From NCBI GenBank assembly GCA_021292105.1, contig CM037868.1, forward strand, positions 29,090,403 through 29,154,402: a stretch of DNA of 64,000 nt, written 5' to 3'. Within the stretch, counting starts at the first letter, position 1. The number at the start of each line of letters is the position of its first letter. Under the pieces are notes generated by a model. The model did not search any database. It was not told the origin of the DNA and saw nothing but the letters and a program-made list of their open reading frames with translations. Made by a program: the position numbers and the translations under genes. Source of the DNA: Anadara kagoshimensis. Taxonomy: Eukaryota > Mollusca > Bivalvia > Arcoida > Arcidae. This document shows, piece by piece, positions 1 to 64,000 of the stretch.

Positions 1-89
1 AAAGTATAACAAAGTTGTATGTTATGGTCAAAGGGGAGATAACTCGAGTAATGTGCAAGCATAATTTATTGTATATTTATCACCAACAA

Positions 90-216
90 TTACAGGATTT
101 GTCAATGAGATGTCATTTTATGAATAGTTATTGTTAACTCAGTTCACATTAGTACATTTAGGTAAAATTTACCAAATCTTAAATTGCTGAGTGTAAGAAT
201 ATATTTCATTACACTA
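90..216. repeat. Left copy of a ~125-bp local direct duplication
   Basis: This stretch (TTACAGGATTTGTCAATGAG onward through a run matching TTCACATTAGTACAT) is repeated with scattered changes at 1466-1590. The copies are about 1.38 kb apart, in the same orientation, and bracket the zinc-knuckle relic. The rest of 1-754 shows no gene. Confidence 0.75.
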
Positions 217-754
217 GTCCTCATCTAGGGAAAAATATAAAATTGTATAATTTTAGATTTTAATTTTTATAAAAATTTACCAAAATGAAATGGTCATCTC
301 TAGGTTCGGTAAGTGATGTGTGCAAGTGTAATTATATAAAGAAATTATTAATATATAAGTAATTTACACATACAAAAATTAGAGTAGAAAATTGTTTTTT
401 TTCCTCGCACACTGTAATAAACTGTCACTTATGTCGGATAACATAAAATGTAAGTTGGTTTTCGAGTGCACTTTGTAAGCTAAAAATTGTTTTTTTAAAA
501 CAAAATTCACATGATAAGTCTATCAACTGAAAATTAAAACTACGGTATATAAAATAATTACTATTATAGAGTTGAATGTCCAGTATATACATAATGACAC
601 CGAGACAAAATGATCATAAGTAATACAAAATTTAATTGATATAACTTCTTACAGAAATGTATAGCTATAATATATAATTGTATAAATGTTCCATATAGAA
701 CATGGATTAAACACTACAGAAAGATTTTGTGAATGATGCACAGTTTTTGTATGT

Positions 755-1150
755 TTAATCATACTTGTCTGGATCATAATCATACTTGTCTGGATCATAA
801 TCATACTTGTCTGGATCATAATCATACTTGTCTGGATCAGGAGGGTAATCAATGATTTCTGTCAGAATAGAATATAATGTTTGTTTCGGTACTGAGATGT
901 CTTCTTTTTCCTGAATTTGCTTTTTCATTATAAAAATAGAAAGTTGTTTTTAGCCTTTATGTTTCCTGGAAATAGTTTTCTTTTGATTGCAAAACTTAAC
1001 CAAATGATTGGCATCACCACATTTGAAACACTTTTTTGATATACATATTTACCGTGGTGTAGGTTTCTGGCCCGTGGATCGTAGAAGTGTTGTGAATTCC
1101 TTGGTAACCTCTGGTACTTTTGCCACCACGGCACCAAAATAGGTAGACTA
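755..1150 (-). pseudogene. Decayed CCHC zinc-knuckle coding fragment
   Basis: Read on the minus strand, 989-1030 encodes a CX2CX4HX4C zinc knuckle (CFKCGDANHLVKFC). It is followed by a basic tail, one TAA, and then, in the same frame, an acidic C-terminus with four 21-bp repeats giving DYDPDKY, ending at a stop at 755-757. Upstream, RGGKSTRGYQG and GPETYTTVNMYIK are open but in another frame; one base fewer in the run of six A residues would join them to the knuckle. A frameshift plus an internal stop suggest a pseudogene or transposon-derived gag-like relic. A spliced minus-strand gene whose exon ends I misplaced is an alternative. The parent protein is not recognised. Confidence 0.4.
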
Positions 1151-1465
1151 AGGTCCCTGTGTAATGAAACAGCTACAGGCATGATATATAAATACTGAAG
1201 GCTACTGGATGATACTGGTGCTTTATTAACTGTAGTTCATAGTAGTAGTTGTGGTGTGAGTGGTGCCTGTGTCTCTTTGAAGGTATTCCAACAACCTTGG
1301 ACAGTGGGTCCCAGAACTGTATTCAATCCTGTTGTATCTGTATATATCTATGCCCGATTGTGAGTGTGGTGCCCAGGGTTATTATATGTGACTTGCTTGC
1401 CAACAACCTGGAGATGACCAACAAAATAACATCATATCCATTCTGTTTTGTTTATCATTAATGTT

Positions 1466-1590
1466 TACAGGATTTGACAATGAGATGTTATTTTATGAAT
1501 CATTATTGTTAACTAAGTTCACATTAGTACATGTAATAAAAATTTATCAAATCTTAAATGGCTGATGTAAGCATATATTTTATTACAAGC
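1466..1590. repeat. Right copy of the ~125-bp local direct duplication
   Basis: Diverged second copy of 90-216, starting TTACAGGATTTGACAATGAG. It lies about 110 bp before the first visible CPT1 exon. Between 1151 and 1465 I see no supported gene. Confidence 0.75.
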
Positions 1591-1701
1591 TGAAAAATTG
1601 CTGATACAAACTACCTGATAATAGCTGGGGATCTGGTATAAAACCAGTTGATTATTGCTCATTTTTATCACATATAAATTTTTCTGCTTTTTAATTAACA
1701 G

Positions 1702-1856
1702 GAATTTGTTGCATAACGGAATGTGGCCGACATCATTATGGAACTTGGGTGTACTTGTATTAATTCTGTCAGTATGTATGCTGTGGAAGTCGGACCTTAC
1801 TCACTCATTACATGCCAGACTTTGGCAGTTTGCTGGTTTTATTCACATTCCAAAAG
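1702..1856 (+). CDS. CPT1: CPT1 exon a: first transmembrane segment
   Basis: The acceptor is TTAATTAACAG ending at 1701 and the donor is AAAAG|GTATGG at 1857. The exon starts with the third base of a codon. It encodes a short basic/polar lead ([15 protein letters not shown]), then the hydrophobic stretch [13 protein letters not shown], the first outer-membrane helix of CPT1, and then the loop facing the intermembrane space. It aligns with the mammalian segment beginning NGIITGVYPASPSSW. Human CPT1 has one coding exon before this point carrying the regulatory N-terminus; its equivalent should lie left of the window. Confidence 0.88.
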
Positions 1857-3785
1857 GTATGGTTTTCTTTTATATAACATTTTACAGTTTTCTTCCAAAG
1901 TTGTATTAACCAGGGCTTCTATTAGATCCTTAACTTTCAGTGGTCAAATTGACTTTCTCAAAAGTTCAAACAGATATATATAACTTGTTCTTCCTGAAAG
2001 TCAGGAGTCTTGCAGCAGTTAATTGGGTGTTTAGAAAAAAGATCTTAAACTTTATTTTATTTTAGTCTTTATAATGCTGCTTAAACTGCATTGCTAAATC
2101 ACTTTTGGTGAAGGGCACTTTGTGTCATATTTAAAACTTCATCATGACTGACTAGATGAACATCTCTAAACAAACTGTAGATGATAAAAGTTTCAGTATA
2201 CATGTATTTATATTATTTGTGACCCTTTAAAGAAATTTCTTGCAAAGTGATTGATTAACTTGCTGGGGTGCATAGATCTACCAGGGACGATATGTTCAGA
2301 AATCTACAGGGGTACAGAAACACATGATACATTTAGCAGAATATGGTATTGGTGTTTAAATAGTGCCACTTTGAAGGTTAACAAAAGGTTGTATATAAGT
2401 TTTAGCAGGTTATGTGGTTCAGGGTACATGGGGCTGTATAACTTGCCAAACTTTGTATAACACATAATATATATATGCAGGGATTTATCAGGGTCTTTTG
2501 GGAAAAGGCCCTGAACTAAAAATTGGAAAAACTATCAACTTTATGCTCATTTTGGGAAACTTCGACATCATGTCAGAAGTCTGTTTACTCGCGACCTCGG
2601 AAGCCTTTGATGTAGAAGCTGTATTTTCTTCTTCTTTTGCAGATGTTGTTTTAAAATAATCTAGAAAATTTTACTTGATTTTGCTGATGAGGTTGGATGG
2701 GGGCGGGGCTTTCACAAAATTTACTTACATTTTCGTTTAAAAACAACCCAATTTTCTAATTGGGAATTTTCTTAGCCGATTTGGGGGAAAATCAACTGTT
2801 TTTCCATTGGGAATAGGGCCGAATTTCGGCCCTAAATAGGCCCTTGATGAATCCCTGATATGGCATGTTCTGCTAAGTTCATTTTTCAAAACCATATTTT
2901 TTGTTTTTTATTTTAGATGTTCCTGATGTAATGACAGCTGTGTTTGTGTCCAGTTTAGTTGGATTTCTGTTCTTTCTGGTACTGTTATATGTTAGACGCT
3001 ATTTCCTTAGATTTCTCCTAGCTTATAGAGGATGGATGTGTAAGTTATCCTGTAGTAACATCATAATGATATCATATTATTTCTTTATTTGCAATTAGTT
3101 TTTCTTGAATTGTCATTTTTTTTTTCAATTTTACTTGATGAGATGTGATTGTAGTATAAGTTTAAAAATCAAAGAAATTGAAAATTCATTAAAAGAATCC
3201 AAGATGGCTGCCATTTTCACTGAAAAAGTGCCCATTTTTGGAAACTTCAATCATTCATATCTCCATTAGTTGTTGGGCTATCAAGAAAATTTAAAGATCA
3301 AACTAATCAGCTGGATAAGGTCTTTCTATTGATATTCAAAAAATAACATTTGTTAAAAAAACTAAAATTGATGTGGCATACCTACATATTTACATGTATG
3401 TAATAATCATAACTATCAAAGGATTTATAATGGTGGACTTCAGAAATATGATGCTGTAAAACATGACTCGAAATAATCCAGCCTCTGATGAAAATTTTCT
3501 GAAACTAATCAGACAGTATACAAAATTGTAATCTAAGGAAAATAAATGTTGTCTTCCCCTTAGAATTATAGTTGGCCAAAATTTGACATATCCTTACCTA
3601 ACCTGACTTATTTATATCATTATATAATGGAATTTTCTGATGTAAGAAACAGACGAAACAGCAATACGGTGATACAAAATGTGTGATTTAGGTTTCAATT
3701 AAAAAAAGCTGGGGTTGGTAGATACAAGATTACTTGGAATATATTGGTCATTAGAAACATACATTTTGCTAAATGAGACCTATTA

Positions 3786-3830
<45 letters not shown>

Positions 3831-6800
3831 TAAATCCTTGTGTAATTAATGATATGACAGATATTTCACTTGAGGAAGAGTGTTCTGACATTTTTATTCC
3901 TGGGTTTCATTGCAGCTTTCTTATTATTTTTTTATTTGATTTATAGATGAACAGCCAAAAACTCAGTCTGTGAGTACTTTGATTTGGGCCGTGTTAGTCC
4001 GTATTGTTAGTGGTTATAGTCCCACACTCTACAGCTGCCAACAAAGCCTTCCAAGAATGCCAGTGCCTTCCTTAAAAGATACTCTAAGTAGACTTTTAGA
4101 CTCGCTTAAACCATTATATGGAGAGGATACCGAAGAATGGACTGAGTTAGTACAAGAAGCTGCCAATTTTGAGAAGACAACAGGACCAAAATTACAAAGT
4201 ATTCTTGTCTTAAAATCTTGGTGGTCACAGAACTTTGTAACGGATTGGTGGTAAGATTTTCATACTAGATTAAATACTTTTTATATTTAATTTGGTAGTT
4301 GGAATTCTGTGTTACATACCAGTCAGGATTAAACATAACATATGTGTACACAGACAGTTCTGGAATGATAAAGCATACTAAGAATGGCTCCTCACCCTCT
4401 ACCCCTTCTTAGGAAATGAAAGTAACTTGTACATTTTGATGAGAATATAATTTTGGCTCTTTGGCTCTGTACAGAGTAATGTAAATGCAATAGCCATTTT
4501 ATTTATCCATCATTTAAAAAGATGAATTTATTTCAATGTTTATATGTTCATTAAGTATTGTTGTATACAAGGTGCTGTAATTAGCAATAACCAAGTAATA
4601 TAAGATGGTAAATTAAATAGAGTAGTTTTACTTAGAATTCACTTTCTGTTATATCTAGTTCTTAAGTTTATATATACTTGTATATATTATTATGATTATT
4701 GCTATTACTAATACAATCTTTTATTTTAGGAGAATATTTTTTATCAAATATATTTTTTAATTATCCTTGGATTTTTTTTCAATGATTGACCAACATAAAC
4801 AGAAAATATCCATTTGTCCTGTTGGACTTGTTTAGTGCAAAACTACTATAATTGCACTTGTTAGACTGATTCCATGGACAATATGAGGTTAGCCTGATGA
4901 CTAAAAATTGCTCACTAAGTTATGGTCAGTCAAATCAATTAGAGTTTAAAAAGTGATTGATGAATATTCATATGATTTTGGTTTCAAAAGTTGTAATACA
5001 ACCACCAAAACCTGGACTCCACGGCCCCTATAGATGTATTGGCCTCATTTAAAACACAGTGTAATTGGGTACATTTAAAACATTAAATACCTGTAATGAT
5101 ATGACCAGATGACTTACTGATAAGAACTGCATGTATATACAATATACAAGATTTCACCAGTTAAAACCAAACTTCTATCTTTAACATGCCTTCTATCATA
5201 CATGCATCAGATAAAACCATTTACAGTTGATTTTATCGCCAAATTTAAATACGATTAATTTTTGGCCATGTACATGTACTATCAGTGAAATTTTTTATAA
5301 AAATAAACATGACCATTGGAAAAAATGTGTATCTGAATTTAAAGAATGTGTATCTGAATTTAAAGAATGTGTATCTGAATTTAAAGAATGTGTATCTGAA
5401 TTTAGTTTGATATGTAAAATGCAAGGTCAAGTAAAGTATGTGTTACCAAAAACAAACTTACCAATACATGTCCAACCCCAATCTCAGGTAAGAGATATGG
5501 TAGAAATGCACTGTTCTGATGATCCTATATACCCAGGTTAGACTGTAATTTTAATAATGTGTTTAACATTTAATGATGTTTCTAAATAAATAAACAAAAC
5601 AAAACACATATACTAGCTTCCAGCCATTGTCACTGGCTATGTGCATCATCATAATCTTTTTCAGATCTGTTATGTATATGTAATTTGTTAAAATAAATTA
5701 ATAAATTATATATGTATTAATCAAGCTTTGCTACTATGATGATTAAACCAAAAGTTTACAAAACATATGATATTCAGGATAAATGATTGTAAAAATAAAA
5801 AAATTAGTTAGCATACTGTTATCTGATTGTAAAAATAAAAAAATTAATTAGCATACTGTTATCTGATTGGTTGATGTTGTTCTCGATTCCTATAATATCA
5901 ATTCCTTACTACTTCACTACTTGATCATTTTACTCTCTCAGCTCATTTTACATATTTTGTATGAAGGAAGATAAATTAACATTGCATTGAAGTCACAGAA
6001 AAAACTATATGTATAAACTAATTTTGTCAAAGTATGTAGAATTTTAAATAAGTTTATACTTTGTGAACATGGTGCTGATACGTATGTAAAATAATGTTTG
6101 ATGATCTCTAATTGTTGGGCCTCGGTAATCAAGTAGTCTAGATCACCGGACCTCTTATTGCTTAAGTTCCATTCCTACTTGGGCAGATTCTTATGTGAGA
6201 AAGTTTGTCATTTCACTTGCCTAATGCCATTGGCTTTCATTGAATACTCCTGTTTCTTCCACCATCCATGCTTCATTACAAGGTTTATTTTACTGTAATA
6301 CATTCATTATCAGCTAGATGGACTGGAGCAAAACAGAAACACAGATTGTTTAACTCATGGATATACCATATGGTCTGACTTAAATCCAAGGTCACATATA
6401 TACACTTGTCACAATAAACTAACAACTGGATTGTCTGCTTTAGTTCCGTTGTAAAATGGGAAATAGCCTACACAAAAAAATTCTGAATGGAAATTTTTCA
6501 TGTTCATCAAAGTACTGTTTTGTAGAACATGTCTGGAAAATATGACTGTTTTTGGATCCCTGCTATCTACATAAGGATGATTCCATCAGGGTCTGAATGT
6601 TGTTTACATGTAGATAAGTTTATGACGATATGTTTATTAATATGTCCAGATTTATTTATTATATTTAAATGAGTATTGACCTAATAACCAGTATCGATAC
6701 TTATTTTACAGGGAGAAGTATGTATATTGTATGAGTAGAAGTCCACTACCTGTTAACAGTAATTACTACATAATGGACCAAAGTTACTACACACCGTCCC

Positions 6801-9800
6801 CTTTACAGACAGCCAGGTAAATGTGTTTGTGTCAGTGTGTGTGTGTGTGTGTGTGTGTGTTCTAAATGATTTTATTCTTCCTGTTCAATCAGCACCATCA
6901 GTGCTTTGATTAGCAGTAAACCATAACTATGTTTTCAGTTTGTTACATATATAATTATATGATTATGCTATCTTTATTACAGAACTGCCAGTGTTATCCA
7001 TCAATTCCTAAAATTTCGACAACTCTGTGATCGTGAACAGCTGGAGCCTTTGGTTCTCAGAAATACCATTCCAATTTGTATGGCACAGTATGAAAGAATG
7101 TTTTCTACGACCAGGTCAGTACTTCTATCTCAGAAAAACCATTCCAATTTGTATGGCATAGTATGAGAGTGGCCGGTGATGGATATTTTTAAACTATAGA
7201 GTAATATTAATGGATTTGTGATGTTATGCCTGTGATTGTACCGTTTTTGGATAAGGACTCATTTGCAGTGTTCAATCTAGAAATTGGACACAGGGGGTCA
7301 TGCTGGCCCAGGCAACCTTTAACAGGGGGTCAATGCCTAATGACGAAGGACACAACGTTATGTTAACCGAAAGACAACAATTTCACATCTTTAATATGGT
7401 AAATAAGATGACAGTAAGTATTGTAATGATAATCAGACAATGAAAAACACAAAGCAGTAGTCATGCGTTGTTTTTTTCGTCATAATTTAGCCACTCCTTG
7501 TACTTTGTACTGCTAACCAACCATGATGAAATTTACGTGCAACCGTAACACCTGCATGACAATGCCATTGATTGCTGATGTTTCATCGTCATTTTGTGGG
7601 ATGGTTTTTTGTACAGCGTGAACAAAGTGAACGTGTACATTGTCATCGCTTTCTTCAAGATATCGAGCTTCTTTGCTATGAAATTATAAGATATGAGTAC
7701 ACCTGGAAATAGTGCGCCTGGTAAATGAGCGTTAAAGAAGTATATCTGTTTTTATCGTGAGATACGTATTCTGAGACGGGTAATGCATTTGGTTACATAT
7801 GCAAATTTGGAATAAATTTTCGGAATACATTTCGGAATCTAGTAAAATATTGCGACGGGATGCATCTAATAATTTCTGCAATTTGGCGAACTGATCTCAT
7901 GTTTACAATAAAAAGTAGTTCGAGAAGTTTGCGTCCTACGATGTAAAATCATAACGTTTTATGAAATGAACAGCAACGGCAGTTGTTTAATTAATTCTTC
8001 GTGAAATCTACGGAAATTTAAATTTATTTTGAAGGTTATGATAACGTATTTTGATGTTGAGGCAATTGTGTCATATTTTAAAATGTTTATCGATTAGATT
8101 TTACTTTCGTGAAAGGGAGATAATTCGTAGTGTTGTATGCAAATTTTAAATACAGTCGTTTTACCAGTTCCGAACAGGGTTTCATATAAGCGCTACTGCA
8201 GACGTCATCCACAAGCAGAGGAAATAAAATTTATGTAGTATAATAATACAAATGTTTACTGATTCCAAAATATCGACACCCGTCCTCAAAAACATGTGGT
8301 AGTATGTTTTCTTGAAAAAAGCATTTCCGTGATCACGATTTGTTTACATCGTTAAACTAGGTCACCAACAATCTGTCGACCTGTCCTGCACATACATTTA
8401 GGAAGCGGTTGAAGTTTATATTATTTAAACAATTAATGTTCATACATTCAAGTAGAAGCAAATTTAGAAAGTTATTTTGCGATTCCTTTAATTGAACGGG
8501 ATTGAAATTTTAGATTATTCGGTAGTAAAAATTCGGAACTGGTAAAACAACTGTATCCTCGACCGTCCGTGATTCGAGACTCTAATAGAAAACGAACTAA
8601 ATTTGCTAACGCAACAAAAATTTGAGAGCTGAAAAATAGACAACAGAATTTTCTGGATAGTTTCACAGTAAATACCTAAATTTTGTCTTTAATGCATGAA
8701 ATCGTCACTGCAGAGACGATATTCGCGTATAATTACTGAAAACAAAATGGCCTCGAATCTTAGGACGCTCTCGATTTTAGGACGGTCGACGATACTTCAC
8801 CATTAACATGAAACGGGAATATTGTGAGTGATAATCAGCAGTTAATTAAAACCCAGATTAACAGCAAATGATCCATTACATACAACCGCTAGAATGTACC
8901 CCCTCATAGCGACGGTAGGATCTGCAAAACTCTACTTTCTCTCTATCCGAAATGACAAAACGATCGGGTACAACTTTTTTAAATTTTAATTACCGATTGT
9001 CTTTTTCATATATTTATGAAATTATTATTTCTACCATTTAATTCAGCAATTCATGGTTTGGTACATTGTTTCTTTTTCCAAAAAAAAAAAAACCATCCGT
9101 CGGACTATGCATAGATCAAACCCCCCCCCCCCCCCCCCCCCCCCCGAATTTTCGGTTATATTCTGTCTTGCCACAACACAATTTTCCCAACTACGCTGTA
9201 CAACAGCACGACAGTGCTATGTTTAATTAGTGATTTTCGCTTGTTTCCCCCTTGGGGGCAAAATATGCAAAACTACACTTCATAATCAGAAACAAATATA
9301 CTAATCCATATCCGAAATCACAATCCAGAAGCAAAGTAAAAACTTTGGAACTAACATCTGAACTGTCACTTCCAATCACTTTGATGACTAATAATCAACA
9401 TTACTTTGGCGCTTGAAAACGAGTGTCTACGACTTCCTTACATAAAGCGCACTACTAACAAAACCACCACAGAAAACTATGACGTCATATATTTTTGTGT
9501 GATTACATATTGTGATAAACAATACTGGGACGATCTCGGAAAATAAAAATTCAACGCACCCGTTTTGGTCCGGGGATCGTTCCCAGTGCATCAAACTGAC
9601 GAAAATCGCGGGAATGCCGCAATGGCACGCTCTAGATTGAACACTGCATTTGGTAGTTTTTGGCCCATATTGAACCCAAATGGCTTTCTTGATCTACATG
9701 TACATGCCGAATAAGGTTCATTAATCAGCATAAATTGAAAATCAAAAATTTTGTTGCTTCATTTGAGGGACATTATATAGTATGGTAACCATGGTAATGG

Positions 9801-11756
9801 TATCCTATTTCAAGCAACATCAGTGCTGTTTTTGTTAATATTAGACTAAGAGATAATATTTCTCTTACAATAGGTAGTAATTGATTCTTTCTGCTATACA
9901 AAGTTCACAGAAGGAATTAAAGAATAACATTCATGGATGTTAAAATGTAACTTTCTGCATGTAACATAACCATAAGGACTTTGATTTGATTTATACATTT
10001 ATAAACTATAAACCTGATGAAATCTGTGTTTCCATTCCCTGTAACCAAAATTGCCATTGGCTTCTAATTTCTGAGAAATTCTTTCAGAATTTAACCTATT
10101 TTAGCAAATGTGTGTGGAAACACATTACTACTTTGGAAATTTTTGCAATAATTTTCTTGTGTGATGATGACATGATTGATGATAAGAATGTTTTCTATCT
10201 CTTCAAATATAAAATGCAATTTCACAATCCACAACATATTGTTATGGCAATACTGGTAGATATGGTAGATGTAGATATACATATAGTTACAAAAGAACCT
10301 AAAGTACAAAAACAAAATCTGTCCATTAAACATCAAAATAAATATATAATATTATTTGTTGTTATTTCAGAATACCTGGTGAAGATATTGATGCTTTAGC
10401 TCATTTTGATTCCTCTATATCAAAGGTAAGATAGAATTAACATAAGGGTTTTTTGTGATAATTTTGACCATACTGTCTTTTTTCTCAACTTGGATTTTTT
10501 GTAGTTTATAGATATTTTTTGTCTATATGATTAGGGTAACTGTAGAAGAGTCCCTATAAATTATTTCGATGTAGCACCATTAGGAAAAGTACATGTAATA
10601 CAATGTATTCAGCTTGCATAAACTTTGATATTGGGGCCCAAAAGAGGATATTGTAGATGGAGGCCAATGCTCAAGAGGGGCCATAGAAATGATGTAAAAA
10701 TATATTTATTAGAGCTCAATTTTTAAAAAGTTTCAACAGCTTTGCTGTTGTGCTATAAAGAGGAAAATTGTTTATAAACTAAAATTTTAGTTTTATTTAA
10801 TTGTTTATCATTAATTTAGAATTTAGAAAAATGATTTCCTAGCTGCAGTTATAATTGCCGATATCTAGTATAAAAGTTCTTAGTGTTATTTGTAAAATAT
10901 TTCAGCATATAGCTGTGTTTAGGAAGGGTATTATATATAGAATGGATGTATTTGATCAGACTTGTAAACTGATGACTCCGTGTATGATAGAAAAACAACT
11001 ACAGAAGATTATAGATGATGCTGATTTACATCAGGGTAAGTTACACTTTAACATCTCTGCACTTTATTTTCAGCAAACTGTTGCCAATGAGTTTTAAGGT
11101 ATCACACAGTCAAGTGTAAATGTATTAATTTTAGTGTGTATGCATTTTAAGCAAATTAAACATGTAATTTGGATATATTCCCATGGACTAAGGTTTAATA
11201 GTGTAAATCTCATGGATTATGTAGTATGATCATATTTAATTTGGTGGTGGGTTTTGGTGGGTTTAAAGTAGCACTACTGTATCATTGTAAAAATTGCTAA
11301 AATTAGTACACACCTAAAATTTACACTTTTACAGTAATAGTATAAGAGGAGTTGAGTAATGACATTTATAACATTTAAAGTATTAATGTGTCATGTGCCT
11401 TATTGAAGCAAAAACATTTTTATTGCACATGTTGTAAGTATTAAATTATAACAGAAATCAGTTTGATTGTTTAATAATAACACAGTTATCTGTGTATGTT
11501 AAAAATAATGAATTCTCTGTGTGTGTTAACAATGACAAATTATCTGTGGTGTTTGAGAAAAAATATTGTATTGGTATACAAAATTATTGTACTTAATCAA
11601 TTTAATTGTAGATGATTATATTGAAGCAGCTAAGTGTATACCAGTGTTAACTGGGATAGAAAGAACAACCTGGTCCAATATTAGGTCTCAACATTTCTCT
11701 GATGGTATAAATAAAGAGTCTCTAGATGTTATAGAAAAAGCTATCTTCTTTGTAAG

Positions 11757-11799
<43 letters not shown>

Positions 11800-14700
11800 C
11801 AATCCTGATTGAAAATACATGTATATATATTAAAATAAAAACTTATTTAGTATGGGAAGAAAAGAGAAAAGCATTTAAGCTAACACATAATACTTTATGA
11901 ACCTTTTCTAAAGTAATTATTTTCTAAGTAAATCCTTTAATTAATACCTTGTCTGATCTATTTGAGCATTTCACAGTAAAAGATCAGTTAGATACCAATA
12001 GTTGTATTTCTTCTTGATTATCATTATATCGATCTCGCGTACACAAAGTCCAAAAAATGCTACTGTCATACAGGTCCAATGTTAAATGCATTAAACAACC
12101 TTTATAAAAAACAATCTTTATGAAAGATAATCTATATAAAATAATGTTTTGACTGAATTTAGTAAAATAAATGTTTCTTTTTAAAACATGAACAGGTGTA
12201 ATGTACATGTACATACTTGAAGACATTTATTATTCAACACTCACCTTGATACATAAAATGCCTGGGGTCAGGTTTTAAAATTTATGAAATATGATATTAT
12301 ACTATTTGTTTCGGTAAAACAAATTTTTTTAACATTTATGAACTTTTGATATATATTTGAAGGCTTATTGTACATATTTATTTGTTGCTAGGTAACGCTT
12401 GATACTAAAATAAACAAAGATTTATCATCTCAGGGTAAAGGATTATTACACAATGATGGTAAATCCTTGTGGTTTGATAAATCAATAAATATTGTTGGAT
12501 TTCCTGATGGACGATTTGGACTTAATACAGAACACTCCTTTGCTGATGCCCCAGTCGTTGCTCACCTGGTCGAATATAATCTCACTAAAGAGTAAGTATT
12601 TATGGTTGTCATTGTATCATGTATATAAAACATCTTGAGGAATCTTCAAGTGATCCTGTTGAGCAGGCCCTGGTTTTACAATCATTCCTTGACCAAGATT
12701 TTCTTAACTTCAATGTAGCTAAATTCGGCCATGTTTTTCAGAACTACAAATTAATATTTTTCACAAAATCTGAATACAAATGTTATACACTACATGTAGA
12801 AGTGATCTTCAAAATGATACCTTAAGTTCCTAAATATCTTAAAAATTAAGGAAAATTAATTCTTCCATCTTCCTATGTTTGAGATAAAGATTTCTGCTTG
12901 AAGAAACGATGGTAGAAATTTCTATCATCACCTCCACATATGTTTATCTATCACTGTTTATCTTCACCTACATGTCCAGATTTTCAGTGACGTCACAATC
13001 AAAGGACAATTGCATAACATCATTCGGTGGGGACATGACGCCATCTTGTGGGAAAATGCACAACATCCGAGTCTCCAAATTTTAGAAATTTACATTATGT
13101 TTCAAATATTTTTCTGGAAGAATAGAATAAATACCTTTTGTTTTCAAGTTTATAAACTAAAACCAGGTACATTCTGTCTGATGGTCATATTAATTTTTAT
13201 GGAAAAGGTTAAATAACAAAGTTGGATTTACAGAGACAGTGTCATTGTCAATGCTACTCATATTTGAAGCCAAAAATTGTCATCAAAATAGAAGAAAAAG
13301 AATCAATTATGAGTTTATCCATGTATGATAGGGAAATCTCACCCTCGGGGTTGAATATTTCTGCCAGACTCTGCAACCCCTCAGGTGAGATTTCCCTATC
13401 CTAGATGGATACTCATAATAGAAGAAAAAGAATCAATTATGAGTTTATCCATGTATGATAGGGAAATCTCACCCTCGGGGTTGAATATTTCTGCCAGACT
13501 CTGCAACCCCTCAGGTGAGATTTCCCTATCCTAGATGGATACTCATAATAGATTCTATTAGGAATGATTGTTAAACCAGGGGGCCAAGTAAAAATAGCTC
13601 ACCTGGTCAAGTATAATTTTACAAGTGGTGTAAATATTAAATGGTTGTCGTAGGAACTGTATAAAACTATTATAATTGGAAGAATCTAAAGCAATATTAC
13701 TGAGCTATAAAACTTTACTTTAACACTGCAATTACTCAGTCAAATTTTGGCATTTCGAAAAGGGATTTGACTTGAATGAGAAGCTTATTATGAAAAATCA
13801 TATTTGTTACTTCTTGACATTATTACCTGCACATTGGCGAGTTAGCAAAGATATAAGATATTAAGTGTTACAGTACAATAAATTACACTATTATATTAAT
13901 GGTTCACATCATGGTGTGGAGGGGAAGGTGTAGATGGTAACCTTTTTAACCTTTTTGTATATATAACCACGTTGACAGGATTCTCTTTGAAGATCAGATT
14001 TTCTTTATCATGCTATATGTGCATCAAAGTTTTATGTTTAAAAAATGTTATAGCATGGAATATTTAAATATTAATATTGTATTTCTTTTGAATTTAATAA
14101 TAAACAGAATTTTCTTTGTGTTTTGTTAGCTTATACAATAAATTCACAACAAGGATTCATTTTCAGTACATCTAACTTACCAGCTAATATTTTGGTGACT
14201 TTGTAACAGAATATCATCTACCCGTCTAATGAAAATATGTTAGTCATAAGTGTAATTGTGTCCCTTAAACGAGGGGGGAGGGGGGATATAGTGTTTTATA
14301 CATTTCTTCCACCAACATCTTTTCTGTCACTTTTTTTTTTCAAAACTAATTGACAGATCTTTATGAAAAAAAAATCTTTGGGTGGATTAGATGTGCCATT
14401 AAAAGTTTATATATTGATCATGCACATGGTTTTCCCAGTTGGGGTTTGTTTTGGGAAACTTTTGAAATGGCATTCAATTTCAGTTATAACATGTTTACAA
14501 TGGGTTTGTTTTAATGGGAAATTCAAAGGAAATTTATTGTTTTTTGTACGGCGTTTCACGATAGTGAACGCATACTTTGCTATTGCTTTCTTCCAAGATA
14601 TCGGGCTTCTTTGCTATGAAATTATAAGATATGAATATGCATGGAAATAGTGCGCCTGGTAAATGAGCGTGAAAGAAATATATCTGTTTTATCATAAGAT

Positions 14701-17700
14701 ATGTATTCTGAGATGGGTAATGCATTTGGTTACATATGCACATTTGGAATAAATTTTCGGAATACATTTCGGAATCTAGTAAAATATTTTATTGGGATGC
14801 ATCCAATAATTTCTGCAATTTGGCGAACTGATCTCGTGTCTCGTGTTTACAATAAAAAGTAGTCTGAGAAGTTTGTGTCCTACGATGTAAAATCATAACT
14901 TTTTATGAAATAAACAGCAATGGCAGGTTGATTTAATTAATTCTTCATGAAATCTATGGTAATTTAAATTTATTTTGAAGGGTATGATAACCTGTTTTGA
15001 TGTTGAGGCAATTGTGTCATATTTTAAAACTGTTTATCGATTAGATTTCACTTTCGTGAAAGGGAGATAATTCGTACAGTGTTGTGTGCAAATGACCACA
15101 TGTTGATTTTAAATACTTTAACATGAAACGGGAATATTGTGAGTGATAATCAGCAGTTTATTAAAACCCAGATATAACAGCAAATGATCCAGTTACATAC
15201 AACCGCTAGAATGTACCCCCTCATAGTGACGGTAGGGTCTGCAAAACTCTACTTTCTCTCTATCCGAAATGACAAATGATCGGGTACGACTTTATTAAAT
15301 TTTAATTACTGATTGTCTTTTTCATATATTTATGAAATTATTATTTTCTACCATTTAATTTAGCAATACATGGTTTGGTACATTGTTTCTTTTTCCAAAA
15401 AACATCAGTGGGACTATGCATAGATCGAACCCCCCAACCCCAACCCCAGGGGGAGTTTTCGGTTATATTCTGTCTTGCCACAACACCATTTTCCCAACTA
15501 CGCCGTACAACAGCTCAGCAGTGCTATGTTTTTATAATTGTATTGTACATACATCAGAAGTTTCTACATTACCCATATTTCAATTTGTTTGTATTGGTTT
15601 TTTGAATTATACTCATCATGAAGGACTTCAGCGAAACAGTTAGACATGCACCTTGTACTAATTTGATTTAGTTTAGTATAATTAAGGGCTGTTTATTCAG
15701 TATTGAGCTTTTGAATGAAAGAATGATTTGGTAATAAGAGCATGGTCCTGTTACCAACAGTTGAACACCTGGTCTTCTGGTCAACACCTCAAGTCATCTG
15801 GCACACCTCATGTCATCTGGTCAACACCTCTTGTCATCTGGTCAACATATTTCTGTCGCTATCAAATGTTATACTTTATTATTTGATAATTTGTACAAAC
15901 CTGTCTCTATTACAGTTATGTGAAATCTGTGAAAACCAAAATTCTAGATGTGAAATCTGTGAAAACCAAAATTCTAGACCGATTACATGTAGACAGGTGT
16001 TTATCAATAAACAATGTTTATCTTATGACCTATCAAATAGTTAAAACACCCATTCTCATTTTACTATTTCAACACACCAAATAGACCTATAATCCACCTA
16101 AATACATGTGTTTTACACTAGAATGGATATGAAAGTACAGCAGTTTTTGTTACTTAATCAAACTAGTTAAGTTTTATCATCTGTTGATCAGTGTCATCAG
16201 TAATTTTTATAATTTGTTTTCCATAAAAGGATTTTAGATTGTTTCAATCAGAAACATCAGCGATATTGGAGGTGAGTTTAGAAATGTTTTAAACATGTAG
16301 AAGGTACCTAAAGGGGAAGATATCATTTTTTAAATGAAATTTAATGTTAAAAATAAGTTGGTTTTTCAAAAATTTTCTGATTAAAAGTTTAAGAAAAATA
16401 CAATAAATAACTTAGCTGTTCTCTGAAGTGAGACATTACAGATACGGAAAGCTCAACCAAATAAAACAATAACTTTAACAAGTTTTTAGTTATTCCTCTT
16501 TACTGGTTTTTTTATTTTTAGCCAGAGCTATTCATGAGCTTTTCAATATTTGTCTAGATTTGGCCATATTATTGTTATGATTATTTAAATATTTAATTTA
16601 AATCCTGGGCATTATTGTTTACGTTCTTTATTTTAAACCTTTTCTCCTTTTTTTGGCACATTGTTCCGTTTTTGGTTGCCTTCTTTTTCGAGTGACATTG
16701 TGCATTAAATTTTAAGGAATTGTTTATTGGTATATTATTTTCTTAACACATTTTTTTTTCACATTGAAGATAGATAAATTGTTGATTTTTGTTTCTCTTT
16801 TTAAGAATTGACTGTAATTTTTTCCTGGTTCATCAAGTAATGAACCAGATTTTAAAGCTAGCAAATCTGATGAACTGTTCATCAGATTTGCTAGCTTTAA
16901 AATCTGGTTCATTACTTGATGAACCAGGAAAAAATGGCAGTCAATTCTTATATTTACAATTTATTCTTTCTTTAAGAGAGAAAAATTGCAAATTCCGTTG
17001 AATGAAATAAATTCCAATGTTTTGAAAAAAAAATTTTAACGGCGTACGCGACCTGGACATGGAACAGCTGTTCAGAAACATTAAGCCCCGCCCATTTGGA
17101 TCATGTCTGGAAGAAACAAAATAGGTCATCAATCTTGGATAATATTTCAAACAAATTTTATTTCAGTCAATGACAAAAAATTACATATTCATATTTATGG
17201 TCAAGTTACAGTTATTGAAGGTAGAGCTTGTTAAAAAAACAGACTTAATAAACGATAGAGTGCTTGACATCTGGACTTGCGGATTGGTATTTGACTCAGG
17301 AGTATTGGTATTAATGCGCGATGTGAAAAACCGATGTTTATGTGAATCTTGAAAAAAGAAATCAAACTGGGTTATTTTTTTATTGTAAATATGTATAAAT
17401 GATATCTTCGTCTGTAATTTTGATTTGGTTTAAGCCTATTTGTAATTCTGTATGATGGTGTATGAAGTCTGCATGTATTGACCAGTATTAGTCCTATCAG
17501 TATCAGCATGTTATTGTGTATTTATTATTTACTTATTAGCTCACCTGAGCTGAAAGCTCAGATGAGCTATTGCAATGGTTCCCCGTCCGTCGTCTGTCGT
17601 GCGTCGTGTGTCGTGCGTCGTGTGTCGTGCGTCGTGCGTTAACTTTGTACATTTTAATCATCTCCTCTGAGACTACCAAGCCAAATTTGATGAAACTTAG

Positions 17701-20700
17701 TGATTATGATGCCTAGGTGAAGGACTTTCAGATTTGCACAAATGAAAGGATTATGTCCCCTTGGGGCCCCATAAAGGGGGGAATTGTGAAAATCTTTAAA
17801 AATCATCTCCTCTGAACTTACAAGAGATATAGCTTAGATATTTCATGTGAAACATACTTAGGGCACCTAGTTTCAGATTTGCACAAATCGTAACTGTTGA
17901 GGCCAAAATGGGGAAATGGCAAGGTACTTAAGGGGAAAAATTGCTAAATTGAATGTATTTGTCAATATATCTTGAAAACTATAAACTTTTTGTATAGGCA
18001 TGTATATTGGAATATTGTAGGTATTGGCCTAACGATCATTTTGATATATGAATGAAGGTCATAGATTCAAAGGTCAAGGTCATAGCTGCAAATGAATATT
18101 TAAATGGTTAATTATCTCAAAAACTATAAACTTTTTGTATAGGCATGTATATTAAAATATTGTAGGCATTTGCACAACGATCATTTTGATATATGAATGA
18201 AGGTCATAGGTTCAAAGGTCAAGGTCATAGAATTGAACGAATACTTAAATGGTTAATTATCTCAAAAACTATAAAATATATATGAAATATATATGTATAT
18301 TGAAATATTGTAGCTATTGGCCTATCGATCATTTTGATATATGAATGAAGGTCATAGGTTCAAAGGTCAAGGTCATAGAATTGAACGAATACTTAAATGG
18401 TTAATTATCTCAAAAACTATAAACTTTTTGTATAGGCATGTATATTAGAATATTGTAGGCATTTGCACAACAATCATTTTGATATATGAATGAAGGTCAT
18501 AGGTTCAAAGGTCAAGGTCATAGCTGCGAACAAATATTTGAATGTTTAATTTTCTCAAAAACTATAAATTTTTTGTAAAGGCATGTATATTGGAATATTG
18601 TAGGTATTGGCCTAACGTTCATTTTGATATATGAATGAAGGTCATAGGTTCAAAGGTCAAGGTCATAGCTGCGAATGAATATTTAAATGGTTAATTATCT
18701 CAAAAACTATAAACTTTTTGTATAGGCATGTATATTAGAATATTGTAGGCATTTGCACAATGATCATTTTGATATATGAATGAAGGTCATAGGTTCAAAG
18801 GTCAAGGTCATAGCTGTGAACGAATACTTAAATGGTTAATTATCTCAAAAACTCTTTGTATAGGCATGTATATTGGAATATTGTAGGTGTTGGCCTAATG
18901 AACATTTTAATATACAGATGTTTCAGCTGTTTACTAATAATATATTATGTAGCTAAACTTTAGAGTTGTTATATAATATTATTATAATTAATTTGCAAAA
19001 ATACTTGCATATTATTGGCCATTACTGCTGAAAATTTTGATATTCTCTTTGATTAATGTCATTGACCATTGAACCTCTGCATAAGATATGTACTCTGCCT
19101 CAGGTGAGCGTTAAGGCCCATGGGCCTCTTGTTTATTTTTATATGAGAATGTTCTATTAAAATTACATGTAATGAATTTATTTTTATACCTAGATAGTCT
19201 GACACTTATATAGAATATAGCAAATAGCAGGGTTTCAATTTTAACATTCTCTGTTTGTGTTCATATGTCCACCTGTTAGTTGTTTAGTTTTTGTTTTTGA
19301 GCAATAACTTTTGTTATCTACAACAAAAGAGTTTATATGATACAGGCCTTATTTAGCACCCAAAATACCATGCACAAATTTTCAGTTTTCGTTGCTTATT
19401 AAGTTGCTGGTAACTAATTATGGTAATACAGACAATTTTTGCTTTAAATATAACAAATGTTTTAGGGAGATTAAATTTCAATGTAGAGTAATAAAGATAT
19501 TGAAATTTAATTCCAACAAAAATATTAACTTACCAGGTTAGAAATTCACTAAATGATCCAAATATATGTGTAAAATTGAATTATCTGTTAGTGAAATTCA
19601 GTAGGGAAAACTACCAGAGAGCTGTATTCTGCATGCTCTTTGTTTGGACACCCAAAATATTGGATATATTATGTAATGTGATGGGTTTGTATAGACATTT
19701 ATTAACACAGCTAAATAATTAGTATAACCTGCATGAATGACCAATAAGCTGATGTCATATCCTGGTATGTCTGCATGATTATCTAAGTGTTTTTGGGCCT
19801 CATGTTAGCTAGATGCACAGATGAGCTACATTGTCTTATATTAATTTTCAGTTTAATTCAGTAAACAGTAACAAATCTTTATAGAATTACCACCTCTGTG
19901 AGTTAAAATATATAGACTTTTAGACAGGTGGTCTTTATATAGAGGTTTTTTAGTTGAAGTATGAAGCAAAGTAACCTTAAATCCCAGGTTTTGATGGACA
20001 AGTGGTCATTATAAAGAGGTGATCACTTTACATGTAACAGGTTTTAATGGACAAGTGGTCATTATAAAGAGGTGATCACTATACATGTAACAGGTTTTTA
20101 TGGACAAGTGGTCATTATAAAGAGGTGATCCTATACATGTAACAGGTTTTTATGGACAAGTGGTCATTATAAAGAGGTGATCCTATACATGTAACAGGTT
20201 TTTATGGACAAATGGTCATTATAAAGAGGTGATCACTATACATGTAACAGGTTTTTATGGACAAGTGGTCATTATAAAGAGGTGATCCTATACATGTAAC
20301 AGGTTCTAATGGACAAGTGGTCATTATAAAGAGGTGATCACTATACATGTAACAGGTTTTGATGGACAAGTGGTCATTATAAAGAGGTGATCACTTTACA
20401 TGTAACAGGTTTTAATGGACAAGTGGTCATTATAAAGAGGTGATCACTATACATGTAACAGGTTTTTATGGACAAGTGGTCATTATAAAGAGGTGATCCT
20501 ATACATGTAACAGGTTTTTATGGACAAGTGGTCATTATAAAGAGGTGATCCTATACATGTAACAGGTTTTTATGGACAAGTGGTCATTATAAAGAGGTGA
20601 TCACTATACATGTAACAGGTTTTTATGGACAAGTGGTCATTATAAAGAGGTGATCCTATACATGTAACAGGTTCTAATGGACAAGTGGTCATTATAAAGA

Positions 20701-23700
20701 GGTGATCACTTTACATGTAACAGGTTTTGATGGACAAGTGGTCATTATAAAGAGGTGATCACTTTACATGTAACAGGTTTTAATGGACAAGTGGTCATTA
20801 TAAAGAGGTGATCACTTTACATGTAACAGGTTTTAATGGACAAGTGGTCATTATAAAGAGGTGATCACTATACATGTAACAGGTTTTAATGGACAAGTGG
20901 TCATTATAAAGAGGTGATCACTTTACATGTAACAGGTTTTAATGGACAAGTGGTCATTATAAAGAGGTGATCACTTTACATGTAACAGGTTTTAATGGAC
21001 AAGTGGTCATTATAAAGAGGTGATCACTATACATGTAACAGGTTCTAATGGACAAGTGGTCATTATAGAGAGGTGATCACTATACATGTAACAGGTTTTA
21101 ATAGACAAGTGGTCATTATAGAGAGGTGATCACTATACATGTAACAGGTTTTAATGGACAAGTGGTCATTATAAAGAGGTGATCACTTTACATGTAACAG
21201 GTTTTGATGACATGGAAGTGGTATTTATATACATGTTTTCATTATAAAGAGGTGATCACTATACATGTAACAGGTTTTGATGACAAGTGGTCATTATAAG
21301 AGGTGATCACTATACATGTAACAGGTTTTAATAGACAAGTGGTCATTATAAAGAGGTGATCACTATACATGTAACAGGTTTTAATAGACAAGTGGTCATT
21401 ATAAGAGGTGATCACTACATGTAACAGGTTTTAATGACAAGTGGTCATTATAAAGAGGTGATCACTTACATGTAACAGGTTTTAATAGACAAGTGGTCAT
21501 TATAAAGAGGTGATCACTATACATGTAACAGGTTTTAATAGACAAGTGGTCATTATAAAGAGGTGATCACTATACATGTAACAGGTTTTAATGGACAAGT
21601 GGTCATTATAAAGAGGTGATCACTATACATGTAACAGGTTTTAATGGACAAGTGGTCATTATAAAGAGGTGATCACTTTACATGTAACAGGTTTTAATAG
21701 ACAAGTGGTCATTATAAGAGGTGATCACTATACATGTAACAGGTTTTAATGGACAAGTGTCATTATAGAGAGGTGATCACTATACATGTAACAGGTTTTA
21801 TGGACAAGTGGTCATTATAGAGAGGTGATCACTATACATGTAACAGGTTTTAATGGACAAGTGGTCATTATAGAGAGGTGATCACTATACATGTAACAGG
21901 TTTTAATGGACAAGTGGTCATTATAGAGAGGTGATCACTATACATGTAACAGGTTTTAATGGACAAGTGGTCATTATAGAGAGGTGATCACTATACATGT
22001 AACAGGTTTTAATGGACAAGTGGTCATTATAGAGAGGTGATCACTTTACATGTAACAGGTTTTGATGGACAAGTGGTCATTATAAAGAGGTGATCACTAT
22101 ACATGTAACAGGTTTTAATGGACAAGTGGTCATTATAAAGAGGTGATCACTTTACATGTAACAGGTTTTAATAGACAAGTGGTCATTATAAAGAGGTGAT
22201 CACTATACATGTAACAGGTTTTAATGGACAAGTGGTCATTATAAAGAGGTGATCACTATACATGTAACAGGTTTTAATGGACAAGTGGTCATTATAAAGA
22301 GGTGATCACTTACATGTAACAGGTTTTAATAGACAAGTGGTCATTATAGAGAGGTGATCACTATACATGTAACAGGTTTTAATGGACAAGTGGTCATTAT
22401 AAGAGGTGATCACTATACATGTAACAGGTTTTAATGGACAAGTGGTCATTATAGAGAGGTGATCACTATACATGTAACAGGTTTTAATGGACAAGTGGTC
22501 ATTATAGAGAGGTGATCACTATACATGTAACAGGTTTTAATGGACAAGTGGTCATTATAGAGAGGTGATCACTTTACATGTAACAGGTTTTGATGGACAA
22601 GTGGTCATTATAAAGAGGTGATCACTATACATGTAACAGGTTTTAATGACAAGTGGTCATTATAAAGAGGTGATCACTTACATGTAACAGGTTTTAATAG
22701 ACAAGTGGTCATTATAAGAGGTGATCACTATACATGTAACAGGTTTTAATGGACAAGTGGTCATTATAAAGAGGTGATCACTATACATGTAACAGGTTTT
22801 AATGGACAAGTGGTCATTATAAAGAGGTGATCACTTACATGTAACAGGTTTTAATAGACAAGTGGTCATTATAAGAGGTGATCACTATACATGTAACAGG
22901 TTTTAATGGACAAGTGGTCATTATAGAGAGGTGATCACTATACATGTAACAGGTTTTAATGGACAAGTGGTCATTATAGAGAGGTGATCACTATACATGT
23001 AACAGGTTTTAATGGACAAGTGGTCATTATAGAGAGGTGATCACTATACATGTAACAGGTTTTAATGGACAAGTGGTCATTATAGAGAGGTGATCACTAT
23101 ACATGTAACAGGTTTTAATGGACAAGTGGTCATTATAAGGGTGATCACTTTACATGTAACAGGTTTTATGGACAAGTGGTCATTATAAAGAGGTGATCAC
23201 TACATGTAACAGGTTTTAATGGACAAGTGGTCATTATAAAGAGGTGATCACTTTACATGTAACAGGTTTTAATAGACAAGTGGTCATTATAAAGAGGTGA
23301 TCACTATACATGTAACAGGTTTTAATGGACAAGTGGTCATTATAAAGAGGTGATCACTATACATGTAACAGGTTTTAATGGACAAGTGGTCATTATAAAG
23401 AGGTGATCACTTACATGTAACAGGTTTTAATAGGACAAGTGGTCATTATAAAGAGGTGATCACTATACATGTAACAGGTTTTAATGGACAAGTGGTCATT
23501 ATAGAGAGGTGATCACTATACATGTAACAGGTTTTAATGGACAAGTGGTCATTATAGAGAGGTGATCACTTTACATGTAACAGGTTTTGATGGACAAGTG
23601 GTCATTATAAAGAGGTGATCACTATACATGTAACAGGTTTTAATGGACAAGTGGTCATTATAAAGAGGTGATCACTTACATGTAACAGGTTTTAATAGAC

Positions 23701-26700
23701 AAGTGGTCATTATAGAGAGGTGATCACTATACATGTAACAGGTTTTAATGGACAAGTGGTCATTATAAGAGGTGATCACTATACATGTAACAGGTTTTAA
23801 TGGACAAGTGGTCATTATAGAGAGGTGATCACTATACATGTAACAGGTTTTAATGGACAAGTGGTCATTATAGAGAGGTGATCACTTTACATGTAACAGG
23901 TTTTAATAGACAAGTGGTCATTATAAAGAGGTGATCACTTACATGTAACAGGTTTTAATAGACAAGTGGTCATTATAAAGAGGTGATCACTATACATGTA
24001 ACAGGTTTTAATAGACAAGTGGTCATTATAAAGAGGTGATCACTTTACATGTAACAGGTTTTGATGGACAAGTGGTCATTATAAAGAGGTGATCACTTTA
24101 CATGTAACAGGTTTTAATAGGACAAGTGGTCATTATAAAGAGGTGATCACTTTACATGTAACAGGTTTTGAATGGACAAGTGGTCATTATAAAGAGGTGA
24201 TCACTTACATGTAACAGGTTTTAATGGACAAGTGGTCATTATAAAGAGGTGATCACTATACATGTAACAGGTTTTAATGGACAAGTGGTCATTATAGAGA
24301 GGTGATCACTATACATGTAACAGGTTTTAATGGACAAGTGGTCATTATAGAGAGGTGATCACTTTACATGTAACAGGTTTTAATGGACAAGTGGTCATTA
24401 TAAGAGGTGATCACTTACATGTAACAGGTTTTAATGGACAAGTGGTCATTATAGAGAGGTGATCACTTACATGTAACAGGTTTTAATGGACAAGTGGTCA
24501 TTATAGAGAGGTGATCCTATACATGTAACAGGTTTTAATGGACAAGTGGTCATTATAGAGAGGTGATCCTATACATGTAACAGGTTTTAATGGACAAGTG
24601 GTCATTATAGAGAGGTGATCACTTTACATGTAACAGGTTTTAATGGACAAGTGGTCATTATAAAGAGGTGATCACTTTACATGTAACAGGTTTTAATGGA
24701 CAAGTGGTCATTATAAGAGGTGATCACTATACATGTAACAGGTTTTAATGGACAAGTGGTCATTATAGAGAGGTGATCACATACATGTAACAGGTTTTAA
24801 TGGACAAGTGGTCATTATAGAGAGGTGATCACTTACATGTAACAGGTTTTAATGGACAAGTGGTCATTATAGAGAGGTGATCACTATACATGTAACAGGT
24901 TTTAATGGACAAGTGGTCATTATAGAGAGGTGATCCTATACATGTAACAGGTTTTAATGGACAAGTGGTCATTATAGAGAGGTGATCCTATACATGTAAC
25001 AGGTTCTATTGTACAAAGTTTTTTTCTTATATTTTTTAAGGATTATATATATAAGAAATTCTAACATGACTTGTATTTTTATTTCTTCATATAAACATGG
25101 AAAGAGCCAACGATGGTAAAACAAACAGTATACCCATGGCTGTTCTGTTTTACCCTTACTCACTTTGTGATGTCTTGCTAAGTATTGGTATCAGTGATTG
25201 TGATGTGATTTCAATCATAAAATCATAAAATCATTGTAATCTTTACAGCCAAATTGTGTCAGTGAACTTTTTTTAAAAAAAAAAATAAAACCCACTAAAG
25301 TATACTTCCAAGGAACGAGGTCACAGTGCGTATTTCAATGTTTTTTATTTGAGTCATGTTAGAATAGAAATAATTAACATTTACCCATGGTATATCATCA
25401 ATAATTAACATGCAGCTTAAATAGCAATTGGTGGCTTTGTCATGATTAACCAGCTTATATAGCAATTGGTGGCTTTGTCATGATTATTTAGACAGACAGT
25501 TTTGAGTTGATTTCCAAGTAGTAACTTTATTACAATTTCAAATTCATCAGGTGAGCAGTTTAAGGTCATTTAGTCTCTTATTGCACTATGTATTGTAGGC
25601 TTATTTAGGACATAAGTCTCTAGATATTAATAGAATCTTACACCGGTAACAGGCTAAGACAGAGATATCTCAAAAGAGGATGAATATTTTCTTGTCCAGA
25701 ACGAGCTTTAGCGAGTTCTGGACATTGAAAATATTCATCCGAGTTTGAAATATCTCTGTCTTACCCTGTTACTGGTGTAGGATTCTTTTTCTCACACATT
25801 TGCAACATAAAACATGATTAATAAACATAAAATTGCATAAAATGTGAAGTTTTCATGTCACCATCCGTGCCTGCTGAAAATGACGTAATCAATTTTTGTT
25901 GTCGTTCTCACGTAAAATGATTGTGACATCATCAATTAAACGTGTGTAAGTGATTGTGACGTTGAGAAATTGTTGGTTGACTTCAGAACTTTTCTTAAGT
26001 CCTTTCAACGATAAATCAAGAGCAGGTATAACTACGCGGGAATTTGGCGTGTAGCCTGTCTCAACCCTAGGGTGAGACAAGGAAATTCCACATGGGTAAA
26101 AACGCGGGATTTCCATGTCACAGGTGTGAGAATAGTATGTATTTATTTATACATGTAACAAGACTTATCAAACCTCATAACAACTTAGACAGGCTGTTAT
26201 GTAGAGGTAAGCTATTTGTGCTGCTTATATATATGCTTTGGTTAAATTTTTCAGGGCTTTGGATCCATCTTTTACTGACAAGGGACATTGTACTCCACAA
26301 GAAAACGAACCCACAATACCAAAATCTTTACAGCCAAGTCGTTTGATATGGGATGTTAATCCTACTTTGGAGAATAGCATTATGTCTGCAGTAGACACAG
26401 TGTCAAAGGTACAGTATTAATGCATTTAAACCTGTCTATAAGGCAACACAATGAACTCAGGAAAGATTGTTGTTATATAAGCAGGTGTTGTTTAGATATA
26501 TAAACTCAAACTGATGTATAAAAATGAGTCTTTACAAAAAGCCAGTCAGTGCTTAAGATATGTTAATGGGGAGTAATTTGAACAAGACTCTGATGATCCC
26601 TTACCGTAATTTAATACACTATCAATGCATATAACTTACATTACAATAATAATCATATACCTTAGCTATAAATATTTCCAATTTCACACCAGTAGCTGAT

Positions 26701-29700
26701 GATGTCTTGATATAAGTACAACTGAAATGTTAACACCTTGTTCTTCAGATCCAAATATCATTTTCATCTACATAAAACATGTTAAACCTATGTTTGAATT
26801 TTGGAATGATTTCCTTGATACAACAAAGCATTAATAATTCTGGCATTATAAAGGATTTAGGGAGACTTATAAAAATCATAGAAAAACACAATTTTGGGAC
26901 TTAAAAATACTGTGGTGACAAGTGAGGTGGCAAAGATAATCAGAGCATTACAATGACGGCTTTGTAAATTGATATATTTCAGAATATAGATGACTTAGAT
27001 TTGTGTATCAGGGACCATGATTCCTACGGCAAAGGCTTTATAAAAACATGCAAGGTAAAACTATACTGAAATGAAATTAATTTCTATATTTATGTAGTTA
27101 AAAATGTCCAAATCCCTCCGTTTTATTTTTAGTGAAGTTTCAACAAAGTTGAATTTTACTTTTAATTTAGTCATGCGGGTGAGCGTGCATGTGGGCATGC
27201 AGCATACTGATTTTTTATGAAATTTTGGGCTATGGACTTTAAAATAGCAGTTTCCAGACGTCTTGTTTTCTAATTGCTTGCAGATGTTAAACTAATATTA
27301 AAGATGTGAGACTACCATCCTGAGTAACAGATCAAATGTGAGTTTTGTTTGAGCTCATACATCAAATAGAATATGATATTGCAACTGAACTTATGCACTC
27401 TGGTGCCTATTGATTTTTACCATTGCTTTCTGATGTTAGTAAGACATAACTACAAACATTGAGAATATGATATTTGTTCTCTGTAACTATCTGTATTGTA
27501 ACATAAAGTACAAGTCAGTGTTTTAATACAAGTTTATAAAAGTTTATCATTGTGACAATACAAAGTGACACTGTTTTATTTATTTTTGTACAAGGTTAGT
27601 CCAGATGCTTACATCCAGATGGCATTACAGATTACTTACTACAAGAATGCTGGGAAATTTGTCCTCACATATGAAGCTTCAATGACCAGACTATATTTAC
27701 AAGGTAGAACAGAGACAGTCAGGTCACTGTCTACAGATTCTGTCAAGTTTGTTAAGTAAGTATAGTTCCAGTATCTTTTGACTAAAACTATGTTTTATGC
27801 TCCAGTCAAGATTTTTTCACTTATATTGAGACAGTCATTTTAGGAATGGAGGGAAAAAACCAAGAGTTCCTTGAGAAAATCACCAACATTTTGCAGATGA
27901 ACTGACAAACTTGCTCACACTAGGATCTGCCCTGAGTGGGATTTGAATCTAGGCTGTGATAGGCACTGAATTGTAATCTAGGTAGTGATAGGCATTGAAT
28001 TGTAATCTAGGCTGTGATAGGCACTGAATTGTAATCTAGGTAGTGATAGGCATTGAATTGTAATCTAGGCAGTGATAGGCATTGAATTGTAATCTAGGTA
28101 GTGATAGGCATTGAATTGTAATCTAGGTAGTGATAGGCATTGAATTGTAATCTAGGCTGTGATAGGCACTGAATTGTAATCTAGGCAGTGATAGGCATTG
28201 AATTGTAATCTAGGCTGTGATGGGCATTGGATTGTAATCTAGGCAGTGATAGGCATTGAATTGTAATCTAGGCAGTGATAGGCATTGAATTGTAATCTAG
28301 GTAGTGATAGGCATTGAATTGTAATCTAGGCTGTGATAGGCATTGAATTGTAATCTAGGCAGTGATAGGCATTGAATTGTAATCTAGGCAGTGATAGGCA
28401 CTGAATTGTAATCTAGGCAGTGATAGGCATTGAATTGTAATCTAGGCAGTGATAGGCATTGAATTGTAATCTAGGCTGTGATAGGCACTGAATTGTAATC
28501 TAGGCAGTGATAGCCACTGAATTGTAATCTAGGTAGTGATAGGCACTGAATTGTAATCTAGGCAGTGATAGGCACTGAATTGTAAGCAGGTTCTTTAAAC
28601 CACTTGGCCACCAAGGCCTTGTACTACTTATAATAGAAGTGGATTAACTCCCTTTGTCATCTAAATGAGAGAAATTGGTGTGTATTGTTTGTTGCCAAAT
28701 CATTCAACTCCACACATAGATTTATAGATCACATTCTTTATCTTTATAATTCTAAATTGGGAGACTCTGTTAATGCCATATATTATGACAAACTTGATGA
28801 CTTTAATTTTTCTACGTCAAGTTTCCTTTTTTGTGCAACAAAATACCTGCTTCTCATGTCTATGGGGTATAAATTATTTTCATAATTAATACACTATTAT
28901 AGAGCTTGTTCCCATTGAAGGAACTTTATACAGCAAAGTAAGCTGCTTACAAATGAACTTTTGACTCTGGTATATTACAAGCCTTGGTTTATGAAGCCTC
29001 TCAAACACTTACCCATCCTCACTTCCCTGGTAAAAGTTTATGTGTTATTTTAAGTGCCAGTTTTCAAAGTTTTTGGTAAAATATTTTGGAAAGGAAATGA
29101 ATAACAGTATTTAAACTCAAAAAATGCTATGTTTAAGGAATATGCAAAAAAAAAAAAAATGGACTGCAATACCTGTAAATTCACAGTATGAGCAAATCTT
29201 CCTTCACATACTCTATAAGTAGAAATGTTGACTGGTATGATTAGATTTTTCAGGGTTTTGGCATCAGGGTTTGTTGATATACCTTTAATGATGTCCATGT
29301 GTTTATAGAGATATTTGTAGTTGTTTAGTGACTGCATAGTATTATATACTTACTATATTTTATAAGTACAGTTGTCTAACACTTGGATTAATTGTAGAGC
29401 ATTCCTAGATAAATCAGAATCTAAAGAAACCAAGATTGATTTATTAAGAAAAGCATGTGAATACCATCAGGGTTTATACAGAGATGCCATGAATGGACGT
29501 GGATGTGACAGACATCTGTTTGCTCTTTATGTTGTCAGTAAAGGAATGGGATACGTAAGTATAATGTGAAATTATATCTCAAGACAGGGACTCACAACTT
29601 ATACATGTATAAAATTGATGTATGGTGTGGTTACAAGTCCAACTTTATGTAGGAAACACATTGTACTCATTCATAACATGGAAACTAATGTGTTTTTAAT

Positions 29701-32700
29701 ATGGTTGAAAACTTAATTTGCAAGTTTCCAAAGTTTTAACTTTGTTTTTTGGATTGTGATTTGAACATGGATTGGTAAGTTCGTTTTTGATGAATGAACT
29801 TGATGTACATAACTTTGACATCTAAAACTACTAATATATATAATAAAAGCAATGCAGAATGTGCTATAAAAATAAGGATCAAAATCTTTATCACTACCAC
29901 TTTGATTGGAGATGTTCATCTAGTCAGTCATGACAAAGTCTTCATTACAGGACAAAGTGAACTACACAAGTAACTAGGTGCTTAAAATGTTTTTAACCTA
30001 AAATGTACTGCTATATAAGGCATACTTTCTTGTATTTTAAAATATTAATTCTCTGTGTCAAGTATACTGACTTTGTTTTGTGTAAGTTTTCAGACATCAT
30101 CACAGCTTGCTGAAGGTCAATGTTTGTAGTTTTCTCTCCCTTCTGGATTGATTGTATAAATGAAATAATCTTAACATGGACGCAAAAATTCATTTTGTCT
30201 AATTTTCAATTGGAAAAAATGAAATCATTGCTTATAATTATATTTTTAAAAATAAGAAAACCAAAATAATGCTCTACGATCTTTGAAATTTTTTAACCTT
30301 GGTGTATGAATTTATATGCAAGAGACTCGCTTAGTTAACACGATCATATCATCTATCAATGAACTAGTTCAGAACGCTATGTTTATACTTGGTACAGTCA
30401 CTCACTTATTTCTGAATTCAAAGACCTATGCAATTGTTAAATGTGGAGTTTGACATAAACCCAGAGGACAGAAAATTACAGGGATTTAATGAGAGTGAAT
30501 TTTCAGAATGATGAATGATGGTCTGTGAAGATAATTTGGGAAAAATCGACCGGTGTTTGTTTGTTTACATTCGCAGAAGAACCATTCACTTCTGGTTTAC
30601 AAAAAGTAGTCCCATCCAAGGATTGATGGAACAGCCTTGCTCCAAATAAGGATAGTTACATGGGAACTGGACTTGGATGCTGACCAATCAAACAATGCAT
30701 GACGTAATAGGATGACATTCTGTGACGTAATTGGATAGTTACACGTTACCAAATCAGAGGTCTTGACCCCACACTGTATTCAAGACCAATTGCATGCCAG
30801 TAAAAACAAATAGGTTCATCTTAAGAGGGTGAATTCCAATTGCAAATGTTATAATTGCAAGAAATCAAAGAAATTAAATTATAACAGCTTAATGTAAATG
30901 TATTCTGTTTTGTTTCTATTAAAGGATTCTGAATTTTTAAAGAAAGCGTTAACTATACCTTGGACACTTTCTACATCTCAACAACCGCAGCAACAGATAG
31001 CATCATCACCTGATTGTAATCTCCCACAATACAGACACATGGTAAGTGCCTCTACATCTTAACAACCCCACCGACAGATAGCTTCATCACCTGATTGTAA
31101 TCACCCACAATGCAGACACATGGTAAGTGCCTCTACATCTTAACAACCCCACCAACAGATAGCTTCATCACCTGATTGTAATCACCCACAATACAGACAC
31201 ATGGTAAGTCCCTTTACATCTCAACAACCCCACCAACAAATAGCCTTTTCCGGAATTGTAATCACCCACAATACAGACACATGGTAAGTGCCTCTACATC
31301 TTAACAACCCACCAACAGATAGCCTCATCACCTGATTGTAATCACACACAATACAGACACATGGTAAGTGCCTTTACATCTTAACAACCCCACCAACAGA
31401 TAGCCTTATCCCGGGATTGTAATCACACACAATACAGACACATGGTTAGTCCCTTTACATCTCAACAACCCCACCAACAGATAGCCTTATCCCGGGATTG
31501 TAATCACACACAATACAGACACATGGTAAGTCCCTTTACATCTCAACAACCCCACCAACAAATAGCCTTATCCCGGGATTGTAATCACCCACAATACAGA
31601 CACATGGTAAGTGCCTCTACATCTCAACAACTCCACCAACAGATAGCCTTATCCCGGGATTGTAATCACACACAATACAGACACATGGTTAGTCCCTACA
31701 TCTCAACAACCCCACCAACAAATAGCCTTATCCCGGGATTGTAATCACACACAATACAGACACATGGTAAGTCCCTTTACATCTCAACAACCCCACCAAC
31801 AAATAGCCTTATCCCGGGATTGTAATCACACACAATACAGACACATGGTAAGTCCCTTTACATCTCAACAACCCCACCAACAAATAGCCTTATCCCGGGA
31901 TTGTAATCACCACAATACAGACACATGGTAAGTCCCTTTACATCTCAACAACCCCACCATCAAATAGCCTTATCCTGGGATTGTATCACACACAATACAG
32001 ACACATGGTAAGTCCCTCTACATCTCAACAACCCCACCGACAATAGCCTTATCCTGGGATTGTAATCACACACAATACAGACACATGGTAAGTCCCTTTA
32101 CATCTCAACAACCCCACCATCAAATAGCCTTATCCTGGGATTGTAATCACACACAATACAGACACATGGTAAGTCCCTCTACATCTCAACAACCCCACCA
32201 ACAAATAGCCTTATCCTGAGATTGTAATCACACACAATACAGACACATGGTAAGTCCCTCTACATCTCAACAACCCCACCAACAAATAGCCTTATCCCGG
32301 GATTGTAATCACCCATAATACAGACACATGGTAAGTCCCTTTACATCTCAACAACCCCACCAACAAATAGCCTTATCCCGGGATTGTAATCACACACAAT
32401 ACAGACACATGGTAAGTCCCTTTACATCTCAACAACCCCACCAACAAATAGCCTTATCCCGGGATTGTAATCACCCACAATACAGACACATGGTAAGTCC
32501 CTTTACATCTCAACAACCCCACCATCAAATAGCCTTATCCTGGGATTGTAATCACACACAATACAGACACATGGTAAGTCCCTCTACATCTCAACAACCC
32601 CACCGACAAATAGCCTTATCCTGGGATTGTAATCACACACAATACAGACACATGGTAAGTCCCTCTACATCTCAACAACCCCACCAACAAATAGCCTTAT

Positions 32701-33859
32701 CCCGGGATTGTAATCACACACAATATGGTAAGTCTTCCCCACCCTTTACTGCCTAAATATTTCCTAAGTCTATTTACAGGAATAGCTATCAGATCACCAC
32801 AATAGACATGAGTTATTTTGTCATAGATATGTTTTCCAGTGTCATCAGCACCTACATTATACAATTATTTTCTTTTGATGAGGCAGATATGACCCATATC
32901 CACCGATATCAAAAGACAGTAATTATTTTTTATTATATGACACTTCAAAATGACATATAAAAATTTTGATTTCAATGTAATCAGCAAAGTGATCTCAACA
33001 TTAGCATTATTGGAGATGTTTATCAAGTTGGTAAAGCTTTCTCTTTTAAATAACTTCTTATTATGCTCACTGTACTGTGGATTTCTTTGTGTTAACAACT
33101 TCTTTTGATGACAAAATCACCTCAAGCACTGAGGTTTCTACAGAAGCAAAACATTTACACCACTTGTTATCCACCATTTAATTTTGTGTTGCCAGATTGC
33201 ATCAAAGACAACATTGTGTGCTATCTTTTGATTGGTTGGATAAGTAAAACCTGACAGTTTCCAGAAAGTTCCTATTCTGTTTTTGACTGAAAACTGGTTG
33301 GCCAAGTTTTTGTTTCCATTTGTTTAACTGTTCTGACAACTATTTATGGACTTTATGAGACATTTTTCATTGAATATGACTATATGTACTACTGAAATTG
33401 ACCAGAGAAAAGCAAAACATCCAGTCATATACTAATAATAATGTTTGAATTTCAAGGTCTTATATTCTACACAATGCCATCAACATAATAATATTTTGCC
33501 AGAAGTAAGATTGTTAAAGTTGTGGGGTCAGTGTTAGTTTTACGATGTCATTAGTGCCAACATCAATGTTGAGTTTTATAGAGTTTTTTTTAAAGTCTTA
33601 TTAACAAATACCATCTAGGTTGGAATAGTAATCAAGTAATTCTTGTTTTATATTTCAGTTGTGTCCCGGTGGAGGGTTTGGACCAGTGTCTGATGATGGT
33701 TATGGAGTCTCTTACATGATACCGGGAGATTCTAAAGTATTTTTCCATGTTTCTGCCAAAAAGTCTACCCCTGGTACAAGTGCAACAAAGTTCATGGATC
33801 AGTTGTTTGAAACTCTGGCTGAAATGAGAGAGATATTTGTAACAGAAAATGGTATATGA
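1702..33859 (+). CDS. CPT1: Carnitine O-palmitoyltransferase 1 gene, 15 coding exons, 5' end outside window
   Basis: CPT1 transfers long-chain acyl groups from CoA to carnitine at the mitochondrial outer membrane, the malonyl-CoA-sensitive entry step of fatty-acid import for beta-oxidation. Joining 1702-1856, 2917-3039, 3947-4250, 6712-6816, 6983-7114, 10371-10425, 10906-11035, 11612-11751, 12392-12591, 26255-26408, 26983-27054, 27595-27755, 29398-29554, 30925-31041 and 33659-33859 gives one open frame of 734 residues with GT-AG junctions and matching phases. Two membrane segments (about residues 12-27 and 55-78) are followed by the carnitine/choline acyltransferase domain, with the catalytic His at residue 429 of this fragment (human His473, so about 44 residues are missing upstream). 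Carnitine acetyl- and octanoyltransferases and CPT2 lack this two-segment N-terminus, so CPT1 is the best call. Vertebrate A/B/C subtypes should not be assigned. The start-codon exon was not found in 1-1701. Confidence 0.96.
2478..2857. mobile_element. Small TIR element (MITE-like) in CPT1 intron
   Basis: The ends CAGGGATTTATCAGGG and CCCTTGATGAATCCCTG are inverted repeats, and GGGCC/GGCCC-rich inner arms also pair. The element is about 380 bp, non-coding, and flanked by a possible 5-bp duplication ATATG. The superfamily cannot be fixed from this. Confidence 0.65.
2917..3039 (+). CDS. CPT1: CPT1 exon b: second transmembrane segment
   Basis: The acceptor is TTTTATTTTAG at 2916 and the donor is GGATGT|GTAAGT at 3040. 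The exon completes a split Asp codon and encodes [20 protein letters not shown], the second membrane helix, followed by a basic stretch ([17 protein letters not shown]) matching the mammalian block that ends LLSYHGWM. Both ends of CPT1 therefore face the cytosol, as known for the family. Confidence 0.92.
3786..3828 (+). repeat. (TTA)n microsatellite
   Basis: About 14 tandem TTA/ATT triplets in the intron before exon c. Confidence 0.97.
3947..4250 (+). CDS. CPT1: CPT1 exon c: start of acyltransferase domain
   Basis: The acceptor is GATTTATAG at 3946 and the donor is TTGGTG|GTAAGA at 4251. This is the longest coding exon (304 nt). It encodes the family opening [20 protein letters not shown] and the later [14 protein letters not shown] block, both hallmarks of the choline/carnitine acyltransferase domain. 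Stop codons follow directly in the intron. Confidence 0.96.
5321..5404 (+). repeat. 21-bp tandem repeat, four copies
   Basis: Four near-identical units of AATGTGTATCTGAATTTAAAG. Because 21 is a multiple of three, both strands stay open across it; this is not evidence of a gene. The rest of the intron 4251-6711 holds only this, a 40-bp duplication and a SINE. Confidence 0.95.
5785..5865 (+). repeat. 40-bp direct repeat, two copies
   Basis: Two adjacent copies, each starting ATTGTAAAAATAAAAAAATT and ending GCATACTGTTATCTG, with one difference. Confidence 0.9.
6118..6300 (+). mobile_element. tRNA-derived SINE copy, + orientation
   Basis: The head GGCCTCGGTAATCAAGTAGT resembles a tRNA 5' half with an A-box-like TAATCAAGTAG, and AGTTCCATTCC about 40 bases on resembles a B box. 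The following GGGCAGATTCTTATGTGAGA matches the body of the minus-strand copies at 27790-28619, 35205-35357 and 46470-46650. The 3' end is uncertain. Confidence 0.55.
6712..6816 (+). CDS. CPT1: CPT1 exon d
   Basis: The acceptor is TTATTTTACAG at 6711 and the donor is AGCCAG|GTAAAT at 6817. The exon completes the Trp codon split from the previous exon and encodes [20 protein letters not shown], matching the [20 protein letters not shown] block of mammalian CPT1. A (GT)n tract begins about 19 bases after the donor. Confidence 0.94.
6835..6860 (+). repeat. (GT)n microsatellite after exon d
   Basis: Thirteen GT dinucleotides starting about 19 bases after the exon d donor. Confidence 0.97.
6983..7114 (+). 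CDS. CPT1: CPT1 exon e
   Basis: The acceptor is CTTTATTACAG at 6982 and the donor is ACCAG|GTCAGT at 7115. It encodes [20 protein letters not shown] and then [15 protein letters not shown], matching the mammalian IPLCSAQWERMFNTSRIPG region. A diverged partial copy of this exon's end lies just inside the following intron (about 7124-7172). Confidence 0.95.
7124..7172 (+). repeat. Diverged duplicate of the end of CPT1 exon e
   Basis: CTCAGAAA(A)ACCATTCC and CCAATTTGTATGGCA recur 73 bases after their position in exon e (7057-7100), just inside the intron. The copy has lost the donor and has several substitutions, so it looks like a non-functional partial exon duplication. Confidence 0.85.
8152..8554. 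mobile_element. Nested TIR element inside copy 1
   Basis: ACAGTCGTTTTACCAGTTCC at the left and GGAACTGGTAAAACAACTGT at the right form imperfect inverted repeats of about 22 bp. The stretch is absent from copies 2 and 3 of the host element. No coding capacity is visible. Confidence 0.7.
8559..8789. mobile_element. Second inverted-repeat segment inside copy 1
   Basis: TCGACCGTCC at 8559 and GGACGGTCGA at 8780 are 10-bp inverted repeats enclosing about 210 bp also absent from copies 2 and 3. It could be a separate insertion or the remainder of a larger one containing 8152-8554. Confidence 0.45.
10371..10425 (+). CDS. CPT1: CPT1 exon f, 55 nt
   Basis: The acceptor is GTTATTTCAG at 10370 and the donor is TCAAAG|GTAAGA at 10426. 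It encodes [19 protein letters not shown], matching RIPGEETDTIQHMRDSKH of mammalian CPT1. It is the smallest exon of the gene and follows a 3.26-kb intron. Confidence 0.94.
10906..11035 (+). CDS. CPT1: CPT1 exon g
   Basis: The acceptor is AATATTTCAG at 10905 and the donor is CATCAGG|GTAAGT at 11036. It encodes [18 protein letters not shown] and then a helix ending [17 protein letters not shown], matching the mammalian HIVVYHRGRYFKVWLY and EMEQQMQRIL blocks. Confidence 0.94.
11612..11751 (+). CDS. CPT1: CPT1 exon h
   Basis: The acceptor is TTAATTGTAG at 11611 and the donor is TTCTTT|GTAAGT at 11752. It encodes [19 protein letters not shown] and [14 protein letters not shown], matching the family pattern of Trp/Arg-rich substrate-tunnel sequence followed by NKQSLDAVEKAAFF. 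A long (TC)n tract starts six bases after the donor. Confidence 0.95.
11758..11797 (+). repeat. (TC)n microsatellite next to exon h donor
   Basis: A run of nearly 20 TC dinucleotides six bases downstream of the GTAAGT donor of exon h. Confidence 0.97.
12392..12591 (+). CDS. CPT1: CPT1 exon i: catalytic histidine exon
   Basis: The acceptor is TTTGTTGCTAG at 12391 and the donor is AAAGA|GTAAGT at 12592. It encodes [20 protein letters not shown] followed by [16 protein letters not shown]. The His codon at 12533-12535 is the general base of the family (human His473). The mammalian motif is EHSWADAP and AHLWEY, so two tryptophans are replaced here, by Phe and Val; the catalytic residue is retained. 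The exon is followed by the largest intron of the gene, 13.7 kb. Confidence 0.97.
13288..13547. mobile_element. Hairpin MITE, tandemly duplicated (130 bp x 2)
   Basis: Each copy contains a ~104-bp hairpin (13311-13414 and 13441-13544). The arms run GAGTTTATCCATG..GGGAAATCTCACC and its inverse, and an inner GGGGTTG/CAACCCC pair surrounds the loop. The two 130-bp units look identical, so the duplication is recent. 12592-13287 and 13548-14543 hold no supported gene. Confidence 0.85.
14544..15510. mobile_element. TTGTACAGCGT-TIR element, copy 2
   Basis: Same body as copies 1 and 3 without the 640-bp nested sequence. Its ends are TTGTACGGCGT and ACGCCGTACAA: the same A-to-G change is present at both ends, so the inverted repeats remain perfect. 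The C-rich tract is interrupted (AACCCCAACCCCAGGGGGAG). Confidence 0.85.
15919..15978 (+). repeat. 30-bp direct repeat, two copies
   Basis: Two identical units TGAAATCTGTGAAAACCAAA + ATTCTAGATG in tandem. A run of TCATCTGGTCAACACCTC-like units lies at about 15775-15845. No gene is supported in 15511-16801. Confidence 0.93.
16802..16950. repeat. 149-bp near-perfect palindrome with a 1-nt centre
   Basis: Arms of 74 bp mirror around a single T at 16876 (GATGAAC-T-GTTCATC at the centre). The only visible mismatch is a two-base difference near the outer end (ACTGTAAT versus ACTGCCAT). Such a sequence can extrude as a cruciform. Because of the symmetry, the same peptide-like frame appears on both strands; no gene is implied. 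Confidence 0.95.
17536..19136. mobile_element. AGCTCACCTGAGC element with 146-bp internal repeats, copy 1
   Basis: It starts ATTAGCTCACCTGAGC followed by a short hairpin (GCTGAAAGCTCAGATGAGC) and CGTCGTGTGTCGTG-type repeats. It ends CAGGTGAGCGTTAAGGCCCA then TGGGCCTCTTGTTTA. GCTCACCTG and CAGGTGAGC are inverted near the ends. The interior (18030-18840) has about six ~146-bp repeats, each with TCAAAGGTCAAGGTCA. A shorter copy is at 40685-41766. It is non-coding; the element class is not determined. Confidence 0.85.
19983..25013 (+). repeat. 53-bp satellite array in CPT1 intron 9, ~95 copies
   Basis: The unit is about 53 bp, containing GACAAGTGGTCATTATAAAG, AGGTGATCACT and TACATGTAACAGGTTTT, with palindromes GTGATCAC and TACATGTA. 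Variants (AAAGAGG versus AGAGAGG, AATGG versus AATAG, missing CA of CACTATA) mark sub-families that recur as blocks: a 189-bp stretch at 22306-22494 recurs identically at 23672-23860, an offset of 1366 bp. One unit near 21210 is disrupted. 19137-19982 is non-coding apart from a possible degenerate element end near 19805. Confidence 0.97.
25040..25420. mobile_element. Interspersed element related to the flanks of the 43-bp satellite
   Basis: 25056-25155 (AAATTCTAACATGACTTG..., then CATGGAAAGAGCCAACGATG) matches 47272-47345 left of the 43-bp array. 25301-25410 (TACTTCC..., TATTTCAATG..., ATTTACCCATGGTATAT) matches 59731-59819 right of it. Between them this copy has about one unit-like segment (CGATGGTAAAACAAACAGTA) instead of hundreds. 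Element ends are not defined. A 39-bp direct repeat (AGCAATTGGTGGCTTTGTCA) follows at about 25412-25488. Confidence 0.7.
25633..25785. mobile_element. Fold-back hairpin repeat
   Basis: GAATCTTACACCGGTAACAG at the left pairs with CTGTTACTGGTGTAGGATTC at the right. Inner arms AGACAGAGATATCTC and GATGAATATTTTC also pair, down to TGTCCAGAACGAGC-TTTA-GCGAGTTCTGGACA at the centre. Further TTCTCACAC/GTGTGAGAA near 25788 and 26124 may be the ends of a larger element reaching into 25786-26135. Confidence 0.8.
26255..26408 (+). CDS. CPT1: CPT1 exon j
   Basis: The acceptor is AATTTTTCAG at 26254 and the donor is TCAAAG|GTACAG at 26409. It completes the Glu codon from exon i and encodes a variable loop including DKGHC, followed by [19 protein letters not shown], matching mammalian [20 protein letters not shown]. 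Phase agreement across 13.7 kb of repeat-filled intron supports joining it to exon i. Confidence 0.94.
26983..27054 (+). CDS. CPT1: CPT1 exon k, 72 nt
   Basis: The acceptor is ATATATTTCAG at 26982 and the donor is TGCAAG|GTAAAA at 27055. It encodes 24 residues including [11 protein letters not shown], matching the AFGKGIIKKC segment that lines the CoA/carnitine tunnel. Both ends are phase 0. Confidence 0.93.
27595..27755 (+). CDS. CPT1: CPT1 exon l: carnitine-binding segment
   Basis: The acceptor is TTTTTGTACAAG at 27594 and the donor is GTTAA|GTAAGT at 27756. It encodes [20 protein letters not shown], then the highly conserved [20 protein letters not shown]. The GRTETVRS stretch contacts carnitine in the family. 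Confidence 0.97.
27790..28619 (-). mobile_element. tRNA-derived SINE with an expanded head
   Basis: On the minus strand it starts near 28619 with GCCTTGGTGGCCAAGTGG, a tRNA 5' half with A box TGGCCAAGTGG. The B-box-like GATTCAAATCC is at about 27939-27949 and is followed by a body with GGGCAGATCCTAGTGTGAG. In the other copies the boxes are tens of bases apart; here about 640 bp of 29-bp repeats separate them. It is a transposon relic, not a functional tRNA gene. Confidence 0.7.
27948..28585. repeat. 29-bp minisatellite, ~22 copies
   Basis: The unit is GGCATTGAATTGTAATCTAG + GCAGTGATA. Variants GGCAGTG, GGTAGTG and GGCTGTG, and CATTG/CACTG, alternate. It lies wholly within the tRNA-like head of the SINE at 27790-28619. 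Confidence 0.96.
28688..29010 (+). pseudogene. Reverse-transcriptase relic
   Basis: The + frame from 28688 reads [20 protein letters not shown], resembling the (F/Y)IDD catalytic block and following NNSKFGDYV of a metazoan retroelement RT, then [10 protein letters not shown]. After a frameshift [11 protein letters not shown] appears, and about 28944-29008 reads [15 protein letters not shown]. These peptides occur in that order in such proteins. Asp-to-His in the catalytic block, a deletion between the first two blocks and frameshifts show it is dead. The element family is not certain. 29011-29397 holds nothing further. Confidence 0.55.
29398..29554 (+). CDS. CPT1: CPT1 exon m
   Basis: The acceptor is TTAATTGTAG at 29397 and the donor is GGATAC|GTAAGT at 29555. 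It encodes a charged helix and then [20 protein letters not shown] and FALYVVSK, matching mammalian GIDRHLFCLYVVSK. The preceding intron holds the 29-bp minisatellite and a reverse-transcriptase relic. Confidence 0.96.
30925..31041 (+). CDS. CPT1: CPT1 exon n: source of an 81-bp tandem array
   Basis: The acceptor is TTTCTATTAAAG at 30924 and the donor is CACATG|GTAAGT at 31042. It encodes [20 protein letters not shown], with the family STS motif that contacts carnitine and the intermediate, followed by [19 protein letters not shown]. The last ~71 nt of the exon plus the first 10 nt of the intron are repeated about 21 times downstream, each copy keeping the donor, so the annotated donor is the first of many near-identical ones. 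It was chosen because reading past it meets an in-frame TAA at 31060-31062. Confidence 0.93.
31042..32735 (+). repeat. 81-bp tandem array of exon n end plus splice donor, ~21 copies
   Basis: Each unit joins a copy of the last ~71 nt of CPT1 exon n (ACATCTCAACAACC ... CACAATACAGACACATG) to the first ~10 nt of the intron (GTAAGTCCCT). Units are 81 bp, with a few losing one to three bases. Nearly all keep ATG|GTAAGT; two have ATGGTTAGT. The first two, the fourth and the fifth copies carry TAA where the exon has CAA. Copies from about 31442 on are much more alike, and runs 31442-31744 and 32328-32756 are open. 32736-33658 is otherwise plain intron. Confidence 0.96.
33659..33859 (+). CDS. CPT1: CPT1 exon o: terminal coding exon
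   Basis: The acceptor is TTTATATTTCAG at 33658 and the stop codon TGA is at 33857-33859. It encodes [20 protein letters not shown], the conserved C-terminal block of carnitine acyltransferases, then a beta strand ([11 protein letters not shown]) and a final amphipathic helix ending EIFVTENGI. Length and end position fit animal CPT1. Confidence 0.97.
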   Translation: MCPGGGFGPVSDDGYGVSYMIPGDSKVFFHVSAKKSTPGTSATKFMDQLFETLAEMREIFVTENGI

Positions 33860-36649
33860 TTGTAAGTGATAGTGACGTTTACATTCTATTCTCAATGTTA
33901 CATAGATATGGTATGAAAATTTGAATGGTGTGAGGAATGGTATGAAAGTCACTGCATGGTTAGATTTTTAGATTTTTAACCTTTGATATATGATATCATT
34001 GGGACAAATGTTCCAGTAGATTTTTAATACAGTAAAACCTTAATGTAAACTCCATGGAAGGATAAAAAGTGGTTTCAATAAACTGGGAATTTTATATAGA
34101 TGATAATTATTTGTAAAGTACAGTACATTTGTACAGTATACAGTTATTTCATGGGTGTTTTAGGAACAGACATATTTGTTGTCCCGAGGTTTCAGGGTTT
34201 AACCTGTGAAACTGTTGCCCAAGGCTAATGGGTCATCCCAGATACCTAGGGAAGACATATTGGGGTAGTTTTAGACAGGGTACAATAGATGAATGGGGTT
34301 TATATAGATGATAGTATTACATCAAATTAGTACATTCAGTTGGTGTAACTTTGGACTGGTGGGGTTTATATAGAGATGGACTGTTGTGCAGATTTCATGA
34401 CAGAAAACATAATTTAAATTTATACATATCATTATAATCCAAAATTCATACAATTAGACATACTATACATTAAGAAGAAACATTAGCGGTAGGAAACTTT
34501 TGTGGTTTTAATCTTATAAACTATTTAGTGGTAAGAAATTCTTACGATTCAAACTGTGGGAAAAGTGTACTAAGGGAAATAAGAAATTTTTGCTTACAGT
34601 ACATGACACATTTGGTTACAGAATATCTTAAAATTTAACAAAATAATTACAATATCAAATTTGTCAGATTTAAGTAAATGAAAATCTTGGTATAAGAATG
34701 ATTGTGAAACCAGGGTCAGTCAGTATTTAACGGTTAAGACTAGAGTTCTCATTTTTATATCAAATTTTCTCTTAAATTAAAAAAAAAACCATGGTTTTTA
34801 CAATTTTTAAGTGTGTTTTTAATTTTTAACTAGTGTCTAATTTTCTTCATATAAACTAGGTTTCTTCAGCAGTGATCACAAGGTGTGATGATGTTTTTAT
34901 TTACAGTGCTGAAATAAACCAGCTACTCAATTGTATCTATTAATTAATATATAAAAAATTAATTTGACAGCTTTTTAAACATCAACTTTTATGATTGAAA
35001 AATTGAATTTCAATTTGTTTTTAGATGGAATATAAACTTAGTACCTTTTTTTAACACTTTTACATAACTGATTCAATTATACAATGTACAAAAATATCAC
35101 CAAAATTAAAATTTAGTCCTTAAATCCATAAATGAGTAATGGTTTGTTATGCCACAATCAAAAGTATTTCACATACATGTTTATCAAGGCAGTTGGTTAA
35201 AAAATTGTGTAGGAAAACAAACCCCCTGAAGAAAACCACTGACTTTGGTCAGATAAACTGACAATGTTCTCACACTAGAATCTGCCCAGGTGAAATTGTG
35301 GTGAAAGATGCTCTGAATCATAAGCATGTGTATTGGACCACTTGGCTACCAAGGATCAAAAATCTATTGATATACATAAAGAAACAAAATCAAAAAGAAC
35401 AAATGTCATAAACAATATATATCAGTAGAATTAAGTCCAGACTATCACACTGTCAGATAGATAAAAAGTTAATTTCTTCCATCCCAGATAGAAAAATCCA
35501 TAAAAAAGTGGGATAAGATATCTCCATTTTGTTCCCCTCTACAAGATAGTGTACTCGCTCTTTTTCAATATTGAAGGTGTATCAATAGGTTAACACTGAT
35601 TTTAAATTGCAAAATTGTACTTTGTGGTGCAAGAAAAAGAATTAATCACTACTTGTACTGCGAGATAGGGGATTCTCAACCTTTATTTTGATATATAGAT
35701 ATATTAGATATTATATACACAGCAACAATTATTATGGACCAAGTATATTAGAACTCGGGTTGAGGTTTCTCTGTCTGTCACCATAAGTTGTGATAGATTC
35801 TATAATTGTTATATTCTATAGATGTAATTTGTATCAGACATATAATAATTCTGACACAGACACAGTTACAGTTATGATATGATTAATCTGGAACAATATA
35901 TATATATATATATAGTCGTAATGTAACTCATTGTTATAATCAGAATCAGGATGATACATATCTGTCTCATATATAGCCTGGAAGAATGTGTTTGATGTGT
36001 GTACATTATGTTGGTTGCCATGATCATGGGATTGAAGAATTTTTTAACACTTTTTAGCAATAAAAAAAAAATGTGAGGAATCTATCACATTGATGAAATA
36101 GTAAAAAAAAGAAATATTTTTGGGGTGAAGGGAAGGGGGGGTTATTACAAATTTATTTCCAGAAGAAAATATTTCTGGTTGAATTCACCCTTTTATACAT
36201 AAAAAACTATAATTTATTTTCCCGTGAAAGCTGATTAAATTTTACAGAATTACTATTTTTAAGAGATTATAGTCACATAGAATCTCAGTTTGTGTATCTG
36301 ATGTACACAGTGTATTATGTCTCTCTGTAACAAAACAGCGGACACAGGTAGATAAAGTTGTTATATTTTGTAATTTTCAGGATACAGCTTTATGTGACAT
36401 TACAGTTTTGTTTTCTGTAGTGTTGTCTACAGACAGTACCAGTAAATTTATTGATATTTACTTGAGGATTTAACCTTGATATATGCACTAGATGGAAGTA
36501 ATTATAATCTTTTAGATTTTCAGTTACTGTAAACTAACATTTATTTGCAGATATTAACTTTAGCAATTCTCTTACCAAAATCATTTTGTAACTATTAACT
36601 TGTTACAATATGGACTATAGCTGAATATTTGTTATAAATAAAACCATTT
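33860..36649 (+). other. CPT1 3' flank, possible 3' UTR
   Basis: No further coding is supported. AATAAA hexamers at 34077-34082 and 34913-34918 are candidate poly(A) signals, but I cannot choose between them. An (AT)n tract is at about 35896-35913. A SINE copy lies at 35205-35357. Confidence 0.4.
35205..35357 (-). mobile_element. tRNA-derived SINE copy, minus orientation
   Basis: On the minus strand it begins CCTTGGTAGCCAAGTGGTCC (A-box-like TAGCCAAGTGG). The body GGGCAGATTCTAGTGTGAGA matches the copies at 6118-6300 and 27790-28619. The B box is degraded. The head has no 29-bp expansion. Confidence 0.6.
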
Positions 36650-37604
36650 TTGTACAGCGTTACACGATAGTGAACGCGTACTTTGCTATCGCTTTCTTCC
36701 AAGATATTGAGCTTCTTTGCTATGAAATTATAAGATATGAGTACACATGGAAATAGTGTGCCTGGTAAATGAGTGTGAAAGAAGTATATCTGTTTTATCG
36801 TGAGATATGTATTCTGAGACGGGTAATGCATTTGGTTACATATGCACATTTGGAATAAATTTTCGGAATACATTTCGGAATCTAGTAAAATATTGCGACG
36901 GGATGCATCTAATAATTTCTGCAATTTGGTAAACTGATCTCATGTTTACAATAAAAAGTAGTCTGAGAAGTTTGCGTCCTACACTTTTTATGAAATGAAC
37001 AGCAACGGCAGGTTGATTTATTTAATTCTTCGTGAAATCTACGGAAATTTAAATTTATTTTGAAGGTTATGATAACGTATTTTGATGTTGAGGCAATTGT
37101 GTCATATTTTAAAACTGTTTATCGATTAGATTTCACTATCGTGAAAGGGAGATAATTCGTACAGTGCAAATGACCACATGTGGATTTTAAATACTTCACC
37201 ATTAACATGAAACGGGATTATTGTGAGTGATAATCAGCAGTTAATTAAAACCCAGATTAACAGCAAATGATCCAGTTACATTCAACCGCTAGAATGTACC
37301 CCCTCATAGCGACGGTAGGATCTGCAAAACTCTACTTTCTCTCTATCAGAAATGACAAAATGATCGGGTACAACTTTTTTAAATTTTAATTACCGATTGT
37401 CTTTTTCATATATTTATGAAATTATTTTTTTCTACCATTTAATTCAGCAATACATGGTTTGGTACATTGTTTCTTTTTCAAAAAAAAAAAAAAAAAAAAA
37501 ACCATCCGTTGGACTATGCATATAGATCACCCCCCCCCCCCCACCCCGAATTTTCGGTTACATTCTGTCTTGCCACAACACAATTTTCCCAACTACGCTG
37601 TACA
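36650..37604. mobile_element. TTGTACAGCGT-TIR element, copy 3
   Basis: Perfect TTGTACAGCGT/ACGCTGTACAA ends about 955 bp apart, same body as copies 1 and 2, a long A run near 37480-37500 and a C run near 37529-37545. It lacks the nested sequence of copy 1 and so shows the empty arrangement. Nothing is supported in 37605-38115. Confidence 0.87.
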
Positions 37605-38115
37605 ACAGCACGGCAGTGCTATGTTTAGGAATGAGTTCGTGATGATAAACTTTCAAAATTATTTTGTCCTTGCAAAGCACGCTAAAGTTAATCCCAAGTG
37701 AATAAAAGTATGTTTACAGTTAATTGATATCAACAATTTACATGATATAGTAACAGAACTATCAAAAGTCTTGTCTGGAAATTTTTATTTTTAACCAAGA
37801 TATGAAACTATTTCAGCAGATGTTATCATTAGTTATGACTTATTGTCCTCAAAATTTGATGTTATCATTTGTTGCAACTTATTGTTTTGGGAATCATTTC
37901 ACATTGTTTGTATTCATGTTGATTGTTCTTGTACTCAGAAGTCACAAATACATCATCACTTACAGACCTGAGTATACAAATCTGCTACTTGTGTATGTAA
38001 TAACTTCTATCTCAGAAATAAATCGCTTTCTATGTGTTATTTATCTGCAGTAAATAGATAATATAGACACCATTATTTAAATTGTTAGTCAAGATATTTT
38101 GAATTTTAAATGAAT

Positions 38116-38486
38116 TACTGTAGGAACCACTCTGTTTGTCACTCTGTGAATGTCATAAAGTATGTCTGTAGAAAGGAAAATATTGGCCTTATGGGGATTT
38201 TACATGGCGAAAATGGCGAAGTTTACACCGGAAGTGATGTCCTTGGTGAGGTTTTACGTCATATGCGCAACAGAATCTGCCATTTGCCTGGTTTTTCAAC
38301 ATGTAAAATCCCCATAGCGTTTTACCCTGTGCAGATATATTCTGGGCTAATCGTGGATGCACATACAGATTTCCTGTTACGACTAGGTACAAGTAAGTGA
38401 AAAATATCAATCTTCATTCAAATTTATTTGATTTTCTATGGATATGAAGAGTATTTCACGTTACAAACAGAGTGGTTCCTACAGTA
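38116..38486. mobile_element. TACTGTAG fold-back MITE, copy 1
   Basis: The ends TACTGTAGGAACCACTCTGT and ACAGAGTGGTTCCTACAGTA are inverted repeats, with TA at each end suggesting a TA target duplication as in Tc1/mariner derivatives. The interior (TGGGGATTTTACATGGCG, TTACACCGGAAGTGATGTCC, TTTTACGTCATATGCGCAAC) matches the reverse complement of the interior of the copy at 60475-60956. Open frames inside it are incidental. Confidence 0.85.
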
Positions 38487-40684
38487 AAGTGTGTGTGGTT
38501 ATTATAAAGAAATATGATAATTTTAATTGATGTTTCAGTGAAAACTATAGATACAGTAGAATCTGTCTACACTTCACCCTACAGTCAGTGACCTTGTACG
38601 TCCTGCTTACTGGATCAGTTTAGACAGGTTGTATTGGTATCAATATTAAATATTACCATATGTTTATAATTCTTAATGTCAAAAGAGAGTGGAAGTAGAT
38701 CATCTTAAAGATGGAGTAGTTAAGTTATTAACAATCATGATTTACAACATGTACAGTGAAAGAGATGTGTAGTATTACTGTAATAGGTCCACTTGTGCTG
38801 CTTAGATACTTGACCTCATTTTGTAGTCATACTACGTGACTCTGACTGGGTTGGCCCAATAGACACCATGTTACGTAGAATGTTTAAAAGAGGCTACACT
38901 GTTTGTATATATAGACTGGGTAACTCAAAGATTTAGCGATTACAAATACTTACTGTTTATATATTGTATGGGTGATAAGTATTCCTAACTGTTAGGAAAG
39001 CTTTGATTAATCCTTCATGTTTTGAACTTGTGTTTCAGACTCTGAGCAAGGTGGCAACATTTAGCTTTTTGAATTGTTCATTTTGTGATCACTTTTACGG
39101 AAGTAATGAATCCAAGTTTATCTAAATCGAACACGAAATGTCTGGTTGGAATATAAAACCAGAATAATGTTACTTATATTTTCATGAGGATATCTTTTAT
39201 GTAAGACCATGCAAAGAGTGATCACATAACACCTGTAACATTGTGATCAAACTGTGAAATTAATTGCCACAAGTGTTTAGGGCCATTTTATGGTTGTATT
39301 TCACTGCTCTTTATTAGGTACAACAATTTTGTGATCAAGGATAAGCATTTAATGCAGATATTATGTACAGATATTATGTACAGATGTTTTGTACAGATGT
39401 TATGTATATTAGTTTTATCATTTGTTTTATTTTTGTTTGTGTTTTATTTGATTTAATGTAAATGTGATTATGTTATAGTGGCAAATCTTTATGGCTTAAC
39501 AACCATTATATTTTTCATTTGGGAGTTATTTACCAGTGAGATTATAAGAATGCGATGTAAATATTAAATTTGTTATTTTTATCCTGCAAAGAAACGAAAA
39601 ACTTTGAAGACCAACAAATTAGATGATAAATTTATGGAAGAAGTTTCTCCTGTTTTACAGACATGACTCTATAGTGTTGTACCAGTAGGTAATACATACA
39701 TTGATTTGTTTGTTGGCATGAAGTCACGGTGACATTAAACAGTTTAATCAACAGCTTTTGTTTCTTTCACAAACATTAAATTATTCAGTAACAGTACTTG
39801 TTAATAGTTCTGTTCATGGTCATTGTACATGGTTTATACATAATTATCTGATGGAGTTTTGTCTACTTAATGATAGTAAGTTTTAAATCTGTTTGTCAAA
39901 AGAATTGCATGCATGATAGCTAGGTGAGACTACTGGCTCTAGTTACACAATTATTTTTAACTTGGGTGTCCCTCAACTTTAATGTGGCAAATTTTGGCAA
40001 TTATTTTGGAACTAAGAACACTTTTAACAAAATTATATCAACTCCAGATGATCTTTAAAATGACACCTTAGAAACATGAATATTTTAAAGATAAAGAAAA
40101 TTATCATTGTATCAAATTTTGAGATTTAAGTGAAGTAATGGTTATGATATTGGTGCTGTACCTACTGTAGAGCATTATGTCTGACTATAATTTGGACTTT
40201 TTATTGAATTTGAAGTTTATAGATATCTATTGTGATAAACAGTATAAAGTAGAATACACTTGTGTAGTGTTGAAGGATTTTGTTGGAAATTTCATGTGGA
40301 GGAATTTTAATGAGATTTTAAAACTACCCCCATGCCAAAATAACCATGTTTACATTATTTTAGCCCAGACAATCTTAATTTTAAGCTGTTCATTTTTAAT
40401 TGCAGATATTTTTATCTCTAACTTTTTATCACAATTAATTTATATATATTATCCTAGTTTATATGTCGTTGCCATGTCAGCATTATTACCTTGGTATACA
40501 GCCACAACTCCAGGATTCCAGGATAGACATTAACTAGACCATTTGTACCTTAGGAACCCAGACTTCTTCCATGTTCAATGGATTTACTAGCATATCCCAA
40601 AAAACAATGTATGGAACAATTTAGAATTACATACCATATATCTGGTAATTTATCCAGTAAGGTAGTAAAAAAAAATTGAGGTTT
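38487..40684. other. Non-coding stretch, no feature recognised
   Basis: AT-rich sequence with short repeats (ACAGATATTATGT near 39356-39400). A 118-codon open frame at 40177-40533 has no recognisable domain and ordinary AT-rich composition; I do not call it. About 39950-40130 loosely resembles 12650-12840 and may be an old interspersed repeat. Confidence 0.6.
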
Positions 40685-41766
40685 TTAGCTCACCTGAGCC
40701 AATAGGCTCAGATGAGCTATTGCTATCTATCACCGTCCGTCGTGCGTCGTCCGTCGTGCGTAAACTTTACATTTTAATCTTCTCCTCCAAAACTACTGAG
40801 CCAAATTTGATGAAACTTGGTGATTATTATGCCTGGGTAACAGGCTTTCAAAATTATGTTCGGGGCTTGACCACGCCCAACAATATGGCTGCCATTACTA
40901 TAAATAGCCAAAAGACAAAAAAATCTTTTTCTCTGAAACCAAAAGGTACAGGCAAATTTTGATTAGATATTTGGATTCAGCATACCTGGGAACATTAAAA
41001 TTGTGTTTTTCATGAAAATTGGACGAAAATTAGGTTACGCGTTTTTTGCGTAAAATTACATTATTTTTAAAATGAGACATTTATTGCTATAACTTCAAAA
41101 CGGCTGAAGATAATTGTATGGAGTTTTCACTGTTGATCTTGTCTTGCGATTTCTTCCGATTGATGTCAAGGTCAAAGGTCAAGGTCATGTCCCAGTTTTT
41201 GACCTTTGATAAAAAATGCTATTTTTTAAACATTTCTGGTGATAATGACGTAGGATTTTTGGTTAAATGTAGGTATTGACATGACGATCATTTTGATATA
41301 TCGATCAAGGTCATGGGTTCAAAGGTTAAGGTCACAGATGTACAACTAAATAGTTAATTATCTATAGACATGTATATTAGAATATTTAGGTATTATCCTA
41401 ATGATCATTTTGATATATGAATGAAGGTCATGGGTTCAAAGGTCAAGGTCACAGATGCGAATGAATACCTAAATGGTTAATTATCTTAAAAACTATTAAC
41501 TTTTTTAATAGGCATGTATATTAGAATATTGTTGGTAATGGCACAATGGTGATTTTGATATATGAATGAAGGGCATGGGTTCAAATGTCAAGGTCACAGA
41601 AACAAACAAGTACTGAAATGATTATTTATCTCAAAAACTATAAACTTTTTGTATAGGTATGTATATTAGAATATTGGCCTAATTATCATTTTGATATTTG
41701 AATGAAGCTCATGGGTTCAAATGTCTAGGTCACAGGTGAGCGTTAAGGCCCATGGGCCTCTTGTTT
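40685..41766. mobile_element. AGCTCACCTGAGC element, copy 2
   Basis: It starts TTAGCTCACCTGAGCCAATA with the same CGTCGTGCGTCGTC motif. It ends CAGGTGAGCGTTAAGGCCCA then TGGGCCTCTTGTTTA, the same ends as 17536-19136. It has fewer and more diverged ~146-bp internal repeats, several retaining AGGTCAAGGTCA. Confidence 0.87.
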
Positions 41767-42057
41767 ACTAAACAAACCTATCATAATATTTTCAGTTTTA
41801 AATTTTGCAGTAGACACAGTTTTGTATTGAGTAACTTGTGAACATAATTTATTTTGTGAAATGAATACTGGTATGTTATATTTGACTAATCATGGTGATT
41901 TTAGAACAAGTTCTCAGCTGGTTCTTCCATTTTTATTTGTTTTTTTTTTTTTAAATTCATTTCTCTCCATCTTTTAAACTAAAATGCCAATAGCATATTT
42001 TACATGGAGAAGATTGTGAGGGTAGAATCAACAATAACATATATTTCCTACATTAAC

Positions 42058-42687
42058 ATGTACATAACTAGATAATGCAGTAGGTCCATGTACATAACTG
42101 GATAATGCAGTAGGTCCATGTACATAACTGGATAATGCAGTAGGTCCATGTACATAACTGGATAATGCAGTAGGTCCATGTACATAACTGGATAATGCAG
42201 TAGGTCCATGTACATAACTGGATAATGCAGTAGGTCCATGTACATAACTGGATAATGCAGTAGGTCCATGTACATAACTAGATAATGCAGTAGGTCCATG
42301 TACATAACTGGATAATGCAGTAGGTCCATGTACATAACTGGATAATGCAGTAGGTCCATGTACATAACTGGATAATGCAGTAGGTCCATGTACATAACTG
42401 GATAATGCAGTAGGTCCATGTACATAACTGGATAATGCAGTAGGTCCATGTACATAACTGGATAATGCAGTAGGTCCATGTACATAACTGGATAATGCAG
42501 TAGGTCCATGTACATAACTGGATAATGCAGTAGGTCCATGTACATAACTGGATAATGCAGTAGGTCCATGTACATAACTGGATAATGCAGTAGGTCCATG
42601 TACATAACTGGATAATGCAGTAGGTCCATGTACATAACTGGATAATGCAGTAGGTCCATGTACATAACTGGATAATGCAGTAGGTCC
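42058..42687. repeat. 30-bp minisatellite, 21 copies, almost identical
   Basis: Twenty-one units of ATGTACATAACTGGATAATG + CAGTAGGTCC, with only ACTGG/ACTAG variation in two copies. As 30 is a multiple of three, the minus strand reads MDLLHYPVMY 21 times; this is a by-product, with no flanking coding sequence. 41767-42057 and 42688-43538 hold nothing else supported. Confidence 0.98.
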
Positions 42688-43538
42688 AATTTTAAATTGA
42701 AAATATATACCAGGAATATTGCTTTTGTTTGGTTGGTTTTTTTTTATTTATCTTTTCTGTTTGTCTGTGTTTGTTGAATATAATTTGTATTTTTTCTCTC
42801 TTTATTATTCCGCTTTATGGAACATTATGTTGTCAGTGTTTTTATTATTTTTCTGATTATAAATCTGTAATACATGTACCGTTATGGATTAAAACAGTCA
42901 GAATTAATTCTGCTTTTAAGTTATTGTTGATTTTAAGACAAAAGATTTTATTTGTTATTCCAGTGTTATGCGCTTATTTCATTTTTGTAGATAATTTTGT
43001 GGATTTTTAATATGAATCAACCATTTTATTGTATGCAAAGGAGTGAACTACATCTTGTGGTGTGTACAAAATGTCAAAGAGTATCACAAATATAGGCCAG
43101 TCACAATCTGATGGCAATGTTTACAATTAGTCCATTTTGTTATAGGGTCAGATAATGTGTTGGAGGATGTGTTATTCTTAAAAGACAACATTGTATTAGT
43201 ATGTGTGGTTTAGATTCTTATGACAGAGAACAGAATTAACATGTTTACATTGTGAGTTTTTTTAAGACAGATTCTTCCATTTTGTCAACTCTGAACAAAC
43301 TTTGAACAATTAAGTGTTTGGCTTATATATATATTATGTATAACAAAATCTCCACAATTTGACGTATGTGAACCATCATACAACAAGTATGTGATATTTC
43401 ATAACAGTTGTGTAAGAGTATCATTTCTAGTTGTTATGAAGTACATCTCTGATTCCAGCTGGTATAATGCCATATGGTTTGCTTGTATGGTGAACACCAC
43501 ATTTAAATAAGCAATTGATTTTTTCCTCACATACCACT

Positions 43539-44134
43539 TACTGTAGATTACTTTTTTATCTCGAGAGATTTATAAACACGTAATTTGGCGAGGACTCTCA
43601 GTCGCGAATTCAAATATCACGCAAATTTTCCCAGAATCGCGAAAAGTTTTAGGTCAAATTTAAAACATGATGGCATTCGACTATGACCGTCGTAAAAGTA
43701 TGTCATATTAGATGCAATAAAGTAAATTGTAAACTTTGCTGTAACTTGCAAGGTTCCACTTGTAAGGTTCCATTGAAATTTTCATTGAAAGTTAAACAGG
43801 CTTAATTAACATTTCCTTTCAACTGTTTACAAAAAAGTCTTGACGGAACTTCACCGTAACTTACAAGGTTCTATTTAATTTTTCCTTTAAACACTGACTG
43901 ACGAGGCTGAATTAAAAATTCCTTTCAACCATTTACAATGACTATGGAACATTAAGAAACAATCAACAAAACAAAAAGCCTAAAGAAAGGTAGATAACTA
44001 TATAGCTGCAACAACGTGGACGCGAAGTTAAATATGAACATAGATTGTGAACGCGAATACACGTTTTCGCGAAATGAAGCTCAGATGTAAGTACGTGAAA
44101 TTTGATACTTGCGATATTAAAGTAATCTACAGTA
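43539..44134. mobile_element. TACTGTAGATTACTTT-TIR MITE
   Basis: The ends TACTGTAGATTACTTT and AAAGTAATCTACAGTA are perfect 16-bp inverted repeats, ending in TA. The interior is comparatively rich in TCGCGAA/CGCGAATT-type motifs, unlike the flanks. It is 596 bp and non-coding. It shares only the TACTGTAG tips with the MITEs at 38116 and 60475. Confidence 0.87.
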
Positions 44135-44651
44135 TAGCTTCAAAGTAGTCCTTGCACTGATATGGTCGACATTTCCTCATGTGGGGTGTGATATGAAAAA
44201 ACAGTTCCACCTATCCAGTGAGATTAATCTGTTACATATGCCGGAAATGACTTTTGGTTAAGGTCATTTTAGTCTAGATGACATTAGCAAAACACTTAAT
44301 AGTTCAATAATTATATAAAATTATTATTTTTAGGTCGTATATTATTTGAAGTTTCAGATAAAAATATTCAGACAAGATTTTGTTAAGCCACCTACATTAT
44401 CCTTAAAATTTATAAATAACAGTAAATCTTTTGTTTGCTTTTTTTTTCGTGTTGCATATATATATTATATTATTAAGTTTTAAGTGGAGTATAACAAGTG
44501 AGATATGAGGGTGTTCATTCCTGATCAATCTGTTAATTTTACCAGAAACAGATATTTGTGATGTTTTTTATTACTAACTCATTATATTGTATAACTATGT
44601 GTGGATTATTTATGTTAAGACTATTCACTCCTGACATTGTTTATGTAAGTG

Positions 44652-45540
44652 TTTGACCTTGACCTAGACTTTATAATGGTCAAATCAGGCTTTTAACCTT
44701 CATCCTGGGGGTTGTTACATCTTGATACTTTTGGTCTGACCTCCATCTCAAACTTGATTGACCTTGGTCTTGGGGGTTTGTATGACCTTGATCATGTTTA
44801 TCTTGGGTTTTGTTTGACCTTGATCTTAAACTTGATTGACTTTCATCTTGGGGTGTCTGTATGACCTTGATCTTCTCGACCATTGGTTTTGTTTGAACTT
44901 GATCTCAAACTTGATTGACCTTGATCTGTCCTTGATCTTGTTGATCATGCATTGCATTTTGTTTGACTTTGATCTCAAACTTGATTGACCTTGATCTTGT
45001 TTATCTTGATCTCAAACTTGATTGACCTTGGTCTTGGGGGTTTGTTTGACATTGATCTTGATCTCAAACTTGATTGACCTTGGTCTTGGGGGTTTGTTTG
45101 ACATTGATCTTGATCTCAAACTTGATTGACCTTGGTCTTGGGGGTTTGTTTAACATTGACCTTGATCTCAAACTTGATTGACCTTGGTCTTGGGGTTTGT
45201 TTAACATTGACCTTGATCTCAAACTTGATTGACCTTGGTCTTGGGGGTTTGTTTGACATTGATCTTGATCTCAAACTTGATTGACCTTGGTCTTGGGGTT
45301 TGTTTGACATTGATCTTGATCTCAAACTTGATTGACCTTGGTCTTGGGGGTTTGTTTAACATTGACCTTGATCTCAAACTTGATTGACCTTGGTCTTGGG
45401 GGTTTGTTTAACATTGACCTTGATCTCAAACTTGATTGACCTTGGTCTTGGGGGTTTGTTTAACATTGACCTTGATCTCAAACTTTATTGACCTTGGTCT
45501 TGGGGGTTTGTTTGACATTGATCTTGTTGATCTTGGAGTC
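44652..45540 (+). repeat. 52-bp minisatellite, ~17 copies
   Basis: The unit is CTTGATCTCAAACTTGATTG + ACCTTGGTCTTGGGGGTTTG + TTTGACATTGAT. The left third is diverged and irregular, the right part regular (52 bp with occasional loss of one G). It is strand-asymmetric, C+T and G+T rich on +. 44135-44651 shows nothing. Confidence 0.95.
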
Positions 45541-47264
45541 AAACTCAATGAATTTGAGAGGAGAAAGAGGATGATATGAGACAAACAGTGATACTATTAT
45601 ATACAATTTGGGAGTGAATATTCTTAAACATTTATTGTTGTATAACTAATATAAGGTGACCACTGATCTTTGTTGAGATCAATTTTACTTCAATGCAAAC
45701 AATTTTTATATTGTTTTTTTCCTTTTTTTGTCTTGGTATTTTTATGTTCAAATAAACTTTATTTAAAGTTTGCGTTTTTTTATTTTAACTGAATGGATAC
45801 TTGTAATAAATGTGCCAGTAGTAATGCTTTTTGTGAAGTATGCACAGAGGGCAGGTTGTCTGGTGAAGGATTAATTGCACCTGAAATCAGGATCTGTTAC
45901 GTGTAATAATATACCAGAAACAGTCATGCTAGTTTACATATGATGGTATACATCTGGTTGCTGACAGATTGTATAAAGTAAATCAACTGTATTGGTATTG
46001 TACCACAAAAACAACAAATTATAACATATTGTATAATTATAGATTTATTTATCATTTAACAAGACAACATTTAACATTACTAGTAAATAACATGGCACTT
46101 TGTTTCTCAATCATTATATCAGAACATGGTCTGTAAGTCTTATCACAAGGTGTGATGATTCTTGTTTTTGTTATTTAGAATACAATTCAAAATCCTTACA
46201 TGGGCATACACGAAAACTAGCTTCAATAAACATAAAATATGTTACATTTGCTGAATGATAATGGCAATAATTCCAAATGCTTTACCATAAAATACTGAGA
46301 TTCAAACTTGACCTGTATATTATCAGTATGTGTTATATGCATTGCCAGGGGATGATTGCAGAAAGGCCACACAAGACCAAGGGTCACTTAATACAGATTT
46401 TAACTGAACACAGCAAACAGTAATTGGTCTATCAAATTATGATGCTATAGTAGGAGTAATGGAATTTTACATGCCAGTCAAGATTCTTTCACATATATTG
46501 AGACAGTCAGTTCTGAGATAGTTCAGGAAACTGGAGTAAACCATCAACCTTTAGCAAGCAAAATTAATAACTTTCACACTAAGATCTGCCCTAAGTGGGA
46601 AACTTTCACACTAAGATCTGCCCTAAGTGGGAATCAAATCTAGGCAATGAGAGGATGGAAAAGAAAGCCAATATCAACTGTATAGACAAACAGAATGTCA
46701 TTTTAAATAGTTGAAATACATGAAGCCAAAGTATGATGGACGTACAGAAGATGTACTCAGAATAGCCTGACGAAAATAAAACACCAACAACAAAGTCAAA
46801 TATGTGTAGATATGTGACTTAGATGTTTTTATTTTGTTTTACTTCCTCCATACATAAACAGAACTGTGTTGAGTTTACGGAAAAAACATCTTCTGACATT
46901 ACATTGTTTATTATATCTGGATTAACAAATGTACACCTTCAGATAAGACTTGCAGACCTGTATCTGTAAACAAACTCAAATGTGATCTCTTGTGTATTTA
47001 CTGAAAACAACGAAACCTGAAACAATAACTTGTATACAATGTACACTGACAACAAAAAAATATATATAACTGTATCTTCAGATCTGTCATATTTTTGTAA
47101 CAAAATACAGGATCCTTATAAAATTGTATATTGAGAATAAATGTATCTGATAAAGATCGATTTAATTATTAGATCTATATTTCAAAAACTTAGTAAATCA
47201 TTTCTTAACTTTAGAATTATTATGGGAATTTTTGAGATTATTGTAAACTTATTGTTGCTAAAAA
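45541..47264. other. Non-coding stretch with one SINE relic
   Basis: Apart from the SINE-like segment at 46470-46650, including a 35-bp tandem duplication (ACTTTCACACTAAGATCTGC) near 46570-46632, I see no gene or structured repeat. Confidence 0.6.
46470..46650 (-). mobile_element. tRNA-derived SINE body, head truncated
   Basis: GCCAGTCAAGATTCTTTCAC, ATATTGAGACAGTCA and ACTAAGATCTGCCCTAAGTGGG align with 27805-27940. The minus-strand B-box-like GATTTGATTCCCAC is present, but the A-box half is missing. Confidence 0.55.
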
Positions 47265-47345
47265 ATATTTGTAATTCTAACATGACCTGCGTTTTCCTTC
47301 ATATGAAACATGAAGAGAGTCAGCCGTGGTATAACAATATACACA
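47265..47345. mobile_element. Left flank of the 43-bp array, part of an interspersed element
   Basis: AATTCTAACATGACCTGCG followed by TTCATATGAAACATGAAGAG and AGTCAGCCGTGGTATAAC matches 25057-25125. The first satellite unit is continuous with it, so the array appears to grow from inside the element. Confidence 0.7.
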
Positions 47346-50300
47346 TGGATGTTATGTTTGACACAGCTGGGGTATAACAATATACACATGGATATTATGT
47401 TTGACACAGCTGTGGTATAACAATATACACATGAATGTTATGTTTGACACAGCTGTGGTATAACAATATACACATGGATGTTACGTTTGATACAGCTGTG
47501 GTATAACAATATACACATGGATGTTATGTTTGACACAGCTGTGGTATAACAATATACACATGGATGTTATGTTTGACACAGCTGTGGTATAACAATATAC
47601 ACATGGATGTTATGTTTGACACAGCTGGGGTATAACAATATACACATGAATGTTATGTTTGACACAGCTGTGGTATAACAATATACACATGGATGTTATG
47701 TTTGACACAGCCGTGGTATAACAATATACACATGGATGTTATGTTTGACACAGCTGTGGTATAACAATATACACATGGATGTTATGTTTGACACAGCTGG
47801 GGTATAACAATATACACATGGATGTTATGTTTGACACAGCTGGGGTATAACAATATACACATGGATGTTATGTTTGACACAGCCGTGGTATAACAATATA
47901 CACATGGATGTTATGTTTGACACAGCTGGGGTATAACAATATACACATGGATGTTATGTTTGACACAGCCGTGGTATAACAATATACACATGGATGTTAT
48001 GTTTGATACAGCCGTGGTATAACAATATACACATGGATGTTATGTTTGACACAGCTGGGGTATAACAATATACACATGGATGTTATGTTTGACACAGCTG
48101 TGGTATAACAATATACACATGGATGTTATGTTTGACACAGCTGGGGTATAACAATATACACATGGATGTTATGTTTGACACAGCCGTGGTATAACAATAT
48201 ACACATGGATGTTATGTTTGATACAGCCGTGGTATAACAATATACACATGGATGTTATGTTTGACACAGCCGTGGTATAACAATATACACATGGATGTTA
48301 TGTTTGACACAGCTGTGGTATAACAATATACACATGGATGTTATGTTTGACACAGCTGTGGTATAACAATATACACATGGATGTTATGTTTGACACAGCC
48401 GTGGTATAACAATATACACATGGATGTTATGTTTGACACAGCTGTGGTATAACAATATACACATGGATGTTACGTTTGACACAGCTGTGGTATAACAATA
48501 TACACATGGATGTTATGTTTGACACAGCTATGGTATAACAATATACACATGGATGTTACGTTTGACACAGCTGTGGTATAACAATATACACATGGATGTT
48601 ATGTTTGACACAGCTGGGGTATAACAATATACACATGGATGTTATGTTTGACACAGCCGTGGTATAACAATATACACATGGATGTTATGTTTGACACAGC
48701 TGTGGTATAACAATATACACATGGATGTTATGTTTGACACAGCTGTGGTATAACAATATACACATGGATGTTATGTTTGACACAGCCGTGGTATAACAAT
48801 ATACACATGGATATTATGTTTGACACAGCCATGGTATAACAATATACACATGGATGTTATGTTTGACACAGCCGTGGTATAACAATATACACATGGATGT
48901 TATGTTTGACACAGCTGTGGTATAACAATATACACATGGATGTTATGTTTGACACAGCTGGGGTATAACAATATACACATGGATGTTATGTTTGACACAG
49001 CTGTGGTATAACAATATACACATGGATGTTATGTTTGACACAGCTATGGTATAACAATATACACATGGATGTTACGTTTGACACAGCTGTGGTATAACAA
49101 TATACACATGGATGTTATGTTTGACACAGCTGGGGTATAACAATATACACATGGATGTTATGTTTGACACAGCCGTGGTATAACAATATACACATGGATG
49201 TTATGTTTGACACAGCTGTGGTATAACAATATACACATGGATGTTATGTTTGACACAGCCGTGGTATAACAATATACACATGGATATTATGTTTGACACA
49301 GCCATGGTATAACAATATACACATGGATGTTATGTTTGACACAGCTGTGGTATAACAATATACACATGGATGTTATGTTTAACACAGCCGTGGTATAACA
49401 ATATACACATGGATGTTATGTTTGACACAGCTGTGGTATAACAATATACACATGAATGTTATGTTTGACACAGCTGGGGTATAACAATATACACATGGAT
49501 GTTATGTTTGACACAGCTGTGGTATAACAATATACACATGGATGTTATGTTTGACACAGCCAGGGTATAACAGTATACACATGGATGTTATGTTTGACAC
49601 AGATGTGGTATAACAATATACACATGGATGTTATGTTTGACACAGCTGTGGTATAACAATATACACATGGATGTTATGTTTGACACAGCCGGGGTATAAC
49701 AATATACACATGGATGTTATGTTTGACACAGCTGGGGTATAACAATATACACATGGATGTTATGTTTGACACAGCTGTGGTATAACAATATACACATGGA
49801 TGTTATGTTTGACACAGCCGTGGTATAACAATATACACACGGATGTTATGTTTGACACAGCCAGGGTATAACAATATACACATGGATGTTATGTTTGACA
49901 CAGCTGTGGTATAACAATATACACATGGATGTTATGTTTGACACAGCCGTGGTATAACAATATACACATGGATGTTATGTTTGACACAGCTGTGGTATAA
50001 CAATATACACATGGATGTTACGTTTGACACAGCCGTGGTATAACAATATACACATGGATGTTATGTTTGATACAGCCGTGGTATAACAATATACACATGG
50101 ATGTTATGTTTGATACAGCCGTGGTATAACAATATACACATGGATGTTATGTTTGATACAGCCATGGTATAACAATATACACATGGATGTTATGTTTGAC
50201 ACAGCCAGGGTATAACAATATACACATGGATGTTATGTTTGACACAGCTGTGGTATAACAATATACACATGGATGTTATGTTTGACACAGCTGTGGTATA

Positions 50301-53300
50301 ACAATATACACATGGATGTTACGTTTGACACAGCTGTGGTATAACAATATACACATGGATGTTATGTTTGACACAGCCGTGGTATAACAATATACACACG
50401 GATGTTATGTTTGACACAGCCAGGGTATAACAATATACACATGGATGTTATGTTTGACACAGCCGTGGTATAACAATATACACATGGATGTTATGTTTGA
50501 CACAGCCGTGGTATAACAGTATACACATGGATGTTATGTTTGATACAGCCGTGGTATAACAGTATACACATGGATGTTATGTTTGATACAGCCGGGGTAT
50601 AACAATATACACATGGATGTTATGTTTGATACAGCCGTGGTATAACAATATACACATGGATGTTATGTTTGATACAGCCGGGGTATAACAATATACACAT
50701 GGATGTTATGTTTGATACAGCCGTGGTATAACAATATACACATGAATGTTATGTTTGACACAGCTGTGGTATAACAATATACACATGGATGTTACGTTTG
50801 ACACAGCTGTGGTATAACAATATACACATGGATGTTATGTTTGACACAGCTGTGGTATAACAATATACACATGGATGTTATGTTTGACACAGCCGTGGTA
50901 TAACAATATACACATGGATGTTATGTTTGATACAGCTGTGGTATAACAATATACACATGGATGTTATGTTTGACACAGCTGTGGTATAACAATATACACA
51001 TGGATGTTATGTTTGACACAGCCGGGGTATAACAATATACACATGGATGTTATGTTTGACACAGCTGTGGTATAACAATATACACATGGATGTTATGTTT
51101 GACACAGCTGTGGTATAACAATATACACATGGATGTTATGTTTGACACAGCCAGGGTATAACAATATACACATGGATGTTATGTTTGACACAGCTGTGGT
51201 ATAACAATATACACATGGATGTTATGTTTGACACAGCTGTGGTATAACAATATACACATGGATGTTACGTTTGACACAGCTGTGGTATAACAATATACAC
51301 ATGGATGTTATGTTTGACACAGCCGTGGTATAACAATATACACACGGATGTTATGTTTGACACAGCCAGGGTATAACAATATACACATGGATGTTATGTT
51401 TGACACAGCCGTGGTATAACAATATACACATGGATGTTATGTTTGACACAGCTGTGGTATAACAATATACACATGGATGTTATGTTTGACACAGCTGTGG
51501 TATAACAATATACACATGGATGTTATGTTTGACACAGCCGTGGTATAACAATATACACATGGATGTTATGTTTGACACAGCTGTGGTATAACAATATACA
51601 CATGGATGTTATGTTTGACACAGCTGTGGTATAACAATATACACATGGATGTTATGTTTAACACAGCCGTGGTATAACAATATACACATGGATGTTATGT
51701 TTGACACAGCCGTGGTATAACAATATACACATGAATGTTATGTTTGACACAGCTGTGGTATAACAATATACACATGGATGTTATGTTTGACACAGCCGTG
51801 GTATAACAGTATACACATGGATGTTATGTTTGATACAGCCGTGGTATAACAGTATACACATGGATGTTATGTTTGATACAGCTGTGGTATAACAATATAC
51901 ACATGGATGTTATGTTTGATACAGCCGTGGTATAACAATATACACATGGATGTTATGTTTGATACAGCCGTGGTATAACAATATACACATGAATGTTATG
52001 TTTGACACAGCCGGGGTATAACAATATACACATGGATGTTATGTTTGATACAGCCGGGGTATAACAGTATACACATGGATGTTATGTTTGACACAGCTGT
52101 GGTATAACAATATACACATGGATGTTATGTTTGACACAGCTGTGGTATAACAATATACACATGGATGTTATGTTTGATACAGCCGTGGTATAACAATATA
52201 CACATGGATGTTATGTTTGACACAGCTGTGGTATAACAATATACACATGGATGTTATGTTTGACACAGCTGTGGTATAACAATATACACATGGATGTTAC
52301 GTTTGATACAGCTGTGGTATAACAATATACACATGGATGTTATTTTTGATACAGCCGTGGTATAACAATATACACATGGATATTATGTTTGACACAGCTG
52401 TGGTATAACAATATACACATGAATGTTATGTTTGACACAGCCGGGTATAACAATATACACATGGATGTTATGTTTGATACAGCCGTGGTATAACAATATA
52501 CACATGGATGTTATGTTTGATACAGCCGTGGTATAACAATATACACATGGATGTTATGTTTGATACAGCCGGGTATAACAGTATACACATGGATGTTATG
52601 TTTGACACAGCCGTGTATAACAATATACACATGGATGTTATGTTTGACACAGCCGGGTATAACAATATACACATGAATGTTATGTTTGACACAGCCGGGG
52701 TATAACAATATACACATGGATGTTATGTTTGATACAGCCGGGTATAACAATATACACATGAATGTTATGTTTGACACAGCCGGGTATAACAATATACACA
52801 TGGATGTTATGTTTGATACAGCCGTGGTATAACAATATACACATGGATGTTATGTTTGATACAGCCGGGGTATAACAATATACACATGGATGTTATGTTT
52901 GATACAGCCGTGGTATAACAATATACACATGGATGTTATGTTTGATACAGCCGGGGTATAACAGTATACACATGGATGTTATGTTTGACACAGCCGTGGT
53001 ATAACAATATACACATGAATGTTATGTTTGACACAGCCGGGGTATAACAATATACACATGGATGTTATGTTTGATACAGCCGTGGTATAACAATATACAC
53101 ATGGATGTTATGTTTGACACAGCCGTGGTATAACAATATACACATGGATGTTATGTTTGACACAGCTGTGGTATAACAATATACACATGGATGTTATGTT
53201 TGACACAGCCGTGGTATAACAATATACACATGGATGTTATGTTTGACACAGCTGTGGTATAACAATATACACATGGATGTTACGTTTGACACAGCTGTGG

Positions 53301-56300
53301 TATAACAATATACACATGGATGTTATGTTTGACACAGCTATGGTATAACAATATACACATGGATGTTACGTTTGACACAGCTGTGGTATAACAATATACA
53401 CATGGATGTTATGTTTGACACAGCTGGGGTATAACAATATACACATGGATGTTATGTTTGACACAGCCGTGGTATAACAATATACACATGGATGTTATGT
53501 TTGACACAGCTGTGGTATAACAATATACACATGGATGTTATGTTTGACACAGCTGTGGTATAACAATATACACATGGATGTTATGTTTGACACAGCCGTG
53601 GTATAACAATATACACATGGATATTATGTTTGACACAGCCATGGTATAACAATATACACATGGATGTTATGTTTGACACAGCCGTGGTATAACAATATAC
53701 ACATGGATGTTATGTTTGACACAGCTGTGGTATAACAATATACACATGGATGTTATGTTTGACACAGCTGGGGTATAACAATATACACATGGATGTTATG
53801 TTTGACACAGCTGTGGTATAACAATATACACATGGATGTTATGTTTGACACAGCTATGGTATAACAATATACACATGGATGTTACGTTTGACACAGCTGT
53901 GGTATAACAATATACACATGGATGTTATGTTTGACACAGCTGGGGTATAACAATATACACATGGATGTTATGTTTGACACAGCCGTGGTATAACAATATA
54001 CACATGGATGTTATGTTTGACACAGCTGTGGTATAACAATATACACATGGATGTTATGTTTGACACAGCTGTGGTATAACAATATACACATGGATGTTAT
54101 GTTTGACACAGCCGTGGTATAACAATATACACATGGATATTATGTTTGACACAGCCATGGTATAACAATATACACATGGATGTTATGTTTGACACAGCTG
54201 TGGTATAACAATATACACATGGATGTTATGTTTAAACAGCCGTGGTATAACAATATACACATGGATGTTATGTTTGACACAGCTGTGGTATAACAATATA
54301 CACATGAATGTTATGTTTGACACAGCTGGGGTATAACAATATACACATGGATGTTATGTTTGACACAGCTGTGGTATAACAATATACACATGGATGTTAT
54401 GTTTGACACAGCCAGGGTATAACAGTATACACATGGATGTTATGTTTGACACAGATGTGGTATAACAATATACACATGGATGTTATGTTTGACACAGCTG
54501 TGGTATAACAATATACACATGGATGTTATGTTTGACACAGCCGGGTATAACAATATACACATGGATGTTATGTTTGACACAGCTGGGGTATAACAATATA
54601 CACATGGATGTTATGTTTGACACAGCTGTGGTATAACAATATACACATGGATGTTATGTTTGACACAGCCGTGGTATAACAATATACACACGGATGTTAT
54701 GTTTGACACAGCCAGGGTATAACAATATACACATGGATGTTATGTTTGACACAGCTGTGGTATAACAATATACACATGGATGTTATGTTTGACACAGCCG
54801 TGGTATAACAATATACACATGGATGTTATGTTTGACACAGCTGTGGTATAACAATATACACATGGATGTTACGTTTGACACAGCCGTGGTATAACAATAT
54901 ACACATGGATGTTATGTTTGATACAGCCGTGGTATAACAATATACACATGGATGTTATGTTTGATACAGCCGTGGTATAACAATATACACATGGATGTTA
55001 TGTTTGATACAGCCATGGTATAACAATATACACATGGATGTTATGTTTGACACAGCCAGGGTATAACAATATACACATGGATGTTATGTTTGACACAGCT
55101 GTGGTATAACAATATACACATGGATGTTATGTTTGACACAGCTGTGGTATAACAATATACACATGGATGTTACGTTTGACACAGCTGTGGTATAACAATA
55201 TACACATGGATGTTATGTTTGACACAGCCGTGGTATAACAATATACACACGGATGTTATGTTTGACACAGCCAGGGTATAACAATATACACATGGATGTT
55301 ATGTTTGACACAGCCGTGGTATAACAATATACACATGGATGTTATGTTTGACACAGCCGTGGTATAACAGTATACACATGGATGTTATGTTTGATACAGC
55401 CGTGGTATAACAGTATACACATGGATGTTATGTTTGATACAGCCGGGGTATAACAATATACACATGGATGTTATGTTTGATACAGCCGTGGTATAACAAT
55501 ATACACATGGATGTTATGTTTGATACAGCCGGGGTATAACAATATACACATGGATGTTATGTTTGATACAGCCGTGGTATAACAATATACACATGAATGT
55601 TATGTTTGACACAGCTGTGGTATAACAATATACACATGGATGTTACGTTTGACACAGCTGTGGTATAACAATATACACATGGATGTTATGTTTGACACAG
55701 CTGTGGTATAACAATATACACATGGATGTTATGTTTGACACAGCCGTGGTATAACAATATACACATGGATGTTATGTTTGATACAGCTGTGGTATAACAA
55801 TATACACATGGATGTTATGTTTGACACAGCTGTGGTATAACAATATACACATGGATGTTATGTTTGACACAGCCGGGTATAACAATATACACATGGATGT
55901 TATGTTTGACACAGCTGTGGTATAACAATATACACATGGATGTTACGTTTGACACAGCTGTGATATAACAATATACACATGGATGTTATGTTTGACACAG
56001 CCAGGGTATAACAATATACACATGGATGTTATGTTGACACAGCTGTGGTATAACAATATACACATGGATGTTATGTTTGACACAGCTGTGGTATAACAAT
56101 ATACACATGGATGTTACGTTTGACACAGCTGTGGTATAACAATATACACATGGATGTTATGTTTGACACAGCCGTGGTATAACAATATACACACGGATGT
56201 TATGTTTGACACAGCCAGGGTATAACAATATACACATGGATGTTATGTTTGACACAGCCGTGGTATAACAATATACACATGGATGTTATGTTTGACACAG

Positions 56301-59300
56301 CTGTGGTATAACAATATACACATGGATGTTATGTTTGACACAGCTGTGGTATAACAATATACACTGGATGTTATGTTTGACACAGCCGTGGTATAACAAT
56401 ATACACATGGATGTTATGTTTGACACAGCTGTGGTATAACAATATACACATGGATGTTATGTTTGACACAGCTGTGGTATAACAATATACACATGGATGT
56501 TATGTTTAACACAGCCGTGGTATAACAATATACACATGGATGTTATGTTTGACACAGCCGTGGATAACAATATACACATGAATGTTATGTTTGACACAGC
56601 TGTGGTATAACAATATACACATGGATGTTATGTTTGACACAGCCGTGGTATAACAGTATACACATGGATGTTATGTTGATACAGCCGTGGTATAACAGTA
56701 TACACATGGATGTTATGTTTGATACAGCTGTGGTATAACAATATACACATGGATGTTATGTTTGATACAGCCGTGGTATAACAATATACACATGGATGTT
56801 ATGTTTGATACAGCCGTGGTATAACAATATACACATGATGTTATGTTTGACACAGCCGGGGTATAACAATATACACATGGATGTATGTTTGATACAGCCG
56901 GGGTATAACAGTATACACATGGATGTTATGTTTGACACAGCTGTGGTATAACAATATACACATGGATGTTATGTTTGACACAGCTGTGGTATAACAATAT
57001 ACACATGGATGTTATGTTTGATACAGCCGTGGTATAACAATATACACATGGATGTTATGTTTGACACAGCTGTATAACAATATACACATGGATGTTATGT
57101 TTGACACAGCTGTGGTATAACAATATACACATGGATGTTACGTTTGATACAGCTGTGGTATAACAATATACACATGGATGTTATGTTGATACAGCCGTGG
57201 TATAACAATATACACATGGATATTATGTTTGACACAGCTGTGGTATAACAATATACACATGAATGTTATGTTTGACACAGCCGGGGTATAACAATATACA
57301 CATGGATGTTATGTTTGATACAGCCGTGGTATAACAATATACACATGGATGTTATGTTTGATACAGCCGTGGTATAACAATATACACATGGATGTTATGT
57401 TTGATACAGCCGGGGTATAACAGTATACACATGGATGTTATGTTTGACACAGCCGTGGTATAACAATATACACATGGATGTTATGTTTGACACAGCCGGG
57501 GTATAACAATATACACATGAATGTTATGTTTGACACAGCCGGGGTATAACAATATACACATGGATGTTATGTTTGATACAGCCGGGGTATAACAATATAC
57601 ACATGAATGTTATGTTTGACACAGCCGGGGTATAACAATATACACATGGATGTTATGTTTGATACAGCCGTGGTATAACAATATACACATGGATGTTATG
57701 TTTGATACAGCCGGGGTATAACAATATACACATGGATGTTATGTTTGATACAGCCGTGGTATAACAATATACACATGGATGTTATGTTTGATACAGCCGG
57801 GGTATAACAGTATACACATGGATGTTATGTTTGACACAGCCGTGGTATAACAATATACACATGAATGTTATGTTTGACACAGCCGGGTATAACAATATAC
57901 ACATGGATGTTATGTTTGATACAGCCGTGGTATAACAATATACACATGGATGTTATGTTTGATACAGCCGTGGTATAACAATATACACATGAATGTTATG
58001 TTTGACACAGCCGGGGTATAACAATATACACATGGATGTTATGTTTGACACAGATGTGGTATAACAATACACATGGATGTTATGTTTGATACAGCCGTGG
58101 TATAACAATATACACATGGATGTTATGTTTGACACAGCTGGGGTATAACAATATACACATGGATGTTATGTTTGATACAGCCGTGGTATAACAATATACA
58201 CATGGATGTTATGTTTGATACAGCCGGGGTATAACAATATACACATGGATGTTATGTTTGATACAGCCGGGGTATAACAATATACACATGAATGTTACGT
58301 TTGACACAGCCAGGGTATAACAATATACACATGGATGTTATGTTTGACACAGCTGTGGTATAACAATATACACATGGATGTTATGTTTGACACAGCTGTG
58401 GTATAACAATATACACATGGATGTTATGTTTGATACAGCCGTGGTATAACATATACACATGGATGTTATGTTTGACACAGCCAGGGTATAACAATATACA
58501 CATGGATGTTTGTTTGACACAGCTGTGGTATAACAATATACACATGGATGTTATGTTTGACACAGCTGTGGTATAACAATATACACATGGATGTTATGTT
58601 TGACACAGCTGTGGTATAACAATATACACATGGATGTTATGTTTGATACAGCTGTGGTATAACAATATACACATGGATGTTACGTTTGACACAGCTGTGG
58701 TATAACAATATACACATGAATGTTATGTTTGACACAGCTGTGGTATAACAATATACACATGAATGTTATGTTTGACACAGCCATGGTATAACTATATACA
58801 CATGGATGTTATGTTTGACACAGCTGTGGTATAACAATATACACATGGATGTTATGTTTGACACAGCTGTGGTATAACAATATACACATGGATGTTATGT
58901 TTGACACAGCTGTGGTATAACAATATACACATGGATGTTATGTTTGATACAGCCGGGGTATAACAATATACACATGGATGTTATGTTTGATACAGCCATG
59001 GTATAACAATATACACATGGATGTTATGTTTGACACAGCTGTGGTATAACAATATACACATGGATGTTACGTTTGATACAGCCGGGGTATAACAATATAC
59101 ACATGAATGTTACGTTTGACACAGCCAGGGTATAACAATATACACATGGATGTTATGTTTGACACAGCTGGGGTATAACAATATACACATGGATGTTACG
59201 TTTGACACAGCTGTGGTATAACAATATACACATGGATGTTATGTTTGACACAGCTGTGGTATAACAATATACACATGGATGTTATGTTTGACACAGCTGT

Positions 59301-59592
59301 GGTATAACAATATACACATGGATGTTATGTTTGACACAGCTGTGGTATAACAATATACACATGGATGTTATGTTTGACACAGCTGTGGTATAACAATATA
59401 CACATGGATGTTATGTTTGACACAGCTGTGGTATAACAATATACACATGAATGTTATGTTTGACACAGCTGTGGTATAACAATATACACATGGATGTTAT
59501 GTTTGACACAGCCGTGGTATAACAATATATACATGGATGTTATGTTTGACACAGCCGTGGTATAACAATATATACATGGATGTTATGTTTGA
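47330..59592 (+). repeat. 43-bp satellite array, ~285 copies, 12.3 kb
   Basis: The unit is CTGTGGTATAACAATATACA + CATGGATGTTATGTTTGACACAG. Variants CTGTGG, CCGTGG, CTGGGG, CCAGGG, GACACAG/GATACAG and TTACG/TTATG mark sub-types. Landmarks recur with a 4.81-4.85-kb offset (for example TTACG units at 48471, 48557 and 49073 and at 53281, 53367 and 53883), so the middle is a tandem pair of ~4.8-kb blocks. A 516-bp (12-unit) sub-period is also visible. Open frames in it arise from the repeat. Confidence 0.98.
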
Positions 59593-60282
59593 CATACTCC
59601 ATTACTCATCTTATGACATAATGTTATATTTTGCAAACATAATTTTCATTCATATAATAATTTATTTCAATTAAAGTAATTTCAACAGCCGAATCGTTTC
59701 AATGGACCTTTTTGCAAGTAAATAGTAATATGTACTTCCCGAAAAAGCGTTCGCAATGTTTATTTCAATGTCATGTTTGAAATAATCAACATTTACCAAT
59801 GGTATATTGTCGAATAATACACAGGTCAGAGTTGACATACAGAAAAATATATCACGAGTTGGCTTTGATGATATACCACAGGTAAAAGTTGATTATTTTT
59901 TTTAATCATACTTTTGTCAATCAATTACCATGGCAATAGTGACCTACTTTATAATCTTTGTAGTTATTGTAATGTTCACCTACTTATTGTATTGTTAGAT
60001 AATTGTAGCTTTTGCACTTCATAAAAGTTTAACATTAATAATTAAAATACCCTTTATATGGAATGTTCTGAGAACTAACTTAACATAAAAACATAACATA
60101 AAAAATAATTCAATAAATAATTGTAAAGAAACAACAAAATGTTTAGAAAACATAAAATATAACAAACATCAACAACCTAAATCTGCTTTTAGCAATGATA
60201 GATACTAACTTCTAACATAATCATTATCTTTGGCCAGTAACTTGTACATAAAATAATAAATACATACAATGATCTAACTTTT
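59593..60282. mobile_element. Right flank of the 43-bp array, then unannotated sequence
   Basis: 59731-59819 (GTACTTCCCGAAAAAGCG, TATTTCAATGTCATG, CAACATTTACCAATGGTATA) matches 25301-25410, consistent with being the other half of the interspersed element at 25040-25420. From about 59820 to 60282 nothing else is recognised. Confidence 0.65.
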
Positions 60283-60366
60283 TTTGCGTAATCTATAAGA
60301 GTTTCTTGCGTAATCTATAAGAGTTTCTTGCGTAAGCTATAATAGTTTCTTGTGTAATCTATAATG
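60283..60366 (+). repeat. 22-bp tandem repeat, ~4 copies
   Basis: Units of TTGCGTAATCTATAAGAGTT + TC, with the last units changed to AATAG and TTGTG. Confidence 0.93.
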
Positions 60367-60474
60367 GCAGAATTAACATTTTTGTTTCATGATCATACCA
60401 TTGATTATATAGAGGTGCATCAAATGTAAACCATAATATATAAAACAAACAAAACATTTAAATTAGTATTCATC

Positions 60475-60956
60475 TACTGTAGAAACCACTGTGGCTGTGA
60501 CAGTGAAATTCTCTTTATATCCATAGAAAATCAAATAAATTTGAATAAAGATCGATATTTTTTACTTACTTGTACCTAATCGTAACAGGAAATCTGTATG
60601 CGCATCCGCGATTAGCCCAAAATATACCTGCATAGGGAAAAACTTTGGTGCTATGGGGATTTAACATGTCGAAAAAACCTGCAAATGGCGGCTTCTGTTG
60701 CGCATATGACGTAAAACGTCATCAAGCACATCACTTCCGGTGTAAACATCGTCATTTTCGCATGTGTAAAATCCCCATACCGCCAACATTTTCCTTTTTA
60801 CAGACATACTTTATGACAGTCGAGGATGGGCATACAGATTTCCTGTTACGACTAGGTACAAGTAAGTGAAGAATATCAAACTTTATTCAAATTTATTTGA
60901 TTTTCTATGGATATAAAGAGAATTTCACTGTCACAGCCACAGTGGTTTCTACAGTA
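60475..60956. mobile_element. TACTGTAG fold-back MITE, copy 2
   Basis: Long inverted repeats, about 120 bp per arm: TACTGTAGAAACCACTGTGG at the left, CCACAGTGGTTTCTACAGTA at the right. The arms continue through the CATAGAAAATCAAATAAATT region to TACCTAATCGTAACAGGAAA. The interior contains ATGGGGATTTAACATG, TTGCGCATATGACG and CACTTCCGGTGTAAAC, the inverse of the interior at 38116-38486. TA ends suggest Tc1/mariner ancestry. Confidence 0.88.
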
Positions 60957-60969
60957 ATACAGAAACAAA

Positions 60970-61382
60970 ACATAAGAATTCCTCGTAAACATAGAAATTC
61001 CCCTATAAACATGAGAATCCTTCGTAAACATAGGAATCCTCTATAAACATAGGAATCCACCTATAAACATAGGAATTCACCTATAAACATAGGAATTCCC
61101 CTATAAACATAAGAATCCCACTAAACACAGGAATCCACCTATAAACATAGGAATCCACCTATAAACATAGGAATTCCCCTATAAACATAAGAATCCCATT
61201 AAACATAGGAATCCACCTATAAACATAGGAATCCACCTATAAACATAGGAATCCACCTATAAACATAGGAATTCCCCTATAAACATAGGAATCCACCTAT
61301 AAACAGGAATCCACCTATAAACATAGGAATCCATTTATAAACATAGGAATCCATTTATAAACATGGGACTTGCCCTATAAAC
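60970..61382 (+). repeat. 20-bp minisatellite, ~20 copies
   Basis: The unit is AAACATAGGAATCCACCTAT, with AATTCCCCTAT and CCATTTAT variants and a few shortened copies. Units abut with no unique spacers. Confidence 0.95.
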
Positions 61383-63176
61383 TATACACATACATATTCA
61401 TTTCAACTGAACAATAATTGATGAATGGAACTATGTTTAATAACATAATAAGTAAAAGTTTTATAATGTTTATATTTTATGCATGTACCATGTGCACATC
61501 CTAATTAACCCATAGGGAAAACAAAAGGAAGATAACTACAAGTTGAACTTTCACGTTCATGTTTAGAGATTCAAACCTGTTAATTGTATCACAAAGTTCT
61601 AAAAGTAACTGTTTTTATATTTTGAATAATAACATACAAAACTGTGAAACAAAAATATTTATACTAGAATGTGACATTATTTATTAATGATCAGAATAAC
61701 TGACTTTATAAATCCACAAAAATAATTTATATAAAGTTATCTGGACTGATATTCTAACCTCTAATACTGGTAATTTTGGAATAAAATTTTCCCAAATACA
61801 AATGGTGCTATTAAAGTATATTTACGAAAAACCATAAAAAATCACTGCACTTTATTCAAAATACAAATGTAAATATTGCTGAAAATTGTTTTGTAAAAAT
61901 AATTAAACATCACATCATGTACATAGACATAAAATTATGTAGTATATAAAATAAACACAAGACAATATTATTATCAGAACAGCTGATCTCATTTTGAGTA
62001 TTTGAAATATATGCGTAGTTATATGTATTAAATATCTTAAATGTATAACACTTTATAAATACACAACAATCCTATCAAGTGAATATCAATCCAAATCTCC
62101 AATCCTGAAATTTTAATGACAACTTCATGAAAATTCTAAACCAGATTTCAGAGTGTTTATGTTAATTTTTTTGACATTTTGTTGCCATGGATCAATATGA
62201 CATTTTATTGTTTGATCCCAGTTATCCTATGTAATAAAAATCATAATACCATCATGTTATATCACTGTTGTATCCGTGGCAATGGTGTCCTGCGATTGTT
62301 GTTACATGTCATGATGTCATTTTTTAGCCGGCATAACTTTGCCTGTTCTGTTTTAGCCAAGAAAATACTTTTCTGATACAACAAATCAAGTTTTTTTATA
62401 TAATGCAATAAACAGAATCTTTCATTGGTGTTTATGTGATATTGAATTTATTAAACTCGTTGAAGAATAAAATGTTTATGTAACTCGTTCTGGAGACTTT
62501 GACAGATTTTACTTTATACATGTACTATCATCACGTATGTTTATAAACAAAATAAACTTATTTGTGAAATGGCAAATTCAAAAATCGACATCTATAAAAT
62601 ATAAATGATAAATTGATAATAATAGACTTATATTCTGCATATGCAAAAAAAGATTTTTCAGATAAAAATTTAGACCACATATATTTGCAGGACTTAACAA
62701 TTTAGGCCAGTCAAGTCTAAGCTCTGTAACATTTTAGCCAGACCTGTAATTTTTCAGTAATTTTTGACATTTAAATTTTGAGATTCAAGCTGTATGATTC
62801 AGCCTTATTTTAAACATTGTATATTAGAACAATTAAAGTGATCAAACATCCCTTACTGACAAGATAATAAATAACATCAAAAATATAATATAGTCGGTCG
62901 GGGATATTGTGGCAGAGTGTTTATAAACACAGGCGAGTTTATTGTACACCAATAGGTGTTAATACTTTGTTACTTTATTAATATTGTGTTATCGTATACG
63001 TATATTCACGCCTTCACGTGTTCATTTGTCAACTCCATCTTTACATATCCCTATCTTAGGATATCTACATTATATAGACTCTTCCATCATGTCCATGTTT
63101 ATAAACACTATGTCACAATATCCCTGACAGACTATAGTGGAGTTATAGGGGAAATAATAACAGTAATGACATAAAC
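61383..63176. other. Non-coding AT-rich stretch
   Basis: No gene, structured repeat or RNA gene is recognised. The open frame at 62179-62376 shows no domain or coding signature. Confidence 0.6.
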
Positions 63177-63582
63177 ACAGGTACAAACACGGACTGGTAT
63201 AAGTATCGTATAACAGGTACACTGGTAACCAGGAGTCACCACATATTGTATATAGGTACACAGGTACAAACACGGACTGTTATAAGTATCGTATAACAGG
63301 TACACTGGTAACCAGGAGTCACCACATATTGTATATAGGTACACAAATACAAACACGGACTGGTATAAGTACCGTATAACAGGTACACTGGTAACCAGGA
63401 GTCACCACATATTGTATATAGGTACACAGGTACAAACACGGACTGGTATAAGTATCGTATAACAGGTACACTGGTAACCAGGAGTCACCACAGATTGTAT
63501 ATAGGTACACAGGTACAAACACGGACTGGTATAAGTATCGTATAACAGGTACACTGGTAACAAGAAGTCACCACATATTGTA
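63177..63582 (+). repeat. 83-bp tandem repeat, ~5 copies
   Basis: The unit begins ACAGGTACAAACACGGACTG and includes ACTGGTAACCAGGAGTCACC and TTGTATATAGGTAC. Copies differ by single bases. Frame-shifted open frames spaced 83 bp apart on the minus strand are by-products. 63583-64000 shows nothing further. Confidence 0.96.
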
Positions 63583-64000
63583 AGATTTGGGTCCCGCAGT
63601 CAAGCTTTTACACATACTGCTTAAACATATTTACCACAGGTTTTTTACAGTAAGCGTATTATTATCATATATAAATAACATTGAAAAAAAATATACATAT
63701 ATCATTATCGTATATGAATAAAATAATTAACTATACACAGTATTACCACCAACAATATTTTTGTAGAACAAAGTACATGTAATAACGTTATTGTGTTTTA
63801 GTATATACATTTACTCCTCAAAGAAAACTTAAAAGCATCTTCCATTTTTCAAGGCATATTTTCAAATCATAAAAATTCAATATTAGCAGTCATTATTATT
63901 TATATTTTCAAAGTGAGGAAAATGGTGTACAGTTAATATACATGTAGGGTATCCTTTCTTTTCCATAACAATATATTGTTTTTCGTAAGTCACGATGCTG

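Follow-up and report, generated by a model that had tools for sequence, protein, structure and literature searches.

Why should the end of a coding exon, together with the splice donor behind it, be repeated in tandem into the following intron, and is such an array a switch acting on its gene, an intron in the making, or a tolerated product of a repeat-prone genome? The question is raised by a CPT1-like gene in the window, by which we mean the whole stretch of 64,000 nucleotides analysed here (C12:29090403-29154402, in a genome of 1.115 Gb in 36 contigs that is an animal's to judge from its genes). A preliminary description of this DNA held that an exon end of CPT1 and its donor had been tandemly amplified, and proposed that the resulting donors could tune CPT1 output by unproductive splicing, or sequester U1. 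The account that we consider likely is a plainer one, namely a minisatellite of the mirage type, begun when a stretch spanning a 5' splice site was duplicated in tandem, grown within the intron and tolerated there.

A minisatellite with multiple splice donor sites was reportedly found in the human gene IFI6 (6-16, G1P3) by Turri, Cuin and Porter in 1995. The IFI6 unit is short, 12 bp, and consists mostly of the donor itself, and its variants encode isoforms. In the excerpted account of this gene the minisatellite lies at the donor of an exon, with downstream repeat units serving as donors (PMC4526556). Mirages were named in amphioxus, for minisatellites lying over exon-intron boundaries, and excerpts of the two reports list Adh3, the globins BflGb6 and BflGb9, troponin C and PGBD5 as the genes concerned, with unit numbers that are unstable and with RT-PCR suggesting that splicing is undisturbed (PMC3087553, PMC3902484). 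Human segmental duplications hold variable minisatellites, some of them at exon-intron boundaries, which according to the excerpted study can alter gene structure (PMC2812944), and an earthworm metallothionein gene carries intronic minisatellites, for which the excerpted text describes no donor inside the units. A narrow literature query for arrays in CPT genes returned no match.

Results

The array at the exon end

The CPT1-like gene lies on the + strand from ~4 kb to 33.86 kb of the window, as judged from exon matches to PF00755, and its features around the array are collected in Table 1. Joined to the next exon, the exon at 30925-31041 matches Pfam PF00755 (carnitine acyltransferase) at E=2.2e-13, in agreement with the CPT1 identity first given to it, and the acceptor that had been placed at 33658 does end there in AG. 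A search of 30000-34500 for RNA families found none at the gathering threshold.

Table 1. Coordinates, in window positions, of the features of the CPT1-like gene around the array (a slash marks the exon end)
Feature	Position	Strand	Remarks
CPT1-like exon	26980-27057, approximate	+	
CPT1-like exon	27589..27755, start approximate	+	single donor at 27756 in the window
CPT1-like exon preceding the array exon	29398..29554	+	ends GGATAC/GTAAGT; PF00755 match C12:29119795-29119953
Array-bearing exon	30925..31041	+	39 residues; phase 0 at both ends
81-bp tandem array	30970..32727	+	exon copy and 21 further units; from TRF and unit table
First donor, GTAAGT	31042..31047	+	
21 additional donors	31123..32733, starts 31123 to 32728	+	GTTAGT at 31445 and 31688; otherwise GTAAGT
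Last array unit	32655..32733	+	8 nt shorter; runs into ordinary intron
MITE-like dispersed repeat in intron	32853..33441, approximate	+	
Possible decayed repeat unit before the acceptor	33603..33634	+	weak
Last coding exon	33659..33859	+	ends NGI, then stop

TRF reports a repeat at 30970-32725 with a period of 81, 21.8 copies and 94% matches, each unit being made of 72 nt of exon end and 9 nt of intron start. Counting the exon's own, 22 donors run from 31042 to 32728, of which 20 read ATG/GTAAGT and two ATG/GTTAGT; these counts confirm both the tandem amplification of exon end with donor and the statement that nearly all copies keep ATG/GTAAGT. The further claim that each added unit keeps the reading frame holds for 14 of the 21 spacings between donors, which measure 81 nt, but not for the array as a whole, which is out of frame because the spacings differ (80 nt in five cases, 79 nt and 73 nt in one each). 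Distal frames are open for as much as 145 codons from stop to stop, so the long open distal copies that had been pointed out are real, and some of the single-base homopolymer deletions may be residual assembly errors.

Other repeats found by TRF in the window are a 43-bp minisatellite of ~286 copies (12.3 kb, 47321-59594), downstream of the CPT1-like gene, a 53-bp minisatellite of ~95 copies (19985-25016) in an intron of the same gene, and similar 145-bp units in tandem at 17968-18914 and 41364-41676. A short dispersed repeat of ~200 bp lies at 62889-63087; it recurs at dozens of loci with 76-84% identity, and many of these copies have inverted pieces next to them.

Predicted consequences for splicing

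The first donor, at 31042, is the sole one of the 22 that joins 33659 in frame without an early stop. Messages using any of the 21 alternative donors (2 to 22) would all enter the in-frame TAA at 31060..31062 (+), lying 60 to 1665 nt ahead of the junction; the stop at 31060 and its expected effect on isoforms spliced from distal donors thus both stand, in 21/21 predicted messages. The 21 downstream copies of a similar donor would be expected to compete with the first, and we infer that the first would nonetheless be used preferentially.

A second copy of the region

Colinear with the window is a second copy of the region at C12:28716000-28755999, in which the eight longest blocks are 94-98% identical. 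Matches extend from the first kilobases of the window through 46 kb and resume at 61.5-63.1 kb, the latter with a counterpart at C12:28.77 Mb on the same contig, and the second copy is either a retained allele or the product of a recent duplication. A CROT-like gene is also present twice on C5, in opposite orientation and 1.5 Mb apart (50.98-51.01 and 52.44-52.47 Mb), and this pair, like the C12 pair, perhaps consists of haplotypes left in the assembly.

The array of the second copy has 34 donor positions, against 22 in the window, so that a difference in unit number is borne out between two copies on one contig. Of its donors 29/34 are GTAAGT and 5/34 are altered, the exon's own among the latter. 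Between the two places the array units differ, while the unit copy inside the exon is unchanged and the shortened last unit is shared. Over nine exon alignments (1801 columns including flanks) two coding substitutions separate the copies, but the second-copy exon that matches 29398-29554 has a 2-nt coding deletion, and one G is missing at the donor of its array exon, which points to either a broken copy or consensus error. Consensus errors may indeed be present in the second copy, since many of the changes in its array consist of the loss of a single base from a homopolymer. The second copy of the region also has, at a different exon of the gene, a 28-bp duplication across the donor, in two copies, where the window has a single one (27742-27769; donor 27756); this is the seeding of an array at its simplest.

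Variation among units

Columns 27, 30 and 62 set the exon copy apart from each of the 21 array units in the window. Identity of the window units to it ranges from 72 to 93%, with the shortened last unit lowest, and the units nearest to it in sequence (2, 3 and 5) are all exon-proximal. The distal units are more uniform, as had been stated; that their homogenisation might reflect selection on the donor, which had been suggested alongside recent expansion, is in turn unsupported. With the exon copy and the shortened last unit left out, 1/9 donor columns are variable in the window versus 24/81 overall (P=0.19), and among 51 units of both copies, again without exon copies and shortened last units, the figures are 4/9 versus 34/81 (P=0.70). 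Counted as changed cells, the window gives 2/180 for the donor versus 68/1440 (Fisher P=0.019), a value in the opposite sense that we discount because the copies are not independent; both copies together give 6/459 versus 207/4131 across all columns, and 20/81 nine-column blocks have as few changed cells as the donor. The 51-unit count is without the misaligned second-copy unit b2 (74 nt, exon-adjacent), and with it the donor has 9/468 changed cells and P=0.97.

Variable columns in the window number 8, 8 and 6 for the three codon positions, and variation that is blind to codon position offers no indication of translation of the units. A coding repeat protein is ruled out by this lack of bias, by the frame-breaking spacings and by units that carry TAA (4/20 in the window, 10/31 in the second copy).

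Donor arrays elsewhere in the genome

A genome search for AGGTAAGT three times over, within steps of 48-78 nt, had 2536 matches. The 100 array places that were listed, which lie on C1 and C2 only, form 10 clusters, and three of the five clusters whose flanks were inspected begin at family-confirmed exon ends: a ZIP transporter exon at C1:9.71 Mb (E=3.3e-9), a 7B2 exon at C2:8.29 Mb (E=1e-11) and a TAF1B-like exon at C1:10.07 Mb (E=9.3e-12 for exons hand-joined over the array; 9.6e-4, under Pfam's cut-off, for the exon alone). The array at C1:18.34 Mb starts at an open frame without family, and that at C1:51.2 Mb has no exon at its start. Periods at the four arrays that begin at exon ends or the open frame are 71, 49, 70 and 60, three of which are not multiples of 3. 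A ATGGTAAGT array on C6 is left uncounted, the flank examined being its downstream side.

The same count of three for the permuted octamer AGTGAAGT gave 2017 matches and for its reverse 1436, and over the initial 25.6 Mb of C1 distinct clusters number three for AGGTAAGT versus four for AGTGAAGT. Reversed AGGTAAGT in threes gave 927 matches, although as a single word the reversed octamer is the commoner one in the genome (55,194 versus 44,761), and this shortfall of reversed-word arrays would hint that donor arrays are enriched. Long arrays make up most of the match counts, however, and with the permuted octamer nearly as frequent as AGGTAAGT in matches, and ahead of it in those clusters, we do not claim an enrichment, although a modest one may be present. 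Tandem repeats (period >=10, >=3 copies) make up 37% of the window, and at the same threshold 16.8% of 78.5 kb from eight other regions, four of which belong to the second copy. The permuted-octamer arrays and this high tandem-repeat content fit tandem duplications that arise at random and now and then include the end of an exon, and the presence of like arrays at unrelated genes favours a general mutational cause.

Position of the intron

Six acyltransferase paralogues from this genome, their introns placed from open frames and splice signals, all lack an intron at the position of the array. A CPT1 gene on C9, a CRAT-like gene on C3 and a CROT-like gene on C5 have in common an intron after STSQ and lack one before GGGFGP/FGPVVPDGYG, and the relatives on C6, C2 and C16 have neither the STSQ intron nor one on the GGGFGP side. 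The window gene has no STSQ intron but has one between HM and LCPGGG; the array sits between these two places, old and new. When the CPT1-like gene of the window (26980-33859) is compared with the C9 CPT1 gene, 0/4 compared C-terminal intron positions are in common, as if the introns of the window gene had been lost and regained. The dispersed repeat at 32853-33441 recurs at no fewer than 38 other loci with 71-77% identity, some with inverted ends nearby; 40 of 555 candidates were scored, two of these being the array locus and its second copy.

Discussion

The functions first proposed for the array fare poorly against this evidence. A splicing rheostat, in which the number of downstream donors would set the loss to stop-containing isoforms and so tune CPT1 output, seems improbable to us. 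It could draw on the identical early stop that follows all 21 alternative donors, and on the precedent of human IFI6, where in the excerpted source two downstream repeat units act as donors (PMC4526556), but the donor columns of the array are as variable as the others, arrays of like kind lie at unrelated genes, and the second copy, which may hold consensus errors, has 5/34 donors altered, that of the exon included. Sequestration of U1 snRNP by dense consensus donors in the nascent transcript is scarcely credible: 22 near-consensus donors do stand within 1.7 kb, yet they add 22 sites to a genome with 44,761 AGGTAAGT octamers alone, and what support there is comes from sequence alone. Whether taken as tuning by unproductive splicing or as a U1 sponge, a putative function thus finds no positive support. 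We give as little credence to the assembly as the source of the array, a suspicion aroused by the numerous single-base deletions in homopolymers, chiefly in the second copy, since two places in the assembly share the edges of the array and yet differ in unit number and variants; the unit count itself may be off.

An origin of the intron from the array deserves closer attention, although we think it doubtful. In this case a 27-codon segment, STSQ...HMVSA/P, would have been duplicated in frame, and the GTAAGT within its VS codons recruited as donor. The position is absent from 6/6 paralogues, three of which have the STSQ intron that the window gene lacks; the unit begins at STSQ, and its 81 nt are 27 codons; and GTA AGT GCC would read V-S-A, in the place of the I-S-A that stands ahead of GGGFGP in the C9 gene. 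GTAAGT gives V-S in every phase-0 intron, however, the unit lengths of 3/4 arrays at other genes are not multiples of 3, and with 0/4 C-terminal introns common with the C9 gene novel positions are not specific to the array, so that the coincidence of array and intron is less telling. Once the dispersed repeat is set aside, the intron after the array holds ~340 nt of other sequence, and the best plus-strand match to the unit consensus in this intron, 33603-33634, adjoins the acceptor; its score is reached by 0.28% of 1414 background segments and, in 3 bins, at 8/2930 AG sites counting its own, and the start of the next exon, TTGTGTCCC, matches GTAAGTCCC at 6/9 places. Against this, the acceptor lies outside the array, nhmmer at E<=10 does not list the remnant, 83/12402 windows on both strands reach its score, and its shorter 3' part has P=0.045 versus shuffles, while a right-anchored comparison is equalled or bettered at 4/600 random AG sites and at 1/8 other exon starts of the gene (27595). 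The donor, in sum, comes from a duplicate copy, and the acceptor is tied only to the weak remnant at 33603-33634. An intron being born, by way of a 27-codon amplification, a GTAAGT donor, a decayed terminal unit, a transposable element and a change from VSA/P to LCP that keeps length, is accordingly a possibility that we rate as low. If this is true, introns in a genome where exon-end arrays recur would go on being gained and relocated by way of such arrays.

The tolerated minisatellite that we favour would start from the duplication, by slippage or unequal exchange, of a short piece of DNA holding an exon end and its donor, a step seen as the 28-bp difference between copies at another exon of the same gene. 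With the extra units placed downstream of an intact exon and donor, the duplication would be nearly neutral, because the first donor still yields the normal message. Unequal exchange and conversion would then expand and homogenise the interior, as is supported by the differing unit numbers and the homogenised units. Donor 1 would mostly be joined to the acceptor at 33658, and leakage to donors 2-22 would yield messages whose stop, the TAA at 31060, precedes the last junction by 60 nt or more and which would be expected to be degraded. Counted against this reading are the expected competition between donors, the fewer changed cells in the donor and the deficit of reversed-octamer arrays, and the unusual position of the intron (0/6 paralogues) is unexplained by plain growth over an old donor. 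The array seems to be a side product of a genome prone to forming repeats, and not a switch with proof behind it.

Like the amphioxus mirages, as far as excerpts describe these, the CPT1 array has boundary-spanning units with splice signals and a homogenised interior from which the edges are left out. The unit number of the mirages is unstable, and the CPT1 array has 22 and 34 units in two copies that may be alleles or recent duplicates. It spans a real boundary (a PF00755 exon, 72 + 9 nt), keeps its splice signals (20/22 GTAAGT and 2/22 GTTAGT) and excludes its edges from homogenisation (three exon-only columns; a shared last unit). It differs in its size, 22-34 units compared with 6 and 3 in the BflGb6 haplotypes given in those excerpts, in lying in another gene and, to judge from the genome size of 1.1 Gb, probably in another animal group, and in being confined to the donor side. 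IFI6 likewise has its minisatellite at an exon donor, but each further donor of the CPT1 array adds a stop. The repeats of human segmental duplications, with units of 30 bp on average repeated four times, are few in copies, unlike the CPT1 array, and in the excerpted study their boundary cases are tied to novel introns, many with transcript support (PMC2812944). The CPT1 array is real and well preserved, and it belongs to a known kind that recurs in this genome.

Tandem duplications across 5' splice sites are found in this genome, which probably lies outside the cephalochordates, the group in which mirages were named, at four or more family-confirmed exon ends and in one two-copy case. The arrays can reach dozens of near-identical donors beside an intact exon. 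Each of them lets nature itself test how the spliceosome chooses one donor among many alike, and whether carrying such an array does no harm, costs a little or gives rise to new introns.
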